64,000 bases of DNA from Candidatus Melainabacteria bacterium (GTDB lineage Bacteria; Cyanobacteriota; Vampirovibrionia; Obscuribacterales; Obscuribacteraceae), in assembly GCA_017307165.1 (NCBI GenBank), contig JAFKGK010000005.1:62001-126000 (forward strand), written 5' to 3'. The notes under the pieces are model-generated. The model was not told the origin of the DNA and ran no database searches. It saw nothing but the letters and a program-made list of their open reading frames with translations. Both the position numbers and the translations under genes were made by a program. Of this stretch, positions 1 through 64,000 are shown piece after piece (positions within the stretch are counted from its first letter, which is position 1; each line of letters starts with the position of its first letter).

Positions 1-333
1 GTACCGGTGGTGACTACCGATGTCGGTGGCCTGCGTGACTTTGTAGAGCATATGAATACCGGGGTTTCGACCTATGCCGGCGACTCTGGCTCCCTCGCCT
101 GGGGGCTCTTGCAGGTGCTGCGCAATCCTGACCTGGCAGATCACCTGCGCCGTACAGCCTACGAAAAAGTCAATCATGTCTACAACTGGAAAGTCATTGC
201 CGACCGCACCTATGAGGTGTATAGCAAGGTCGTCGATGCCGACAATATGATCAAGGCACAAAATGCTGCTAGCCAGGAAAGCGAAGAGCCTGTAGCAGCT
301 GTAGCAGGCAAGAAGAAAGGAGTGTCCAAATGA
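1..333 (+). CDS. Glycosyltransferase family 4, C-terminal part (5' end outside window)
   Basis: The frame is open from the first base, so the gene begins upstream of the window; 110 residues are visible. The segment VVTTDVGGLRDFV followed by a Gly-rich turn matches the nucleotide-sugar binding half of GT4 (GT-B fold) glycosyltransferases, where a 'T..GG..E.v' loop precedes the last helices. The usual catalytic Glu position is occupied by Asp/Phe (GGLRDFV), so the exact subfamily is uncertain. A lysine-rich tail (KKKGVSK) ends the protein. Its stop overlaps the next start by ATGA, which implies translational coupling with the sugar-nucleotide enzyme and a role in polysaccharide or glycan assembly. 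The acceptor and donor cannot be read from this fragment. Confidence 0.75.
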   Translation, partial: VPVVTTDVGGLRDFVEHMNTGVSTYAGDSGSLAWGLLQVLRNPDLADHLRRTAYEKVNHVYNWKVIADRTYEVYSKVVDADNMIKAQNAASQESEEPVAAVAGKKKGVSK

Positions 334-2897
334 AAGCGGTAATCATGGCAGGCGGTTCTGGCACCAGGTTGAGACCGCTGACTTGCAATCTGCCCAAGCC
401 CATGGTGCCCGTGGCCAATAAGCCGATGTCCGAGCATATCGTTAATCTGCTCAAAAAGCACAATTTTAAGGACATCATATTTACCCTGCATTATCTGCCA
501 GATGCCATCAAAAATTATTTTGGTGACGGTTCTGAATTTGGTTGCAATATCAGCTATGCAATCGAAGAGGGCAAGCCTCTGGGTACTGCCGGTTGCGTCA
601 AGGCTGTGCAAGACCAGCTCGATTCGACCTTTGTCGTCATTTCGGGCGACAGTCTTACAGATATGGATTTGAGCAAAGCACTGGCCTTTCACCGCGAAAA
701 AAAATCCAAGGCTACTCTCATCCTCAAAAGAGTAGAAAATCCGCTCGATTACGGCGTGGTCATCGCAGATAGCGATCACAAGATCCAGCGCTTTGTCGAA
801 AAGCCCGGTGCCAGCGAGATCTTTAGCGACACTGTCAATACCGGCACTTATATACTGGAGCCCGAAGTCCTCCTCTATATCGTCATGGGCCGCGAGCAGG
901 ATTTTAGCAACGACTTGTTCCCTCTCCTCCTCTTGCGCAACGAGCCCATGTACGGTTATGTGGATGATGGCTACTGGTGCGATATAGGCAACCTTGCCAT
1001 GTACCGCCAGGCCCATAAAGACGTGCTCGAAGGCCGCCTGGATATCAAGATCGATCTGCCGCAGATTGAGCCACGAGTATGGGTCGGCCAGGGCACAGAG
1101 ATAGACTCCAGTGTCAGGCTCGAAGCTCCGGTGATGATCGGGGAAAACTGCCGCATCGGACGCGAAACGATCATTTCTGGTGGTACTACGATCGGTGACA
1201 ATGTCGTCATCCAGGAAAAGGCCTCGCTCAAACAACCAGTGATCTGGCCCAATGTCTTTGTCGGTCACAATGCCGAACTGCGCGCCTGCGTCATCTGCAA
1301 TAACAGCACCGTACATAGCCAGGCCGAGCTGCTCGAAGGAGCCATAGTCGGTGACAATTCGGCGATCGGGCAAGCTGCAACGCTCAATCCGGATGTTCGC
1401 ATCTGGCCGCAAAAAAATGTCGAGTCTGGCGCCAAGGTGCTCGAATCCGTCATCTGGGGCACACGTGCTCCTCGCAGCCTCTTTGGTGCTCATGGTGTCA
1501 GAGGGCTGGCCAATGTAGATATCACGCCGGAGTTTGCCGTCAATCTTGCCGCCGCATATGGTGCAACGCTCAAGGGTGGGCCCGTACTCGTCAGCCGTGA
1601 CTACTGGAAGGTCTCGCAAATGATCAGCCGGGCCATGATCTCTGGTCTTATGTCCGTCGGTATCGAAGTGCAAAACCTCGAGTCCATGCCTCTGCCTTGC
1701 TCTAGATATTACGTCAAGACCCAGCGTGCGGCCGGTTTGATCCATATCAGAGTCTCTCAGAGAGAAATAGACAAGGTGACGATCGAGTTTTTTGACAACC
1801 ATGGTGTATCAATCACCAAGGCAATGGAAAGAAAAATCGAAAATACCTTTTTCAAAGAAGATTTTCCTCGTTGCGAGCCGGCCGATGTCGGCACCATTTC
1901 TTTTCCGAGCCGTGTCCGCGAATACTATGTCGACGAGTTTCTCAAGCACGTCAAGGGTCAGGTCTTTGAAGAAGACAAGGTGCCGTTTTGCATCGTGCCC
2001 GGTACCAATTACACGAGATTGACCAAGGCCGGTAGCCTGGCGACCCATGCGCCAAAGTGCATCATCGACTATGCCATGGCTGAGACAGGTGTCTTATTGC
2101 CCGAACTGCTAGGCGAGCTAGGCATCGAGACAGTGGTGCTCAATAGCTCGATCCGCAACATACCGCCAAAACAAGAAGAACGCATCACCATGCGCAAGCA
2201 GTTGACCGACGTGGTCAAGGCTCTCAATGCGGATGTGGGCGTGCAGATTGGCCGCAACGGCGAACAGATGACACTGGTCGACGAGACGGGACAGATCATC
2301 AGAGGTGAGCTCTTGTTGGCTTGCGTAGCCGACATCATCCTGCGCGACAAGCCAGGTCGCTCCATCGTCGTGCCTGTCAATGCCAGCTCGGTGATCGAGC
2401 GCATTGCTGCTCGCTACGATTGCAAGGTGGTCAGGTGCAAGGCATCCGAAACCGAAATCGGTACCACAACTGCCCGTCTCGAAGGAGCTGTGCTTGGTGG
2501 CAGCGCCAACGGTTGTTTTATCTTCCCTGAGTTTCAAAACGGCTACGATGCCATGTTTGCTGTGGGCCAGGTGCTCGAGCATCTGACCTTCCAGGGGCGT
2601 ACTCTGCATCAAGCAGTAGCCGAATTACCGCCTCTCTACTACCAGGTCGACTCGGTCGAATGTCCCTGGGAGAGGAAGGGCCGTGTCATGCGTCTTTTAG
2701 TCGAAAAGCATCAGGATCGACCGATGGAATTATTGGACGGTGTCAAGATCCAGACCCGCAAGGATCACTGGATACTCGTGCTGCCTGACGCAGTCGATCC
2801 CTACGTGCACGTCTATGCCGATGGCTCGGATCTGCAGCAAACCGCGGCCGATCTGAGCGAGTACACGCAACTGGTCAGGTATTTGCAAAGAGCCTGA
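330..2897 (+). CDS. Mannose-1-phosphate guanylyltransferase-like enzyme fused to a degenerate phosphomutase domain
   Basis: An 855-residue protein in three parts. Residues 1-235 are an NTP-transferase domain with the signature GGSGTRLRPLT (8-18) and LPKPM (21-25); it should make an NDP-sugar such as GDP-mannose. Residues about 250-375 form left-handed beta-helix hexapeptide repeats. Residues about 380-850 have the length and some sequence of phosphoglucomutase/phosphomannomutase. The catalytic loops of that part are not conserved: the phosphoserine loop (normally TASHNP) reads IHIRVSQRE near 471-479, the metal loop (normally DGDGDR) reads QIGRNGEQ near 639-646, and the sugar loop reads GGSANGCF near 723-730. 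I infer a working nucleotidyltransferase with a non-catalytic, perhaps regulatory, mutase-like domain. Long fusions of this kind are known in cyanobacteria and actinobacteria. The start is fixed by the ATGA overlap with the glycosyltransferase. Confidence 0.85.
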   Translation: MKAVIMAGGSGTRLRPLTCNLPKPMVPVANKPMSEHIVNLLKKHNFKDIIFTLHYLPDAIKNYFGDGSEFGCNISYAIEEGKPLGTAGCVKAVQDQLDSTFVVISGDSLTDMDLSKALAFHREKKSKATLILKRVENPLDYGVVIADSDHKIQRFVEKPGASEIFSDTVNTGTYILEPEVLLYIVMGREQDFSNDLFPLLLLRNEPMYGYVDDGYWCDIGNLAMYRQAHKDVLEGRLDIKIDLPQIEPRVWVGQGTEIDSSVRLEAPVMIGENCRIGRETIISGGTTIGDNVVIQEKASLKQPVIWPNVFVGHNAELRACVICNNSTVHSQAELLEGAIVGDNSAIGQAATLNPDVRIWPQKNVESGAKVLESVIWGTRAPRSLFGAHGVRGLANVDITPEFAVNLAAAYGATLKGGPVLVSRDYWKVSQMISRAMISGLMSVGIEVQNLESMPLPCSRYYVKTQRAAGLIHIRVSQREIDKVTIEFFDNHGVSITKAMERKIENTFFKEDFPRCEPADVGTISFPSRVREYYVDEFLKHVKGQVFEEDKVPFCIVPGTNYTRLTKAGSLATHAPKCIIDYAMAETGVLLPELLGELGIETVVLNSSIRNIPPKQEERITMRKQLTDVVKALNADVGVQIGRNGEQMTLVDETGQIIRGELLLACVADIILRDKPGRSIVVPVNASSVIERIAARYDCKVVRCKASETEIGTTTARLEGAVLGGSANGCFIFPEFQNGYDAMFAVGQVLEHLTFQGRTLHQAVAELPPLYYQVDSVECPWERKGRVMRLLVEKHQDRPMELLDGVKIQTRKDHWILVLPDAVDPYVHVYADGSDLQQTAADLSEYTQLVRYLQRA

Positions 2898-2974
2898 TTG
2901 CACCATCATGAGCGTTAGATTTAAAAGACAAAAGACTGGGCATAGGAAATATGGCGAGTTAGGAGATATTGGAC

Positions 2975-3799
2975 ATGCTTGGAAAAAATGACGGCCGTCA
3001 GCCTCAAAACAGAGATAGAAATGCCAAGCAGGACGTCAGAAAATTTATCGACGGCAATCCATCCTTGCCTGCGCAGCAAGCGCAGGGCAATATGCCCAAC
3101 AAGCAAGTGGACCGTTCGATGTTTGGCTCTGGCTCTACACACTCGCAAAACCAAGGAGGCGACTGGTCCGTCGGCATCAACGAGCAAATACTGGTCTATC
3201 ACGAAAACGACCAGGTGAGCCAGGGTACGGACTGGATGGCGCAGCTCAAGCAAGATTCATTGCAGTTTCTCGCTGATCAAAGAGGCGTGCATCTGCAAGA
3301 GGTCTATCGAGAGTCCATCTACAAGTCCGGCATCGCCATACTGGTAGACAAGATCTATGGACTCTTGCAACGTTACATGTACGAGTTTAACCAGGTCGCT
3401 CAGGGCACCGATCTTTTTATCACCGGCTCAATTGCCGGGGATGTCACCGAGGTCACTCGCTACAATCGCTTTCGCGAAGCCGAAGAAACCAAGACCTATT
3501 TTAGAGCGCGTTTTTCATCCAAGGTCTGCTCTTTAGTGGTGCGTGGCTGCGATGATACCGTAGAAGCCTTTATCGTACCCACCAGCAAGGTGATGGCCCT
3601 GAGCCGCACCGAAAATGATTATCAGCCGATAGCCACTATCCAGGTGCGTATCACCGAGCAAGGCATGATGTGGCGCATGCGCGACAGCAATCCTCCCGTT
3701 GATACACTCGATCAGTTGTGCATGTGGCTCTTTTCGGCTCTGGTGCAAGAGACCAAAAATTATGCTCGACTCGGCGGTGCCGAAGAAGCCGCAGGCTGA
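2975..3799 (+). CDS. Unplaced cytoplasmic protein (274 aa)
   Basis: I do not recognise this family. The ATG at 2975 is preferred because AGGAG (2961-2965) lies 9 bases upstream; an in-frame TTG at 2969 is too close to it. The first 60 residues are polar, Gln/Asn-rich and probably disordered. The remainder looks like a folded domain with alternating strands and amphipathic helices. There is no signal peptide or membrane segment. The C-terminal half contains a stretch resembling a ligand- or protein-binding beta-sheet (CSLVVRGCDDTVEAFIVPTS). It stands alone between the sugar-nucleotide gene (about 77 bases upstream) and the Trp-Gly-rich protein gene (67 bases downstream), all in the same direction, so co-transcription is possible. 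Confidence 0.75.
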   Translation: MLGKNDGRQPQNRDRNAKQDVRKFIDGNPSLPAQQAQGNMPNKQVDRSMFGSGSTHSQNQGGDWSVGINEQILVYHENDQVSQGTDWMAQLKQDSLQFLADQRGVHLQEVYRESIYKSGIAILVDKIYGLLQRYMYEFNQVAQGTDLFITGSIAGDVTEVTRYNRFREAEETKTYFRARFSSKVCSLVVRGCDDTVEAFIVPTSKVMALSRTENDYQPIATIQVRITEQGMMWRMRDSNPPVDTLDQLCMWLFSALVQETKNYARLGGAEEAAG

Positions 3800-3866
3800 T
3801 TGCTCGGTCTACTAAAAAATCGTGCTTTAATAAATTCAATTTTCTAGAATCAGGAGCCATTTTCAG

Positions 3867-5510
3867 ATGGTAGCTATCAACCCCGAAATGTTGCGGGAGC
3901 TTCTCGCAGAGTTTACAGAAAAAGAAGCTGTAAATCGCGAAGAAATCAATGTGATCAACCAGCAGCTCGAAGAGCTCGACAAGCGCATTGATGCCAACAA
4001 GAAAAAGCTAGAGGGGCTTTCTCGCGACCGCGAAAAGATCCTCGCCATGAAAGAGCGTTATCTCAGTGGCAATTGGCCCAATGTCTCGCGGGCTGCGATG
4101 GCTCAGGCCGCCTCCAATGCTCCGGTTGCGCCTGTATCTCGAGTAGAGCCAGCGCCGGCGCCTGTTGCGCAAGTCGCGCAGGTCGCACCTGACTTATCTG
4201 CTGCTCCTGCTCCTGTTCCTGCTCCTGTTGTCCCTGCTCAAGCTCCGGCTCAAGCGCCAGCTCAGCTTTCGGCTCCAGCTCCCGTTGCATTTGACCATCC
4301 AGAGAGCACCGCCACTAGTACCGCAACCGATCTGCCGGCCTCGGCCAGTCCCAGCATCACTATCCCTGCTCGCACTCACAATCGTCTACAAGCAATGCCG
4401 CCCGTGGAGGCCTATACGGCTCCAGAACCTGCGCAAGCAGCTCCCGATCCCTTGCCAGCGCCCATCCAAAGCGCCGCTCCACAGCCTACTCAGCCTACTC
4501 ACACAAATCCTGCTTTCGGTCAAGCCCCCGTACAAAATGCCGTCGATCTCGATGCAGTTGATGATCCCATTCTTTCATCTTTTGGCGGGCAGCCTCAAGC
4601 AGAGGTTGATATCGATTCGGCGCTTTCCGAACCCATCGAAGAAAGCAATGATCAAGCGGACTCTAATAATGACTTTGCCTGGACCAGCACAGCAAAAGAC
4701 TTGGGCCACCAAGAAGACTCTCCCGCTCAGCATCAAGCCGCTGCGATCGAACCGCAAGGATGGGGATCGCCCACTGCTGCCAATCCCTGGGGCCCCAGCC
4801 CATCTCCTGTAGAGTTTCAGGCCCAACAAGCGAGTCCTAATCCTACACATGCCCCCGTCACGATGCCAGAGCCCCAACTTGCTCAGCAAGTAGAGACTCC
4901 TGCTCCGCAATCGGGGCCGGACTACGGTGGCAGCAATCCATGGGGTGATTTTGGCGACGAAGAATGGGGCCAGCCCGCAGCAGCTGCGGAGCCACAACCA
5001 ATCGAGAGTGCTTGGGGACAGAGCACCAATGCCAGTACTGCCAGCGGCGGCGGTTGGGGGCAGAGCAGCCAAAGCGACAGTTGGGCTGCAGCAGCCGCCA
5101 GCCAACCGCAAAGCAACAATGCTCAAGAAGGAGGATGGGGGCAGCCGGTGTCTTCTCAACCCGTGCCTCAGACTCAGTACCAAGACACAAATCAAAGCCA
5201 CAATCCCTGGGGGCAGCCAGCTCCCCAGGAGCAAGCAAGCAGCATGCAACAGGCCTGGGGGCAGCCAGCCCAGGCAGCTGCACAACCATCGCACCTCAAT
5301 AATCCATGGGGAGGTGGTGGGGATGCCCAGCAAGCCTCTCAGGGCCAGACTCAGGACCCAGCGGCGGCTGCAAATATGCCGCAAGAGCAGGAGACCAGAT
5401 CAAGTCTTGCTCGTGCAGCTGATGGTGCCTTGATTTCACCAGTTAAAGGTCGTCGCAAGTCCGGACCTGGTCCAGCCTTTGATTGGGGCTCCGACGAGCA
5501 GCAACAGTAA
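3867..5510 (+). CDS. Disordered Pro/Ala/Gln-rich protein with coiled-coil N-terminus and eleven Trp-Gly motifs
   Basis: The N-terminal 60 residues form a clear heptad-like coiled coil rich in Glu, Lys and Leu. Residues about 75-170 are Ala-Pro repeats from imperfect tandem DNA repeats. From about residue 290 to the end there are eleven Trp-Gly dipeptides in contexts such as NPWGQP, EWGQP, GGWGQ and AWGQS, in a Gln/Ser/Ala background without other hydrophobic residues. The tail is basic and then acidic (KGRRKSGPGPAFDWGSDE). There is no signal peptide or transmembrane helix. AGGAG lies 10 bases before the ATG. The design, an oligomerising coil plus spaced aromatic stickers, suggests a scaffold or condensate-forming protein; that is inference from composition only. 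A hairpin terminator follows it. Confidence 0.8.
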   Translation: MVAINPEMLRELLAEFTEKEAVNREEINVINQQLEELDKRIDANKKKLEGLSRDREKILAMKERYLSGNWPNVSRAAMAQAASNAPVAPVSRVEPAPAPVAQVAQVAPDLSAAPAPVPAPVVPAQAPAQAPAQLSAPAPVAFDHPESTATSTATDLPASASPSITIPARTHNRLQAMPPVEAYTAPEPAQAAPDPLPAPIQSAAPQPTQPTHTNPAFGQAPVQNAVDLDAVDDPILSSFGGQPQAEVDIDSALSEPIEESNDQADSNNDFAWTSTAKDLGHQEDSPAQHQAAAIEPQGWGSPTAANPWGPSPSPVEFQAQQASPNPTHAPVTMPEPQLAQQVETPAPQSGPDYGGSNPWGDFGDEEWGQPAAAAEPQPIESAWGQSTNASTASGGGWGQSSQSDSWAAAAASQPQSNNAQEGGWGQPVSSQPVPQTQYQDTNQSHNPWGQPAPQEQASSMQQAWGQPAQAAAQPSHLNNPWGGGGDAQQASQGQTQDPAAAANMPQEQETRSSLARAADGALISPVKGRRKSGPGPAFDWGSDEQQQ

Positions 5511-5550
5511 GCAAAAGCAACAATAATTAAGCAATCGGGCTTTGTTCATA

Positions 5551-5585
5551 AGACGGAGGTCATAAAGATATACCTCTGTTTTGTT
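5551..5585 (+). terminator. Rho-independent terminator after the Trp-Gly protein gene
   Basis: A stem is formed by AGACGGAGGT (5551-5560) and ACCTCTGTTT (5572-5581), pairing over ten positions with two G-T wobbles and an 11-base loop. It runs into a T-rich stretch (TTTTGTT). It lies about 40 bases after the stop codon and separates this gene from the leucine-degradation genes. Confidence 0.6.
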
Positions 5586-5635
5586 AACATATCTTTTTAT
5601 TTACTGCTCTGATAATTATCTAGATTGGAATCAAA

Positions 5636-5848
5636 ATGAAACAAGTTTGTTCAATGATGGCTGGCGTGGTGATCGAGATCCTCGTCAAGCAAGGCGATGC
5701 AGTTGAGGACGGCATGGATGTCGCCATCCTCGAATCCATGAAAATGCAATTGCCGGTGGCTTCATCCGAAACCGGGAAAGTGTCCGAGATCAAAGTGGCA
5801 GCCGGTGACTTTGTCAACGAAGGCGATTTGATCCTCACACTCGAGTAA
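5636..5848 (+). CDS. Stand-alone biotinyl carrier protein (70 aa)
   Basis: A single biotinyl/lipoyl-attachment domain with the biotinylation motif ESMKM (33-37; Lys36 is the modified residue) and the two symmetrical beta-hairpin halves seen in carboxyltransferase carrier domains. The whole protein is that domain. It ends 6 bases before the HMG-CoA lyase gene, so it probably serves a biotin-dependent acyl-CoA carboxylase, most plausibly methylcrotonyl-CoA carboxylase, the step preceding the two enzymes encoded next. No biotin carboxylase or carboxyltransferase gene is in the window. The motif surroundings (SMKMQLPV) favour biotin over lipoate. Confidence 0.88.
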   Translation: MKQVCSMMAGVVIEILVKQGDAVEDGMDVAILESMKMQLPVASSETGKVSEIKVAAGDFVNEGDLILTLE

Positions 5849-5854
5849 GCAGCA

Positions 5855-6820
5855 ATGTTTGAACATTTGCCGCAAACGGTCACTGTTTTTGAGGTTGGAC
5901 CTCGGGATGGCTTGCAAAACGAAGCCACCCAAGTACCTGTGCAAGATAAGATCGCCTTGATCGAAGCACTGGCTGATGCTGGACTGGCCGAGATCGAGAT
6001 CACGAGTTTTGTCTCGCCTAAATGGATACCGCAATTAGCCGACGCTCGCGAGCTTGCTTACGCGCTCTTGCAGGATACTGCCAGGGAGGCCCAAAACAAG
6101 CGCTTTGCCAGATCAAATCTAAATCTGTCGGCTCTCGTGCCAAATATCAAAGGCTACGAGACAGCCAAAGAGACTGGACTCAAACAGATCAATCTCTTTT
6201 TGTCTGCATCAGAAGCCCACAGCAAAAAAAACATCAATAAGTCTGTAGCCGAAGCCATGTCTGTTATGGGTGAGGTAGCCAGCGTCGCTAAGGCAGATGG
6301 CAAGCGTGTGCGCTGCTATGTCTCGACAGTATGGGTCTGCCCCTATCAGGGGCAGGTAGATCCTCAGGTGGTGTTGGATATGGTGCCACGCCTCTTTGCC
6401 ATGGGCATAGATGAGATCTCGCTCGGCGATACGGTTGGAGCAGCAACGCCGAAGCAGGTATTTGACCTCGTCAATCGTCTCCGCAATTACACTGATTTGA
6501 GCAAGATTGCCTTGCATTTTCATGATACCAGAGGCGGTGCGCTAGCCAATGTCCTTGCTGGGCTCGAGGCCGGTGTGACCATTTTTGATAGCTCGATCGG
6601 TGGACTGGGCGGTTGCCCATATGCGCCGGGGGCATCGGGCAATCTAGCTACCGAGGATCTCGTCTACATGCTGCATGGCATGGGTGTAAAGACTGGTGTC
6701 GATCTGCAGAAACTGACCGAGGCAGGTAGCCTGGCTCAAAATATATTGCACAAAACATTGCCTGGTCGCTATCTCAAGGCGCACCTGGCCCAGAGTCAAA
6801 AATGCGAGGCCGTGAAATGA
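5855..6820 (+). CDS. mvaB: Hydroxymethylglutaryl-CoA lyase
   Basis: Cleaves HMG-CoA to acetoacetate and acetyl-CoA, the last step of leucine degradation. The protein has the expected length (321 aa) and a TIM-barrel HMGL-like layout. VGPRDGLQNE (15-24) carries the catalytic Arg and metal-binding Asp, FHDTRGGALANV carries metal-ligand histidine, and GGLGGCPYAPGASGN holds the signature active-site Cys loop. It sits between the biotinyl carrier and a methylglutaconyl-CoA hydratase-like enzyme and overlaps the start of the latter, so the three probably form one operon. Related homocitrate or citramalate synthases lack the GGLGGCP loop, which makes this assignment firm. Confidence 0.93.
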   Translation: MFEHLPQTVTVFEVGPRDGLQNEATQVPVQDKIALIEALADAGLAEIEITSFVSPKWIPQLADARELAYALLQDTAREAQNKRFARSNLNLSALVPNIKGYETAKETGLKQINLFLSASEAHSKKNINKSVAEAMSVMGEVASVAKADGKRVRCYVSTVWVCPYQGQVDPQVVLDMVPRLFAMGIDEISLGDTVGAATPKQVFDLVNRLRNYTDLSKIALHFHDTRGGALANVLAGLEAGVTIFDSSIGGLGGCPYAPGASGNLATEDLVYMLHGMGVKTGVDLQKLTEAGSLAQNILHKTLPGRYLKAHLAQSQKCEAVK

Positions 6821-7656
6821 CAATGACCGAAGTGAAGGAAAGCGTATTGATAGTAGAGCGCAAAGGCGCACTGGCCTGGCTCAGGCTCAATCGGCCCAAG
6901 GTGATGAATTGTCTTAATCGAGCCCTGCTAAAAGAGATCCTAGAGGCCGTGGCGGCTGTCGAGAATGATCCGGAGATCAGGGTGATCGGTATTATCGGCG
7001 CAGGGACCAAGGCATTTTGTGCCGGAGCGGATCTGGCTGAGCGCAAGACCTTGACTCAGGGAGAGACTCTCGACTACATCGCTCTCATCCAGCGCACGAT
7101 GCGCTGCATCGAGACTAGCTCTAAGGTCGTGATCGCGGCCATCAATGGCTCTGCCTGGGGGGGGGGATTTGAATTGGCCCTGGCAGCCGACTTGCGGGTG
7201 ATGGTCACAGGGGCTCAGCTTAAACTGACCGAGGCCCGCCTTGGTATCATACCTGGTGCTGGCGGAACGCAGCGCTTACCGCGCTTGATCGGAGTCGGTA
7301 AAGCCAAGGAGCTGATCTTTACTGCAAGGGGCGTTGATGCGGCCTATGGCGAAAAACTCGGCCTGATCAATCAGACTGTCGTCGTCTCTGCCGATGAAAT
7401 TGCAGCTGTGGCATCGGATGCGTACATCCCCCAATTAGAAGCAGCCGTAGAGGCCCTGGCTGCTGAGATCGCGCTGGCTGCGCCGCTCTCGCTCAAGCAA
7501 GCCAAATATGCTATCAACGAAGGCATAGAGCGAGATTTGATCGGTGGTCTGGCTGTGGAGACTCGCGCTTATCTGGAGCTCGTCAATACCAAAGACCGTC
7601 TCGAAGGACTTGCTGCCTTTGCCGAAAAGAGACCGCCAGTCTTTAGAGGAGAGTAG
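6817..7656 (+). CDS. Enoyl-CoA hydratase/isomerase family, probable methylglutaconyl-CoA hydratase
   Basis: Crotonase-fold enzyme. The oxyanion-hole segments FCAGADL (68-74) and GSAWGGGFEL (111-120) are present, and both catalytic glutamates of hydratases are in place (Glu119 and Glu139 in LTEARLGIIPGAGG). The second motif and the following GTQRLPRLIG closely resemble AUH-type methylglutaconyl-CoA hydratases, and the neighbouring HMG-CoA lyase supports that role. The ATG at 6817 is chosen because it gives an ATGA overlap with the lyase stop and has GAGG 8 bases upstream; in-frame ATGs also exist at 6802 and 6823. A run of ten G bases (7157-7166) falls inside the catalytic motif. A generic enoyl-CoA hydratase role is the alternative. 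Confidence 0.85.
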   Translation: MTMTEVKESVLIVERKGALAWLRLNRPKVMNCLNRALLKEILEAVAAVENDPEIRVIGIIGAGTKAFCAGADLAERKTLTQGETLDYIALIQRTMRCIETSSKVVIAAINGSAWGGGFELALAADLRVMVTGAQLKLTEARLGIIPGAGGTQRLPRLIGVGKAKELIFTARGVDAAYGEKLGLINQTVVVSADEIAAVASDAYIPQLEAAVEALAAEIALAAPLSLKQAKYAINEGIERDLIGGLAVETRAYLELVNTKDRLEGLAAFAEKRPPVFRGE

Positions 7657-7660
7657 CCAG

Positions 7661-8374
7661 ATGTCCGACGATATCGATCTGGTCAAAGCGCACCAACATA
7701 TCATCGACACCCCGGGGCGTGAGGCACTCCCTCTGCCGCTCACGGCTTTGATCCTGTGCGGCGGTCGCTCCAAGCGCATGGGCAGACCCAAGGCATTTCT
7801 CCCTTATGGTGGCACTACTATGATCAATCACATGGTCAATACTGTGCGCGACTTGTTTGCCGAGACTTTTATCATTGCTAACGAGCCCGAACAATTTGAA
7901 GACCTCGAGGTGGATGTGGTCAAAGACATACTGCCTTATCGAGGACCTTTAGGCGGGATACTGTCTGGTTTGCTCGTCGCTCAATACAATCATGCCTTTG
8001 TCATTGCTTGCGACATGCCACTGATAGAGGTGTCTCTGATCAGGCAGCTGGTATCACAGAGAGAAGGGCACGACGTGGTCGTTGCCGCGCATCAGGAGGG
8101 CATCGAGCCGCTCTTTGGCGTTTATAGCAAGGCTTGCATAAAGCCATTGGAAGAGTCGCTTTTTAACGGCGATCTTTCGCTCAAGGATTTTCTTTCTGGG
8201 CTGGATTCGGCGACTTTTGAGATCGATGCTAAAAATAATTCAGATTTGGAGCCCGACTCCGAATTGGACGGCAGCCTGCCACCATATTTTAACGTCAATA
8301 CGCCACAAGATTATAGTCGGCTGGTCACGCGCGGTTCGGTGCATCCGCTCAATATCAACTCTAAACGTAACTAG
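7661..8374 (+). CDS. mobA: Molybdenum cofactor guanylyltransferase (MobA)
   Basis: Transfers GMP from GTP to molybdopterin to give the guanine dinucleotide cofactor. The nucleotide-binding motif LCGGRSKRMGRPK lies at residues 32-44, followed by GPLGGILSG and the metal-binding ACDMPL, in the order expected for MobA; the length (237 aa) is slightly above the usual 190-210 because of an N-terminal extension and an acidic stretch near the C-terminus. The ATG at 7661 has AGGAGAG just upstream. It lies 4 bases after the hydratase gene and 2 bases before the ABC permease gene. No molybdoenzyme is visible nearby. Confidence 0.85.
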   Translation: MSDDIDLVKAHQHIIDTPGREALPLPLTALILCGGRSKRMGRPKAFLPYGGTTMINHMVNTVRDLFAETFIIANEPEQFEDLEVDVVKDILPYRGPLGGILSGLLVAQYNHAFVIACDMPLIEVSLIRQLVSQREGHDVVVAAHQEGIEPLFGVYSKACIKPLEESLFNGDLSLKDFLSGLDSATFEIDAKNNSDLEPDSELDGSLPPYFNVNTPQDYSRLVTRGSVHPLNINSKRN

Positions 8375-8376
8375 GC

Positions 8377-9651
8377 ATGCGGCAATCTTTTTCATGCCCA
8401 AGCCTCGATGCGGCCGTCCTCAAGCTATCCATCTGGAAAGAGCTCCTGCATGCCTTTAGAGACAAGCATGTCTTTATCTATACTTTTTTAGTGCCGGTCG
8501 TTCTCTATCCACTGATAGTGATCATGGCCTTTGACTTTATCTCTCTAAAAGAAGCAGCGCGTGAAAAATCCGTAAAACAGATAGGTCTAGCTGGTAAGCT
8601 CTCAGATTACGATCCTGCACAGCGCAAGGCCATCGATTGCTTGTTTGCAAATAAGGATTTTAAGCGCTACGAGCCTGAGGCTAATACCCAAGCAGACCTG
8701 GATTGGCTCATCGCTCGTGGTGCTATCTCCGGCTATGTGACCAAGGGCAAGGACAAGCAAAACGGCTTTGGCTTGGCCATGGTGATTAATCACGATCTCA
8801 ACGGTATTGCTCTGGTGGCAGCGGCTAACGAGTCGGTGGACAAATGGTACGACCAGGCAGTGCGCGCTGCCTATAAGCAAAAAGGACTGTCTCCTTTCAA
8901 TGCCAGACCCTTTAAGGTCAAGCTGCAAGATAGTGCGCCCGATCAAAAGGGTATTTTTTCTCTGGCACTGGCATTTTTTGTCTTTAGCATCCTCTACCTC
9001 AGTCTGGGTGCTGCCTATCCTGCTATATCTGTTTCAGCAGAAGAGTCCGAATTTTTTACTCTTGACACTATCCGTATTGTGCCGGCTTCAGCCTGGTCGA
9101 TGATGCTCGGCAAATGGTGGTCTGTCTCGGCTATAGCCTTTTTGTCTGCCGTGCTCAATCTCGTCAGTATGCTGGCGGTGTCGGTCTTTTTGTCTCAGCA
9201 AGCCGGCAATCTCATCAAGGGTTTGAGCCTCAAAAATGAATTTGCCTTGCCTGCGACTAGCTATGCCTGGCTCTTTGTGGCCTATGTCGCCCTGTCTCTG
9301 ACGATAGCTGCCTGTATGATCCTTACGGCCTCATTGTGCCGCTCCGTCCGCTCTGCCCAACAATGGGTGTCCATACCCCTGTCTCTTTTTATTTTCATCC
9401 CTGTTTTGTCTCTGTATCCCAAAAACATCCTGAGCGAGCAGACGGCCCTGGTGCCCCTCATGAACCTCGTCCTCATGGTCAAGGCCTGCGTAGTGGGAGA
9501 GATTTCGCCGCCCCTCTTTTATACGGCGATGGGCATCTCATTGTGTCTGGCTGCTATCTGCCTCTATCTGGCTAAAAAGATCCTTTTTGACATGGAGACC
9601 GACCCTCTTAAACTAGTATCGTATCTGGTGAGGCAAAGCAAAAAAGCATGA
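8377..9651 (+). CDS. ABC-2 type transporter permease (NatB-like)
   Basis: Membrane subunit of an ABC exporter. One transmembrane helix lies near residues 33-50 (TFLVPVVLYPLIVIMAFDF), then a long extracytoplasmic domain of about 150 residues, then five to six helices from about residue 195 to 410. This layout (helix, large loop, helical bundle) is typical of the NatB/ABC-2 family, proposed Na+ or drug extruders. The gene overlaps the ATPase gene by ATGA, and a second permease fused to a protease domain follows, so the exporter probably has a heterodimeric membrane part. The substrate is unknown. Confidence 0.8.
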   Translation: MRQSFSCPSLDAAVLKLSIWKELLHAFRDKHVFIYTFLVPVVLYPLIVIMAFDFISLKEAAREKSVKQIGLAGKLSDYDPAQRKAIDCLFANKDFKRYEPEANTQADLDWLIARGAISGYVTKGKDKQNGFGLAMVINHDLNGIALVAAANESVDKWYDQAVRAAYKQKGLSPFNARPFKVKLQDSAPDQKGIFSLALAFFVFSILYLSLGAAYPAISVSAEESEFFTLDTIRIVPASAWSMMLGKWWSVSAIAFLSAVLNLVSMLAVSVFLSQQAGNLIKGLSLKNEFALPATSYAWLFVAYVALSLTIAACMILTASLCRSVRSAQQWVSIPLSLFIFIPVLSLYPKNILSEQTALVPLMNLVLMVKACVVGEISPPLFYTAMGISLCLAAICLYLAKKILFDMETDPLKLVSYLVRQSKKA

Positions 9652-10400
9652 CTCTCGTCGTCAATCATCTCAAGAAGCGCTTTTACGATCCTGGTCGTGG
9701 TGAGTTTTTTGCCTGCGATGATATATCTTTTGAGGTGGCCAAGGGTGAGATCTTTGGTCTTTTGGGCCCAAATGGTGCAGGCAAGACAACGACACTGCGC
9801 ATAATATCGACTATCTTAAAAGCCACCGAGGGCAGTGTCACCGTCTGTGGGCATAATGTAGAGAAAGAGCCGGAGGCTGCACGCGCCTTGATTGGTTTTT
9901 TGTCGAGTACTTCTGGCCTTTACGAAAGATTGACCGTCACTGAGATCCTGCAGTATTTTGGTCGATTGTGCCAGGTCGACGAAAAAACGCTTGCAGAAAG
10001 GATCAAGCGCTTATTGTCCAGCTTGCAGCTGGAGCCTTTTGCAAAAGCCCGTTGCGGGTCGCTTTCCCAGGGGACCCGGCAAAAGGTTGCCATAGCTCGG
10101 GCTATCATTCATGAGCCTGAGCTGATGATTTTGGACGAACCGGCCAATGGGCTGGATGTATTGGCGACGCAGGTCATGCATGATTTTGTGCGGGAGAGCA
10201 AAGCGCAGGGCAAGAGTATCGTATTATCGACTCATATCATGGGCGAGGCAGAAAAGCTTTGCGACCGTATCGGCATCATAAATAGCGGTCGCTTGCTTGC
10301 CTGCGGCACCCTGGATGAGCTCAAGCAGCAGACGGGTGGCAATAGTCTGGAGGAGGTCTTTATCAGTCTTGTCCAGGACAAAAATCTGGAGAGGTCGTGA
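9648..10400 (+). CDS. ABC transporter ATP-binding protein (NatA-like)
   Basis: Complete ATPase with Walker A GPNGAGKTTT (about 40-49), signature LSQGTRQKVAIARA, Walker B LMILDEP and the switch histidine in LSTHIMGEAEKLCD. It belongs to the exporter class that pairs with ABC-2 permeases. The start overlaps the upstream permease stop (ATGA), and the downstream permease gene begins one base after its stop. The LSQG signature is a mild variant of LSGGQ that is common in this subfamily. Confidence 0.92.
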   Translation: MTLVVNHLKKRFYDPGRGEFFACDDISFEVAKGEIFGLLGPNGAGKTTTLRIISTILKATEGSVTVCGHNVEKEPEAARALIGFLSSTSGLYERLTVTEILQYFGRLCQVDEKTLAERIKRLLSSLQLEPFAKARCGSLSQGTRQKVAIARAIIHEPELMILDEPANGLDVLATQVMHDFVRESKAQGKSIVLSTHIMGEAEKLCDRIGIINSGRLLACGTLDELKQQTGGNSLEEVFISLVQDKNLERS

Positions 10401-10401
10401 G

Positions 10402-12444
10402 TTGATCGTCTTTTTAAAAGAACTGCTCGAGGCTCTGAGGGACTTTCGCTCTCTCATTCCCAGCATGATCGTAGCTCTCGCCATCGGACCGATCGTGACC
10501 ATCATCACCCCCAGGGCGCTGGAAGGCGAGGTCAAAAAGGTCTTTTTTGAAAAGTACACAGTAGGTATGACGCCTGCTGACAAAAAAATCTGGGATGAGC
10601 TTTTTCCTGATATTAAGCGTCAGGAGTTTGAATACAAAGTGATCGCGCCGCCTGCTTTGCCTGATCTCAAGGATGCAAGCCAGGGGCTCGATATAGTGGT
10701 GCATTTTGACGAGCCGCGGTTAACCGGACACGTCATGGGTGCTGAGTATACAAAGGCGCCGGTGATAGAGGTCGCTAACGACAATCGCAAGCCTCAGAGC
10801 CAATTGGCCGGCTTGCGTCTGGGTGGAGCTCTGTCGGTGCAGCGCGAATTGTTGGCCGACAGGCTCAAGGCGGAGGCTGGCGTCGACGTCATAAGGCCGG
10901 CGCATTTTGAGGCAGGGGTTTTGCATGGTGCGGCCAAATGGGGGACGGCCAGTCCTTTCTTGCGGGCCAGTCTACCGGGCATCCTGCTATTTATGGCCTT
11001 CCTCGGCACCATCTATCCTGCTCTCGATGCCATTACTGGAGAGAGACAACGCGGCTCTCTCGAGCTATTGCTGGTAACGCGGGCCTCCCGCCGGAGCTTG
11101 TTTTTTGGCAAGCTCATGGCGGTCACTGTCTGTGCCTATCTGCCATGTTTTGTTGCACTGAGCAGTTTTTACGTCTGCCAGTTTTTTCAACCACCTCTGG
11201 CCGAGATCCTACCCATGCCCTTTACGGCGATCTTGCCGCTCGATTGCTTTGCCTGGGTAGCTCTCTTGATCCTGCCGATTTGTCTCACTCTGGCCTGCGC
11301 GGCCCTTGCTCTTTCGGCCTTTGCACGATCGGTGCAACAAGGACAGGGCTATTTTTTGCCTTTGATGCTGATCACTTTTTTGCCTGCCATGCTCGTGACA
11401 GATGGTGCGGTCAAGCTTAATGCCGCAGTCTGCATGACGCCATTTCTCAACTGCCTGGCCTTGATGAACAATATTTTGGCTGGGGACGTGCAAGCCGGAT
11501 ATTTTATCCTGGTCGTGGTGTCATCTGTGGTGTTTGCCCTGGGCTGCGCCTATGTTGTTGCTCCGGTGATGGAGCGCGAAGAGCTGCTCTTTAGTCTGGA
11601 AGAGTCGCCGCATCGCCGCTATGTCACAGGTGATTTTAGACGGGAAGTCTTTTTTTTATTGACTCTAGACTTTGTCTTGATGTTTTATCTATCTCAAGCT
11701 TTGATCATCCAGGCCAAGCTCTGGGGCATCATCATGACGCAATTGCTCGTCGTCTTTTTGCCGGCCTTTGTCCTGGTCAAAGTATGGCTCCGTTTACCCA
11801 TCGGCAAGCTGGCCGCTCTAAAGGCGCCTCTTGTCTCGGGCAAGCCCTCATTTATGGTTTATATCTGGGCTATGGGTACCAGTCTCTTTAGCGTCGGCAT
11901 CTCTCTTGCCTTTTTAACCATCGTCAACAAATTGCTGCCAGGAGCCCAGGCGCTTGGGGAAAAAATGTCCAAGTCTATTGGCTTGACTGATTCGCTCAAT
12001 ACTTCTGCACCACAGACAATAGCATTTATTATCTTTGCTCTGGCCTTGATGCCGGCCTTAATGGAAGAATTTCTCTTTCGTGGCGTCGTTCTTGGCCTTT
12101 TGCCGCGCAAGTATTCGATTCGTCTCAAGGTGATTGTCGTTGGTACTCTATTTGGTCTTTTTCATATGAGTACCCTGCGATTTTTTCCTACTGCCGCCCT
12201 TGGTTGCGTACTCACTTATCTCCGACTATCTGTCGGGTCCATATATCCAGGCATTCTTCTGCATTTCTGCCACAATGCTCTGACTCTTTCTCTATCTATT
12301 TTGCTACAAAAGCAAAATGCAGGCGCTATGCCCGAGTGGCAGCTGATTGCGATGATGATAGCGATCGGGGCAGTATGCCTCGTGATGCTGTTGCGCTTAA
12401 AGGCTGACTCAGGGCCTGATCGAGGGATCGAGCAGGTCGATTGA
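10402..12444 (+). CDS. ABC-2 permease fused to a CPBP intramembrane protease domain
   Basis: A 680-residue membrane protein. The TTG at 10402 is chosen because GGAGAGG lies 7 bases upstream and the ATPase gene ends just before it. The N-terminal part repeats the NatB pattern: one helix, an extracytoplasmic domain, then a helical bundle from about residue 190. The C-terminal part is a CPBP (CAAX protease/bacteriocin-processing) domain with all three motifs: EEFLFR with Glu555, Glu556 and Arg560; FGLFH with His588; and HFCHN with His621 and His624. These fit the glutamate/histidine active site of Rce1-type proteases. ABC-2/CPBP fusions are known in several phyla. The protease may process a peptide or lipid-linked substrate of the exporter; that link is inference. 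Confidence 0.85.
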   Translation: MIVFLKELLEALRDFRSLIPSMIVALAIGPIVTIITPRALEGEVKKVFFEKYTVGMTPADKKIWDELFPDIKRQEFEYKVIAPPALPDLKDASQGLDIVVHFDEPRLTGHVMGAEYTKAPVIEVANDNRKPQSQLAGLRLGGALSVQRELLADRLKAEAGVDVIRPAHFEAGVLHGAAKWGTASPFLRASLPGILLFMAFLGTIYPALDAITGERQRGSLELLLVTRASRRSLFFGKLMAVTVCAYLPCFVALSSFYVCQFFQPPLAEILPMPFTAILPLDCFAWVALLILPICLTLACAALALSAFARSVQQGQGYFLPLMLITFLPAMLVTDGAVKLNAAVCMTPFLNCLALMNNILAGDVQAGYFILVVVSSVVFALGCAYVVAPVMEREELLFSLEESPHRRYVTGDFRREVFFLLTLDFVLMFYLSQALIIQAKLWGIIMTQLLVVFLPAFVLVKVWLRLPIGKLAALKAPLVSGKPSFMVYIWAMGTSLFSVGISLAFLTIVNKLLPGAQALGEKMSKSIGLTDSLNTSAPQTIAFIIFALALMPALMEEFLFRGVVLGLLPRKYSIRLKVIVVGTLFGLFHMSTLRFFPTAALGCVLTYLRLSVGSIYPGILLHFCHNALTLSLSILLQKQNAGAMPEWQLIAMMIAIGAVCLVMLLRLKADSGPDRGIEQVD

Positions 12445-12972
12445 AAAAACGCTAGTATTGCGAGTCTTATTGCGATTATTCATCTTCAAATTGTTTCTAA
12501 TAGTATTAGTACTCAGACTTGTACCAAAACTATTTGCGGCACCTAAATCCGGCACATCAAAATCTGTGCGAAAGTCGATGGTACCAATTTTGGTGTCGAT
12601 GCCACTGGCGTCTATCGGGTTGAGATCCAGCTTTTGCAAGGCCGGGGTGGCAAGCCTGGTTGGCAATGCTGGAGAGGCGGAGGTAGGTGAATAATTGAAT
12701 CCTCCCATGGCTTCGGTGGTGGTGGCTTCGGTCTGGGCATATGATGAGCCGATGCCTGTTTGCCTGCCAAATCTATGGTGCCTCGTACCTGTGTTGGTAA
12801 AGGAGTCCTTGCTATTGGTACCGCTAAAATCGAGGTCGGGGTAGTCGATGCCAAAATGGTTGGCACGATCCGACTGGATATTGGTGTAGTCGGAGGCTAT
12901 AGCAGAGTTTATGGTGCTGGCCAGTATGAGAGTCATCCCTGCTATTATCGATTTGTTCTTATTATTATTCAT
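12409..12972 (-). CDS. Small exported protein, unplaced (187 aa)
   Basis: I do not recognise it. It has a signal peptide (about residues 1-26, hydrophobic core IIAGMTLILASTINSAIA) and a mature part rich in Asn, Ser, Thr, Asp and Arg with almost no predicted regular structure. The start overlaps the stop of the RND adaptor gene (ATGA), with GGAGG just ahead, so it is the last gene of the efflux operon and may be a periplasmic or surface accessory. Its 3' end overlaps the 3' end of the convergent CPBP-fusion gene by 36 bases. Confidence 0.65.
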   Translation of the reverse strand: MNNNKNKSIIAGMTLILASTINSAIASDYTNIQSDRANHFGIDYPDLDFSGTNSKDSFTNTGTRHHRFGRQTGIGSSYAQTEATTTEAMGGFNYSPTSASPALPTRLATPALQKLDLNPIDASGIDTKIGTIDFRTDFDVPDLGAANSFGTSLSTNTIRNNLKMNNRNKTRNTSVFSIDLLDPSIRP

Positions 12973-14282
12973 TCGCCTCCTCCACCTGATTGCTTAAAGG
13001 CCTTTTTAATATCCTCTGCATTGGCAGGGCGGGTAACGATTTTTTTTACTTGCTCTAGCTCATTCGTAGCCTTGAGAGCTAGTTTGTCCAGAGGCCTTAG
13101 AGATGTCCCCGGTGCTGGAGTGATCTCGACCAGTCGGCCCATTTGTGGGCCGCGGGCCACCTCTACGCGCACTGGCCGATCGCCATCGATTTTTATCGCA
13201 TAGGTGCCTTTGAGATCGTCAGCTACGGCGGAGCTGAGCACAAATAGCGAGGGGGCCGTTCTTGCGACCTGCCATTGCACGGTGGCAAACATGCCAGGCT
13301 CTAGCTCTCCGGAGGCATTGTCTACATCCAGTTCCACTGGCATGGTGCGCGTCTTATTGTCCAGGGCAAAACCAAGCCTTGCGATTGTGCCAATAAATGT
13401 GCGTCCTGGAAATGCCGGGACGGTAAAGGAGATCTGGCTGCCTTTTTTAATGCCGGAGACATAGCTTTCAGGGACGGCGACGATCAGGCGTAGGACTGAC
13501 TTTTGCTGCACTCTGACGAGTGGTGCGCTGAGCCGCGAAGCATCGACGGCGACGATGGAGCCCTCGTGTACGTTGCGCTCGGTCACGACACCATCAAATG
13601 GTGCCTTGATATCGAGATAGGTCTCCATGGCCTTGAGCGACTGCACCATTTGCATGGCCGCCGCGATATTGTTTTTTTGCGAGTCGACGAGATTTTTTGC
13701 AGCCTGGATCTCTGCCACTATGGACGATACTGCGGCCCGATCGGCTTCTACTCCCTTGCCTGACAGGTCGACTTCGTTTTTGGCGATGGCGCCAGGAGTC
13801 TTGGCTGCTTCTTTCATGCGATCAAAGGTCAGAGTATCCGCCTCCATTTTTGCCTCGAGCTGAGCTTGCTTGCTCAAAACACTCTCATACGCAGCCTGAG
13901 CCTGGCGATAGGCAGAGTCGGCGGCAGCAAGCTTGGCTTCTGCTTCTTTTACTTTTGACACCAATTCTGGTGCGGCCACCTTGATCATCGATTGATTTTT
14001 CTTTACTCGTGACCCCCTGTCGACTCCGATCCATGTGATATAGCCCTCTACCTTGGCGTGTATGGGCACGTCCTGGTAAGCGGCCAACTCGCCGGGTAAG
14101 GACAGGTCGGCTTTGAGCGGCTTTTGCTCGATTTGCACATAGGGCACGGTCATGACAGGAGGCAAGACGATGGATTTTTGATCGGCGCCGACTGTCGAGT
14201 CATGATCGCCGTGGTTGCAGGCCGAGACGCTCAGCGTGGCCAGGCACAAAATGGCAATCGTCTTGAAAGAGGCTGTCTGCAT
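12969..14282 (-). CDS. RND efflux periplasmic adaptor lipoprotein (membrane fusion protein)
   Basis: Bridges an inner-membrane RND pump to TolC. A lipoprotein signal ends at LSVSAC (Cys22 would be lipidated). Lipoyl-domain halves flank an alpha-hairpin (about residues 105-225, Ala/Lys/Gln-rich heptads), followed by a beta-barrel and membrane-proximal domain (about 245-420), as in AcrA/MexA-type adaptors. PFDGVVTERNVHEG is the second lipoyl half-motif. It lies 13 bases after the pump gene and overlaps the small exported protein gene. The substrate is not predictable. Confidence 0.92.
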   Translation of the reverse strand: MQTASFKTIAILCLATLSVSACNHGDHDSTVGADQKSIVLPPVMTVPYVQIEQKPLKADLSLPGELAAYQDVPIHAKVEGYITWIGVDRGSRVKKNQSMIKVAAPELVSKVKEAEAKLAAADSAYRQAQAAYESVLSKQAQLEAKMEADTLTFDRMKEAAKTPGAIAKNEVDLSGKGVEADRAAVSSIVAEIQAAKNLVDSQKNNIAAAMQMVQSLKAMETYLDIKAPFDGVVTERNVHEGSIVAVDASRLSAPLVRVQQKSVLRLIVAVPESYVSGIKKGSQISFTVPAFPGRTFIGTIARLGFALDNKTRTMPVELDVDNASGELEPGMFATVQWQVARTAPSLFVLSSAVADDLKGTYAIKIDGDRPVRVEVARGPQMGRLVEITPAPGTSLRPLDKLALKATNELEQVKKIVTRPANAEDIKKAFKQSGGGGE

Positions 14283-14295
14283 ATACTGTCCCGGT

Positions 14296-17200
14296 CTAGA
14301 CCGGCGTCTCCTGTATCAGTTTGGGAAAATCTTGCAGGAGCGAGGCTCCGCGTCTGCTGGTGCGTTTTTGAACCAGCCCATATATGATGGGCAGGATAAA
14401 GAGAACCGAGGTGGTGGAGGCGATCAGGCCTCCGATTACGGCTCTACCCAGGGCGGCCGTGCGATCTCCGCCCTCTGACATGCCCAGGGCCATGGGGATC
14501 ATGCCGACTATCATAGCCAGGCTTGTCATCATGACAGGTCTGAGTCTCGCCGATGCGCCCAATACAGCAGCGGCCCTGGCTGACATACCAGATAGCCGTT
14601 TTTCTTCGGCAAAGACTATGACGAGGATGCTATTGGCGACACCGACGCCGGTAGCCATGATCGAACCCATGAATGACTGCACGTTGATGGTGGTACCAGT
14701 CAGGAGCAAAGCTGTGAGGGAGCCGAACAATATCGCAGGCATGACAGAGACGATGATGGCCGATAGCTTGAAGGATTGGAAAAAGGCCAAAAGCAGCAGA
14801 TAGATAGAGACTATCGCAAAGAGCACACCCATAAAGAGCGAAAAGAAAGTATCTTGCATGATCGGTACCTGACCGGCCATGGTCACCTTGACGCCTCGAG
14901 GTATTTGGCCTGCGTCGTTGATGGCCTTTTGCACAGCATTTCTGGCTCGTCCGAGGTCGTTATTGGCGCTAGTGGATAGATTGGCGGTGATGGAGATCTG
15001 CCTTGCCATGTTGTAGTGGTCGTACTCGCCAGGGACCTGATCGTAATAGAGTCTGGCAACGTCTCGCAAAAACGGCCCCTGATAGCTGCCTGTCTTGACC
15101 GGTATCGAGCCGACCGAGGCCAGATCGTCAAAGTCGCCTTGAGGGATCTGCACTTGCACCTGGTAGGCCAGACCGTTTTTAGGATCGCGCCAAAATACTG
15201 GAGTAGTAAATCTGCTGCTATAGGTCGATGCCACCATTGCTCTGCCGATCTCGCGGGTGGACACGCCGAGCTCGGCTGCTCTGACGCGATCCACCTGGAT
15301 GTTGAGCGTCGGGTATTCGAGTGGTTGCGAAATAGTCACATCGACTAGTTGCGGCAGCTTTTGCATATTTTGCTTGAGTCGTCTTGCATAGGCCTTGTCA
15401 TTGGCAAAATCAGGTCCGGTGACGTCAACCTGGATCGGCGTGGCGGAGCCAAAATTGAGGATCTTGTTGACTATGTCCCCTGCTTCGAAAGTGATGCCGA
15501 GATCGGGGTATTTTTGCCTTATTTTTTGTCTGATCGTATCCTGAAAACGGTGCATATTGATATGGGCATGCTCATCTAGCGAGACCAGGAGCACGGCCTC
15601 GTGAGGACCGGAGGTCCAGATATAGATGACGGATACGGCATAGGCTGGGGGTTGCGAGCCGGCATAGCCGATTGTGACTTTGACATTTTGTGGACCGGCC
15701 TCTTGTTTGATCATTTGCAAGACATCGCGAGCGATCTTTTCGGTGACCTCAAATCTGGTGCCGGTGGGTGCCTTTAGTCTGAGCTGAAAGCCGGAAGGAT
15801 TGCCGGAAGGAAATATCTCTTGACCAAGAACGGGGTAGATTGCGATGGATGAAAGACCGCATATGATAAAGATTGCAATGACAGGGACCTTGTTTTGTAC
15901 GAGACGGATAAGGGCTCTTTGATAGCGGGTCTTGATCCTGTCGACAAAATCCGGTTTATGCTTGGTGTCTTTTATTTGTGTATTTGGCAGATTCTGTGCA
16001 TGCGAGCGCATCATCCAGGCCGCCAAGATGGGCACCATGGTGCCCGATAGCAGATAAGAGGCAAGCATGGCCAGACCTACGGCCAGTGACATTGGCACAA
16101 AGAGCGACCTTGTAATGCCGGTCATAAAAAAGCTCGGCATAAATACCGAGATGACTGAGAGCATCGCCAATAGCCTGGGTACGAGGACTTCGAGAGAAGC
16201 CCTGTAAATAGCAGGCACAAGGAGTTCGCCGTGATCGATATGGCTGTGGATGTTTTCGATTACTACAGTGCCTTCGTCGACGAGTATTCCAACGGCCAGG
16301 GCCATGCCGCTGAGAGTCATGATATTGATGGTCTGGCCGCATGCCCAGAGCCCAAGCATGGCTGCCAGGAGAGAGGATGGGATACTGAGTATGACGATCA
16401 GGCTGGCGCGTACGTCTTTTAAAAATATGAGTACTGTCAGCCCAGTGAGAAAGGCACCAAGCAAACCCTCCACGAGCAGGCCTTCGATGGCTTGTGTGAC
16501 ATAGACCGACTGGTCAAACTCAAAACTCACCTTTATGTCTGGCGGCAAGAGACTCTGCATGCGTTCTATATTGTGCTTGACTCCATCCACTACTGCGAGA
16601 GTCGATGCCGAGGCTTGTTTTGAGATAGCCATATAGACAGTGCGACGGCCATTGACCAGGGCATAGCCGGTCGTGATATCTGTGCCGTCCTCGATCTTGG
16701 CGATGTCACGCAAAAACACGCTACCGCCGGTATCGTTGCGCTTTAGCGAAATATTGCCCAAATCCTGCACGTTGCTGACGACCGAATTGATCTGGGTCAT
16801 GCGCTGCAAGTCTCCGGTGCGCACTATCCCTGATGGCATTACAGTATTGCCTTGGTCGATAGCCTTGACTACGTCGTCGACCGACATATGGTACTGGGAG
16901 AGCTTGTCTTGTGCGACGCTCACGACAACCGAGCGCTGGTTGCCGCCAAAGGGGGGAGGTGAGGACACCCCGGGTATGGTAGAGACCACCGGCCTGACGC
17001 GAGAGTAGACTAGATCCTGGATGGTGCCGACATTTTTTGTCTCGCTGCTAAATACCAAAAAGCCTACGGGTACGTTGCCGACATCAAAGCGCTGAATAAA
17101 GGGGGTGACCGTGCCTGCCGGCATATAGGCACGGGAACGTTCCACCTGTGCCACTACCTGCGCCATCGCATCGGCCATATCTGCGCCAGGTTGAAAGTAA

Positions 17201-17478
17201 ACGTCCATAACCGCTGCACTCTGGATGGATCGCGAAGAAACGTGGTCTACGCCGGAGATGTAAAAAAAATGCTGCTCGTAATAGGTGACGATATAGCCTT
17301 CCATTTGAGCAGGGTCCATACCGCCATAGGGCTGGATGACTGTGATGCGTGGCAGATCCAACTGGGGAAAAATATCTATTTTCATCCGTGATATGCCGAG
17401 TATGGCCAGTATCACGACTGTGGCTACTGCCACCATTATGGTGAGCGGACGGCTCAGGGCTAGGCGGAGGAGCGACAT
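14296..17478 (-). CDS. RND efflux pump inner-membrane transporter
   Basis: Proton-driven trimeric pump of the AcrB/CusA superfamily, 1060 residues, close to the usual length. There is one N-terminal helix, a porter domain, helices 2-6 with the relay motif VGILVDEGTVVIENI in helix 4, a second porter domain, and helices 7-12. The helix 4 pair is Asp-Glu where AcrB has Asp-Asp, so the relay chemistry is retained by charge but altered. The sequence leans to the hydrophobe/amphiphile (HAE) type rather than metal pumps. Its ATG directly follows the tolC-like stop codon with no gap. Confidence 0.93.
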   Translation of the reverse strand: MSLLRLALSRPLTIMVAVATVVILAILGISRMKIDIFPQLDLPRITVIQPYGGMDPAQMEGYIVTYYEQHFFYISGVDHVSSRSIQSAAVMDVYFQPGADMADAMAQVVAQVERSRAYMPAGTVTPFIQRFDVGNVPVGFLVFSSETKNVGTIQDLVYSRVRPVVSTIPGVSSPPPFGGNQRSVVVSVAQDKLSQYHMSVDDVVKAIDQGNTVMPSGIVRTGDLQRMTQINSVVSNVQDLGNISLKRNDTGGSVFLRDIAKIEDGTDITTGYALVNGRRTVYMAISKQASASTLAVVDGVKHNIERMQSLLPPDIKVSFEFDQSVYVTQAIEGLLVEGLLGAFLTGLTVLIFLKDVRASLIVILSIPSSLLAAMLGLWACGQTINIMTLSGMALAVGILVDEGTVVIENIHSHIDHGELLVPAIYRASLEVLVPRLLAMLSVISVFMPSFFMTGITRSLFVPMSLAVGLAMLASYLLSGTMVPILAAWMMRSHAQNLPNTQIKDTKHKPDFVDRIKTRYQRALIRLVQNKVPVIAIFIICGLSSIAIYPVLGQEIFPSGNPSGFQLRLKAPTGTRFEVTEKIARDVLQMIKQEAGPQNVKVTIGYAGSQPPAYAVSVIYIWTSGPHEAVLLVSLDEHAHINMHRFQDTIRQKIRQKYPDLGITFEAGDIVNKILNFGSATPIQVDVTGPDFANDKAYARRLKQNMQKLPQLVDVTISQPLEYPTLNIQVDRVRAAELGVSTREIGRAMVASTYSSRFTTPVFWRDPKNGLAYQVQVQIPQGDFDDLASVGSIPVKTGSYQGPFLRDVARLYYDQVPGEYDHYNMARQISITANLSTSANNDLGRARNAVQKAINDAGQIPRGVKVTMAGQVPIMQDTFFSLFMGVLFAIVSIYLLLLAFFQSFKLSAIIVSVMPAILFGSLTALLLTGTTINVQSFMGSIMATGVGVANSILVIVFAEEKRLSGMSARAAAVLGASARLRPVMMTSLAMIVGMIPMALGMSEGGDRTAALGRAVIGGLIASTTSVLFILPIIYGLVQKRTSRRGASLLQDFPKLIQETPV

Positions 17479-18966
17479 CTATCTATTTTTCCTCTGTCTT
17501 GTCTCGGCATAAGCGATCATCGGCGTCAGATCGCCGTTGGCAGTAGAGATAGCGAGCATGGCACGCCACACGCCTACCTTGGCTTGTGCATCTTGCAGGC
17601 GTGATTGGGCGAGCAATTGATTGGCTTCGGCCACCTGGGCTACGCTGCCCAGGCCGACTTTGTAGCGGGCGAGGGCTCGTGATACTGCTTGCTTTGCGGC
17701 AGCTACCTGGACTGGGGTATTGCGGGCGACTGAGATGGCTGTGGCCAGCCTGGCCCTCGCCTGCTTACTTTCTGTCTTTATGTTTTGCAAGACTTGTTCG
17801 TATTCCAAATTTTGAGCGATGATTCGCTGGTCCTGGATGCGTTTTTCTTGCTTGATACGAAAGCAATCCAAAAAATTCCAGTTGACTATAACGCCGATTT
17901 GATAATTGGGTATGGACGGCAAAAAGCCAGCGGCATTGTTGTCGGTGCGGCGGGTGCCGTCTAGAGATAGATTGGAGCCACGGTTTTGTACCCCACCCAT
18001 AAAGTGCAGCACGGGGTAGTATTCTTTGTCCAGGACTCTGCGCTGGGCTCTTGCCGTATCGACACTCGAGGCAGCGGCCTTGAGTATCGGGACGCGACTG
18101 GTATCGAGGGCTGGCTCAGTGTGCAGATTGGGATGGCCGTTGTCTGTCTGCTCCGGATCTTGCAATAGCCCATCTGTGATGGCCTTAACGTCTGCGCCCC
18201 CTAGTCCGACGCTATTGGCCAGGGCCGCGAGCGAGATGTCTTGATTGAGACCGGCTCTCAAAACTTGATTGCGGGCATTGGCCAATTGTGCCTCTGCCAG
18301 CGATAGATCCGCCCCGGGCTTGAGGTCGGCATCGACTTGTGCCTTGACGACGATTCTAAAATCATCAAAGGCTTTCATGTTTTCCTGTGCTGCGTCTACT
18401 TGCGCCTCGGCTTCTACTACGTCAAAAAATGCAGCTGCACTGGCTACTTTTGCATCAAATACAGTGGCAACGGCCTGCGCCTGGCTCTGCTGGTATTGCT
18501 TGCCTGCGAGTTGAATCCTGGCCTTGTGCAAACCAAAATCGAGTGGTGCCCAGTCTAGATTAAAGCCGACCCCTGATGAAAATGCCGGCTCCATATTGAC
18601 TGACTTAGGCCCGGCTCCAGGGTTGGCTGGAAAGACAGGGCTGCCATAGATGATCTGGGTGACTTTGTTGTGCGAGGCCATGATCTGTTGATATTGCAAC
18701 AGAGAGTCAGGCATGTATTCATTGATTTTTTGGAGTTTGACATTAATCTTTGCCGCCTCCACCTGAGCCCGGGCCTTTTTGGCTGCCGGGTAATTGGTCT
18801 GGGCCAGAGTGATGGCGCCTTTGAGAGTAAAGGCCTGTACATCGGTCGAGATCGATGGTCTCAAGATCGTCGTATCGGTCAATGCTTGTTCCGCGATTGC
18901 AGGACAAGTATGCAAACTCAGCAATGCGGCCGCCACGGCCGCTCTCGTGAAAGGACGCTTGTACAT
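17479..18966 (-). CDS. TolC-family outer-membrane efflux channel
   Basis: Outer-membrane exit duct for the RND pump. A signal peptide ends near residue 25 (CPAIA). The rest has the two repeats of long amphipathic helices typical of OEP proteins: first repeat about residues 50-260, second about 285-480, rich in Ala, Gln and Asn with the usual 'A..A...L..A' periodicity. It is first in a four-gene set with the pump, the adaptor and a small exported protein. An 11-bp-period direct repeat lies upstream, just after the kinase gene. Confidence 0.88.
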   Translation of the reverse strand: MYKRPFTRAAVAAALLSLHTCPAIAEQALTDTTILRPSISTDVQAFTLKGAITLAQTNYPAAKKARAQVEAAKINVKLQKINEYMPDSLLQYQQIMASHNKVTQIIYGSPVFPANPGAGPKSVNMEPAFSSGVGFNLDWAPLDFGLHKARIQLAGKQYQQSQAQAVATVFDAKVASAAAFFDVVEAEAQVDAAQENMKAFDDFRIVVKAQVDADLKPGADLSLAEAQLANARNQVLRAGLNQDISLAALANSVGLGGADVKAITDGLLQDPEQTDNGHPNLHTEPALDTSRVPILKAAASSVDTARAQRRVLDKEYYPVLHFMGGVQNRGSNLSLDGTRRTDNNAAGFLPSIPNYQIGVIVNWNFLDCFRIKQEKRIQDQRIIAQNLEYEQVLQNIKTESKQARARLATAISVARNTPVQVAAAKQAVSRALARYKVGLGSVAQVAEANQLLAQSRLQDAQAKVGVWRAMLAISTANGDLTPMIAYAETRQRKNR

Positions 18967-18999
18967 GATCGTCTCAATATAGCAGCGATGCCGTGATCA

Positions 19000-19018
19000 G
19001 TTGTGTAGCATTTGTGTA
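19000..19018 (-). promoter_or_regulatory. Direct repeat upstream of the efflux operon, possible response-regulator site
   Basis: TTGTGTAG occurs twice (19000-19007 and 19011-19018) with an 11-base period; read toward tolC it is CTACACAA twice. OmpR-family regulators bind tandem direct repeats of about one helical turn, and an OmpR-type regulator gene lies directly upstream in the same direction. A TATATT box preceded by TG (18975-18982 region) lies between the repeat and the tolC start, without a recognisable -35, as expected for an activated promoter, although it would leave almost no leader. Seen: repeats and box. Inferred: the binding. Confidence 0.4.
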
Positions 19019-19048
19019 GGTCGGCTCAGCTTGTCATCTACAGTTAGA

Positions 19049-20356
19049 CTATTGGTAGAATATTGGTAATTGCAGACAAAATACGCTGCCCTGGCCTATT
19101 TTGCTTTTTACTGATATTTTTGCGCCTATCGTATCGCTCAAGCCTTTAACGATGGCCAAGCCCAGACCGCTCCCACCGGAAAGCCGGCTGCGCGACTTGT
19201 CGGCGCGATAAAAACGATCAAAGAGGTGCGGCAGATCATTGTCTGCGATGCCTATCCCTGTATCGCTGACTGTTATCTCGGCAATGCCCGGCGAGTCTTT
19301 GAGCCGCGATGAGGCAATCCGGACTGTGCCACCACTATCGGTGTAGCGCAAGGCGTTTTCGAGGAGGTTGGCGACTATCCTTTGGACTGCATCAACTGGA
19401 GCGTAGAGTTCGATCGGCTCATTTTGCTCCATTTTTAGTTCGATATTTTTTTGTGCAAATCTATCGTTAAAATCTTTCAGCATTTCTCCCAACAGATCGT
19501 CCAGCCTCCAGGTCGTCTGGCACGGCAACAGAGATCTGTTTTTGTCAAACTCTAATTCGGCAAGCAAGAGCATGTCTTGAGTCATATTGCGCATCCGCTC
19601 GAGGGCGCGGTCGATGCGAGCATGCTCGGCCTCAGGCAGATCGCATTTTTGTTGCAGGATTTCGAGATTGGCCTGGGCGATGGCGATAGGCGAATTGAGC
19701 TCGTGCGAGGCGTCCGTCAAGAACTGCTTGAGCACTGCCAGAGCCCGAGCCATTGGAGCAGTAGCGATACCAGAAATGAAATAGGCGAGAAAGCCCAGGC
19801 CAAGGAGCAGGATCGGTGCAAGCAAAAGGATGACGGTCAGCAAAAGGTGGAGGATGCGGTCGCGCTCGGCAGTGGGCATGCTCAGTTGCAGATGGCCGAT
19901 GAGTCTCGCCTCCTTGGACTTGTCTCGATCCAGGCCGCTATCATCTTTGTCTTTATCATCCTTGCCTTTAAGTATCGGCGTGCTGGTGATGCGATAGCCC
20001 TTGTCTTCGACTGTAGCACTTTGTGTATCATGAAAGAGCTCTGGTCCTTTCGGGAGACCGTATTTTTCGATGAGACGGTGATGTCCGTCAAAAATCTGGA
20101 TCGCGATCATCGATCTTTGCGGCTCGATCTGGGTCTCTCTATACCAGTTGCGAAAGCGCGGTCCCTGTTCGGTATCTTGGATGGCATGTCCTAGCTCGGA
20201 GCACAGCACTCGTAGTTGGCGATCGGTAGTCAGATCGATCAGGAGTTTGAAACCAATAGTGGTGGCAGTTGCCATTGCTGCATAGAGCAGGGTCGAAAGG
20301 GTGACAAAAAGTATGGCGATCCGTCGACGCGCCCGTCGGGTGGCAAAATCATTCAA
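19049..20356 (-). CDS. Sensor histidine kinase of the two-component system next to the efflux operon
   Basis: Membrane kinase with two helices (about 13-35 and 170-195) flanking a periplasmic sensor of about 130 residues that contains a very charged Asp/Lys stretch (130-150). The dimerisation/phosphoacceptor motif is DASHELNSPIA with His218. The ATP-binding boxes are NLLENALRY (N), DTGIGIADND (G1), FDRFYR (F) and GGSGLGLAI (G2). No clear HAMP is seen. The start is a TTG overlapping the regulator stop by 8 bases. The pair lies 82 bases upstream of tolC, so control of the pump is the likely function. Confidence 0.9.
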   Translation of the reverse strand: MNDFATRRARRRIAILFVTLSTLLYAAMATATTIGFKLLIDLTTDRQLRVLCSELGHAIQDTEQGPRFRNWYRETQIEPQRSMIAIQIFDGHHRLIEKYGLPKGPELFHDTQSATVEDKGYRITSTPILKGKDDKDKDDSGLDRDKSKEARLIGHLQLSMPTAERDRILHLLLTVILLLAPILLLGLGFLAYFISGIATAPMARALAVLKQFLTDASHELNSPIAIAQANLEILQQKCDLPEAEHARIDRALERMRNMTQDMLLLAELEFDKNRSLLPCQTTWRLDDLLGEMLKDFNDRFAQKNIELKMEQNEPIELYAPVDAVQRIVANLLENALRYTDSGGTVRIASSRLKDSPGIAEITVSDTGIGIADNDLPHLFDRFYRADKSRSRLSGGSGLGLAIVKGLSDTIGAKISVKSKIGQGSVFCLQLPIFYQ

Positions 20357-21047
20357 TCTTGTAGCCCTGCCCGTGCACTGTCAGTATCGTCGAGGTGGCC
20401 TCTCTGGTGCCATCGTCTATTTTGCGCCTGAGCGTCTTGATGTGCGATCTTACCGTCTCGTGTGTGATGTCCGAGCCTGAGCCCCAGATGCGATCTATAA
20501 TATGATCTGCAGAGACGGTGCGGCCCTGGTTGCGCAGCATAAGCTCGAGCAGGGCAAATTCTTTAGGGGATAGGTGCAGAGTCTTGTCCGATTTTTTGAC
20601 GCTTGCTCCCTCGACATCCAACTCCAGATCGCGATAGCGGATGATGTCCGGCTTTGTCGCCTGCCCGCTCGATACGACTGGTGCGACTGGTCTGCGTAGA
20701 TGGGCTCGTATACGAGCGGATAGCTCCCTCAGGTGAAAGGGCTTGGTCAAGTAATCGTCAGCCCCTGAGTCGAGGCCGACTTCTTTACTCAAAAGCGATT
20801 TTTTTGCTGTCAGTATGATCACGGGGGCCTGCCCGCCTGCTTTTCGATATGCGCTGCAAAGCTCGATACCGGTGACTTGAGGCAGCATCCAGTCGAGGAG
20901 AATCAGATCATAGGTGTTTTGGTGCAAATACTCTTGAGCCGATTTCCCGTCCCGAGCCCATTGGACCACGTGCTGCGCAATGCCCAGCCACTCGACTATA
21001 GCTGCGCCCAGGTCTTCTTCGTCTTCTACTAAAAGTATCTTGGCCAT
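20349..21047 (-). CDS. OmpR/PhoB-family response regulator
   Basis: Receiver domain with acidic residues at 8-11, phosphoacceptor Asp52 (LILLDWMLP), Thr in ILTAKK and the conserved Lys in LTKPF, then a winged-helix DNA-binding domain (about 135-230) ending VHGQGYKIE. AGGTGA lies 10 bases before the ATG. It follows the PilP-like gene by 23 bases, so it may be transcribed with the pilus genes, and it overlaps the kinase gene. Expected targets are the tandem repeat before tolC and perhaps pilus promoters. Confidence 0.92.
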   Translation of the reverse strand: MAKILLVEDEEDLGAAIVEWLGIAQHVVQWARDGKSAQEYLHQNTYDLILLDWMLPQVTGIELCSAYRKAGGQAPVIILTAKKSLLSKEVGLDSGADDYLTKPFHLRELSARIRAHLRRPVAPVVSSGQATKPDIIRYRDLELDVEGASVKKSDKTLHLSPKEFALLELMLRNQGRTVSADHIIDRIWGSGSDITHETVRSHIKTLRRKIDDGTREATSTILTVHGQGYKIE

Positions 21048-21070
21048 CTATGCATTTTCACCTGGTATTT

Positions 21071-21844
21071 TTATTTTATAGCAGGCATAACGCATGTGTG
21101 CAGCTCGCCGCCTTCGGCGACGACCACCCTGTGTCCATCGCTATCGATAGATTGCAGATGCATGCCATGAAAACCTTGTCCTACTCTCAAAACAAACTCT
21201 GCTGGCCACTGATTGGCACGAGCAGCAATGCGGTCGGTGACTGTAAAAAACGCGCGATCTTGCATGATGCCTGTCAATCTGATCTTGGTCGATACGAGTT
21301 GAGAGGACGGTGGAGTCGGCAATTGGTCGACGGCCAGACCTGATGGCAGGGTATCGATCACGCCAGGAGCACCATGGGGTGGAAATGCCCCCGGTGGTGG
21401 TGGCGGCACTAGCATATTTGTGTGCGATGAGGAGTGGGAAAAATTATGGATAGACGTTTTTGCTGAGCCGGTATTGGCATCGGCATGCATCCCGGATCCA
21501 GCTATCGGCATAAATGGATCTTTTTTGATGTAGCCGTCGCCAGCCGCAGCACGAGCTGTCTGACGTGCTTGATCCTTGGAGGTAGCCGGGATGCGCGATG
21601 ATTCGGCGAGTATATCGGTAGGGCTGGTAGCAGCGCTGTTCTTATCGATCGAGGTGCCCAATACCGCCGGTGCGCCTGGAAGGCCCGTTTTGGCCAGGTG
21701 TGTATTTGCCTTGATCGTCTGCGTCACTGCCAGATCTGTCGGACTGTCTTGCTGATCTGCAGACCGTGTAAAAAAATAGGTTGCACCAATGGCGATGGCG
21801 CCGACAAGGATAATTATCATTAGACGCATGCTTTCACCAGCCAT
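21071..21844 (-). CDS. PilP-like membrane-anchored pilus protein
   Basis: Short cytoplasmic N-terminus, one helix (about residues 8-25), a long Ser/Thr/Pro/Ala-rich linker with a Pro-rich patch (PPPPPGAFPP), and a C-terminal beta domain of about 90 residues (IRLTGIMQDRAFFTV ... VVVAEGGELHTC) similar in outline to the PilP/GspC homology-region fold. PilP bridges the inner-membrane PilN/PilO complex to the secretin. Position directly after PilO supports the call; sequence similarity alone is weak. It lacks the lipobox of classical PilP and uses a membrane helix as GspC does. A second in-frame ATG at 21829 is possible. Confidence 0.6.
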   Translation of the reverse strand: MAGESMRLMIIILVGAIAIGATYFFTRSADQQDSPTDLAVTQTIKANTHLAKTGLPGAPAVLGTSIDKNSAATSPTDILAESSRIPATSKDQARQTARAAAGDGYIKKDPFMPIAGSGMHADANTGSAKTSIHNFSHSSSHTNMLVPPPPPGAFPPHGAPGVIDTLPSGLAVDQLPTPPSSQLVSTKIRLTGIMQDRAFFTVTDRIAARANQWPAEFVLRVGQGFHGMHLQSIDSDGHRVVVAEGGELHTCVMPAIK

Positions 21845-21853
21845 TCTCTCCGA

Positions 21854-22627
21854 TCAAGGCAAATAATAGACATTTAGCAAAAAGCTCAGCACTGGAGTCG
21901 AGAGTTTCATTTTTTGGGCCTTGTCTTGCGCCTGTGTCCTTAGCTGATTACGGGACTGGCCGCCAAAAGACTTGGCCTGCACTTGATCCGCACCGATAGA
22001 CATGTCTTTGATGGCGAGTACTCGCTGGTATTTTTCGAGTGCACGTAAAAATGCAACCAGATCTGCGTACTGTCCTGATACGTACAGTCTTCTTTGGATC
22101 TGCTTGATGCCCAATGGGGGTGCTTGGTCTTTGCTTAGTGCTGTGGTGCTGCTCGTGACCGTGTCTTTTGGCTTGAGCAGGGTCTTGTCTTTATCTCTGT
22201 TTATACCGGAGATATTGGCAAACATAGCCTCTAGCTCTTGATCTGCCGAATATGGATCTCGGTCTTTTTCGCCATTGTGATTATTGTTATTATTGGCCTC
22301 AATGGAAAGTATCTCGACATTGGCCATCCTGGCCATTTTTTGCAAATCGAGTATGAGTACGTCTAGATCAGCAGTGCTGGGCACGGCGCTGCGCAAGTGG
22401 ATGATGTCTTGTTCTAGAGTATTGCGTGCGCCGATCAGACGATTTTTCTGCATCATTCGATCCTGCACTGCCCTGTACTCGATCTCCTTGCTGTCGACTT
22501 CTTTATGCTGCTTCTCGGCTTCTTCCCATAGAGGAGCCAGGTAAGAGGCCGCCAGGGTGAGTGATATCGCGAGCGGTGCATAGACAGCGATCAGGACCAA
22601 GTTGCGATTTTGCTGAGTGATCTGCAT
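21854..22627 (-). CDS. pilO: Type IV pilus alignment protein PilO-like
   Basis: Bitopic protein with one N-terminal helix (about 10-32), a coiled coil (about 35-90) and a ferredoxin-like periplasmic domain, the PilO layout. A hydrophilic insert with an Asn run (NNNNNHNGEK, near 110-120) separates the two halves. The periplasmic signature GQYADLVAFLRALEKYQRVLAI matches the PilO fold core. Its start shares one base with the PilM-PilN fusion stop (TGATG). Together with the PilP-like protein it would form the inner-membrane alignment complex. Confidence 0.8.
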   Translation of the reverse strand: MQITQQNRNLVLIAVYAPLAISLTLAASYLAPLWEEAEKQHKEVDSKEIEYRAVQDRMMQKNRLIGARNTLEQDIIHLRSAVPSTADLDVLILDLQKMARMANVEILSIEANNNNNHNGEKDRDPYSADQELEAMFANISGINRDKDKTLLKPKDTVTSSTTALSKDQAPPLGIKQIQRRLYVSGQYADLVAFLRALEKYQRVLAIKDMSIGADQVQAKSFGGQSRNQLRTQAQDKAQKMKLSTPVLSFLLNVYYLP

Positions 22628-24342
22628 CAGTGCGTCCCCTGCTCGACACTGGATGAAATGGCAAAGTCGATCAGGTTCTCGGCGCTGCTGTTCTTGTTGT
22701 CCGGACCTGTTTTTTCTGGTTTGCCGGCAAAGTCTATGCTTGTGTCTCTCAGCATTTTTGAGTCGCCCAGATTGATAGAAAAATTGGAGACCTGAGGATA
22801 GTCTTTGGCTCTGCCCTCTATCTTGAGCTGATTGTCGGCTATGGAGACCTGGGTCAGCTGTACGCCATCCGGGAGATCACGCTGTATGGTCTCGAGGTAT
22901 CGAGACCAGTGCCTTTCGCCAGCGACGAGTTGATCGAGGATGCGCTTGCGCCTGGACAAAAGCGCGTTTTGATCGCTTATGGACTTGATGTCGCTGAGTG
23001 ATCTTTGGCCCTCGGTGATCTGTCTGTTCAATTGCTCTATACGACTGGCGCTATGAGGGAGATCCCATAGTTGTATGTATGACCAGGCCGCTATGGTCAA
23101 GAACACCGATAGAGCCGAAAGCCCAATGCCGACCTTGTACCAGCGCGGCATCGCCTCTGCTTCAAAGGTCATTTTTTGCGTGCGCAAGACATCAAAAGAT
23201 AAGGGTATGCGCCCTTCTTTGTTGAGGTCCATGTCGACCGTGACCGATGGATTCCATGTTGTTTCGATCGATGAGCCTGTCAGGGCTGCGAGTATGGGGC
23301 GCATGCGCTCAGAGATCTGATGACTATCCACCGCCATGTCTCGCATGGGGTCGCCTGTGATTACTTTTAGCTTGAGCTTGGAGGCAAAATACTGATCCAC
23401 ATTGGGCAGCATGCAGCCGGGACCAGTCAGGATCACCTGGTCGATCTTGATGTCTCCGACTTGAGATTTGTAAAAATCGACGGACTTGATCAATTCATCG
23501 GCTATGTCACTAAATACGGTGCGGGCTACTTGTCCGGCCTGGCCCAGACGCATATCGGTAGGTGTAATGTTAAAAACCGGCACCTCGGGCAATATCTCCA
23601 TTGCCTGGTCGAAAGACATCTCCAGACTAGAGGCGATGGCTTCGGTGAGGGCTTCTACTCCTAATATGATAGAGCGGCCAAAGAGGGGCATTGCTGAGCG
23701 GACGATATTGATATCAGTGGCATCTTGCCTGATATTGACCACTAGAGACAAGTGGCCCGAAGACCCGAGATAGCCTGCCAGAGCCAGGCCGCGTATCACC
23801 GCCAGCGAAGACACTTCGACGCGGCCGAGTTTGACGCCGGCGACATCGCACATGCGCCAATAGCTATCGACTATGGTGTGCTGAATGGCGGAGAGGATGA
23901 CGTCGACACGCCTGACGCCATCCGGATCGGTGCGCTCTGTGGAGTGCATCTGATACCAGTCAAGATTGGCTTCGGTGATAGGAAAAGGCACATGGTTGGT
24001 GGCTTCTTGTGTGACTACATCGGCGAGCTCTTCGGCAGGCATGCCTACCGGCACCGGCATCAGGCGGATGACCACCGCCTGGGCTGGAACGGCGAGATTG
24101 ATGGTGGGAGCCTGGCTGGTAAGTGGTATCTGAGCGATGCGCAATAGCTCTGCTAAAAGCTGACCCATGGCATCCGAGTCGATGATGAGACCCTCGCGTA
24201 TGCAATTGGGAGGAGTCGGCAAGCAGGCAAAGCGCGCGACCTCTATGCCCGCCTTGGTCTTTTCTAGTTGCACCAGGGTGCAGCTATCGCTATTGATGTC
24301 GAGGCCGAGGGTGACCCCTTTTTTCTTGCCAAAGCTAAACAT
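22627..24342 (-). CDS. PilM-PilN fusion protein of the type IV pilus
   Basis: A 571-residue protein that joins two normally separate parts. Residues 1-355 are PilM: an actin-like fold starting GVTLGLDINSDS, with PilM motifs LPTPPNCIREGLI and EATNHVPFP and a nucleotide-site loop ILTGPGCMLPN. Residues about 365-571 are PilN-like: a short cytoplasmic segment, one helix (403-423), a coiled coil and a small periplasmic domain (GVQLTQVSIADNQLKIEGRA). In most systems the PilN N-terminal INLLP peptide docks onto PilM; here the join replaces that docking, as in GspL of type II secretion. The sequence in the linker is DMDLNKEGRIPLSF, with no clean INLLP. No frameshift is seen: the reading frame is continuous. 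Confidence 0.85.
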   Translation of the reverse strand: MFSFGKKKGVTLGLDINSDSCTLVQLEKTKAGIEVARFACLPTPPNCIREGLIIDSDAMGQLLAELLRIAQIPLTSQAPTINLAVPAQAVVIRLMPVPVGMPAEELADVVTQEATNHVPFPITEANLDWYQMHSTERTDPDGVRRVDVILSAIQHTIVDSYWRMCDVAGVKLGRVEVSSLAVIRGLALAGYLGSSGHLSLVVNIRQDATDINIVRSAMPLFGRSIILGVEALTEAIASSLEMSFDQAMEILPEVPVFNITPTDMRLGQAGQVARTVFSDIADELIKSVDFYKSQVGDIKIDQVILTGPGCMLPNVDQYFASKLKLKVITGDPMRDMAVDSHQISERMRPILAALTGSSIETTWNPSVTVDMDLNKEGRIPLSFDVLRTQKMTFEAEAMPRWYKVGIGLSALSVFLTIAAWSYIQLWDLPHSASRIEQLNRQITEGQRSLSDIKSISDQNALLSRRKRILDQLVAGERHWSRYLETIQRDLPDGVQLTQVSIADNQLKIEGRAKDYPQVSNFSINLGDSKMLRDTSIDFAGKPEKTGPDNKNSSAENLIDFAISSSVEQGTH

Positions 24343-24359
24343 GCAAATATTATGCCAGC

Positions 24360-25964
24360 TTATTTGATAAAGCTGTCGAATTGGTTGCCCGAAGCCCAGT
24401 ATAGGCTGATCAAGGCGGCAAGTACGAGGGCCGGGCCAAAGGGAAAGGTCTTGGTCAATCGCAGACCCTTATTAGTCATGCCGAGGATAGCGCCAGCCAA
24501 GCCGATCAGAGGCGGCAGGCTCCAGATGGTGGGACTGCTCAAAAGCTCGGTGTAATGGGTGAGGTATGAGGCCGTTAACAGCAGGGCGACAGGGATGGAG
24601 CCAAAGATGAGGAAGCCCCCGAGAGCAGGCCTGAGGACCTTGTTCAATTGATGACGGGCATGGAGGTCGAGCAAGAGATAGATCAGTCCCATTACGGCGC
24701 CGACGATAAAGGCGATGATCACTGTGGACATGAGGCGCTCCCAGCCCAACCAGGCACCGATGAGGGCAGCAAGGACTGCATCGCCTCCTCCCATGACTTC
24801 TATCGGTTCGTAGGTTCTGCCGCCTCTTTCGTTAAGCTGCAAAGACAAAGAGGCGTCTAGATAAGGATCGCAGTGGATAGTCTGGGGAGCGGGGGTGACG
24901 GGCTCTGGAGATTTGGTGTGTTTTTCTCTCCACTTTTCTTTGTAGAGGCCAAAAAAATCAAAAACAATGTAGCAAAGGCCCACGGCACCGAGCGCTCCGG
25001 CAATATCCTGGCGGTAAAAAAAGCTATAGGCGATGCCCGATACGATGATCGGATAAAGGATATCGACGCTGATGCGTGGCAGCCTGGGAAGGCCAGCGAT
25101 AAAGCCCAGAGCGATAGTCAGTGGCATCCAGTGCAGTCCTAGAAAGCTAGCTGGGACCGAGGCCATGACCGGATCTCCAAAATATGGTGTTTCTTGAGGA
25201 GCAGGCTCTAGATGATCCTCTATTTCATTTTTTTGCAGGGCAAGAGCAAGATTTAAATCTAGATCTAGTTCTAAGTCTACATCTGGGTCTAGATCGGGGT
25301 CTTCGTCTGGTGGGCACTCTAATAGCTCTGGATCAAAATCAGGATGGTCTGGATTGAGCTCTGGGTGCAAATAGAGATAGATCTTGAGTCCATAATGGGC
25401 GATAAAGTCAAAGATGAGATAAGACATCCCCACGGCCATCATGCTGCCGACAAAATCATTGCGTACCAAATGAGCAAATATAAGTCCTAAGATGATGGAC
25501 GGATAGGTGATCTCATGTGGTATCAGTTTTTCTTTAAAATCGGTAACTGCCACTGCCATCAATACTATGCTCAAAATCGCCAGGCCAGCCAATAGCTCCC
25601 AGACAAATGCAGCGCCGCGACCGGTCTCGGCCAAATATGGCACAAAATTGGCATCGACTACATAGAGCATGTAGACAAATACTACTCCGGTGATCGTCTC
25701 CACGACTGGGTAATGCCAGTGGATCTTTTGCTTGCAGTAACGACATCGTCCTTGCAATAAGCAGTATGAAATGATTGGTATCAGATCCGGTGCAGCAAGC
25801 CGATGCTGGCAGTGAGAGCAATGACTGGCCGGATAGAGGATCGATTGGTTTGCGAGACTGCGAAGGGCCAGGACGTTGACAAAGCTGCCGGATATGGCCC
25901 CGAGCACGAAGGCTATAAAATAGGCGACATGGTATGGAGCCTTGATCAGATCGACCGGATCCAT
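24360..25964 (-). CDS. pilD: Enlarged prepilin peptidase (A24 family) with internal duplication and acidic insert
   Basis: Cleaves prepilin leader peptides and methylates the new N-terminus. The ATG at 25964 shares one base with the upstream permease stop (TGATG). Zinc-binding Cys pairs are at 49/52 and 74/77, and catalytic Asp142 (AVTDFKEKLIP) and Asp395 (MGGGDAVLAA) are present. The protein has 534 residues against the usual 250-290. Between the aspartates lies a second copy of the first helical unit: residues about 146-200 (IPHEITYPSIILG ... MSYLIFDFI) and about 296-345 (ISVDILYPIIVSG ... LCYIVFDFF). They are separated by an acidic segment (about 200-255) with Asp-Xaa repeats encoded by a GAY-CTA hexamer array. 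Possible substrates include the TadE-like proteins. Confidence 0.88.
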   Translation of the reverse strand: MDPVDLIKAPYHVAYFIAFVLGAISGSFVNVLALRSLANQSILYPASHCSHCQHRLAAPDLIPIISYCLLQGRCRYCKQKIHWHYPVVETITGVVFVYMLYVVDANFVPYLAETGRGAAFVWELLAGLAILSIVLMAVAVTDFKEKLIPHEITYPSIILGLIFAHLVRNDFVGSMMAVGMSYLIFDFIAHYGLKIYLYLHPELNPDHPDFDPELLECPPDEDPDLDPDVDLELDLDLNLALALQKNEIEDHLEPAPQETPYFGDPVMASVPASFLGLHWMPLTIALGFIAGLPRLPRISVDILYPIIVSGIAYSFFYRQDIAGALGAVGLCYIVFDFFGLYKEKWREKHTKSPEPVTPAPQTIHCDPYLDASLSLQLNERGGRTYEPIEVMGGGDAVLAALIGAWLGWERLMSTVIIAFIVGAVMGLIYLLLDLHARHQLNKVLRPALGGFLIFGSIPVALLLTASYLTHYTELLSSPTIWSLPPLIGLAGAILGMTNKGLRLTKTFPFGPALVLAALISLYWASGNQFDSFIK

Positions 25965-26773
25965 CAAGCGTGCTCCCGGCGATCGGTCACCATGGACGAT
26001 ACCGCAAGCAGGATTGCTGTATAGCAAGCCAGATAGGCCAAGGCGCCCGAAAGTACAGTCGCATCGCATAAGATACCGGCAATCAGGCTGGATCGGATTT
26101 TTGTCGCGGTCTCGAGGTCGGGCAAGAGCCAGTAGGCTCCTTGTAGTAATTTTGCTGTGGCAAGAGTCGGATTGAGTCTGGCGGCAGCCAATAGAGAAGC
26201 ATTAGCATGAGCTGCGATCCAGAGCGCCAGGGTAAAGACCACGGACATCAAAGGCGAGGTAAAGCAGGCAAAAAATATCGACATTGCCACCACAAAGGCT
26301 ATCTCTGCATAAGTCAGTGCTGCCGCGCAAGCCAGATTGCAAAATAAGGCTCCAGTGGCGCTTGAATCGATCGGTCCCGTGGCAAAAATGAGCATCAAAT
26401 AGAGCCAGATAGACATGAGGACTACCAGTACTCCGAGGCAGGCGCTGATACCGGCAAATTTGCCCACCACATATTGTGCTGCTCCCACCGGTTTGCTAAA
26501 GACAAATTGGATGGTGCCTCTTTCTCGCTCTTTGTAGAGCAAATTGGCGCCAGCAAAAATGGCGATCGCCGAGCCGATCAGATCTATTGCGGCCAGGCCG
26601 ATGTCCTGGATGATACGCACTTGTTGACCGATGGACAGAGAGCCAAGGACCTGGCCAAGGATCAAGAGTCCGATAGCAAAGGCAAAAAATGCATAGACGA
26701 TCTTGTCGCGCGATACCTCGCGAAAAGTGTTGAGAGCAATGGCTCTGGTGGCTCCGAAAAATGGATCTTTCAA
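25964..26773 (-). CDS. ABC-2 type transporter permease
   Basis: Membrane subunit with six predicted helices and the conserved cytoplasmic start (ALNTFREVSRDKIVYAFF) plus YKERERGTIQFVFSKP between helices 2 and 3, a hallmark of NosY/ABC-2 permeases. The start is TTG within TTGA, overlapping the ATPase gene by four bases. It is located between the sigma factor and pilus genes. Homologous ABC pairs next to pilus genes are known in Myxococcus (PilGHI), where they help pilus assembly; a similar role here is inference. Confidence 0.85.
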   Translation of the reverse strand: MKDPFFGATRAIALNTFREVSRDKIVYAFFAFAIGLLILGQVLGSLSIGQQVRIIQDIGLAAIDLIGSAIAIFAGANLLYKERERGTIQFVFSKPVGAAQYVVGKFAGISACLGVLVVLMSIWLYLMLIFATGPIDSSATGALFCNLACAAALTYAEIAFVVAMSIFFACFTSPLMSVVFTLALWIAAHANASLLAAARLNPTLATAKLLQGAYWLLPDLETATKIRSSLIAGILCDATVLSGALAYLACYTAILLAVSSMVTDRREHA

Positions 26774-27513
26774 GGCGCTGCCTCTCGATCCTCAATGGCA
26801 TCAAAAAAATAATCCTGTATGGATATGTTTGCCAGATCGGCTGTCAGTGCTCTTTTTATGATACGGCCCTGGTTCATCACGGCAATTTCATCACAAAGTA
26901 TCCGCACATCCTCCAGGAGGTGGGTATTGAGAAAAACGGTCTTGCCTCTCTGCTTGAGCGATTTGACGATCTCTCGCACATCGTGGATACCGATAGGATC
27001 GAGACCAGACATAGGCTCATCGAGAAATAATAAATCCGGATCGTTGATGAGGGCCTGAGCAAGGCCGGCGCGCTGCAACATGCCTTTGCTATAAGCCGCA
27101 AGTCTTTTGTCCGCATGAGGCATCAAACCGGTCAAGCCCAGCATCTCTGTGACCCGGTCTTTTTTTGCACGGCCTGTAAGCCCAAAGAGCGAGGCTGCAA
27201 AATCGAGAAACTCACGTCCGGTCAAATGGCCGTAAAAAAAAGGGTTTTCGGGTAGGTAGCCGATTTTATGCTTGACGATCGGATCATTTGGGGCTCGACC
27301 TAAAATAGTGATCTTGCCGCTATCGGGACGCACCAGATTGATCAGCATCTTGACCGTTGTGGTCTTGCCGGCTCCATTTGGGCCAATGAGGCCAAAAACG
27401 CAGCCGGCCTCGATCGATAGATCGAGGTCGGTTACGACTCTTTTGCGATGCATGAAAAAACCAGAGACTCTGTCCTTTTGTAGGTTAGAGGCCTCGATTG
27501 CCTTCATCGACAC
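26770..27513 (-). CDS. ABC transporter ATP-binding protein
   Basis: ATPase with Walker A GPNGAGKTTTVK, signature YSKGMLQRAGLAQA, Walker B LLFLDEPMSGLDPIG and switch His in LNTHLLEDV. It pairs with the overlapping permease. It begins 12 bases after the sigma-factor stop, so the two are likely co-transcribed. A PilI-type role (ABC ATPase of pilus loci) is possible by position, but the substrate is unknown. Confidence 0.9.
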   Translation of the reverse strand: MSMKAIEASNLQKDRVSGFFMHRKRVVTDLDLSIEAGCVFGLIGPNGAGKTTTVKMLINLVRPDSGKITILGRAPNDPIVKHKIGYLPENPFFYGHLTGREFLDFAASLFGLTGRAKKDRVTEMLGLTGLMPHADKRLAAYSKGMLQRAGLAQALINDPDLLFLDEPMSGLDPIGIHDVREIVKSLKQRGKTVFLNTHLLEDVRILCDEIAVMNQGRIIKRALTADLANISIQDYFFDAIEDREAAP

Positions 27514-27525
27514 TATGCCGCCAGA

Positions 27526-28413
27526 TCAGGACTTGCTGCCTGGGGCTTTTTTGCTCTGGGTGATGATCTTGTTGAGCTCGGTAGTGGCGGCCCTCAAACG
27601 TCTCGATACCTGCATCTGCGAGATGCCGAGACGACGTGCGACCTCTGTTTGGCTCAGATCTTCGTAGAAGGTCAATTGCACTACCTCGCGTAGACCATCG
27701 CGCAGCTGCTTGATGGCTTCTGCGAGCATAAAGCGGTCTTCTTTTGCGAGCTGATTGGTGTGGTAACGCGAATCGACGAGGGTGTCGATCAGCGATTGCT
27801 CCGAACCTGCATCGTTTGAAAGAGCCTGGTCGAGAGAGATCAGAGTGCGGCGACGATCGACTTCGTAGGCTTCGTTGACGCGGCTGACCGGTATCTCGAG
27901 CTCGATGGCGATCTCGATGTCGCTGGGCTCGCGGCCTAGCTTGGCGGTGAGGTTTTGGACAAGACGGTTTATGCGGAATGACAGCTCCTGCAACTCGCGA
28001 GGAGCGCGGATCATAGCTGTCTTGTCGCGCAGATAGTGCCTGATCTCGCCTGTAATCAGGTGAGTGGCATAGGTCTGAAACTTGGCGCCGGCATCTGGCT
28101 TAAACTGGTCGACGGCCTTGATCAAACCGATCGAGCCGACCTGGATGAGATCTTCGACAGGGTCGGTGGATCTACGCGCAAGGCCATAAGCAATGCGCTT
28201 GACCAGGGGCAAGGCTGCCTGGATGATCGAATCTCTCAGTGCCGGATCGCGAGACTCGGCATACATCGACAACCAGGTATGGATCTGGTCCTGGTTTTTA
28301 TTGTCGGCCTTGGCCGAGATCGGGGACGGAATGTCGTCTCCACTTTCTTGCACTTCGTTTATCACCACGGCTTGCGTCTTTATGCTGGGATTAATTTGTA
28401 ATTCTGGGGACAT
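27526..28413 (-). CDS. RNA polymerase sigma factor, group 3 (SigF/SigB type)
   Basis: Regions 2, 3 and 4 of sigma-70 without a region 1.1. Region 2 includes DLIQVGSIGLIKAVDQF and the -10 recognition helix AKFQTYATHLITGEIRHYLRD; region 4 ends in the helix-turn-helix LSQTEVARRLGISQMQVSRRL. This pattern fits SigF/SigB/FliA-like alternative factors. The ATG at 28413 is preferred; an in-frame TTG 18 codons upstream at 28467 has no better ribosome site. The gene lies between pilC and the ABC/pilD/pilM block. In Synechocystis SigF controls pilus genes, so a local role in pilus expression is plausible, but that is inference. Confidence 0.88.
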   Translation of the reverse strand: MSPELQINPSIKTQAVVINEVQESGDDIPSPISAKADNKNQDQIHTWLSMYAESRDPALRDSIIQAALPLVKRIAYGLARRSTDPVEDLIQVGSIGLIKAVDQFKPDAGAKFQTYATHLITGEIRHYLRDKTAMIRAPRELQELSFRINRLVQNLTAKLGREPSDIEIAIELEIPVSRVNEAYEVDRRRTLISLDQALSNDAGSEQSLIDTLVDSRYHTNQLAKEDRFMLAEAIKQLRDGLREVVQLTFYEDLSQTEVARRLGISQMQVSRRLRAATTELNKIITQSKKAPGSKS

Positions 28414-28623
28414 CGTTTTACTGCCTTCACCATATCTATCATCTATAGCCCTAAGGCAGAGTACCAAACATATTAAACAATTGCTACTCTTTCATGCGGA
28501 AAACCGGATGCCAAGAAAGAAAGTCGCATCGTTATCGGCTGAAACCATGCCTGGTGGCATTTTTTTGCCGACCTTGGCCTGGATGCAATAAGATGAGCGC
28601 CGGTTAATCAAAGTTAATTATAG

Positions 28624-29868
28624 CTAACGCAGCTGATTGATCACGGTAAAGATAGGGAGATACATGCCAACCACTACCGAGCCTACGATACCGCCAATGC
28701 CTACGACCATTATCGGTTCGAGCAGAGAGGTCAGAGCTTCGACGGCGTTCTCGACTTCCATGTCATAAAAATCAGCGACCTTTGAGAGCATGTCGTCCAG
28801 CCGTCCGGTTTCTTCACCGACTGCCACCATCTGCGTGACCATGGCAGGAAAGACCCTGGAGCGGCTCATGGGCTTGGATAGGCTGCCGCCCTGTCTGACT
28901 TCGTTGTAGATTTTTTGTACAGAATCAGCCACCACAGCATTGCCTGCAGTGTCCTTGACTACGTCCAGGGCAGTCAGCATGGGTACGCCTGCTCGCAAAA
29001 GGGTGCCAAAGGTTCGCGAAAAACGAGCAATGGCGATCTTCCCGATCATTTCACCCACCATGGGGAGATTGAAGAGAAACATGTCGATCTGGTAGCGGCC
29101 AAGCGGAGTCTGGTAATACCTCTTGAGCATAAAGATGCCGACAGTCACTGCGATGGCAAAGAGTATCGCCCAGATGGAGCGCATATATTGGGAGAGTGAA
29201 ATGAGAAATTGAGTATAAGCCGGCAGTTCGCCGCCGATATTGCGGAAGAGGCCCTCGAAGATCGGCAGGATGAAGGTCAACATGCCCCAAAATACGCCGA
29301 TGGCTATGAGCAATACGACGGTCGGATAGACCATGGCTGAGCGTACTTTTTGATTGAGCTTGCTCTTGTATTCGAGAAAATCGGCCAGTCTTTTGAGGAC
29401 GTCGGCCAGGATGCCACCAGTCTCACCAGCGCGCACCATCGATACGTATAATTTGTCAAAGATGTCCGGATGCTTGGCGAGGGCGTCCGATAGCGAGATG
29501 CCTGATTCGATAGAGAGGCGCACGTCATCCAGCGCTCGTTTGAGCTTGCGATTTGGACATTGCTCGACGATGATGGTCAGCGTGCGCAGCATAGCCACGC
29601 CTGAGGAGATCATGGCCGCAAACTGCCGCGAAAAGACCACCATGTCTTTGAGTGAGATAAACTCAAAGAGGCCCGATTGCATGATGTCGGCAAGACTGCT
29701 CGAGGACAATCTGGCAAGCATGTCACTGCTGGTGGTGCGCTCCCTGATCTCCAGCACGTCAATACCACGGGCCTTGAGACGGGCGCGCAATACCGAGGCC
29801 GAGTCCGCTCTGGCCGTGGCTTCTTGGATCTTGCCTTGCTGATCCCTCAGTTTGTAGACAAACTCCAT
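28624..29868 (-). CDS. pilC: Type IV pilus inner-membrane platform protein PilC
   Basis: Two tandem T2SS-F domains: first about residues 75-195 (FSRQFAAMISSGVAMLRTL), second about 275-400 (FSRTFGTLLRAGVPMLTAL), each with the conserved GETGG or GEETGRLDDML segment, and three transmembrane helices (about 175-195, 225-245, 380-405). An N-terminal cytoplasmic extension of about 70 residues starts MEFVYKLRDQQGK, as in PilC. It connects the pilus with the PilB and PilT motors. It follows pilT by 34 bases. Confidence 0.93.
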   Translation of the reverse strand: MEFVYKLRDQQGKIQEATARADSASVLRARLKARGIDVLEIRERTTSSDMLARLSSSSLADIMQSGLFEFISLKDMVVFSRQFAAMISSGVAMLRTLTIIVEQCPNRKLKRALDDVRLSIESGISLSDALAKHPDIFDKLYVSMVRAGETGGILADVLKRLADFLEYKSKLNQKVRSAMVYPTVVLLIAIGVFWGMLTFILPIFEGLFRNIGGELPAYTQFLISLSQYMRSIWAILFAIAVTVGIFMLKRYYQTPLGRYQIDMFLFNLPMVGEMIGKIAIARFSRTFGTLLRAGVPMLTALDVVKDTAGNAVVADSVQKIYNEVRQGGSLSKPMSRSRVFPAMVTQMVAVGEETGRLDDMLSKVADFYDMEVENAVEALTSLLEPIMVVGIGGIVGSVVVGMYLPIFTVINQLR

Positions 29869-29902
29869 TTATCTATACCGATCTTATTTTGTCTTGTCCC
29901 GA

Positions 29903-31054
29903 TCAAAATCTGCCAAAACTGCTGCCACCATATCGAGTGTCGAGGCGAGTCTCGGTCTTTTTGGCTGCTTGCGAGGAGTTTAGCATCGACTCGAGGTCTT
30001 CGGGACGGCTAGATTTGGCCAGGGCCTCGGCCTGATGTATCTTGCCCTGCCTGACCAGGTTCGCAAGGCAGGACTCGAGGGTCTGCATGCCTTGTGCACC
30101 TCCCATCTGCATCGAACCGTACATCTGAGCGGTCTTGGCTTCGCGGATGAGGTTGGCGATAGCTGGAGTGTTGGTGAGGACCTCCATCGCGAGTACGCGG
30201 CCACTGGTGATGGGGGACTCGCCAGCGCTATCATCCGCTCGAGGCAACAGAGTCTGGGAGAGCACCGCTACCAGTGCGTGGGAGAGCATGATGCGGATTT
30301 GCTGTTGTTGATCTGGGGGAAATACATCGATGATGCGATCCACGCTCTGAGGTGCGGAGCTGGTGTGGATGGTGCTAAAGACCAGATGCCCGGTCTCGGC
30401 TGCCGTGAGGGCTAGATGAATAGTCTCTAGATCTCGCATTTCGCCTACGAGTATGACGTCGGGGTCTTCTCTCAAGCCAGCTCTGAGGGCATTGGCAAAA
30501 GATCTGGTGTCTGAGCCGAGCTCCCTCTGGCTGACAAAAGATCGCTTATTGCTGTGCAAAAACTCGATGGGATCTTCGATGGTGAGTATGTGCCTGGCGT
30601 CGCGCTCGTTGATGGCATTGATCATGGAGGCGAGGGTCGTCGATTTGCCCGAGCCTGTCGGACCGGTGACCAGGACCAGCCCGCGGGGCTTGTCTATGAG
30701 CTCGTTGACGATTGGGGGCAGATCCAATTCTTGGATGGTCGGGATGCGCGACAGCACCACCCTCAGTGCTGCTGCAAAATTGCCGCGGTCTTTGTAGACA
30801 TTGACCCTAAATCTCCCCAGTCCATCGATGCCAAAGCCGCAGTCCAGCTCCCAGTGCTTTTTGACTGTCTCTCTTTGATCGGCATTGAGGCAGCTAAAAA
30901 TGAGGCGTTCTGTGTCCTCGGGCGATAGTTCGGGCAGGCTGGTCCGGATTAGTTTGCCAGCGACGCGCATGATTGGCGGCTCTCCGGCCTTGATGTGCAG
31001 GTCGGATGCCGTGCGATCCACGACCAATTGGAGCAATTCTTGCATCTCGATCAT
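29903..31054 (-). CDS. pilT: Type IV pilus retraction ATPase PilT
   Basis: Hexameric ATPase that depolymerises pili. It has an N-terminal PAS-like domain, Walker A GPTGSGKSTT (131-140), the Asp box/Walker B region REDPDVILVGEMRD, the His box HLVFSTIHTSSA, and the AIRNLIRE-equivalent (AIANLIREAKTAQM) that is specific to PilT rather than PilB. A C-terminal extension of about 30 residues (TETRLDTRYGGSSFGRF) goes beyond the standard PilT. GAGGAG lies 10 bases before the ATG; the gap from pilB is 17 bases. Confidence 0.94.
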   Translation of the reverse strand: MIEMQELLQLVVDRTASDLHIKAGEPPIMRVAGKLIRTSLPELSPEDTERLIFSCLNADQRETVKKHWELDCGFGIDGLGRFRVNVYKDRGNFAAALRVVLSRIPTIQELDLPPIVNELIDKPRGLVLVTGPTGSGKSTTLASMINAINERDARHILTIEDPIEFLHSNKRSFVSQRELGSDTRSFANALRAGLREDPDVILVGEMRDLETIHLALTAAETGHLVFSTIHTSSAPQSVDRIIDVFPPDQQQQIRIMLSHALVAVLSQTLLPRADDSAGESPITSGRVLAMEVLTNTPAIANLIREAKTAQMYGSMQMGGAQGMQTLESCLANLVRQGKIHQAEALAKSSRPEDLESMLNSSQAAKKTETRLDTRYGGSSFGRF

Positions 31055-31071
31055 CTTGATTACGCTCCTCT

Positions 31072-33117
31072 TTAGTGCTTGTGGCTCTGACAGTAGGGAC
31101 AGACGGACCAGTCTCCGTGTATTTCGGCATCACAAGTGCGGCATGCGTATTCCTGATCTGCATCTGCTCTGGCGAGACCGCATTTGGGGCAGCTGGCCCA
31201 GTCTTCTTGCTGCAGTGTGCCACAACGGACACAACTGGTCTTGAGCTCGTGTTGGCAAAAAGGGCATTTGACAAAGTCTTCGGATATAGGATTGCGGCAC
31301 TTGCTACACAATTTTTCTTCGGCAGAGTCGGAGAGAGTAACTCGCACTACTTCTTCGCTAGTTGTGTAGCCCTGACCTACCAGTCTGATGCTGTAGTCCT
31401 TGAGAGAGATCATTGCCGATTGCTTGGCTGCAAGCCTGATCATGGCCGTAGGGGAGTCCTTGCAGATGAGGTCGCGGATCTCGTCGTTCATGCGCATTAC
31501 TTCAAAGACTCCGATCCGGTTGCGGTAGCCTGTCTGGTGGCAGTCGTCGCAGCCTCTGCCCTTTTTAAAGACAGGCCATTGCTTGTCGTCCAGCTCGAGC
31601 TTGTAATAGGCCACCGTCGAGTCAGCCAGTCTGTCTTGCGTCTTGTCTAGAAGGCCGAGATACTCCAGAGTAGATCTTTCTGGGCTATAAGACTCCTTGC
31701 AGGATTCGCAGACCCTCCTCAATAGTCTTTGAGCGATGACGCCGATTGTCGCAGATGCCACCAGATATGGATCGACCTCCATCTCGGCCAGGCGTGTCAC
31801 TGCTCCTGGTGCGTCGTTGGTGTGCAAGGTGGTAAAGACCAGGTGGCCTGTAAGTGCAGCTTCTACTGCTATTTTTGCCGTCTCTCTGTCCCTGGTCTCA
31901 CCCACCAGGATGATATCCGGGTCCTGCCTCAAAAATGACCTGAGGATGCGTGCAAAATCCAGGCCTTTTTCTCTCAATACCTGCACCTGCGTAATACCGG
32001 CCATCTCGTATTCGATGGGGTCTTCGGCAGTGAGTATATTGACCTCGGGAGTGTTTTTTTCGGCCAGGGCTGAGTAGAGGGTCGTCGTCTTGCCGGAGCC
32101 GGTGGGGCCGGTGACAAAGATAATGCCATAGGGCTTCATCACCATCTCTCTGATCAGATTGAGAGTCTCGGGCTCAGTGACTAGGTGCTCGAGACCAAAT
32201 GTAGTGCCCGACTTGTCGAGTTGGCGCATGACGACTTTTTCGCCGTGCTTGCTGGGGATAGTGGAGACCCTAAAATCTATATCTTTGCCACTGAATCTAA
32301 CGCGGATGCGTCCGTCCTGCGGCAGGCGGCGTTCGGCGATATCGAGGTCGGCCATGATCTTGTAACGAGAGACCAGAGCGGCTTGAATGGCCTTGGGCAA
32401 GCGGCGGTCTACAAAGAGCACGCCGTCGAGTCGGTAGCGCACTATGACGTTTTTGTCCTGGGGCTCGATGTGTACATCCGAGCACTGTCTCTTGATCGCC
32501 TTGGCGAGGATCTGATTGGCGAGTTGGACGATCGGAGCGTCCTGGGCCTGGCGAGCCAGGTCGAGGTCGTTGATGGCTTCTTCGTAGTCGATCAGAACGT
32601 CCAGGCTGGAAAGGTCTACCTCAGACTCGATAAATGTCTGCTCTGCCTGGTGCTCCCATTCGTCCGATAATTCTTCTTGGCGGCGGGAGTAGACGGTCTC
32701 CATAAAGTGCTGGAAATCATCCTCTGTGCATACCACCGGCCTGACCGTTACGCTCTTTAGCCTGTATTTGATGTCGTCCATGGCCAAAAGATTGTTGGGA
32801 TTGACCATGGCAAGAGTGAGATCCTTGCCCTCTAAGCTGAGAGGCACGACCTGGTGCTGTCTCATCACTTTTTCGGGCAGGAGCTCCAGAGCCTGAGCCT
32901 CGGCCGAGACCTTATTGAGCGAGACGTATTTGCAACCATACTGGGTCTCCAGTGCTGATTTGAGGTGGTTTTCGTTGGCCAGCCCCAGGCGCGAAAGGAT
33001 CAAAGAGATAGGCTCGCCGGTGCGCATCCTCTCTTGTTGTACGATCTTGAGTTCTTCGCTGGTGATCAGCCCGTTGTCCACGAGCAGTTCACCGATCTCT
33101 TTTTTGATGAGGGCCAT
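31072..33117 (-). CDS. pilB: Type IV pilus extension ATPase PilB with three C-terminal zinc ribbons
   Basis: Hexameric motor that drives pilus extension. Residues 1-145 are MshEN-like, and the ATPase core has Walker A GPTGSGKTTTLYS (337-349), Asp box LTAEDPIEYE, Walker B LRQDPDIILVGETRD and the internal zinc site Cys470/473/523/526 usual for PilB/GspE. After the normal C-terminus (about residue 595) there is an added tail of three near-identical zinc ribbons, each CxxC-10-CxxC: Cys604/607/618/621, 629/632/643/646 and 659/662/673/676. This tail is not part of standard PilB and resembles double-zinc-ribbon modules used for protein contacts. A small hairpin replaces a clear ribosome site upstream. 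Confidence 0.93.
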   Translation of the reverse strand: MALIKKEIGELLVDNGLITSEELKIVQQERMRTGEPISLILSRLGLANENHLKSALETQYGCKYVSLNKVSAEAQALELLPEKVMRQHQVVPLSLEGKDLTLAMVNPNNLLAMDDIKYRLKSVTVRPVVCTEDDFQHFMETVYSRRQEELSDEWEHQAEQTFIESEVDLSSLDVLIDYEEAINDLDLARQAQDAPIVQLANQILAKAIKRQCSDVHIEPQDKNVIVRYRLDGVLFVDRRLPKAIQAALVSRYKIMADLDIAERRLPQDGRIRVRFSGKDIDFRVSTIPSKHGEKVVMRQLDKSGTTFGLEHLVTEPETLNLIREMVMKPYGIIFVTGPTGSGKTTTLYSALAEKNTPEVNILTAEDPIEYEMAGITQVQVLREKGLDFARILRSFLRQDPDIILVGETRDRETAKIAVEAALTGHLVFTTLHTNDAPGAVTRLAEMEVDPYLVASATIGVIAQRLLRRVCESCKESYSPERSTLEYLGLLDKTQDRLADSTVAYYKLELDDKQWPVFKKGRGCDDCHQTGYRNRIGVFEVMRMNDEIRDLICKDSPTAMIRLAAKQSAMISLKDYSIRLVGQGYTTSEEVVRVTLSDSAEEKLCSKCRNPISEDFVKCPFCQHELKTSCVRCGTLQQEDWASCPKCGLARADADQEYACRTCDAEIHGDWSVCPYCQSHKH

Positions 33118-33121
33118 GATA

Positions 33122-33136
33122 AATAGGTCGCCTATT
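33122..33136 (-). promoter_or_regulatory. Small hairpin in the pilB leader
   Basis: AATAGG and CCTATT pair around a three-base loop and end only 4 bases before the pilB ATG. No Shine-Dalgarno sequence lies at a normal distance; the only AGG is inside the stem. This could limit initiation or work through coupling with the upstream gene. The stem has only six base pairs, so chance is not excluded. Confidence 0.3.
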
Positions 33137-33160
33137 GGAAGACAGGATTTGCAATCATCC

Positions 33161-33655
33161 CTATTTTAGATCTGCCCCGTTTGCATCGTCCTTAATAGGA
33201 GCGACTGACTGTATGCGCATCACTCTTTGGCCACCATTGATGCCGACAAATCCTTTTACCCTCACTCTTTCCCCCACATAGGGCAAAAGCAGTGCATTGC
33301 AACCCTCGTATCCCCGGTATTTGACGGCGAGAAACAAATTGTCCGTCCCGTCCTGGACTATGCCAGGAGTGATACCGCCACCGACGCACTTGAGAGCGCA
33401 AGCTTTGTGGCTTTTGCCGCGACCAGGGCCCATGGTCTGGGAGGCATAGCACCAGGCATCCACTACCTCGCCCTCAATCTCTACGATTTGCATTTGGGAT
33501 TTTCTACCTTGCAATTCTCCAGGGCCGCGGGCGATTTGGATTTTTTTTCCTTCGCCTTTTAAAGAGTCTGGCGCCTTGGTCTGCATGACTAAATACGTTG
33601 CGGCAGCACCCGTGGCAAGGCCTAAAAAAAAGATAGATATGGGAGTAAACTTCAT
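33161..33655 (-). CDS. Membrane-anchored periplasmic protein with a Cys/His motif
   Basis: A hydrophobic N-terminus (about residues 5-24) anchors or exports the protein. The mature part looks like a small OB-like beta barrel: IVEIEGEVVDAWCY at the start and VGERVRVKGFVG near the end. Between them lies a patterned motif with Cys69, His83, Cys86, Cys90 (DAWCY ... KSHKACALKC) and a further Cys119. I have seen this 'VDxxCY...H..CA..C' pattern in unassigned periplasmic proteins of several phyla; metal or heme binding is possible but not shown. It lies 43 bases before pilB and 18 bases after the TPR gene, in the same direction. Confidence 0.65.
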   Translation of the reverse strand: MKFTPISIFFLGLATGAAATYLVMQTKAPDSLKGEGKKIQIARGPGELQGRKSQMQIVEIEGEVVDAWCYASQTMGPGRGKSHKACALKCVGGGITPGIVQDGTDNLFLAVKYRGYEGCNALLLPYVGERVRVKGFVGINGGQRVMRIQSVAPIKDDANGADLK

Positions 33656-33673
33656 GGGAATAAAATTGTGCTC

Positions 33674-34807
33674 TTATTTGATCTTGAGCTCGCGCTTGAG
33701 ATTTTGCAGGCGAGCTTGAGTTTCTTTGTCTTTGGCATCGAGCTTCAAGGCTGTCTCGTACTCGCGCAGAGCGCCTTGCTTGTCTTTGCCATAGCCTTCG
33801 AGATCTATACCAAGCCGCAAGTGTCCTCGAGCAAAATCTGGATTAAACGCCAGACCGGCACGATAAGACTTAATGCCCCAGTCGGGCAGATTGAGCTGAT
33901 CAAAGACATCGCCCAGGCAAAAGAGCATGCGTGCCTTGAGCTTGGTGTCTGTAATGCGGGCAAGGGCGGCATTTTTGGCGGATTCGACTTGTGAGGGCCT
34001 CAACTCTGCGATCAGGGTCTTGAGCCTGACCTTGAGCTGAAACATCTCATTGCCTTGCGCAGTAGCAATCAGGCAAAATGAGACCTCGAGTGCTTTGACC
34101 GGGTCTTTTTTGGGGTTTTTGCTGTCGCTCAGCATATTGACGTAGGCTAGATTGGACTGGCGGTTAAAGGGATCCTGATCAAAGTTTTTCTCAAAAAAAT
34201 CGCGGGCTTTGTCCCATTCTTTGAGATTTTTGTGCACCATGCCCATCTGATAACGCCAGAGATTAGTCTCAGGACCCAGCTGCCTGGCTTTTTGGAGATA
34301 GGCCAGCGCACCCTTGTTATCGCCGTCGCCCATGGTGGCATCGCCCAGAGCAATGTAGATCTGCGGATTTTTGGGCTCGATTGTCTGAGCTTTTTTGTAT
34401 TCGGCCAGGGCACGGTCAAAATCGTTTTGGTTGTGATAGATATAGCCCGAAGTCAAATGCGCACCATAGCTATCAGGAAAGCGTTTGACTGCTAGATCCG
34501 CTGCTGATCTGGCTTTGGTGTATTGCCGATCCTGTAGATACATCTGGGCCAGCCGATTGAAAGCCTCGGCTTTAGCATCTTTGCATTTGGTGGCAGCAAG
34601 ATATTGCTCTTGTGCTTCGCCGGCAAAGCCGATTTCTTCAAAGTATTTGCCAGCCTGCAGTCTTACTGCGTATGACTCGGGGTTGCTTTTGAGAGATTTT
34701 TCGATTTGAGCCTGGGTGATCTTTGGATTGGCGGCCATGCAAGAGTGGGCGCAAAAGATTGCTACCGCGACCAGCACGGATGCAGGCAAATAAGAACGAT
34801 ATCGCAT
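33674..34807 (-). CDS. Exported TPR-repeat protein
   Basis: A signal peptide (about residues 1-25, ending CMAA) is followed by about eight tetratricopeptide repeats (for example YLAATKCKDAKAEAFNRLAQMYLQ; LAEYKKAQTIEPKNPQIYIALG; FNPDFARGHLRLGIDLEGYG). It is probably a periplasmic protein-interaction scaffold. Its position before pilB and after the TadG-like gene makes a role like PilF/PilW or TadD (secretin assembly TPR proteins) attractive; those are lipoproteins, whereas no clear lipobox is seen here. It starts one base after the preceding gene's stop. Confidence 0.75.
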   Translation of the reverse strand: MRYRSYLPASVLVAVAIFCAHSCMAANPKITQAQIEKSLKSNPESYAVRLQAGKYFEEIGFAGEAQEQYLAATKCKDAKAEAFNRLAQMYLQDRQYTKARSAADLAVKRFPDSYGAHLTSGYIYHNQNDFDRALAEYKKAQTIEPKNPQIYIALGDATMGDGDNKGALAYLQKARQLGPETNLWRYQMGMVHKNLKEWDKARDFFEKNFDQDPFNRQSNLAYVNMLSDSKNPKKDPVKALEVSFCLIATAQGNEMFQLKVRLKTLIAELRPSQVESAKNAALARITDTKLKARMLFCLGDVFDQLNLPDWGIKSYRAGLAFNPDFARGHLRLGIDLEGYGKDKQGALREYETALKLDAKDKETQARLQNLKRELKIK

Positions 34808-34808
34808 C

Positions 34809-35255
34809 TCAACGCTCTATGGTCAACATGATCGTGGTCGGGTCCTGTGCCGTCTGACCCTGGACAATATTGACCATGGCCGTTTGCGACTCTTTATTGC
34901 ACACGAGCATTGTGCCCTTGGGTGTCTTGCGGGGTTTGACCTCCCAGCTCATCGCGCGCAGACTGTTTTCGTACCAGCTTATGAGGTTGGTAGGAGTCTG
35001 TTCGCTCGTGACTCTTATAAAAGCCGTGATGCGTTGACTGGTCGTGTACTTTGCCTCGTAGCCTGTCACAAACTTGGCATTGGGTGGCAATGGCACTCCG
35101 AGATTGCCAGGTACGCCTGTGTATTGCTTGTGCGTGGTCTGCATCATCGTCCGGCTAGGGCTGGATGGTTGTTGAGCCTGGGCCATGATCGAGGATGTTT
35201 GAGCGAGCGCCAGGGCAAGCGAAAAAGCCGCCAGCGATCGAGATGGGTTTAGCAT
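34809..35255 (-). CDS. Small exported protein, unplaced (148 aa)
   Basis: A signal peptide (about residues 1-27, ending SIMAQAQ) is followed by a compact beta-rich domain: GYEAKYTTSQRITAFIR, LISWYENSLRAMSWEV and TMLVCNKESQTAMVNIVQG. The pattern 'WYENSL...GWEV' is often seen in small periplasmic proteins of unknown function that accompany secretion genes. It sits 18 bases after the TadG-like gene and 1 base before the TPR gene. Function unknown. Confidence 0.65.
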   Translation of the reverse strand: MLNPSRSLAAFSLALALAQTSSIMAQAQQPSSPSRTMMQTTHKQYTGVPGNLGVPLPPNAKFVTGYEAKYTTSQRITAFIRVTSEQTPTNLISWYENSLRAMSWEVKPRKTPKGTMLVCNKESQTAMVNIVQGQTAQDPTTIMLTIER

Positions 35256-35273
35256 GCGAATCGTCCTTTCGTT

Positions 35274-37490
35274 TTAGCAGGGACCGGTGTAGTCGCATCC
35301 GCCACCACTCTGGCAATAGCATCCGGCGGGCATGTTTAGCACGTCGTTGCCACCATTTTGCTGGATGGTGAAACTCGAGGTCGGATTGGAAGAACCGGTA
35401 GGGCAGCAGTTGGAAGTGCTAGCACCCATGGTGACCTGGCCGAGCAGGTTGTTCCAGCCGGAAGAGCGAGTGAAGGAATACCAGTTGACTACACACACGC
35501 GGCCTGGATAGTCGTATGGTGTGGGGTAACCCCAGTCTCCAGGCACGTCTACCATCTGGAAGGGTTCGAGCTCTACAGTCTTCATCTCAGTAGGATTGGC
35601 TTCTTGTTTTGCGTCAGCCTTTTGGCCAGCAAAGTCTTTGAGCCAGGGAGCGTCGGCAAAGGCCTGGCTCTCTTCTTTTAGAACGATTGCACCCTTGCCG
35701 CCATTGGCATTTTCGGAACGGTAGATGTAGCACCGTCCTCCCATGGGGATATAGGCTTGCTTGAGGACTGCGTCCAGGTCTTGATTCCAGGTAGGATCGA
35801 TCTGGTTGCAACGGTTAGTGAGAAACTTCCACATTTTGCCGTTTTTGGAGATGCCTTCGGGGCTCTGGCTGTTGAGCCATACGCCCTGGTCTTTGGTGAT
35901 GCGGAAATCAGGAGCACTCAGAGGACCGCGTCCGGTGGTGGGTATGTGCGCCACGCCGGAGTGGTAGGTAGTGGGGTGGAAATCATCACCAGTGGCTCTA
36001 GCAGTTAAGAGAGCGAGGTTGAAGATATCAGCCACGTTGACGGACTCATTATTGGATCCTACTGGAGTAGGTTTGGGAATATTGTAGGCATTTTCTACTA
36101 TAGGTCTGGCCCAAAGATTGCGGCTGTCAGGCTGGTTGTACATCTTCATAGCCTGGTTGGGCTGGCTGAGTGGATTGTTGAGATCGTTGTTGTCAAAATC
36201 CGTGCCGCCGATGCCATTGATGGTGGCGCAATTGGCGGTGCTGACACCATTTGAGCCGAGCGAATCGCCGGAGAGGGCAAAACCCACGCGGAGAGCGCTG
36301 CAATTTGGAGTCTGACCGGAGTTGTTTGCATTGATGATGTTTTGCAGATATTGAGCAGGCGAGAGACCGCCGAGGCCGGGATCGCCCTGGCTTACGAGGT
36401 AGGGTAGAGGCTTGCCGTCAGCGCTGGGATAGGAGAAAGGATGGTCCATGGCCTGGACAAAGGCGTCGGTGCCACCGCCTGCAACACCGGTAGCAGGCGA
36501 GGGGGATCCATTTTGCAGGCGGATGAAGCCGCGAGGGATAGCCACAGGGTAGCCCTCTGGATCGATCGGAGCAACCAGTGCGAAGGCATTGAAATTGCCG
36601 AGATAGCCTTGTTTGGAATTGGCCTTGGAGGTCAAAGAAAGGGCGTTAGGAACTGCCTTGTCCCAGTTGAAGGTATTGGCTCCGGCCTTGGGATTGGTAT
36701 TGAGTACGAAAGAGGCCTGGGAGACGAGGTGTGGCTTGGTGCCGGGCATCAGAGGGACAAAGTAAGTGCTGGCGAGTGAAGAATTGGGGGTAATGCCGTC
36801 TAGGTATCCTTTGAGATAGGACTTGCCGGGATGGCTGGATACATTGGTCACCCAGTTTTTGCCCTGGCTGTTGAACATGACCGAAGCATTTGTGCTGGAG
36901 TCATAGTCAGGAAACTGTTTGGGATCTATATATACATTGCTGGCCGTAGCTCTCTCCATAAAGGAGGGCTTGGCTGCGCCCATGGCATTGATGTCATCTG
37001 TGCCAAATTGCTTGGTGGGATTGAGCTGGGCGATATTGGTAAAAAAGCTGTGGACGGCGCCGGGCTCTTGCAGTTTGTTGGCAAGATCGCCTGATACGAC
37101 TTTGAGGACATTGTTGACCTGAGCCGAGTGGCTGAGGGCGCCAGAATCGAGACCATCCTTTTGGATATCATAGGCGTTGATAGCAACGAGAAGGGCCTGA
37201 GCATTGAGCTTGTTGATATTGCGCAGGTTGACATTGCCGTTGGTATTGCTCTCCGGATCGCTGCAGCCATTAAACTGCACCTGGTCTCCAGACATGGCTA
37301 AAGGCACTGAGACCTTGGTAAGCGCCGAGCGCACCAGCGATAAGTTGCCGGCATCTGTCGCTCGCTGCATCTGCTGACCACCGCCGAGCAGGTTGATGAG
37401 GGCGACGATCCCCACTACCAAGACCGCGAAGGCAAATAGCAATGTGGCAACAAGTGCCAGCGATGCGCCTTTCTGTTTTCTCTTGTTCAT
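35274..37490 (-). CDS. TadG-like pilus-assembly protein with a long extracytoplasmic domain
   Basis: The N-terminus KQKGASLALVATLLFAFAVL is a pseudopilin/TadG-like segment: a basic stretch, Gly8, then one long hydrophobic helix (residues 9-33), followed by QQMQRATDAGNLSLVRSAL, the typical TadE/TadG continuation. The remaining 680 residues are extracytoplasmic, Gly/Asn/Ser-rich with no motif I can name, and end in a Cys-rich tail (CYCQSGGGCDYTGPC). The Glu at +5 of true pilins is Leu here. It diverges from two TadE-like genes across a 307-base gap. TadA, TadB, TadC and TadZ are not in the window, so these proteins may work with the type IV pilus motor next door. Confidence 0.7.
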   Translation of the reverse strand: MNKRKQKGASLALVATLLFAFAVLVVGIVALINLLGGGQQMQRATDAGNLSLVRSALTKVSVPLAMSGDQVQFNGCSDPESNTNGNVNLRNINKLNAQALLVAINAYDIQKDGLDSGALSHSAQVNNVLKVVSGDLANKLQEPGAVHSFFTNIAQLNPTKQFGTDDINAMGAAKPSFMERATASNVYIDPKQFPDYDSSTNASVMFNSQGKNWVTNVSSHPGKSYLKGYLDGITPNSSLASTYFVPLMPGTKPHLVSQASFVLNTNPKAGANTFNWDKAVPNALSLTSKANSKQGYLGNFNAFALVAPIDPEGYPVAIPRGFIRLQNGSPSPATGVAGGGTDAFVQAMDHPFSYPSADGKPLPYLVSQGDPGLGGLSPAQYLQNIINANNSGQTPNCSALRVGFALSGDSLGSNGVSTANCATINGIGGTDFDNNDLNNPLSQPNQAMKMYNQPDSRNLWARPIVENAYNIPKPTPVGSNNESVNVADIFNLALLTARATGDDFHPTTYHSGVAHIPTTGRGPLSAPDFRITKDQGVWLNSQSPEGISKNGKMWKFLTNRCNQIDPTWNQDLDAVLKQAYIPMGGRCYIYRSENANGGKGAIVLKEESQAFADAPWLKDFAGQKADAKQEANPTEMKTVELEPFQMVDVPGDWGYPTPYDYPGRVCVVNWYSFTRSSGWNNLLGQVTMGASTSNCCPTGSSNPTSSFTIQQNGGNDVLNMPAGCYCQSGGGCDYTGPC

Positions 37491-37797
37491 GTCTATACCT
37501 GATTAGTAAGTGCGGACGGGGTAGATACTAAAGCCATGTTTTAAAAGATTTTGGCAAATTATCTGGTTGATGTCACAGTTTAAGTGGGAAGATTGCCATA
37601 GGTTTAACTATCTGTCAGGCTCAGAGTGCAATCGAGAAGCGATAGACTCATAGAAGCGATAGAATAGTCGGACTTATTTGCTTAGATGCTTGTCTAGCTG
37701 AGGTCTCGTTAGATTATCAGAATAGATTGTCAAGCTTAAACATTATAGCGACTTAATTTTATTTGACAAGGGGTATCCAGGACTTAGACTCAGATTT
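37491..37797. other. Divergent intergenic region between TadG-like and TadE-like genes
   Basis: A 307-base AT-rich gap without a convincing reading frame. It holds a 12-base direct repeat, AGAAGCGATAGA, at 37635-37646 and 37652-37663 (17-base period). It also holds a possible plus-strand promoter, TTGACA (37763-37768), a 16-base spacer and TAGACT (37785-37790); that would place transcription start almost at the ATG at 37798, giving a leaderless message. Promoters for both directions must lie here. Confidence 0.45.
37635..37663. repeat. 12-bp direct repeat, two copies
   Basis: AGAAGCGATAGA occurs twice, perfectly, with five bases between copies. It lies near the middle of the divergent promoter region of the Tad-like genes, so it may bind a shared regulator. 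No third copy was seen nearby. Confidence 0.5.
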
Positions 37798-38331
37798 ATG
37801 ACTAAACAGCCAGAACATCTTTTATACAGCCCACACAAGCCGCGCAGACGCAGGGGCAGTGCCATCACCGAGATGGCACCAGCGATGTTTATCTTGCTCA
37901 TGGTCTTTTTCTTCCCTGCGGTCAATCTAGTCGCTTTGGGCCTTGGCTATGCCGACTGTCTCTACCTCCACGATCTGCTCCTGCGCGAGGCAGCCCTGCA
38001 AAAAGTCCTGATCATCAATCCTTCACCGCCACCGCCTTACTCAGTGGACTATAGCTGCAGCACCGATCCTAATGGACCGCTCAATGAGTTGATCAAAAGC
38101 TGGAGCTCCCAGGGGCTGGGGAGATTTGTGCAGACAAATAACACTCCAACGCAAAAGATCTATATAGATCTCACCGAAGGATCCAATAATGCCCGCTATG
38201 TCCATTGCGATCTCTATATAGAGATACGTCCATTTTTGGCTTTGCCATTTCCGCTCAAGGTCCCGGCTATCAATGCTCCTGTGCCTTTTACCATAACTGG
38301 TAAGCGCGTCATCGAAACCATGCCGGTCTAG
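37798..38331 (+). CDS. TadE-like pseudopilin (177 aa)
   Basis: A basic leader (KPRRRRG20) is followed by SAITE with Glu25 at +5 and a hydrophobic helix (about 26-48), the TadE-type prepilin signature; cleavage after Gly20 is expected. The mature domain has several Cys and Pro residues and a beta-rich end. No Shine-Dalgarno sequence stands before the ATG at a normal distance, so a leaderless start or a different start is possible. It precedes a second TadE-like gene by 18 bases. Confidence 0.7.
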   Translation: MTKQPEHLLYSPHKPRRRRGSAITEMAPAMFILLMVFFFPAVNLVALGLGYADCLYLHDLLLREAALQKVLIINPSPPPPYSVDYSCSTDPNGPLNELIKSWSSQGLGRFVQTNNTPTQKIYIDLTEGSNNARYVHCDLYIEIRPFLALPFPLKVPAINAPVPFTITGKRVIETMPV

Positions 38332-38349
38332 GGGAGAGGTAGCAAGAGC

Positions 38350-38781
38350 ATGAGTCGCTTTAGGACAGGCAAGTCTAAAAAATATGCGAAAGGGCAGAGC
38401 ATCATCGAGGTGATGGTCGGTGGTCTTATACTCATCCCGCTCTTACTGGCAATCATCGACGTCTCTGTAGTCGCCATCGGTGGTGAGCTGGTCAATAGGC
38501 TCTCAAAAGAAGCAGCCCGTGCTGCAGCCAACTGCAGCAACAAGACTCTTGCTGATGCGGCGGTGGTCGACATAAAAAATACTTTTCAGCCCTCCAGCAC
38601 TTTCAAAAACCTCAATATCGCCATCACCGACTACGTCGGTACTGCCGATGGACAGCTGACAGTGGTTTGCGACGTGACTGTCGTGCTGCCGGTCTCCGTG
38701 CCATTGCTCAAAGTTGGTCCGACCATACCGGTCAAGACTCAGTTTACCGAAGCTATCGTAGGCATAGCTCCTCCACGTTGA
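38350..38781 (+). CDS. TadE-like pseudopilin (143 aa)
   Basis: The N-terminus KKYAKG15-QSIIE20 followed by a hydrophobic helix (VMVGGLILIPLLLAIIDVSVV) is a clear TadE/pseudopilin signature, with Glu at +5 relative to Gly15. The helix is followed by GGELVNRLSKEAARAAANC, the usual amphipathic continuation. The short mature domain is beta-rich. It is translated next to the first TadE-like gene and 13 bases before a membrane TPR-like gene. It is probably processed by the prepilin peptidase encoded about 13 kb away. Confidence 0.75.
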   Translation: MSRFRTGKSKKYAKGQSIIEVMVGGLILIPLLLAIIDVSVVAIGGELVNRLSKEAARAAANCSNKTLADAAVVDIKNTFQPSSTFKNLNIAITDYVGTADGQLTVVCDVTVVLPVSVPLLKVGPTIPVKTQFTEAIVGIAPPR

Positions 38782-38794
38782 TATAGAGCAAGAC

Positions 38795-40117
38795 ATGGAG
38801 ACCTCTTACTCGATCCAGAGTTTCAGACCTTCGATCGTCCACCGCATCTACGTTTTGATTGGCTTGGCCTGGCCTGTCTTCGGCATCATTTTCATCTATT
38901 TCCTCTGTGATGCCTCCTGGCTTTCCGGCGATTTCAGATTGTCTCCCTATTTTCCACTTGCTACCATTGCCGCTCTGGGCACAGGTTATCTGTTGGCCAG
39001 ATTTTTATCGAGCAGGCTTTTGGCTCGTCTGTTCGCCTTTGTCAAGCATGGCCAACCATTTTTGTATTTTGATCGGGCAGTGGATATAGCTGTGCCTACT
39101 GATCCAGATAAGCCTGCTTTGATAAAAAGTGGGCTCTTGCAGTTGGATATGACCAGGATCAGCAGATTGCACCTGACTCTTTTGGGTGTCATGGAGATGC
39201 GATCTGATGATATTACAGGCGGTGGCACAAGCTATGTGCTCGCCCGGCTGCCCTTATCCGTCTTGTCCCTAGCAGATCAAAAAGACCTGGTGGAGGCATT
39301 TAAAAAGTATCGTCCTGATCTCATCGTCAGCGACAGGCTGGCCAAGCGTCTCATGTCTTCCGTGGTCAAAGGTCAGAGCATGGTGCAGGCACTCGGCGCT
39401 CTTGTCCTGGTAGCTGCCTTGATCGATGTGTCATACGCCAGTTTTGTCTGGCTAGACATACTCAAGGAGCATTATGCAGCACAGACCCTTGCACGTACCG
39501 ATGCTATATATGGTGGCACTGTCCAGGAGAAGCTCGAGCGTGCACGCAATAGGCGCACTCTGCGTATGAGCTGGACAGGCGGTGCGGATGATCAGGACAG
39601 TCTCAAAAAAGAAGCAAGCAAACGATATCGGCATGCAGAGCAGATGCGCGTTACCCCCTTTCCATTGTCCTGGGCTTTTAAGGCGCTCTTTACTGGTGGC
39701 AACTCGGCTAGCCAGCTGGATATCATCCGAGCCGAGACCCTGAGGGATCTGGGACGTCCAGAGGAGGCATGCGAGATATTGCAAGGAGTAGTCGCTAAAA
39801 AGCAGCCTGGGATCAAGGCTCATCTGGCTCTGGTGCGGCTTTTGATCGACATGGGCCAAATCAAAGCCGCTCAAAGCGAATTATTGACCATCGAAGACGC
39901 GCATAAAGATTTGCTCCTGCCAAAGGTCTTGCGCCTCGATCTCGAAAGACGTCTAGGCGCTGATGCAAAAGAGCGCGCCAGCTTATTGGCGCGCTCCATG
40001 CAAGAACTAGATGAGCAAGTCTTTGGCGATGAGCCTGCCTGGCCACCAGGCGGCGAAAGGCCGATCACTGAGATGTGGCACAGACAGGACCTGGAGATCC
40101 TCGGACGAGATTATTGA
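38795..40117 (+). CDS. Membrane protein with C-terminal helical repeats, unplaced (440 aa)
   Basis: Two transmembrane helices near the N-terminus (about 18-40 and 50-70), a cytoplasmic middle part, a third helix (about 190-215) and a C-terminal region of TPR-like helix pairs (ETLRDLGRPEEACEILQGVVAKK; LALVRLLIDMGQIKAAQSELL). I do not recognise the family. It is third in the TadE-like operon, so an inner-membrane role in assembly of these pseudopilins is plausible. Its stop codon forms one arm of a hairpin shared with the convergent phosphofructokinase gene. Confidence 0.65.
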   Translation: METSYSIQSFRPSIVHRIYVLIGLAWPVFGIIFIYFLCDASWLSGDFRLSPYFPLATIAALGTGYLLARFLSSRLLARLFAFVKHGQPFLYFDRAVDIAVPTDPDKPALIKSGLLQLDMTRISRLHLTLLGVMEMRSDDITGGGTSYVLARLPLSVLSLADQKDLVEAFKKYRPDLIVSDRLAKRLMSSVVKGQSMVQALGALVLVAALIDVSYASFVWLDILKEHYAAQTLARTDAIYGGTVQEKLERARNRRTLRMSWTGGADDQDSLKKEASKRYRHAEQMRVTPFPLSWAFKALFTGGNSASQLDIIRAETLRDLGRPEEACEILQGVVAKKQPGIKAHLALVRLLIDMGQIKAAQSELLTIEDAHKDLLLPKVLRLDLERRLGADAKERASLLARSMQELDEQVFGDEPAWPPGGERPITEMWHRQDLEILGRDY

Positions 40118-40128
40118 AAGATCAATAA
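40111..40128. terminator. Bidirectional hairpin spanning two convergent stop codons
   Basis: TTATTGA (40111-40117) and TCAATAA (40122-40128) pair perfectly around a four-base loop. The left arm contains the TGA of the plus-strand gene and the right arm contains the TGA of the minus-strand phosphofructokinase gene. The stem is AT-rich and has no long T run, so its strength as a terminator is uncertain. Confidence 0.45.
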
Positions 40129-41327
40129 ACCCGACGGGGCACGCCTGAGATCTGCGCCATCTCTGGCTTGATCTGGCCTGGCTTGCGACCAAAGCAAACG
40201 CCCAGGGATTCGTACATGGCAACATCCGACTCGCTCACGTGTCTTTGCACGATGGCATCGGCAACGGCCATGTATTCGATCTTGCCAGCCTGATAGCTGG
40301 CCACGGTCACGCCGTACTTACCGGCTGCTGCCAGTTCGACTGCAGCTGCTCCTGCCTCTAGACCAAAATTGGCATCGAGAGCCGAGGCAAAACCACAGCG
40401 TACCAGGTGGCTGGGTCTGATTTCGCGTACTTCGGGGATTTCGTAGACGCTCTCGACAAATTGACCGGTACGTTTCATAAATTCTTTGATTTCTGGATCT
40501 TTTTTGATGCGATCCTCGATCTGCTTGCAGACATATTTGCCAGCACCCATGAGCTTGCGATGTCCAAAAGAGTCAGGCTCAGAGCTCATGTCTACGAGCT
40601 CATTGCCGGAGGCGTCGCGCAGTCCCTCTGCCACCACTACTGATGCCGTGCCGGCATGGACATCGGAGTTTTCGATGCGTTTGATAAAGGCTTTTTTGAT
40701 GTGATCGTAAAGGACATCAAAATCGACAGGGATCTCAGGGATGAGGACGGCATCGGTATCGGCGGCGATACCGCCTCTGAAGGCCGTATGACCTGCGTAG
40801 CGGCCAAAGACTTCCATGACGATGATACGGTTGTGAGTGCGGCCCGTGGTCTTGAGGTCGCGGACGGCTTCGGCGATGCGGTTGATCGTCGAGTCTCCGC
40901 CAACCGAATAAGGCATGAGATCGAGATCCATAGTCTTGGGCGCGTGCACGCAAGGGATGCCTTGATCGGAGAGATCCTTGACCACTGAGCCCGTGTCATC
41001 ACCGCCGGCGATGACCAGAGCATCCAGTTTAAATTTTTTGAGACCCTCTTTGATGCGATCGTATTTTTTGTCATCCTTGATCTTGGAGACTTTCACCCGC
41101 GAATTGCCTGCCTCCGAACCTGCAAGATAAACAGGTATCTGTTCGATGCGTTCGGCTGTCAGCTCCGTGAGCGCCTTGAGATCGACGAGATTGTAAAGAC
41201 CAGCATAGCCATTGGGGATGATCCAGGCAGTCATGCCTTTATTGAGGGCAGTGAGGGCTGCACCCTTGATGACGCCGTTGAGGCCGCCGCAGTCGCCGCC
41301 GGATGTGATTATGCCGATGTTTTTCAC
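40122..41327 (-). CDS. pfkA: Phosphofructokinase with PPi-type signature residues
   Basis: Phosphorylates fructose 6-phosphate in glycolysis. The GTG at 41327 is chosen: AGGAG lies 6 bases upstream, and it gives the standard start MKNIGIITSGGDCGGLN. At the donor site GGDDTGS has Asp111 where ATP enzymes have Gly, and PKTMDLD has Lys131 where ATP enzymes have Gly; both changes mark the pyrophosphate-dependent type. The catalytic aspartate of TIDND is kept as Asp134 though the Asn is Leu135. EVFGRYAG replaces the usual EVMGRHAG. Length 401 is near that of the PPi/ATP mixed clade. The donor is an inference from two residues. Confidence 0.88.
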   Translation of the reverse strand: MKNIGIITSGGDCGGLNGVIKGAALTALNKGMTAWIIPNGYAGLYNLVDLKALTELTAERIEQIPVYLAGSEAGNSRVKVSKIKDDKKYDRIKEGLKKFKLDALVIAGGDDTGSVVKDLSDQGIPCVHAPKTMDLDLMPYSVGGDSTINRIAEAVRDLKTTGRTHNRIIVMEVFGRYAGHTAFRGGIAADTDAVLIPEIPVDFDVLYDHIKKAFIKRIENSDVHAGTASVVVAEGLRDASGNELVDMSSEPDSFGHRKLMGAGKYVCKQIEDRIKKDPEIKEFMKRTGQFVESVYEIPEVREIRPSHLVRCGFASALDANFGLEAGAAAVELAAAGKYGVTVASYQAGKIEYMAVADAIVQRHVSESDVAMYESLGVCFGRKPGQIKPEMAQISGVPRRVY

Positions 41328-41446
41328 AAATTTCTCCTGATGCAAATGGACCAATCAAAATTTTGGCACGTATCGAGCGACTTTGAAAGCAAGGGATTAA
41401 GACCTCTTAATTCATGACTGAAAGCATCTTCAGGTGCCCTTGACAT

Positions 41447-41462
41447 TAATGCGCTAGCATTA
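41447..41462. promoter_or_regulatory. Palindrome just downstream of a possible -35 box
   Basis: TAATGC and GCATTA flank a four-base centre, directly after TTGACA (41440-41445) and 8 bases before the start of the plus-strand SGNH-like gene. The position, between a -35-like box and the start codon, fits an operator. No good -10 box is visible, so this stays tentative. Confidence 0.3.
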
Positions 41463-41469
41463 GCAGATC

Positions 41470-42702
41470 ATGATGCTAGCAGGCAGATCAGCGATCTTTG
41501 AGAGGGCCGGGGCCTCGAGCTTTTTGGCCAGCCTTGCTGTGTTTGCCTGTCTAAGTGCGCTGATCGGAATATTGCATCCATTGAGCCGCATCAATACTGT
41601 CAACCTGGAGCGGGGAGAGTCGTTTAATGCTCTGGCTTCTCTGCAAAAGGAAATGGCGGCTCAAAATACTAAACAGGATCAATGCCTGCTCTTTGGTTCC
41701 AGTCTAGTGCTTGCTCCGGCCCTCCAAGATGAGGCGGCCTTTAGAAATGCTCCTTTCAAACGATTTTTTGAGAGACGTTTGACAGCACTCGAGAGCGATC
41801 TAGGGCATAAAAAGCGGGTCTATCTTCTGGCGGTGGGCGGTGAGATGGCCTCTGATGCTTTTTTTGTGGCACAACAATTATTGGACTCGCCTGCATTTAA
41901 AAATGGTGGCGGCACTAAGACAATCGTCTACGGTATCGCTCCTCGGGACTTTAGCGACAATCTCTTTCCTCGTGTAGACGCCAGTCCAATATTTAGGCTG
42001 CATGCCGGTCTGCGCGACTTGCCCTTTTATTTTGCCCGGCACTGGAGACAAGTCGATTTTAATCAGTCTGCCACCATAGTCTGCGAAAAACTCAATCCGC
42101 TCTATTGTATGCGCACCGACTGGCAAAACCTGGCGCAAATACGGGCCAAGCGTGCTCTAGAAAAAATCTTGCCCATGGTGGTTTTTGAAAAATACAGCGA
42201 CAGTCTGGAGCTCAAGGCGCAAAGACGTGGACTCTTGCCCGGTGAGGCGATCGGTACGCCACAGGTTTATCCGGGCTTTGCTCTCGAGCACAATGATAGC
42301 CAAAAGACGCATGCCGAATACATAAGACGTTATACGCCCTATGACAAATCAAAGGCGGATGTGCAATTTGCCTATCTCGATCGATTTATCTCTTTAGCCC
42401 GCGAGCATGGCATCGACGTGACCCTGGTCAATATGCCGCTTTCGCGGCGCAATATGAGTATCATGCCAATTGACGCCTATAGCGATTACCTCGCTCGAGT
42501 TAAGGCCGCTGCCATCAAAGGTGGTGCAAGACTCGTGGATCTAAATCAGGGTGAAATGCAGAATGACGATCGGTATGCCGATACCGTGCATATGAAACCT
42601 GCGGTGAGCAGGGAGTTTATGCAGATCATGGCCGGGGTGATCGGCGGCAAAACCGATGGCAATCGCTCTGTTTCGGTTTTAAATGGCAATAGGCAATATT
42701 AA
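41470..42702 (+). CDS. Membrane-anchored SGNH-like protein, copy 4 (divergent orientation)
   Basis: One N-terminal helix (about 17-36) and an extracytoplasmic domain related to the three minus-strand SGNH-like proteins downstream. Shared blocks are LLFGSSLV with Ser77/Ser78 (nucleophile block), GGEMASDAFF, YGIAPRDFSDN, AEYIRRYTPYD, LVNMPLSRRNMSI and DTVHM (catalytic Asp-His block). Proteins of this type (AlgJ/AlgX, PatB, DltD relatives) act with an MBOAT acyltransferase to acylate polymers outside the membrane. It lies in the other direction and is not part of the MBOAT operon. It differs most from the others, so it may be a duplicate with its own control. No Shine-Dalgarno sequence is seen. 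Confidence 0.75.
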   Translation: MMLAGRSAIFERAGASSFLASLAVFACLSALIGILHPLSRINTVNLERGESFNALASLQKEMAAQNTKQDQCLLFGSSLVLAPALQDEAAFRNAPFKRFFERRLTALESDLGHKKRVYLLAVGGEMASDAFFVAQQLLDSPAFKNGGGTKTIVYGIAPRDFSDNLFPRVDASPIFRLHAGLRDLPFYFARHWRQVDFNQSATIVCEKLNPLYCMRTDWQNLAQIRAKRALEKILPMVVFEKYSDSLELKAQRRGLLPGEAIGTPQVYPGFALEHNDSQKTHAEYIRRYTPYDKSKADVQFAYLDRFISLAREHGIDVTLVNMPLSRRNMSIMPIDAYSDYLARVKAAAIKGGARLVDLNQGEMQNDDRYADTVHMKPAVSREFMQIMAGVIGGKTDGNRSVSVLNGNRQY

Positions 42703-42760
42703 AAGCAGGATATTGCAAATATTGATTTGTCGTACTGGTAACGGCCGCAACTGATTGCGC

Positions 42761-42786
42761 GCCCCGCTCATAGAATGCGGGGCTTT
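42761..42786 (+). terminator. GC-rich hairpin after the plus-strand SGNH-like gene
   Basis: GCCCCGC (42761-42767) and GCGGGGC (42777-42783) form a perfect 7-bp stem with a 9-base loop, followed by TTTACAA. It lies 58 bases after the stop codon. The short T run makes it a moderate terminator. Confidence 0.55.
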
Positions 42787-42879
42787 ACAATCAGATAGCG
42801 GCCTTAAGAGTAAGAGAAAGATTGCAATCTGTGATTCTAGATTGTCAGATTTATCATTGCCTATAATCAAAAAGGCTAT

Positions 42880-42929
42880 GACCAGATGATTTGCCACGCA
42901 TTCTATGAGCGGGAGCAGATCATCTGGTC
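42880..42929 (-). terminator. Long-armed hairpin after the MBOAT/SGNH operon
   Basis: GACCAGATGAT (42880-42890) and ATCATCTGGTC (42919-42929) are perfectly complementary, 11 bp, with a 28-base loop. It starts 34 bases after the last stop of the minus-strand operon, and read in that direction the stem is followed six bases later by TTTTT. The loop carries a 16-base inverted copy of the sequence at 42763-42778. Confidence 0.5.
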
Positions 42930-42963
42930 TGGCCTGTTTAAGTTGGATGCAATAAAGCCAGAG

Positions 42964-43704
42964 CTAATCCGGCAATCTCCTCGCTTCTGCCTCTTCTTTC
43001 AATTTGCGCATGAGATCTCTTGTTTCTTGTTGTTCTGGATTGAGCGCGAGCGCCGTTTCTGCTGCTCGGATCGCGCCTTCTATGTCTTGTTGCCCGATGG
43101 CTTCGTGTACTAAAACTAGCCAGGCCTGTACGAGATCGGGATTGAGAGCGAGGGCCGAGCGGGCCTCTTTGGCTGCGTACTCGATTTGATGGCGTCGCAA
43201 GTCTATTGCTGCCAGGCCCATATAGGCCCATTCAAATTGCGGATAGAGACGCGTGATCTCCAGATAGCCATTGCTCGCCTGGTCGAGGCGGCCCTGGCTG
43301 AGATCTCTGTCGGCGCGTCTAAAGCGCTCCTCGCAGTCCTTGGGTACAGGATGGAGAGGCAGTTCGGTATTGAGGATGATGGCGGCGGTCGAGGAGTAAG
43401 GCGGCACATTTGCTGCTTTGATTTTATTAAAAATCATCATCGCCTGATTTAGTTTCAAATCGGCTCTGGCCTTTTGGCCTTGCTCGAACAATCTTTTGAT
43501 CTCGGCCAATTTTGCCGGTCCAATAGTATTAGCTTTGCGATCTAAGGCATCCCGTTCTTTTATTTGTTGATTGGTCTGATCGTCTCTCCAGACATCATGC
43601 TGGTGCTCAGGTGCAAGAGCCCACGCTTCCCAAAAATGACCAGGCGCCATGCATGACAGCGAGATCGAAATAAAGAGAAAAAGCCTGCCAGATCTCAGTG
43701 CCAT
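42964..43704 (-). CDS. Exported TPR-like protein at the end of the acylation operon
   Basis: A signal peptide (about residues 1-29, ending WALA) is followed by charged helices and about four TPR-like units (LSQGRLDQASNGYLEITRLY; YAAKEARSALALNPDLVQA; GAIRAAETALALNPEQQET). It should act outside the inner membrane as a contact protein. It overlaps the third SGNH-like gene by 10 bases, so it is part of the same transcript; TPR partners (for example AlgK) are usual in alginate-type secretion complexes. That comparison is inference. Confidence 0.7.
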   Translation of the reverse strand: MALRSGRLFLFISISLSCMAPGHFWEAWALAPEHQHDVWRDDQTNQQIKERDALDRKANTIGPAKLAEIKRLFEQGQKARADLKLNQAMMIFNKIKAANVPPYSSTAAIILNTELPLHPVPKDCEERFRRADRDLSQGRLDQASNGYLEITRLYPQFEWAYMGLAAIDLRRHQIEYAAKEARSALALNPDLVQAWLVLVHEAIGQQDIEGAIRAAETALALNPEQQETRDLMRKLKEEAEARRLPD

Positions 43705-45056
43705 TGGGATTGGCTGGCGGCCGTCTGCCTGCTATCTTGGGAAACAGGCCGGGTAAGGGCTGCGACGATGGTCGGATCGCTCGTCACAGCCTGTGCCATG
43801 CGGTCTACGAGCTTGCTGCCACCCCAGCGATTGAGGTGGACTGTATCCAAAAAGTCGTGCTTGCCAAAGTCGGCATCGTTAAAGAGGCTGATGAAGCGAG
43901 CGCCATGACTGGCTGAGGTCTGTGCAAGATAGCCTTCGAAAGATTGCCAGAATGATTGGGGCAAGAGCGCCTTATTATTGGGCAGGCTGGGCATGCCGAT
44001 AACGATGGTCTTGACCTTGTTTTGCTGTAGATAGGAGAGCAAGGCCTCAAAATATGCTTTTTGTCCGGTCACGCAAGCTGGTTTAGTGGTCTTGTAGCGT
44101 CTAATGTATTCGTGGCTGTTGTCGATATAAAGATAATCAGGATTGGCAGGCAGTCTCCAAAATCCTCTGCCGACATCTCCTGCGGCACCCGAGATGGCTT
44201 GCAGGACCTTGGTGGCGCCAGCGGTGCGAGCAATGCCTCCGGTGGTCTGGTCTTTTTCTAGACCCTTTCCTTCGGGGTTGGTAAATGTAGCTACGTTGCC
44301 CAGACTGGGGGGAGCGTCCCCGGCTGCGATCTGAGCGACTTGCTTGAGTGGCAGGTGATTTTTAAAAAAATCATCCATCAAGCCAAAGACATCAGGATAA
44401 GAAACAAGGGAGAGCTTGCCTAGATCGACATATGGGGTGAGAAAGTGAAAGCTGTCTGTAGCAGAAGCCGCAGGCAGGGTATTGTCGATAAAATCTCGAG
44501 GATTGACGCCGATTATCGCGACTTTTGGCAGTCTGTCTGGCTTTAAGAGGGTCTGCGAGATCAGATAATGATCGGAGGCCATCGCTCCGCCCATGGAAAA
44601 ATTGAAGGCCTTGAGATTGTCTATGCTGCTATTTAGATCGGTGCGCGAAGCGATTGCGTGTTCGAGGCGCTTTACCTCGCGTTGATCGGTCGTGTCAACG
44701 GCTTGCTGTCTATGATTGGCCTCAGCCGAAAAAATCGCCGAGCCCATCTGGCTGGAGCCAAACAGCACCACATCCGGTGCTTTGCCCCAGGTCTCGACTT
44801 CGGATAGGAAGCTACGGCATACCCACCATATCCAGGGGCCTTCTTGGCGAGCTTCGTAATTTGTGTTTTTAATGGCTTCCAAAGTCATGTTTTTGCGGGC
44901 CGTGATGCCTTGAGCCTTATAGATTTGACCCAGTGCGACGTTGACCAGGGCAAAGGCTGCGAGAGCAACAGCAAAGGCGTTGACCTTGTGACGCTTTAAT
45001 TTGGTAGCCTCAAATTTAGTATCATCTGCAGTACTGTTCACTATGCTATTTCTCAC
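43695..45056 (-). CDS. Membrane-anchored SGNH-like protein, copy 3
   Basis: One helix (about 27-46) after a basic cytoplasmic N-terminus, then an extracytoplasmic SGNH-like domain. Block I is VLFGSSQM (Ser101/Ser102); the middle blocks are MGGAMASDHYL and GVNPRDFIDNTLPAASATDSFHFLT (in parts); the last block is FLDTVHLNRWGG with the Asp-x-x-His pair. Starts with GTG in a GTGA overlap with the preceding gene. Closest to copies 1 and 2, which are its neighbours, so it is a product of tandem duplication. Probably an O-acyltransferase or esterase partner of the MBOAT protein. Confidence 0.78.
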   Translation of the reverse strand: MRNSIVNSTADDTKFEATKLKRHKVNAFAVALAAFALVNVALGQIYKAQGITARKNMTLEAIKNTNYEARQEGPWIWWVCRSFLSEVETWGKAPDVVLFGSSQMGSAIFSAEANHRQQAVDTTDQREVKRLEHAIASRTDLNSSIDNLKAFNFSMGGAMASDHYLISQTLLKPDRLPKVAIIGVNPRDFIDNTLPAASATDSFHFLTPYVDLGKLSLVSYPDVFGLMDDFFKNHLPLKQVAQIAAGDAPPSLGNVATFTNPEGKGLEKDQTTGGIARTAGATKVLQAISGAAGDVGRGFWRLPANPDYLYIDNSHEYIRRYKTTKPACVTGQKAYFEALLSYLQQNKVKTIVIGMPSLPNNKALLPQSFWQSFEGYLAQTSASHGARFISLFNDADFGKHDFLDTVHLNRWGGSKLVDRMAQAVTSDPTIVAALTRPVSQDSRQTAASQSQWH

Positions 45057-46411
45057 ATGCTCAATTGCTGTTTGGGGCCGATACGCTTTGAGTTTTCGTA
45101 GTCCAGGGCTTTTTCGATATTTGGCTTGAGCTTTATGCGTCCATCCCTGATCTCCTGCCCAAAAACATTGTTGATCTCATCCGGTCTGATGTCTATGCGG
45201 TTTTCGACCAGGACACGATCGCGAGAGAGCTTTTGTCCTGAGATCTCCATTGTCGATGCCAGTCTGTTATTGCCGGCGAGCGCCTCGGTGAGATTGTCAA
45301 AAAACTTGAAACCACCAAAGGCGTTGAGGTGGACATAGTCATGATAATCGGTGAGCTCGTAGTTGTATTGGCAAAAGTCATTAAGGTCAAAGGCCGATAC
45401 TTGCGAATCGAAGGCAAATTGTTTGAGTTGCCCGATAAATTTGATGTAGAGCTGCGGTTTGAGCACCATGATGTTTTGCTTGGTAATAGGCATATTGACC
45501 AGGACCAGCTCTATACGCTCCTTGCGGCAAAGATTGACGAGCTTGCGCAAAAAGTAAAATTGCGTGGAGTAGGTATGGCGATCCGGTCTGGAGTAGCGCT
45601 CCATGTACTCGGCATTGTTATCGCGAAATTGCTCGCTCTTTTGCGCTGCCGTCATGGGCAATACCATCAGACTGCGCGGGTGAAATTCCCCGGCCTTGTA
45701 AGAAGGAATGATGGCATTGCGCTTCCAGAAGTCATAGACCTGTCCGTTGGGCGGATAGGCAATTTTGTCGAGCAATAGTTTTTGGTAGTCGCCGACCTTC
45801 ATCTGGATGTCCAGACCATGGTGGGCAAGATAGAGATTGCGGTTGATAAACCATTCGAGACGGCCGAGCGGATCGCGAAAGAGTCCCGAAGCGCATTCGT
45901 CGGTAGAGACCAGACGAGTTAAAAACCTGAATGGCTCGGTATCCGTAGGATTGGTCATCGAGCTATCGATAAAGTCGCGCGGTGCCACCCCATAGATCAC
46001 TGTATCTGGTCTATGAGCTGTCGCCAGCATGGCTTTGAGGGTTAAGTAAGCGTCTGAAGGCATCTGTCCAGGTGCAGACAGATTGAATGTATGAAATTCG
46101 CCACCAAATTTTTGCTTGAGCTTGTGATCGAAATACTCTGCATTGTGATGCGTTGTCGAATCGAGCGGACGATTGAGATAGTTGGCATCGGCACCAGCCA
46201 CTGCCGACACCATGAGCGAAGAGCCGAGCAAAGCCACATTGTGGGTCTCGGGATGGTGGCGCAAATCATTGAAGGTCCACCAGGCCCAACCCTTGTAGGG
46301 AAACCTATAGAGGTTGAAATTGATAGGGGTGAAAATAGACAGGAGTATATTTGCAGCCATAAAGAGGCCGACGGCAGTGACAAAATTGCTGCGACGGCGC
46401 GGCTTGCTCAT
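45053..46411 (-). CDS. Membrane-anchored SGNH-like protein, copy 2
   Basis: One helix (about 11-30), then the SGNH-like domain with ALLGSSLM (Ser64/Ser65), PGQMPSDAYLTLKAM, YGVAPRDFIDSSM, YMERYSRPD and LVNMPITKQN. The final block reads DYHDYVHLNAFGG, in which the Asp of the usual D-x-V-H is kept as Asp-Tyr-Val-His. Overlaps copy 1 by ATGA and copy 3 by GTGA. The extracytoplasmic part carries an extra insert rich in aromatic residues before YMERYS. Likely a component of polymer O-acylation. Confidence 0.78.
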   Translation of the reverse strand: MSKPRRRSNFVTAVGLFMAANILLSIFTPINFNLYRFPYKGWAWWTFNDLRHHPETHNVALLGSSLMVSAVAGADANYLNRPLDSTTHHNAEYFDHKLKQKFGGEFHTFNLSAPGQMPSDAYLTLKAMLATAHRPDTVIYGVAPRDFIDSSMTNPTDTEPFRFLTRLVSTDECASGLFRDPLGRLEWFINRNLYLAHHGLDIQMKVGDYQKLLLDKIAYPPNGQVYDFWKRNAIIPSYKAGEFHPRSLMVLPMTAAQKSEQFRDNNAEYMERYSRPDRHTYSTQFYFLRKLVNLCRKERIELVLVNMPITKQNIMVLKPQLYIKFIGQLKQFAFDSQVSAFDLNDFCQYNYELTDYHDYVHLNAFGGFKFFDNLTEALAGNNRLASTMEISGQKLSRDRVLVENRIDIRPDEINNVFGQEIRDGRIKLKPNIEKALDYENSKRIGPKQQLSM

Positions 46412-47670
46412 AGTGGCTGCTCCTTGCGACCGGCGAGCTGCTTGTCTTGAGCATCATCTCTGGCTTGGAGAGCGGTTATAGTCGCAGTGTCCTTGGCCAT
46501 CACTCTGGCCATTTCATCCAGCAATTTGGCTCCGCCGCCTGCATGCAAGTGCACGGTATCCTGAAAATCCTCGAAGGCAAAGAGCCCACTGTCATGCATG
46601 TCGTAAAAGGAGGTCTCGTAATGGTCGGCGAGTGCGCGCAGCCTCGTCTTGTAGAGCTCCCAATTGGCGTCGCTCAAGAGCTTGCGGTTGACCTCGGTGA
46701 TGGGCATGGCCACCACCATCACGTGTATGTTGCGATCGCGGGCGGTACTCAATATATCGGCCATAAACTGCATCTGGCCTTCGAATGTTTCTTTTTTGAG
46801 GGTCTTGTAGCGCTTGGCATACTCGGCCACGTTGTCCGCAAAGCCTGGACGTGGCGTTTCGGTCACAGGGCGAAAAAAGCATTCGTCAGGATTGATCTCG
46901 AAAGGATTGTGCTCGGGCACGAGTTTGCGCCTGAGAGCAATCGCATCTTTGAAGGAAAGGACGCGATCAGGTGGGCAGGGTACGATGGCATCAAGCAGAC
47001 CGGCGACCTTTTTGTTGGCTGATTGCGAGATTTGCTGCCTGTTGCCGTATGGATAAAACAAATGACCCAGCTCGTAATTGAGTCTCTCTTGCCATTCGGG
47101 CACGATGAGCGAGACCCGATCGGACCAGTCGCCAAAGCGAGAGAGATAACGAAAAGGATCTGTGGCTGCTGGACTGGGCAGGGTATTGTCGATGAAGTCA
47201 CGCGGGCCGACACCATATACGAGGACCTTTGGTGCTTTTTGTCCCTTGAGGAGAAATTTTGTGATCAAGGCGGCATCGGAAGGCATTTCGCCCGGTAGAG
47301 CAAAATTGTAGGTGGAGACCTTTTGACCGCCGGTGTATTTGCCAAACTTGTCCTCAAAAAACAAGCTCTTATGGTGCAGCGCACCATCTATGCGTTTATC
47401 GGTAAAATCCGCATCTACTCCATCAAGAGGCACCAGCATCAGTGACGAGCCTAAAAAGACAACGTCCGGTGCGGTTTTGCGAGATTGGAACTCTTTGATG
47501 GCCCAGCTGGTCCAGGTATTGACGGGAAAATCATCTGGAGAGACTGCACCAAATTTGATGGCAGAAAGTCCAGCCGATAGCGCACCAAAGATCGCCAGAG
47601 CGGCAAAAAACTTTGCTACTTTGAATCTCGAGGGCCGAAGGCTCGTGCTATTTGCTTGAGCGGTTTCCAC
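46408..47670 (-). CDS. Membrane-anchored SGNH-like protein, copy 1
   Basis: One helix (about 20-40) and an SGNH-like domain: VFLGSSLM (Ser75/Ser76), PGEMPSDAALITKFLL, YGVGPRDFIDNTLPSP, YAKRYKTLK, VVAMPITEVNRKLL and FQDTVHLHAGGG (Asp371, His374). Starts with GTG (AGG 8 bases upstream) 29 bases after the MBOAT gene. The Gly-Ser-Ser of block I replaces the GDS of classic SGNH hydrolases, a substitution also seen in AlgJ/AlgX- and DltD-like proteins. It would accept the acyl group from the MBOAT partner or deliver it to an exported polymer. Confidence 0.8.
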   Translation of the reverse strand: METAQANSTSLRPSRFKVAKFFAALAIFGALSAGLSAIKFGAVSPDDFPVNTWTSWAIKEFQSRKTAPDVVFLGSSLMLVPLDGVDADFTDKRIDGALHHKSLFFEDKFGKYTGGQKVSTYNFALPGEMPSDAALITKFLLKGQKAPKVLVYGVGPRDFIDNTLPSPAATDPFRYLSRFGDWSDRVSLIVPEWQERLNYELGHLFYPYGNRQQISQSANKKVAGLLDAIVPCPPDRVLSFKDAIALRRKLVPEHNPFEINPDECFFRPVTETPRPGFADNVAEYAKRYKTLKKETFEGQMQFMADILSTARDRNIHVMVVAMPITEVNRKLLSDANWELYKTRLRALADHYETSFYDMHDSGLFAFEDFQDTVHLHAGGGAKLLDEMARVMAKDTATITALQARDDAQDKQLAGRKEQPL

Positions 47671-47699
47671 AGATGCGACCTTTAGCTATCCGATGTGTC

Positions 47700-49187
47700 T
47701 TAGAACTGGAAGTAAATGAAACGCGGCGAGCTGTCGGGGCTGAAGATGGTCAACAAGCACATCAAAGCAACCATCACGCCAACCTGAACGGCCCAGGGCG
47801 GATTTTTGTAGAAGGACTTGTCGTTGAGCCAATTGACCACGACATGCGAGATCATCAGACCCGGGATCAATATGATTAGAGCAGGGAAGATGATGGGATC
47901 ACGCAATTGTAGGATGGTCAGTTGGTTGAGGCTGAAATGCATCAATTCTGCAGGCACGGTCATGAGCTTGCCGATGACGTCCCAGGCATTTTTCATATTT
48001 TCGGCGCGGAAGAATACCCAACCAATGCAAACAATATGGAAAGTGCAGATGACTGAAAAGACGTGATAGACCTTGGCGAGAGTCGGGTTGTTTTGGATCG
48101 CCTTGGCAATACCGGTAAACTCGAGCAGTCGTAGATACTCTTTGTGCAAGATCAAGACCAGACCCTGGTAGACGCCCCAGGCGAGAAAGTGCGGTGCAGC
48201 ACCGTGCCAGAGACCACCAAGAGCCATGGTGATAAAGAGGTTGCGATAATTGAGCCATAGGCTGCAACGCGATCCGCCTAGAGGAATGAAGAGATAGTCT
48301 CTCAACCATGTGGACAGAGAGATGTGCCAGCGATTCCAGAAGTCAGAGACGTTGTGAGCCAGATAAGGCAGGTTGAAGTTGATCGGTACCTTGTAACCAA
48401 AGAGCAGCGCGGAGCCACGAGCTACATCGGTATAGCCGGCAAAGTCAAAAAAGATCTGGAAGGCAAAGGCATAGGTGATAAAGAGGGTATCCACCGAGGA
48501 AAAGTTTTCGGGGTGGGCAAAACCTGCTTGTGCCACTAATGCCAGGTTGTCTGCGAGCAAGACTTTTTTTGCAAGGCCCATCAAGATGAGCTGCATGCCT
48601 TCGTCGACATACTCCCATTTAAATTTGAATTTTTCGGTCAACTGGGGGACAAAGTCTTGATAGCGCTTGATGGGACCAGCAATCTGCGTCGGAAAAAATC
48701 CAGCGAAGAGAGCGAGAGCCATAAAGGATTTGACTACAGGCTTGCCGCGATAAACCTCTACTGCGTAGTGAATGAATTCGAATACGAAGAAAGAAATGCC
48801 AAGCGGAAGGATGATGTGCAGATGCGGTTCCTTCCAGTCTATGCCAGCCAGAGACAAGCCGCCCTTTACCATGTCCAGGGTAAAGTAGGCGTACTTGAAG
48901 ATACCTAGCAGCAAGAGGTTTATCGAGACAATGATCGTCAGCCAGGCCTTGGCACTAAAGATATGCTTGCCGGTCTCAGAAAGACGAGCCTTTTCTATAA
49001 AAGGAACAAGCAAGAAAGTGCCGAGGGTAAGACCGAAGATCAAGAGACCATAGATTGGCCTCCACGAACAATAAAACACATAGCTCGCTACCAAAAGCAG
49101 CGGTACTCGTGCCTTTTGTGGCAAAAGCCAGTAAAGCAAAAATACCGTTGGCAGAAATACTAGATACTGCAGACTGTTGAATAACAA
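47700..49187 (-). CDS. MBOAT-family membrane O-acyltransferase (AlgI/DltB-like)
   Basis: Moves acyl groups across the cytoplasmic membrane for extracellular O-acylation. Ten or more hydrophobic helices are seen, with the family motif WHISLSTWLRDYLFIPLGG (288-305, His288) and the catalytic His328 in LGGLWHGAAPHF. The length (495) is that of AlgI-type enzymes. The TTG start is supported by AAGGAG 8 bases upstream. It leads an operon of three SGNH-like genes and one TPR-like gene. The polymer is not identified; the sugar-nucleotide and glycosyltransferase genes at the window start are about 45 kb away, so a link is only possible. Confidence 0.93.
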   Translation of the reverse strand: MLFNSLQYLVFLPTVFLLYWLLPQKARVPLLLVASYVFYCSWRPIYGLLIFGLTLGTFLLVPFIEKARLSETGKHIFSAKAWLTIIVSINLLLLGIFKYAYFTLDMVKGGLSLAGIDWKEPHLHIILPLGISFFVFEFIHYAVEVYRGKPVVKSFMALALFAGFFPTQIAGPIKRYQDFVPQLTEKFKFKWEYVDEGMQLILMGLAKKVLLADNLALVAQAGFAHPENFSSVDTLFITYAFAFQIFFDFAGYTDVARGSALLFGYKVPINFNLPYLAHNVSDFWNRWHISLSTWLRDYLFIPLGGSRCSLWLNYRNLFITMALGGLWHGAAPHFLAWGVYQGLVLILHKEYLRLLEFTGIAKAIQNNPTLAKVYHVFSVICTFHIVCIGWVFFRAENMKNAWDVIGKLMTVPAELMHFSLNQLTILQLRDPIIFPALIILIPGLMISHVVVNWLNDKSFYKNPPWAVQVGVMVALMCLLTIFSPDSSPRFIYFQF

Positions 49188-49280
49188 GCTGGGTTCTCCT
49201 TGCTCGAGATCGCCTTATGAGGACGCTTTGTCGGACTGGTCCCGATAAATGATATAAGGTGGGTTTCCAATATGTCCAGC

Positions 49281-49361
49281 AAATCGGAAGCCGATTTACC
49301 TAAAACGTTTATAGGGAGCTTTGACAAGTGCCAGAAATGCCAATGCAGTGGCTTTTCTGGC
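49281..49361. other. Two perfect hairpins in the leader region of the MBOAT operon
   Basis: The first is AAATCGG (49281-49287) with CCGATTT (49291-49297) around a three-base loop. The second spans 49330-49361: GCCAGAAA pairs with TTTCTGGC, and inside it GCCA pairs with TGGC with one mismatch between the two stems. Both lie in the 217-base gap between the RpaA-like gene and the MBOAT gene. Neither has a strong T run, so one may be a weak terminator of the upstream operon and the other a leader element. Confidence 0.45.
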
Positions 49362-49404
49362 CTCTTGACTAGAATAAGTTTCATCAAGTGATTATGAGAG
49401 AAAA

Positions 49405-50130
49405 TTAGGCCTGATCGCCGTTCTTGTCTTTGCTGAAGCCTTCTGCCACCAGCTGATATCCGCCACCGTATACGGTTTTGATATATTTGCGTTCGCCTTT
49501 TTCGAGGCGCGTGCGCAAGTGTCTGATGTGTACTCTGATGGTGTCTACATCGTCATCAGGAGCGTAGCCCCAGACTTCTTCGAGCAATTTGCCAGTCGAA
49601 ACGGTCTGACCGTGGTGCTGCATCAAGCAGTGCAAGATTTCAAACTCTGTCGGTGTCAGTTTTTCGACGCGAGAACCGACTTTTGCCTGAAGATTTTCGG
49701 GGATGAGAGTGATCTCACCTGCGGTGAGGATCTCTGGCAGAGAAGCCGAGGATGGGACAGAACCTGCCCGGCGCAAGAGCGCTCGTACGCGCACCTGGAG
49801 CTCTGGCGTCTCGAAAGGCTTGGCGAGATAGTCATCCGCACCTGCATCAAAACCTGCCACTTTGTCTTTGGTGGTCGAAAGAGCGGTAAGCATGAGGACT
49901 GGGATGCCCTCGGTCTTGTTGTTTTGCCTCAAGCGCTGGCAGACAGTAAAGCCATCCAGATCGGGCATCATCACGTCGAGGACGATCAGATCTGGAGTAT
50001 TTTGCTGCGCCATCGCCAGACCCTTGATACCGTCGGGTGCTGTGATCACCTGGTGGCCGAGCAGCTCGAGGTTGATCTTTACCAGTTCTGAGATAGATTG
50101 GTCATCTTCGATGACGAGTATTCTTGACAA
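49405..50130 (-). CDS. RpaA-like OmpR-family response regulator
   Basis: Receiver domain with Asp9/Asp10, phosphoacceptor Asp52 (IVLDVMMPD), TALSTT and LAKPFE, then a winged-helix domain. The DNA-binding helix region [17 protein letters not shown] followed by [14 protein letters not shown] is close to the cyanobacterial RpaA/ManR-type pattern rather than RpaB. The gene is last in a row with HtrA (21 bases upstream) and PlsY. No cognate kinase is adjacent. In cyanobacteria RpaA is a global regulator of circadian and pilus-related output; whether that applies here is unknown. Confidence 0.85.
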
Positions 50131-50151
50131 GGTCAGGTCCTTTTTTTATAC

Positions 50152-51252
50152 CTAATTGAAATTGCCCACCGTCAATTTTACTGGAATTTTCAAAACTCGT
50201 TGGGCCCTTATGATAGTCAGTGTAACCACTTGGTTTGGCTTCTTGCTTTCGACATAGGACAAGAGAGCGTCTGCCGAGTTTACGGGTTTCTCATCTACTG
50301 CCAGGATAATATCGGCTGCATTCCAGTCCATCTGCCGCCATTCTATGCCCGACCAGTTAAAGAGCACAGTCTTTGGTCCAATCAAGCCTGCTTTTTCTGC
50401 TGCTCCGCCTTTGCTTACACGGCTGATCCTCAGGCCAACTTCTCCAGCTGGTACGACGTCAAGACCCAAATCGGGACGCAGGACGCGACCGTGCTCGATG
50501 AGCTGGGGCACGATGTTCTTTGCTAGATTGACGGGCACGGCGAGACCGATGCCGCTCCATTGACCAGATGGACCGATGATCATGGTATTGATGCCGATGA
50601 TCCTTCCCAGGGTGTCGAGTAGAGGTCCACCCGAATTGCCCCTGTTGATGGCTGCGTCCGTCTGGATCAGGCCCTTCATCATGCGGCCTGATTCGGTAGT
50701 GATGGCTCGGCCTTGGGCGGAAATGATGCCCGAGGTAAGAGTGCGATCGAAACCAAAAGGATTGCCGATGGCAAGGACCCGTCTGCCAACTTCCATTGCA
50801 TTGGAGTCGCCAAATGGGATGGTGGTGAGAGTCTTGCCGGGCTCTACATTGATCTTGACGATGGCTAGATCGCTGATGGGATCGAGACCCACCACGGTGC
50901 CTGGATAGCTCGAGCCGTCAAAGAGCGTGACCTTGACGTGCTTGCTGTTTTCTATCACGTGATTATTGGTCAAAATATGACCATCAGCACGTATGATGGA
51001 TCCGGATCCAAAACCTGTGGTGGAGACGGTCTCCATCATGAGATCTTCGGCAGTGGTTACTGGGGCAATGTTGACCACGCCTTTATTGGTGGCACGATAA
51101 ACTTTGATATTTACTGCTTCGTCTGGTGTCAGACCGACCAGAGAAGGCAAGGTCGCCGCCCGCGTCTGGGCCTTTGATGCAGAACTCGAGACCAGAATGA
51201 GCATCAAAGCCAGGACCAGACTCTTGACACTTGAGGGCATCATTTTTTTCAT
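50152..51252 (-). CDS. HtrA/Deg-family periplasmic serine protease with one PDZ domain
   Basis: Degrades or refolds damaged envelope proteins. A signal peptide (about residues 1-28) is followed by a trypsin-like domain with catalytic His98 (TNNHVIE), Asp128 (SDLAIV) and Ser207 (GNSGGP), and a C-terminal PDZ domain (about 270-362; GLDVVPAGEVGLRISRV). An insert near residues 40-75 precedes the catalytic core, as in cyanobacterial HhoA/HtrA relatives. ATG overlaps the plsY stop (ATGA). Confidence 0.92.
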   Translation of the reverse strand: MKKMMPSSVKSLVLALMLILVSSSASKAQTRAATLPSLVGLTPDEAVNIKVYRATNKGVVNIAPVTTAEDLMMETVSTTGFGSGSIIRADGHILTNNHVIENSKHVKVTLFDGSSYPGTVVGLDPISDLAIVKINVEPGKTLTTIPFGDSNAMEVGRRVLAIGNPFGFDRTLTSGIISAQGRAITTESGRMMKGLIQTDAAINRGNSGGPLLDTLGRIIGINTMIIGPSGQWSGIGLAVPVNLAKNIVPQLIEHGRVLRPDLGLDVVPAGEVGLRISRVSKGGAAEKAGLIGPKTVLFNWSGIEWRQMDWNAADIILAVDEKPVNSADALLSYVESKKPNQVVTLTIIRAQRVLKIPVKLTVGNFN

Positions 51253-51878
51253 GACTTTTTAGCAGCACCTATTTTAGGCTCTTGTCCCTTAACCAGACGC
51301 GCGATATTGGCCTTGTGCCTCACCACCACGTAGAGCCCGGCTGCGAGACAATAGATCACATAGGGCATCGGACCGTGCAAAAGATACATCATGATCGACA
51401 CTGCTATGCCGGCCACGATCGACGCCAATGACACTAGCTTGGTCGTGAGTACGATGGTGATCCATAAAGCAAAGATGATGACACCGCAGATGGGGTTGAG
51501 CGCTAATATGGTGCCCAGTCCGGTTGCCGCACTCTTGCCGCCTCGCCAATTGATAAAGATTGATTTGCTGTGACCGATGAGGCTGGCTAATGCCACCAAA
51601 ACCGGTGCCAGACCCTGTATGCCTATCTGCATCTGTGCGGCCAGTGGCCCTTGCTCCAGGTATTGAGCCAGGACGACCGGGAGGTAGCCCTTGAGCAAGT
51701 CGGCGACCATAACAAAGGCACCTTCTTTTTTGCCTACCGACCGCCAGACATTGGTTGCGCCGCTGGAGCCAGAACCGACTGCAAAGATGTCGATGCCTCT
51801 GGCTTTAGCCACCAATACACCTGTCGGTATTGAGCCGATGACATAGGATACGATTATCAGGCCGATGATGATCAACAT
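51249..51878 (-). CDS. plsY: Glycerol-3-phosphate acyltransferase PlsY
   Basis: Transfers an acyl group from acyl-phosphate to glycerol 3-phosphate at the cytoplasmic membrane, the first step of phospholipid synthesis. Five helices are predicted, and the three family loops are present: SIPTGVLVAKARGIDI, GSGSSGATNVWR and GHSKSIFINWRGGKSAATG. The second loop has GSGSSGATN in place of the common GSGNIGATN. Length 209 is normal. It lies 5 bases after der. Confidence 0.93.
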   Translation of the reverse strand: MLIIIGLIIVSYVIGSIPTGVLVAKARGIDIFAVGSGSSGATNVWRSVGKKEGAFVMVADLLKGYLPVVLAQYLEQGPLAAQMQIGIQGLAPVLVALASLIGHSKSIFINWRGGKSAATGLGTILALNPICGVIIFALWITIVLTTKLVSLASIVAGIAVSIMMYLLHGPMPYVIYCLAAGLYVVVRHKANIARLVKGQEPKIGAAKKS

Positions 51879-51883
51879 ATTAG

Positions 51884-53275
51884 CTAATTTTGGGTCTTGT
51901 TGCGCATGATGAGTCGGATAGGAGAGCCCTGGAAGCCGAAGGCTTCGCGGAGTTTGCGCTCTAAATAAGTCTCATAGCTCTTTGGCATCAATTTGGCGTC
52001 GCTGCAAAACAAGACAAAAGTAGGAGGGCCTACCTGCACCTGAGTGCTGTAATAGACACGCATACGCTTGCCCCGCTTGGAGGCTGGAGGCGGTACTAGA
52101 GCAACGCTTTCATTGATGATCTGATTGACCAGGCCGGTGCCGATCCGTCTGCGAGATTGCAAAAACGCCTTACCGGCAGCTTCGACTATTTTTTGCACGC
52201 GCAATTTGTTTATAGCACTCGTAAAAATTACTTCGACCCAGTTGAGGGCACGCAAGGCGCTTTTTACTTCTTCGGTATATCTCGTCATGGCCCCTGAAGA
52301 CCTGTCTTCGATCAGATCCCATTTGTTGACTACGACTACGCAAGCCTTGCCGGCTTCTTCGATTTTTGAAGCGATCTTTTGATCTTGATCGGAGATCTCG
52401 AGGCTGGCGTCGAGTACGAGTACGACTACATCTGCTCGATCGAGCGCCTTGAGAGATCTCACGACCGAAAAAGCTTCGATGCCGTAATCGACTCGATTTT
52501 TGCGTCTGATACCAGCAGTATCGACCAGGGTGATCTGCCTGCCGTTAAACTTGACAGTAGTGTCGATGGCATCACGGGTGGTGCCAGGCTCGGCGCCTAC
52601 GATAGAGCGCTTTTGGCCGCACAGGACGTTGATGATCGAAGACTTGCCTACATTGGGACGACCGACTACTGCGATCGAAAATGGGCAGGTTTCGTAGTCG
52701 ATTTTTTCTTCTTCGACTTCTTCTTCTTGGATATAGCGATCTTTTTCGACTCTTTGGATCTTGGGAAAATGCGAAACGACCAGATCGAGGAGGTCGCCTA
52801 CGCCGCCCGAACCCTGCAGGGCAGAAAGACAGACTGGCTCGCCGAGGCCGAGAGCATAAAAGTCTGCTGCATTGTTTTGGTCGCGCATAGTGTCGATTTT
52901 GTTGACTGCCAATATGATTGGCTTTTTGACACGTCTGACGATATTGGCTACTTCTTCGTCTGCTCCAGTCATGCCTTCTTTGCCGTCTACAACAAAGACG
53001 ATCACGTCTGCTTCTTCGAGGGCTTGCTTGACCTGGTCCAGGACCTCGCCGTGCATGTTTTGGCCCTCATTGGCCTTGTGGCGTTCCATCATCACGCCAC
53101 CTGTATCGACAAGCAAAAATTCGTGACCGTTCCAATCGGTCTCGCGATAGAGTCTATCGCGAGTAACGCCTGGCAGATCATCTACTATTGCGTGTTTTTC
53201 GCCGATACAACGATTAAAGAGGGTTGACTTGCCTACGTTAGGCCGTCCTACGATTGCTACTACTGATTTGGACAT
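51884..53275 (-). CDS. der: Ribosome biogenesis GTPase Der (EngA)
   Basis: Two tandem G domains and a C-terminal KH-like domain. First G domain: GRPNVGKSTLFN (10-21) and DTGG; second: GRPNVGKSSIIN and DTAGIRR with NKWD; then the KH-like end starting near RVYYSTQVQVGPPTF. Between the G domains there is an acidic stretch (EEEVEEEK). Needed for 50S subunit assembly. It lies 9 bases after the J-domain gene and 5 bases before plsY. Confidence 0.96.
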   Translation of the reverse strand: MSKSVVAIVGRPNVGKSTLFNRCIGEKHAIVDDLPGVTRDRLYRETDWNGHEFLLVDTGGVMMERHKANEGQNMHGEVLDQVKQALEEADVIVFVVDGKEGMTGADEEVANIVRRVKKPIILAVNKIDTMRDQNNAADFYALGLGEPVCLSALQGSGGVGDLLDLVVSHFPKIQRVEKDRYIQEEEVEEEKIDYETCPFSIAVVGRPNVGKSSIINVLCGQKRSIVGAEPGTTRDAIDTTVKFNGRQITLVDTAGIRRKNRVDYGIEAFSVVRSLKALDRADVVVLVLDASLEISDQDQKIASKIEEAGKACVVVVNKWDLIEDRSSGAMTRYTEEVKSALRALNWVEVIFTSAINKLRVQKIVEAAGKAFLQSRRRIGTGLVNQIINESVALVPPPASKRGKRMRVYYSTQVQVGPPTFVLFCSDAKLMPKSYETYLERKLREAFGFQGSPIRLIMRNKTQN

Positions 53276-53284
53276 TTTTGATCT

Positions 53285-54946
53285 TTACTTTTTATTGTCC
53301 GGGCCCTTCATATTGAAGGGTTTACCGGCTTCGGGTTTAGCGCCACCAAACTTTTTACCGAGTTTGGGACTGGAGTCTTCGAGCCATTTGAGCAATTGCT
53401 CTTTGGCTATGTTCAAGTAGATGGCCGACTCGTGATCGCCACCTTCTCTATCGGGGTGTACTTGCGTGATCTGGGCTTTCCAGGCTTCACGGATATTTTT
53501 TTCGGTCAGTTCTTCTTGTCTGAGGCCCAACAACATGCATGCTTTGCGGATCTCAGGTGGGAGGGCCTTGGGTGCTGGCGCTACATTGCCGGCTTGTCCT
53601 CCTGATACCGCGCCGGTAGCTGGGCCTGGGCTTGCTCCTGCGGGTTGGGGCATACCGTCGGCTGTGGCATGAGCCTTGCCGCCTATAAACTTGTTACGCG
53701 TGCCGGGTCTGAGCATCTCTGCGGTAGGGATAGGCTCTCTGTGCTGGTTGCCGTGCTCTTGAGTCTCCGGAGGAGAAACCAAATTGGGATTGCCAGCTGG
53801 ATGGGGGGCCTGGGCCTGCAAATTGTTTTCGGTGATTTTTGCCGATGGTTTGGCGTCTTCGCCATGTGTCTGCGCTTGCTGGATCCGGAGCTTGATGAGA
53901 TCTCGGAGGTCGTCTTCGGAGACGGATTTGTTGGCTGAATCCTGACTGGCCTGCCCTTGAGATTGCTGGTCCAGATTGGAAGTGCTGGACATTTCAGGCA
54001 GTACTACGTCTTCGATTACTTTAATTTCTCGCAGATTTTCAAAGTCGTCGAGACCCTCAAATATATCGAGCTTTTCCAGGTCGAGTTCGTCGGGGGCTTC
54101 TGCGCGACTTTCTTCGAGTGTAGGCACTGCGTCTAAGCCGTCAAAGGTGGCAGTATGAGGATCATAGTCGATGGGATCGGAGGCAAAGATGGGCTTGTGG
54201 TCTTGTGGTGGCGTAGTTTGACTGAGCTTGCCCACGGGAGGGAGATTGGTCCCAGTTTGACGAGCCTTATTTTGGATAGCCTGGGTTTCTTGTTGAGACT
54301 GAGATTTGGGAGCCTTGGGAAAAGGCTCAAAATACAGGTCGGTATTGGGTCGACCGGCGACAGTGCTGTACTGGTAGACGGTCTCGATATTTTTCCAGCT
54401 CAGATTGCTGTATAAATCACCACCATTGATCGGGGTACGATTTTCGACTACGGCATTGTAGATTTGATCGTTGTATCCGGCTGGTTGAGCGACAGTTTGA
54501 GTGTGAGGCTCTTGCAGAGGCTGATCTTCGACGACTGGTTCGGTATCGGATGTGGTGCTTGGATCGCTATCGTTTTGGTAAAGGTCTTGCGCGACTGCTG
54601 GCCGGGGAGTTTGCTCTACCTGATATGCGGGTGCTTGATCGAGGGTCGTCTTTTGTGAAAGTACATCGGCCTGGCCCTTTTTGTAGCCTAGTGCGTAGCT
54701 GTTTTGCAATTGCATGGCCAGAGTCTCGGCTTCTTGTTCGAGCTCGTCGACTTTTGACTCGAGCTCGGCTACTCGCTCCTGGAGCTCTACCGCCTTGTTG
54801 TAAAGATCTTCGTTGATTTCGACTGCACGGACGAGATCAGCCTCGAGGCGCTCACACCTCTGCTCGGCGGTCTCCTCCTGGTCCGGTGCTTGGTTGTATT
54901 GGTCACCCTGACTGGAGGCGTCCACAGGCTCTTGGTCTCGAGACAA
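53285..54946 (-). CDS. Coiled-coil protein with C-terminal J domain
   Basis: A 553-residue soluble protein. Residues about 25-85 are a strong coiled coil (ERLEADLVRAVEINEDLYNK...ELEQEAETLAMQL). Residues about 100-460 are acidic, Pro/Gln/Ser-rich and probably disordered. The last 95 residues form a J domain: helices I-II (PEIRKACMLLGL; EKNIREAWKAQITQV), His497-Pro-Asp499, and helix III (AIYLNIAKEQLLKWL). This should recruit a DnaK-type chaperone to a target bound by the N-terminal part. The TTG start is supported by AGGA 9 bases upstream; the next Met is well into the coil. It is first in the operon with der, plsY, the HtrA gene and the RpaA-like gene. Confidence 0.8.
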   Translation of the reverse strand: MSRDQEPVDASSQGDQYNQAPDQEETAEQRCERLEADLVRAVEINEDLYNKAVELQERVAELESKVDELEQEAETLAMQLQNSYALGYKKGQADVLSQKTTLDQAPAYQVEQTPRPAVAQDLYQNDSDPSTTSDTEPVVEDQPLQEPHTQTVAQPAGYNDQIYNAVVENRTPINGGDLYSNLSWKNIETVYQYSTVAGRPNTDLYFEPFPKAPKSQSQQETQAIQNKARQTGTNLPPVGKLSQTTPPQDHKPIFASDPIDYDPHTATFDGLDAVPTLEESRAEAPDELDLEKLDIFEGLDDFENLREIKVIEDVVLPEMSSTSNLDQQSQGQASQDSANKSVSEDDLRDLIKLRIQQAQTHGEDAKPSAKITENNLQAQAPHPAGNPNLVSPPETQEHGNQHREPIPTAEMLRPGTRNKFIGGKAHATADGMPQPAGASPGPATGAVSGGQAGNVAPAPKALPPEIRKACMLLGLRQEELTEKNIREAWKAQITQVHPDREGGDHESAIYLNIAKEQLLKWLEDSSPKLGKKFGGAKPEAGKPFNMKGPDNKK

Positions 54947-55014
54947 TTGTCAAAATCCTAAATAGCAGGCCGTATATTATATATACGCTTTATCCTGCAA
55001 TTCTATCAACAATC

Positions 55015-55335
55015 ATGAAGATAATCAGAGTAAGGGTGCGTGGTCGCGTCCATGGAGTTTTTTTTAGACAGTCGACCCGAGAGGTGGCTAAAAGGGCCGG
55101 GGTGATCGGTTATACCCGCAATATGGCTGATGCAAGTGTCGAAATCGTTGCTACAGGCTCTGATGAGGCTTTAAGCATACTGCTGGATTTTGTCGGCCGG
55201 GGGCCAGAACGTGCGCGCGTGGACGATCTCGAGGTTGCCGAGATATCGTTGGAACATTTGCCTCAGAGCGATAGACTGATTTTTGTCGAACGGCACTTGC
55301 CCGATAAATTATTTGATATCTGGCCGGACGGCTAG
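55015..55335 (+). CDS. acyP: Acylphosphatase
   Basis: Hydrolyses acyl-phosphates such as carbamoyl-phosphate and 1,3-bisphosphoglycerate. The ATG at 55015 gives the standard start MKIIRVRVRGRVHGVFFRQ with the phosphate-binding loop and catalytic Arg18, then GYTRNMADASVEIVATG with catalytic Asn36. The C-terminus is about 12 residues longer than the usual 90-95. Its stop and that of dnaX overlap in a shared CTAG. Confidence 0.92.
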   Translation: MKIIRVRVRGRVHGVFFRQSTREVAKRAGVIGYTRNMADASVEIVATGSDEALSILLDFVGRGPERARVDDLEVAEISLEHLPQSDRLIFVERHLPDKLFDIWPDG

Positions 55336-57248
55336 CTGATAAATCGCGAGCCTGGACCTTCAAAGAGTTTGTAGGCTTCTTTGACCATCAATGCCTCGTC
55401 CGAGTCACCGCCGGTCATAGCCGGCGGCTTTTGCCTGGCTGCCGGAGCAGGGCTCAGCTTTGCTGGGCGCCTTAAGTCATCCTCCTCGTCCTGGCTTTGA
55501 GCCATGGACGAGGAGGCTACAGGGGTCTGGCTCTGGGGGCTCTGCGTTTCACGAGGGCTACCAGATTGGGGTGGTCTGGCCGGCGGTACCCCATCTGCCT
55601 GCACCTTGACTTTGATAAAAATGTCCCTTCCGTCGATATTGCGGGCTGCAGTCTTGAGAAACTCGGCTTTGTTCTCAAGCATCTTGACGAAGGCTTCTTT
55701 GGGGACGCCTATGACCAACTCGGTATCGGTGAGCGCTAAAGGAAATCCAAATTGGGAAACGAGGCTATAGGTCGGTAGGTGCTTTTGCTGTAAGTAATCC
55801 ATCATTGCCGACCAAAATTGGTCGACCTCATTAAATCTAGTGCCGTGATTTGTTGGAGGCGCAGAGGCTGCTTGTTGCTCGTGGGTGTTTTCTGCTACTG
55901 GTGCTTTTGGCCTTGGAGGCGGAGGCGAATCTGAGTGAGGCGGCTGAGCTTGTGCAGAAGCGGGTGCAGGAGCCGGTGCGGATACTGGAGCTGGAGACGA
56001 CACTTGAGCAGGGGTCGGTCGTGCAATTGGCGCGGGCGCATGAGCGACTGGGTGGGGAGCGACATAGCTGACGCCTGACTGCATGGAGGCTTCCAGGTCG
56101 GCGACTCGCTTGGCTAGTTGTTTGACTAGCAATATCTCATTGCGATGGCAGAGATTGAGTAGTCCTGATTCTAGAGTCAGGGCCGGTTGACTGGCTCGTC
56201 TGAGTTGTGATTCGAGCTGATCCAGCCTTTCTACCATTTGGGTCAATTCGGCTGCTTCAAAGGTTTGCGCCGACTCGATACAGCTTTCGATATAACCTTT
56301 GGATCCTGTGATTAATGCACGCAGATCGTTGGCCTGATCGAGGCTTGCGTGGTAAGCCTTGGCCAGGTTGAGAAAATGCTTGGATAATTCGAGTGCCACC
56401 AGGGATGGTTCGCGTCCCTGGGCCAGGAGACCATTGACTGACTGCAATACTCGACCTGCATCGTGATCTCTAATGGCTTCGCTCATCTTGAGCAGCACGT
56501 CTTCGTCTACTGCTCCCAGCAAGGCCAATAAGTCAGGCACCGTGGCTGGTTTTTGTTTAGTTGCCAAAAGGCTGGCCTGATCGAGTAGACCGAGGGCATC
56601 GCGGAGGCCGCCGCCGGATCGACGAGCGATGAGATCGAGTGCATCGTCCTCGATGGAGATCTCTTCGATGTCGGCGATCTTGCGTAGATGCCTGGATAGC
56701 TCTTCGTGGTTTGCCAGTCTAAACATCAGGCGCTGGCAGCGACTGATGATCGTGGGTGGTACCTTGTGTTCTTCGGTGGTGGCTAAAACAAAAATGACCT
56801 TGGGCGGCGGCTCTTCGATAGTCTTGAGCAGGGCGTTAAATGCCTCTTTGGTCAGCATGTGGCATTCGTCGATGATATAGAGCTTAAACCTGCCACCTTG
56901 TGCGACCAGAGGTGCACGCTCGATCAGGACTCGAGCATCATCGACCGAATTATTGGATGCAGCGTCGATCTCGAGTACGGCTGGCGAAATACCCCTTTTG
57001 ATTTCTTCGCAGGTAGAACACACCATGCAGGGCGTTGCAGTCGGACCGTTTTGGCAATTGACCGATTTGGCCAGGATACGAGCACTACTGGTCTTGCCGC
57101 ATCCACGTGGACCGGTAAAGAGATAGGCATGAGCGATACGATCGTTTTCTATCGCATTGGTCAGAGTCTTGACTACGGACGCCTGCCCGACGAGATCGCC
57201 GAGTGTCTGTGGCCTGTGCTTGAGGTAGAGTGGTTGATAATTGTCCAA
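55332..57248 (-). CDS. dnaX: DNA polymerase III subunit gamma/tau
   Basis: Clamp-loader ATPase. Walker A GPRGCGKTSSA (46-56), the zinc module with Cys65, Cys74, Cys77 and Cys80, Walker B IIDECHML and sensor 1 VLATTEEHKV are in place. After about residue 370 the tail is Pro/Ala-rich, then a compact domain (about 460-545), again Pro/Ser-rich, and a short C-terminal motif (AYKLFEGPGSRF). The tail fits a tau-like region. The ATG has no neighbour closer than 97 bases. Confidence 0.95.
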   Translation of the reverse strand: MDNYQPLYLKHRPQTLGDLVGQASVVKTLTNAIENDRIAHAYLFTGPRGCGKTSSARILAKSVNCQNGPTATPCMVCSTCEEIKRGISPAVLEIDAASNNSVDDARVLIERAPLVAQGGRFKLYIIDECHMLTKEAFNALLKTIEEPPPKVIFVLATTEEHKVPPTIISRCQRLMFRLANHEELSRHLRKIADIEEISIEDDALDLIARRSGGGLRDALGLLDQASLLATKQKPATVPDLLALLGAVDEDVLLKMSEAIRDHDAGRVLQSVNGLLAQGREPSLVALELSKHFLNLAKAYHASLDQANDLRALITGSKGYIESCIESAQTFEAAELTQMVERLDQLESQLRRASQPALTLESGLLNLCHRNEILLVKQLAKRVADLEASMQSGVSYVAPHPVAHAPAPIARPTPAQVSSPAPVSAPAPAPASAQAQPPHSDSPPPPRPKAPVAENTHEQQAASAPPTNHGTRFNEVDQFWSAMMDYLQQKHLPTYSLVSQFGFPLALTDTELVIGVPKEAFVKMLENKAEFLKTAARNIDGRDIFIKVKVQADGVPPARPPQSGSPRETQSPQSQTPVASSSMAQSQDEEDDLRRPAKLSPAPAARQKPPAMTGGDSDEALMVKEAYKLFEGPGSRFIS

Positions 57249-57265
57249 GACGCCGCGCCAATGGG

Positions 57266-57295
57266 GACGGCGGTCTCTCTTTCGAAACCGCCGTC
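57266..57295 (-). terminator. Hairpin between dnaX and the upstream gene
   Basis: GACGGCGGT (57266-57274) and ACCGCCGTC (57287-57295) form a perfect 9-bp GC-rich stem with a 12-base loop. It lies 51 bases after the stop of the 290-residue protein gene and 18 bases before the dnaX start on the minus strand. No T run follows on that strand, so it may be a stable leader structure of dnaX rather than a terminator. Confidence 0.45.
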
Positions 57296-57345
57296 TTAAT
57301 CATAGCCTATTTTTTAGAGCTCAATTTTGGATTTGCTTTTGCTTT

Positions 57346-58218
57346 TTATTTTTGCTCCAGGCGCTTTTGCAATTGATCTAAAGGCACACCCATCTGTATG
57401 GCCAATCCCTCGGCATATACCTTTTTGGCCTTGTCTACATCGCCACCCTCAACCAGCGCCTGGCTGTAGATGATCCGACTCAGGATGCGATCCTGGCTGG
57501 CTTCTTCTGTAGTTTTTTTGAGCTCCTGTACCTTTTGCATCACCGGCATCGCGTCTTTTTGGGCGCTTTGAAAATCCTTGGCTGATTGCAAGAGGTTTGG
57601 AGTCTTGTTGATTTCATGCTCTAGAGCTTTTTTGAGCTGGCCAGAATTGCCTTCTGTGTTCCAGAGATTGATCACTGCTTTGACACGCTCCTTATCTCCT
57701 TCTGGGACTGTGGAAAACGCATCGTTGAGCTTTTTGTTAGTGTCTTTGAGATTGCTCATGGCACGATCGAAGTCGGGCTGGATCTTGGCACCTTCGACCT
57801 TCAGATTTTCACCAGCCTTGGCAAAATTGGCGTCTGTATCGGCGATAGATTTTTCAAATGCTGGTCCTAGAGTCTTGATGGCCTGTTGCTTGTCTGTCTC
57901 GCCTCTAAAATTTTCCACCAGGCCTTGCATTCCTCTCAAGGCAGGCGAGAGATCCTTAGGATCTTGTTTGAGCAATTCGGCGAGCATATCAGGCATGCCG
58001 CTAGAGCTGGCATCTCCGTTTGCATCTGCGACTTTTTGGGGCTTTGCAGCACTGTCGACGATCTTAAAGTCATCATCGGCCAGTGCTGCCACTTTGCGCA
58101 TGGCTTGATTTTCTTGGGGATTAAAGTAAATGGCCTTATTTGCTTCGAGTTGCAGACTATTGCTGGTCTCTAAATTGGGTGTATTGATGGGTGCTTCTTG
58201 GAATTCCAATTTGCTCAT
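57346..58218 (-). CDS. Helical protein, unplaced (290 aa)
   Basis: I do not recognise it. It is predicted almost wholly helical, charged and soluble, without signal peptide or membrane segments. The middle part (100-215) consists of Lys/Asp/Glu-rich helices (AKAGENLKVEGAKIQPDFDR; MSNLKDTNKKLNDAFSTV), and the end has a TPR-like pair (SRIIYSQALVEGGDVDKAKKVYAEGLA). GGGG lies 8 bases before the ATG. It is located between a membrane-anchored protein gene and dnaX. Pool or scaffold roles cannot be judged. Confidence 0.65.
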   Translation of the reverse strand: MSKLEFQEAPINTPNLETSNSLQLEANKAIYFNPQENQAMRKVAALADDDFKIVDSAAKPQKVADANGDASSSGMPDMLAELLKQDPKDLSPALRGMQGLVENFRGETDKQQAIKTLGPAFEKSIADTDANFAKAGENLKVEGAKIQPDFDRAMSNLKDTNKKLNDAFSTVPEGDKERVKAVINLWNTEGNSGQLKKALEHEINKTPNLLQSAKDFQSAQKDAMPVMQKVQELKKTTEEASQDRILSRIIYSQALVEGGDVDKAKKVYAEGLAIQMGVPLDQLQKRLEQK

Positions 58219-58315
58219 TTGTCTAACCCCTTTTCTCTTTGCTCAGGCACCCAAGCTAGCATGGCCGGAGAGGGATGTCAGTAGGTGCAAATACGTAGAA
58301 GAGATTAAGGTGATT

Positions 58316-59662
58316 TTATAAAAAGCGAAAAAGCATGAGGCTCAAGATCTGTGGCTTGCTCTGAATCTGCGACTTGCTTTTGTCCTGCAATGGACGAGCA
58401 AGTTGAAAGGAAATCTGGGAGACCGGATAGACATAGTTTTTGGCATTTTTGACATTGGGCTCTTCCAATATAAAAGATGGTTCGCCAAACTTTTGCTTCA
58501 TTGCAGCAAGATTGTCAGAGATGTTGATACCGAGGCTAGCAGGGACATATTTGGGATCAAAGACCCTAAAGGCCTCGGCCCGATTGTTGCGCAGATAGAC
58601 CTGGAGATGAGGCTTGCCTGATTTATCTGTCAGGGTCCAGACCTTAAATCCGCCGTAGGTGGTGCTGGATAGAGGGCCGCGGTCTTTGAGATAAAGAGTG
58701 GTTTCCTTTTCGGAGGCACCAAGAGAAAGGCCCGAAAGGCCGTGCACTGCTGATGGTGGCAGGAAGGCGACCTGAATCGGGCTGCCTTCGTCCGACTCGA
58801 TAGTGATTTCGTTGTCGGCTCTTTTTTTAGCCTTGGCTCGGCTGACAGATATGGTGGCTGGTTTGGTTGGGGGCTGCCTTTTAAACTCGAGGACGGCATC
58901 TTTGCTAGTGCTGGTGCTGGCGGGAGGAGGCATGGGAGCTATCTTTTTGTGCTCATAGATGTATTTGTAAAGGCCTGGTTGCTCGCTCGGTCTGATGATG
59001 CTGGTGATACCGGATACAGTACCGCCGTCTTGCTGCTTTGGCTCGGATTCTTTTTCGCGCCCTTTTTCTTGTCTGCTGTAATCCCTGATATTGCTCGATT
59101 CGGCTACTGCTTGAGCTGTACGAGCCTGACTCCAGGTCTGGATATTGCCCTGCGAGCCTAGAGTCTCGGACTGTACTGGTGGCGCTTGGGCTAAGTCCGG
59201 CTTTTCGCTGGCAGGCGGCAGCAAGGCCACCGCGTTATTGCCGGCATTGACTTCGATCGGGGTAGTCTTGTTGATGACCGTGCCGTTTAGATTGATCCGT
59301 CGCGCCGTCTGAGGTCTAATGGTAAGAGCTGGATCGGTATTGTTGTGGATATTGGCATTAAACTGGCTTGGCGCTAATGGCCTGTTGGCCAGGCTTTCGT
59401 TTTTTAGCGCAATTTGCGGTTCGTTGCCGAGGCGATTAAAGATACCCAGCAAGAGTTTGACTCCAGATTGGGCACGCCAATAGTTAGCGTCTTGCCCTGG
59501 GCGATTATTGTTTGGCTGGCCTGGATTGGCGACCGGGACTTTTGTCGCTGTCTGGTTTTGAGGTTGCGATGCGGCTGGACGCCAGGCAAAATCGTAGATC
59601 ACGGCCACAGTCAGTGATACCGAAACGGCAAGAATCGAGATTTTCGAATCGAGCGTGTTCAT
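58316..59662 (-). CDS. Membrane-anchored extracytoplasmic protein, unplaced (448 aa)
   Basis: One N-terminal helix (about 8-25) followed by a long Asn/Gln/Pro/Thr-rich disordered part (30-300) and a C-terminal folded domain of about 140 residues (LSLGASEKETTLYLKDRGPL ... GKPHLQVYLRNNRAEAFRVF ... IHISDNLAAMKQKFGEPSF-like, beta-rich). It starts 2 bases after the response regulator stop, so it is probably the output gene of the CHASE2 system. Family unknown. Confidence 0.65.
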   Translation of the reverse strand: MNTLDSKISILAVSVSLTVAVIYDFAWRPAASQPQNQTATKVPVANPGQPNNNRPGQDANYWRAQSGVKLLLGIFNRLGNEPQIALKNESLANRPLAPSQFNANIHNNTDPALTIRPQTARRINLNGTVINKTTPIEVNAGNNAVALLPPASEKPDLAQAPPVQSETLGSQGNIQTWSQARTAQAVAESSNIRDYSRQEKGREKESEPKQQDGGTVSGITSIIRPSEQPGLYKYIYEHKKIAPMPPPASTSTSKDAVLEFKRQPPTKPATISVSRAKAKKRADNEITIESDEGSPIQVAFLPPSAVHGLSGLSLGASEKETTLYLKDRGPLSSTTYGGFKVWTLTDKSGKPHLQVYLRNNRAEAFRVFDPKYVPASLGINISDNLAAMKQKFGEPSFILEEPNVKNAKNYVYPVSQISFQLARPLQDKSKSQIQSKPQILSLMLFRFL

Positions 59663-59664
59663 TG

Positions 59665-60372
59665 CTATTTTGTGGCTTCCTGTAGTTTGTTTTCCCAGTC
59701 GTCGAGCTCAGACTGATTGATCAAGCCTCGCCTTGTAGCGACATACATGGCTCGGCAGCGCTGATTAAACTCTGTCTCTTGCGAGTCGGAGCGGCCGGGA
59801 ATACCAAGCTTGCTATAAAGAGATTTGAGCCTCGATTGCACGGCTTTTTCTGTCAGATAGAGCTTTTTTGCGATTGCATGGTCTGTCATGCCCAGGCTGA
59901 TGCAGACAAGCGCTTCGTATTCGGCTGCGGTCAGGGAGGTCGCGCGGTTTTGCGTGCGTTGGATGACGCGAGCTATACCAGGATGGATCCAGCAGTCTCC
60001 TGAGTAGACGGCCCGAGCTGCTTCGATTACTTGCTCGTCCGAGGCGCTCTTCAGGACATAGCCAAATACTCCGTTGGGAGGCACCACTTTCCAGAGTTGT
60101 CTGACATAGACTTCGTCAGAAAAATTGGAAAGCATGATCACTCCAGTATTTGGCAAGGCCTTGAGGATCTGTTCTGCAGCCTTGATCCCCGAAAGATTGG
60201 GCATCTTGATGTCGAGAAAGGCAATCTCTGGCTTGTGTTTTTGTGCCAATTCTACAGCTGCCAGACCATCCTGCCCTTCGACAATTGGCCCCTGGTCGGC
60301 AAACTGGCCGACAAGCAGATTTTTTAGCCAGGTCCTGTCCCTTTCTTCATCATCGACTATCAATATCGTCAT
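59665..60372 (-). CDS. NarL/LuxR-family response regulator
   Basis: Receiver with DDEE acidic patch (7-10), phosphoacceptor Asp54 (AFLDIKMPN) and the conserved Lys in YVLKSAS, then a LuxR-type helix-turn-helix (about 145-205; LTAAEYEALVCISLGMTDHAIAKKL ... AVQSRLKSLYSKLGI). A C-terminal extension of about 30 residues carries a Cys (RCRAMYVATRRG). The ATG overlaps the kinase stop (ATGA). Confidence 0.9.
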   Translation of the reverse strand: MTILIVDDEERDRTWLKNLLVGQFADQGPIVEGQDGLAAVELAQKHKPEIAFLDIKMPNLSGIKAAEQILKALPNTGVIMLSNFSDEVYVRQLWKVVPPNGVFGYVLKSASDEQVIEAARAVYSGDCWIHPGIARVIQRTQNRATSLTAAEYEALVCISLGMTDHAIAKKLYLTEKAVQSRLKSLYSKLGIPGRSDSQETEFNQRCRAMYVATRRGLINQSELDDWENKLQEATK

Positions 60373-62381
60373 GATTTTCCTACCTGTATTTGCTGATTGC
60401 TGTTGATGGCTATTGACACCTGGGTACCTGAGGCAAAATCATTTGGCTTGCGCCATTCGACCTGCGCCCCGATGAGCTGGGCTCTTTGTCTGATGTTGAC
60501 CAGACCATGCGAGTCCTTGCGGATCAGGTCGGGATCGATGCCCCGACCATTGTCTGTGACGGCGATATAAAGGGTATCATCTAATAGTTCGATTGAGAGT
60601 ACTACCCTGGTCGCACCAGAGTGCTTTTGCACGTTGTTGAGCGACTCTTGCACAATGCGATAGAGTTGCAAGCGCACAAATTGATTGTAGCCGAGATCGT
60701 CGTGCAACTCTGGATTCTTGTCGACAAATTCGCAAGCGATCGAGCTGTCTCTTTCGAGGATGGCCAGGAGGTTTTCGAGAGCTGGTTTAAAACCCATCGT
60801 CTCGAGTACTGAGGGATGCAGGTCGTTTATGACACGTCGCATCTCTGAGATAGCACCATCGAGTTTTTGTCTCATCTCCAGAGGGACCTGGCTGTCCACC
60901 CCATCAAAATGCAGTTTGTCCGCCATGCGCGCCACCGCTGATAGGGCGGGTAATGTTTCGTCGTGGAGATCGTTGGCGATTCGCTGTCTTTCTTCTTCTG
61001 CTCGGACTTGCATGGCTTCGCGGGCTTGGGCCAGCTCGCGGTTGCGTAAGCGCAAGTCGGTATCGAGGTAGATCAGAGTGCCAAAGATATAAGTCAGCAT
61101 CAGCACCGCCAGTAGCGGCAAGACCGGGACATGTATATTAAAGGCGATGAAACCGATCTGGGTGGATACCATCAAGAGCATCGCGGTGGTGAGAAATACC
61201 CTGGTGCGACGCCCCATCGGCAGCGCCGAAGCTAGCGCGCCCAGTCCAGCACCGAGCAAGAGGAGCAAATGGTGCATGATGGAACGCGGAAAAGAAACAA
61301 TGGCTTCGCTATTCATCAAGGTTGCAATTGCCTCTGCCTGGATCTCGACATTTGCGACACGAGACTCGATCGGGGTGCGTACTGGGGGAGTGTTGTCGAC
61401 TTTTTGGCTAAAGCGAGTGCCGATCATGACTACCTTGCCTGCAAAAATACGAGGATCGGTCCTGCCGTCGATCACGCTAGAGACGCTATAGCTAGGATAT
61501 TTTGTCCCTTTAAACTTTATATAGATAGGGAGGTCTTCCTGGCTAAAGGCCGTGATCTGCGATTTGGACGGGCCAACACCAGCGCGCGATGAGACCAGGG
61601 GGGCGACGACCTCGGGCAGTGATTCGAAGGCTTCGCCAGCAGCAGAGAGCCCACGGGCATAATCAGCGAGTCCTGGTGGCAAATAGAGGTTGCGATCGTT
61701 GCGATCGGGAAACTTGATGCCTTCTGGCTGTGGATCCAGAAATACATTGGCCGAGATCGGCATGCGACAGACCAGACCATTCGGTTCTTTAAGCAGGTGG
61801 TCATAGGCACAGACCAGCACGCTCTTGCGCAAGTCTGAGGCAGGAAAGTCATTGGGATTGTCGAGATTGCCTGAGAGGGCAAGCACCGTGTTATTGCGAT
61901 TGGCCTTGAGCGCTTGCACTAGTTGTTGGTCGGCCTTGCCGCTGAGATCTATATCGATGACGACGAGCAGAGGGTTGCCGCTCTGAATGATAGGTATCAG
62001 CCGAGCTAGCACTCGCTGAATTGGTTGAGGCCCGCCTTCTTCAGCCTCGGCTTCGAGGTCGAACTGGTCTTCGTCATCGTAAGTGACCAGGGCAATGTCT
62101 TTTGCTCTGCGGTCTTCTTTGGGAGGCAGATTGCGTGTGATCTCATGGCCTATGCGATAGCGCCATTCGAGCAAATTCATTTCCATCGTATCGAGCACGG
62201 GAGACTCCGCCAAGAGTATGGTTGCTAGCCCACCTGCGGCAGCACCCCAGGATAGCCTCTGAAAGAGGAGCCCATCTTTGTGATTGCTTAGTAGTGGTAG
62301 ATGGCGCCTTATGTTTTGGGCTGTCCATCTTAGCTGCATATCGCTAGCCGCATGTTTGACCTCGAAGCCTCGCAGCTTCAA
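60369..62381 (-). CDS. CHASE2-domain sensor histidine kinase (HisKA_3 type)
   Basis: The N-terminal helix (about 45-60) leads to an extracytoplasmic CHASE2 domain (about 62-365; SPVLDTMEMNLLEWRYRIGH at its start and FAGKVVMIGTRFSQKVDNTPP near its end), then three helices (368-386, 395-416, 418-437). The kinase core has the phosphoacceptor box RQRIANDLHDETLPAL (His473) and the ATPase boxes RIVQESLNNVQKH and TDNGRGIDP. This is the NarX/LiaS class, matching the LuxR-type regulator that follows. The start is uncertain: TTG at 62381 lacks a good ribosome site, and an ATG at 62339 is the alternative. Confidence 0.88.
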   Translation of the reverse strand: MKLRGFEVKHAASDMQLRWTAQNIRRHLPLLSNHKDGLLFQRLSWGAAAGGLATILLAESPVLDTMEMNLLEWRYRIGHEITRNLPPKEDRRAKDIALVTYDDEDQFDLEAEAEEGGPQPIQRVLARLIPIIQSGNPLLVVIDIDLSGKADQQLVQALKANRNNTVLALSGNLDNPNDFPASDLRKSVLVCAYDHLLKEPNGLVCRMPISANVFLDPQPEGIKFPDRNDRNLYLPPGLADYARGLSAAGEAFESLPEVVAPLVSSRAGVGPSKSQITAFSQEDLPIYIKFKGTKYPSYSVSSVIDGRTDPRIFAGKVVMIGTRFSQKVDNTPPVRTPIESRVANVEIQAEAIATLMNSEAIVSFPRSIMHHLLLLLGAGLGALASALPMGRRTRVFLTTAMLLMVSTQIGFIAFNIHVPVLPLLAVLMLTYIFGTLIYLDTDLRLRNRELAQAREAMQVRAEEERQRIANDLHDETLPALSAVARMADKLHFDGVDSQVPLEMRQKLDGAISEMRRVINDLHPSVLETMGFKPALENLLAILERDSSIACEFVDKNPELHDDLGYNQFVRLQLYRIVQESLNNVQKHSGATRVVLSIELLDDTLYIAVTDNGRGIDPDLIRKDSHGLVNIRQRAQLIGAQVEWRKPNDFASGTQVSIAINSNQQIQVGKS

Positions 62382-62420
62382 GATTAGTCTAGCTCGACCG
62401 CATTGGCAAATACCCAGGGG

Positions 62421-62446
62421 AAAACCTAGATTTCAAGATAGGTTTT
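62421..62446. promoter_or_regulatory. Palindrome in the divergent promoter region
   Basis: AAAACCTA (62421-62428) and TAGGTTTT (62439-62446) are exact inverted copies with a 10-base centre. They lie between the divergent CHASE2 kinase gene and the VIT/VWA gene, where a shared operator would be expected. No sequence-specific assignment can be made. Confidence 0.35.
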
Positions 62447-62529
62447 GACTGATGGCGATCCATTGCATATCCGGCAGTCTTTATCTCCCAGTCGTTTTAG
62501 ATTGAAAGCACTAGCGGAGCTGCACATCT

Positions 62530-64000
62530 ATGAAAAACGCATCGAGAACGGTTATCCCCAAATACCTGTCGGCCATCGGTCTCACTGCTTGCTTATCGGG
62601 GTTTGCCGTGCCTGCTCTGGCCGCGGGTTTTATGATGGTCGATCGGTCAATGTTGCCACATACGCCAAATATCACCAGGCCAAGACCAGTGACGCCTATT
62701 TTGCGTGGTGGAGTATCCGTGGGCTTGCATCTATGCGATCAAAATATAAGAGTGGAAATAGTCGATCATATTGCAAAAACATACATCACTCAGACTTTTC
62801 AAAACGACACGGACTCTGATCTCGCGGGCACCTATCTTTTCCCCTTACCAGATGACACGACTTTTTCGAGTTTTTCACTCCATATAGACGGCAAGCCGGT
62901 GGAGGGCAAAATCCTCGAGGCCGGTCAGGCTCGTGCCGAATACGAAGCCATAGTCAGGGCGATGATCGACCCGGGGCTGCTCGAATATGCCGATCGCAAG
63001 ACTGTGAGAGCTCGTATCTACCCTATTCCAGCGCATGGCAAAAAGAAAGTAGAGTTGGAATACACTCAGCTTCTCAAGGCTGATGGTGGTTTGCTAAAGT
63101 ACAAGTATCCTTTGAAGGGGAAGGGCACCGCGCATGATGGCGCATCCGGTGGCACGGTTTCTGGTGCGGATACACATTTGTCCATCCGTATCTCCGGTGG
63201 CCAGGGTATCAAGACGATCTGGTCGCCTTCGCATCCAATCCATACAGATCGTGATGGCGTGCATCGTGCTCGCATAATTTATGATCAAAAAGACGATCAA
63301 AGCGATCGAGATTTTCTTTTGTACTATAGTCTTTCTGATAAGGATATTGGTGCCGATCTCATCACTTATAAGCTGGATGGTGAGGACGGTTATTTTCTCT
63401 TGACCGTCAATCCCAGCCTGGGCAAGGGATCTATGCAAGCGCAAGGCAAAGACCTAGTCGTCGCGGCCGATGTTTCGGGTTCGATGATGGGCGAAAAACT
63501 TGATCAGCTCAAAAAGGCATTAAAATTGACGATCAAGAGCTTGAGCACGCAAAACAATGATCGCTTTGGCATCGTAGCTTTTGGCACCGATGCCGACTCC
63601 TTTGCCAATCAAATGATGCCGGCCAGTCCTCAAAACATCAGCCGGGCGCTGAATTTTATCGATGATCTGGAGGCGCGGGGTGGCACCAATATGAGCGATG
63701 CGCTCAAGGTGTCGATGAGTCTTTTTGAAAATCGCGACAGTAAGCGCCCAGCTTATTTGATCTTGATGTCTGATGGGGAGCCGACCGTCGGGGAGACCGA
63801 CGAGACCAAATTGACAAATCGGGCCGCGCGGCAGCGGGGAGTGCGCATTTTTGATTTTGGTATCGGCTACGACGTCAATACTCATCTGCTCGACAAGCTG
63901 GCGCGCGAACATCGAGGGACGAGTCAGTATGTAGAGCCAGGCGAAAACCTCGAGCAAGCTGTGTCGGCTCTGTGTACCAAGATCGCATCCCCAGCGATGA
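62530..64000 (+). CDS. Secreted VIT and von Willebrand factor A domain protein (3' end outside window)
   Basis: The frame is open to the window end; 490 residues are visible. A signal peptide (about residues 1-32, ending PALAA) is followed by a VIT domain (about 60-180; VEIVDHIAKTYITQTFQN, AGTYLFPLPDDTTFSSF, ARAEYEAIV, ARIYPIPAHGKKKVELEYTQ in parts) and a VWA domain from about residue 308. The metal-ion (MIDAS) site is complete: DVSGS (Asp314, Ser316, Ser318), Thr386 in GGTN and Asp415 in SDGEP. The architecture is that of inter-alpha-trypsin-inhibitor heavy-chain-like bacterial proteins, thought to mediate surface adhesion or protein contacts. GGAG lies 10 bases before the ATG. Confidence 0.9.
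   Translation, partial: MKNASRTVIPKYLSAIGLTACLSGFAVPALAAGFMMVDRSMLPHTPNITRPRPVTPILRGGVSVGLHLCDQNIRVEIVDHIAKTYITQTFQNDTDSDLAGTYLFPLPDDTTFSSFSLHIDGKPVEGKILEAGQARAEYEAIVRAMIDPGLLEYADRKTVRARIYPIPAHGKKKVELEYTQLLKADGGLLKYKYPLKGKGTAHDGASGGTVSGADTHLSIRISGGQGIKTIWSPSHPIHTDRDGVHRARIIYDQKDDQSDRDFLLYYSLSDKDIGADLITYKLDGEDGYFLLTVNPSLGKGSMQAQGKDLVVAADVSGSMMGEKLDQLKKALKLTIKSLSTQNNDRFGIVAFGTDADSFANQMMPASPQNISRALNFIDDLEARGGTNMSDALKVSMSLFENRDSKRPAYLILMSDGEPTVGETDETKLTNRAARQRGVRIFDFGIGYDVNTHLLDKLAREHRGTSQYVEPGENLEQAVSALCTKIASPAM

Follow-up and report, generated by a model that had tools for sequence, protein, structure and literature searches.

A PilD-type prepilin peptidase with an internally duplicated core in an uncultured genome of the Obscuribacterales

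Prepilin peptidases of the PilD family cleave the leader of their substrates at the cytoplasmic face of the membrane with two aspartates and bring about a zinc-dependent methylation via a cysteine-bearing domain (PMC10191384, PMC3584216). They belong to the same class of two-aspartate membrane proteases as the GxGD proteases FlaK and presenilin (PMC3584216). PilD has been expressed in cell-free liposomes (PMC3584216). Short A24 peptidases of the TadV/CpaA type share the Peptidase_A24 core but measure about 180 aa and have neither an A24_N domain nor a duplication; such TadV-type enzymes without methylase domain process TadE and TadF in Tad systems (PMC10191384). In the PilD of P. aeruginosa, activity was lost when two to three residues were inserted between the aspartates, in the helix at V187, and processing became slower with four additional residues at F184-V187 (PMC13170266). 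The phage-resistance mutant PilD12 of the same species carries an in-frame duplication between the catalytic aspartates and is partly active (PMC13170266). The protein described here likewise bears an in-frame duplication between these two residues. The PilD12 duplication, however, is four residues long, fresh, reversible and situated in a helix, whereas the present one covers about 127 model positions, is ancient and fixed, and effectively lies in the cytosolic loop.

The sequence studied, referred to as the window, is the whole stretch of 64,000 nt from Candidatus Melainabacteria bacterium (Obscuribacterales; Obscuribacteraceae) at positions 62,001-126,000 of the forward strand of JAFKGK010000005.1 (assembly GCA_017307165.1). 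It holds a gene for a PilD-type prepilin peptidase/methylase (Table 1), the start codon of which overlaps the stop codon of the upstream ABC-2 gene as TGATG, which supports both the start and an operon. Two CxxC pairs, the TD aspartate, the GxGD aspartate and a pilus gene setting, all features of membership in MEROPS A24A/PilD, are present, and the helices follow the order seen in PilD prepilin peptidase-methylases. The second catalytic aspartate, D395, lies in an MGGGD motif, and the protein has a degenerate YFGD motif besides. In an alignment of 42 members C49, C52, C74, C77, D142 and D395 are invariant; the statement of an earlier, sequence-only reading that both catalytic aspartates and both cysteine pairs are kept is thus borne out. 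Peptidase_A24 (PF01478) matched the protein in two stretches, and NCBIfam gave no match to it. The usual PilD architecture of a single peptidase core with about eight transmembrane helices is not found here, as the core region is doubled. Since a single core is the usual architecture and not a defining catalytic feature, membership in PilD stands and the protein is a variant. Judged from sequence and gene order, it is the PilD orthologue (type IV prepilin peptidase/N-methylase) of its pilus cluster, with putative activity.

The gene is the only A24 match with an N-domain in the genome. A second A24 peptidase, encoded elsewhere, is short (183 aa), has no methylase domain and resembles TadV. A strong N_methyl prepilin candidate (42.4 bits), a member of the normal substrate class of PilD, was also found elsewhere in the genome. 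Single-copy PilD proteins of other Obscuribacterales (for instance at loci L065, L003 and L004) are syntenic orthologues, about 31-45% identical overall, with an acidic linker at the same position; unlike the window protein they have no duplication. The protein had been described as about twice the usual size, which holds against the 290 aa of P. aeruginosa PilD (PMC13170266) but not against the complete relatives, which range from 327 to about 480 aa.

Table 1. Location of pilD and of the parts of its product in the window (residue numbers refer to the 534-residue protein)
Feature	Position in window	Strand	Evidence
PilD-type prepilin peptidase/methylase gene, 534 aa	24360..25964	-	intact ORF; Pfam A24_N_bact and Peptidase_A24
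A24_N (methylase) domain, residues 20-101, zinc-type C49, C52, C74, C77	25662..25907	-	Pfam A24_N_bact PF06750, E 3.7e-30
First catalytic Asp D142, TDFKEKLIP motif after TM3, single	25539..25541	-	invariant; 7/7 near-invariant positions kept
Copy 1 helix pair a-b, residues 150-199, family-like	25368..25517	-	15/16 near-invariant residues kept
Linker 1, residues 203-260, acidic, low GC3	25185..25358	-	20 D/E and 1 K/R in residues 203-262
Imperfect hexamer (Asp-Leu) array, ~7.8 copies, ~47 bp, ~16 residues	25249..25295	.	68% matches, score 38
Copy 1 remnant of second catalytic segment, residues 262-291 (YFGD, D264), degenerate	25092..25181	-	7/15 near-invariant residues kept
Copy 2 helix pair a'-b', residues 298-349, diverged, without TD motif	24918..25073	-	11/16 near-invariant residues kept
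Linker 2, residues 350-389; DPYLDASLSL...EPIEVM as in the linker of relative L054	24798..24917	-	
Copy 2 second catalytic segment, residues 391-436 (MGGGD, D395), intact	24657..24794	-	15/15 near-invariant residues kept
C-terminal helices, residues 437-534, single copy	24360..24656	-	family profile and conservation

The doubling became visible when the protein was compared with a family profile made from 41 single-copy relatives. Model positions 6-258 matched residues 8-291 and model positions 132-360 matched residues 300-526; the two matches overlap, so that about 127 model positions are present twice, at residues ~150-291 and ~300-422. The doubled unit starts right after TDFKEKLIP, runs through two helices and the linker and ends just past the GxGD segment (GFLVG), while the TD motif stays outside and single. 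What distinguishes this protein from other PilD is a doubled a-b-linker-GxGD-c core. Because the unit reaches past the second catalytic motif, copy 1 carries a degenerate version of it (YFGD, D264). Copy 1 ends in this decayed segment, YFGDPVMASVPASFLGLHWMPLTIALGFIAG, the counterpart of which in copy 2 is GGGDAVLAALIGAWLGWERLMSTVIIAFIVG. The segment, made up of YFGD at residues 261-264 and the start of the next helix, scored 24.8 bits against a profile of the family GGGD segment, where the best of about 1800 shuffles reached 5.6. The protein thus has three candidate aspartates, D142, D264 and D395.

Self-comparison gave the same picture. Residues 146-200 aligned to residues 296-345 with a local score of 97; 2000 shuffles averaged 23.6 and reached 50 at most (Gumbel P ~7e-10). 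Other membrane segments of the protein scored 17-31 in the same comparison. This self-alignment had been proposed from the letters of the sequence, and it is significant. The longer alignment of residues ~146-291 to ~296-425 reached P ~3e-14. Nearly all full-length single-copy relatives align twice to the window protein, both times via the same piece of the relative. The two copies are about 44% identical in the helix pair and can no longer be aligned as DNA. On these sequence comparisons, the internal core duplication is real and old. The sequence-only reading was right that the unit following the first catalytic aspartate was copied. Its bounds of 146-200 and 296-345 were too short: the unit given by the profile is about 2.5 times longer and includes the linker and the decayed second-aspartate motif.

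Between D142 and D395 lie 253 residues, compared with 68 between D149 and D217 in P. aeruginosa (PMC13170266) and 73-171 between the two aspartates in the complete relatives. As insertions of two to three residues abolish the activity of P. aeruginosa PilD (PMC13170266), tolerance of some 130 extra residues is not self-evident. The explanation that best fits the data as a whole, and that we regard as likely, is a canonical PilD with an in-frame core duplication, in which D142 and D395 carry out catalysis and the inner block takes no part in it. The duplication, placed in the lineage of the window, copied the ~127 model positions from just after TD to just past GxGD. The outer halves, that is the N-domain, TD and the copy 1 helix pair together with the copy 2 GGGD segment and the C-terminal helices, would make up an ordinary enzyme, in which D142 and D395 would cleave prepilin leaders at the cytoplasmic membrane face and the four cysteines would serve the methylase domain. 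The inner block may be a bundle of two to four additional helices within the cytosolic loop between the aspartates, the place where PilD relatives already bear large changes in length, and an even number of helices would keep the downstream topology. In the main, this block would be ballast that the enzyme tolerates, though it may slightly alter the rate of processing or the contacts with partners; this is the most tentative part of the proposal.

The distribution of conservation agrees with this division. Measured against the family, the outer parts score 1.76 and 2.13 bits per position and the inner parts 0.77 and 1.13, and no part of the protein is less conserved than the inner block, composed of the YFGD segment and the second helix pair. 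AlphaFold2 placed the outer helices mostly at pLDDT 80-95, with boundaries that correspond one-to-one to those of the single-copy relative L065, and modelled residues 393-436 with confidence. The inner block was mostly at pLDDT 30-60 and residues 252-288 fell below 50, low values which are partly expected because hardly any sequences align in the inner columns. For this protein the link to FlaK and presenilin rests on the literature, since a PDB sequence search gave no informative match and Foldseek no PDB match at E <= 0.001 for either model.

The inner block could instead be functional, its extra helices and YFGD pseudo-motif acting as a non-cleaving half-site that slows, gates or re-targets processing, or providing oligomer or partner contacts. 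Despite the divergence of the copies the frame is still open and its product still hydrophobic (Kyte-Doolittle peaks at 274-292, 298-316 and 321-339), D264 is kept, and small in-frame duplications tune the processing rate of P. aeruginosa PilD (PMC13170266). Openness and hydrophobicity, however, are also expected simply because the half that follows must be read in frame and sit in the membrane; the block is precisely where conservation is lowest, and its conservation is seen in no second genome, one genome of the genus having been compared. We consider a functional inner block unlikely.

Quite improbable is an active site formed by D142 and D264 with the copy 2 GGGD segment as the supernumerary one. 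These two aspartates are 122 residues apart, which falls within the family range that the D142-D395 spacing exceeds, and the GD is retained in copy 1. Of the 15 near-invariant residues, however, the copy 1 segment lacks 8, both glycines before GD among them, and it has gained prolines; copy 2 keeps all 15, and it is the copy 2 segment that is modelled confidently. We favour D142 and D395 as the putative catalytic pair also in view of this comparison. With a few relatives (L003, G011, G025 and G063) BLAST also paired residues 260-297 with TM3. This would fit a unit beginning at TM3 (TM3-a-b-linker), with residues 258-297 as a decayed TD helix, but the YFGD-containing segment that resembles the GGGD-segment profile scored about 0 bits against a TM3 profile; on this direct comparison we rejected a duplication starting at TM3, a reading to which we give hardly any credit. 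An assembly artefact, in which a collapsed or chimeric contig would join two pilD copies, would be compatible with a fragmented genome that has no congener in the comparison, but it is very unlikely and the least credible of these readings, because one intact reading frame lies on a 302-kb contig, the copies are too diverged for a misjoined repeat and cannot be aligned as DNA, the neighbours stand in the conserved family order, and the genome has no other A24_N-type pilD.

The family search covered 50 genomes from 24 genera, 47 of which gave a match. A separate scan of contigs gave matches with an alignment as query and none with the single protein. No member examined from the 49 genomes (23 genera) other than those of the window had the duplication, and in a profile scan of all ORFs in 112 loci repeated model coverage occurred only in the window gene. 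A query spanning the inner junction matched relatives only via the helix pair, bar a few alternative TM3 alignments. A class-wide Pfam scan showed no other obvious double-core gene among the matches listed, the Pfam model being blind to the inner segments even in the genome of the window. The event is placed on the branch of the window and is not dated further, as the comparison includes no further genome of its genus. Both copies share the same derived alanine at a near-invariant glycine (A177 and A327), which is consistent with a duplication inside this lineage. A tree of the helix-pair unit (59 columns) had long branches and did not resolve. The outer parts of pilD have a long end branch (1.79; median 0.28). 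On regression against genes nearby the residuals were moderate (-0.04 against PilMN, -0.06 against PilC) and those of two ABC genes more extreme, and we do not claim that pilD as a whole is exceptionally accelerated. These two ABC transporter genes, which adjoin pilD (25964-27513), are the most diverged among the compared genomes relative to PilMN.

The linker that joins the helix pair to the GGGD segment could be measured in 43 relatives. It is 9-106 residues long there, with a median net charge of -13, and in three of them (L109, L095 and L088) it is net basic and rich in Arg and Lys. The three basic cases indicate that acidity is not under strict selection, and the family-wide presence together with the spread of length and charge identifies the acidic stretch as an ancestral, freely varying loop. 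The GC3 of this stretch is 0.26, against 0.52-0.71 elsewhere in pilD, which fits recent simple-sequence growth. The acidic link had been traced to a hexamer array; the array is present but accounts for only ~47 bp (~16 residues), arrays of similar or better score occur elsewhere in the window, and the acidic stretch has not been newly inserted. Its suggested part as a gate or as a binder of leaders is not upheld, nor is its status as an innovation, given that the stretch is family-wide, variable and sometimes basic. In the genome D1_Bin_4, PilD is split over two contig ends (L080:4929-6806 and L111:2-1831), with about 390 and about 450 extra residues between the helix pair and MGGGD, in which Pfam found no domain; synteny on either side of the halves points to a single gene that has a very large insertion between the aspartates.

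The order pilB-pilT-pilC-sigma-ABC-ABC2-pilD-pilMN-pilO is common, wholly or in the covered part, to about 35 relatives. The type IV pilus cluster thus also includes a gene for a sigma-70-family factor and two ABC transporter genes (window 25964-28467; loci L065-L106). A single protein of 571 aa (22627-24342) combines the PilM and PilN domains, and neighbouring relatives match it as one unit; the PilB-type ATPase (31072-33117) has a C-terminal double zinc-ribbon extension. Adjacent TadE-like proteins had been put forward as substrates of the peptidase. The nearest TadE-like match, however, lies about 12 kb away in a short frame of the + strand (window ~38392-38520) and scores 17.5 bits, below the cut-off of 22.9, and the genome has its own short TadV-like A24 peptidase; the proposal is not sustained. 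In the two larger neighbours of this frame (35274-37490 and 37798-38331) Pfam found no domain. Further along, at 41470-49187, inspection of the ORF list by eye showed four similar ORFs with GSSL/GSSQ-type N-terminal motifs around a small TPR-like ORF; the group adjoins an MBOAT-like acyltransferase and looks like a paralogous tandem family.

In the part of the literature covered, we found no account of a prepilin peptidase whose core is duplicated internally. Such a duplication is thus apparently unreported, and so far it is found in one uncultured genome. That a pseudo-active half-site derived from the enzyme's own core regulates cleavage, with the inter-aspartate loop as a docking site for accessory modules such as the several hundred residues of D1_Bin_4, is a speculative extension that we regard as rather improbable; the window protein probably works in the normal way. 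It is thus a real but modest variant of PilD, with a natural excess of about 130 residues in a loop of already widely varying length. If the enzyme is active, its two catalytic halves would assemble independently of the intervening loop, and the protein would point to a site that accepts additional domains, engineered or natural.
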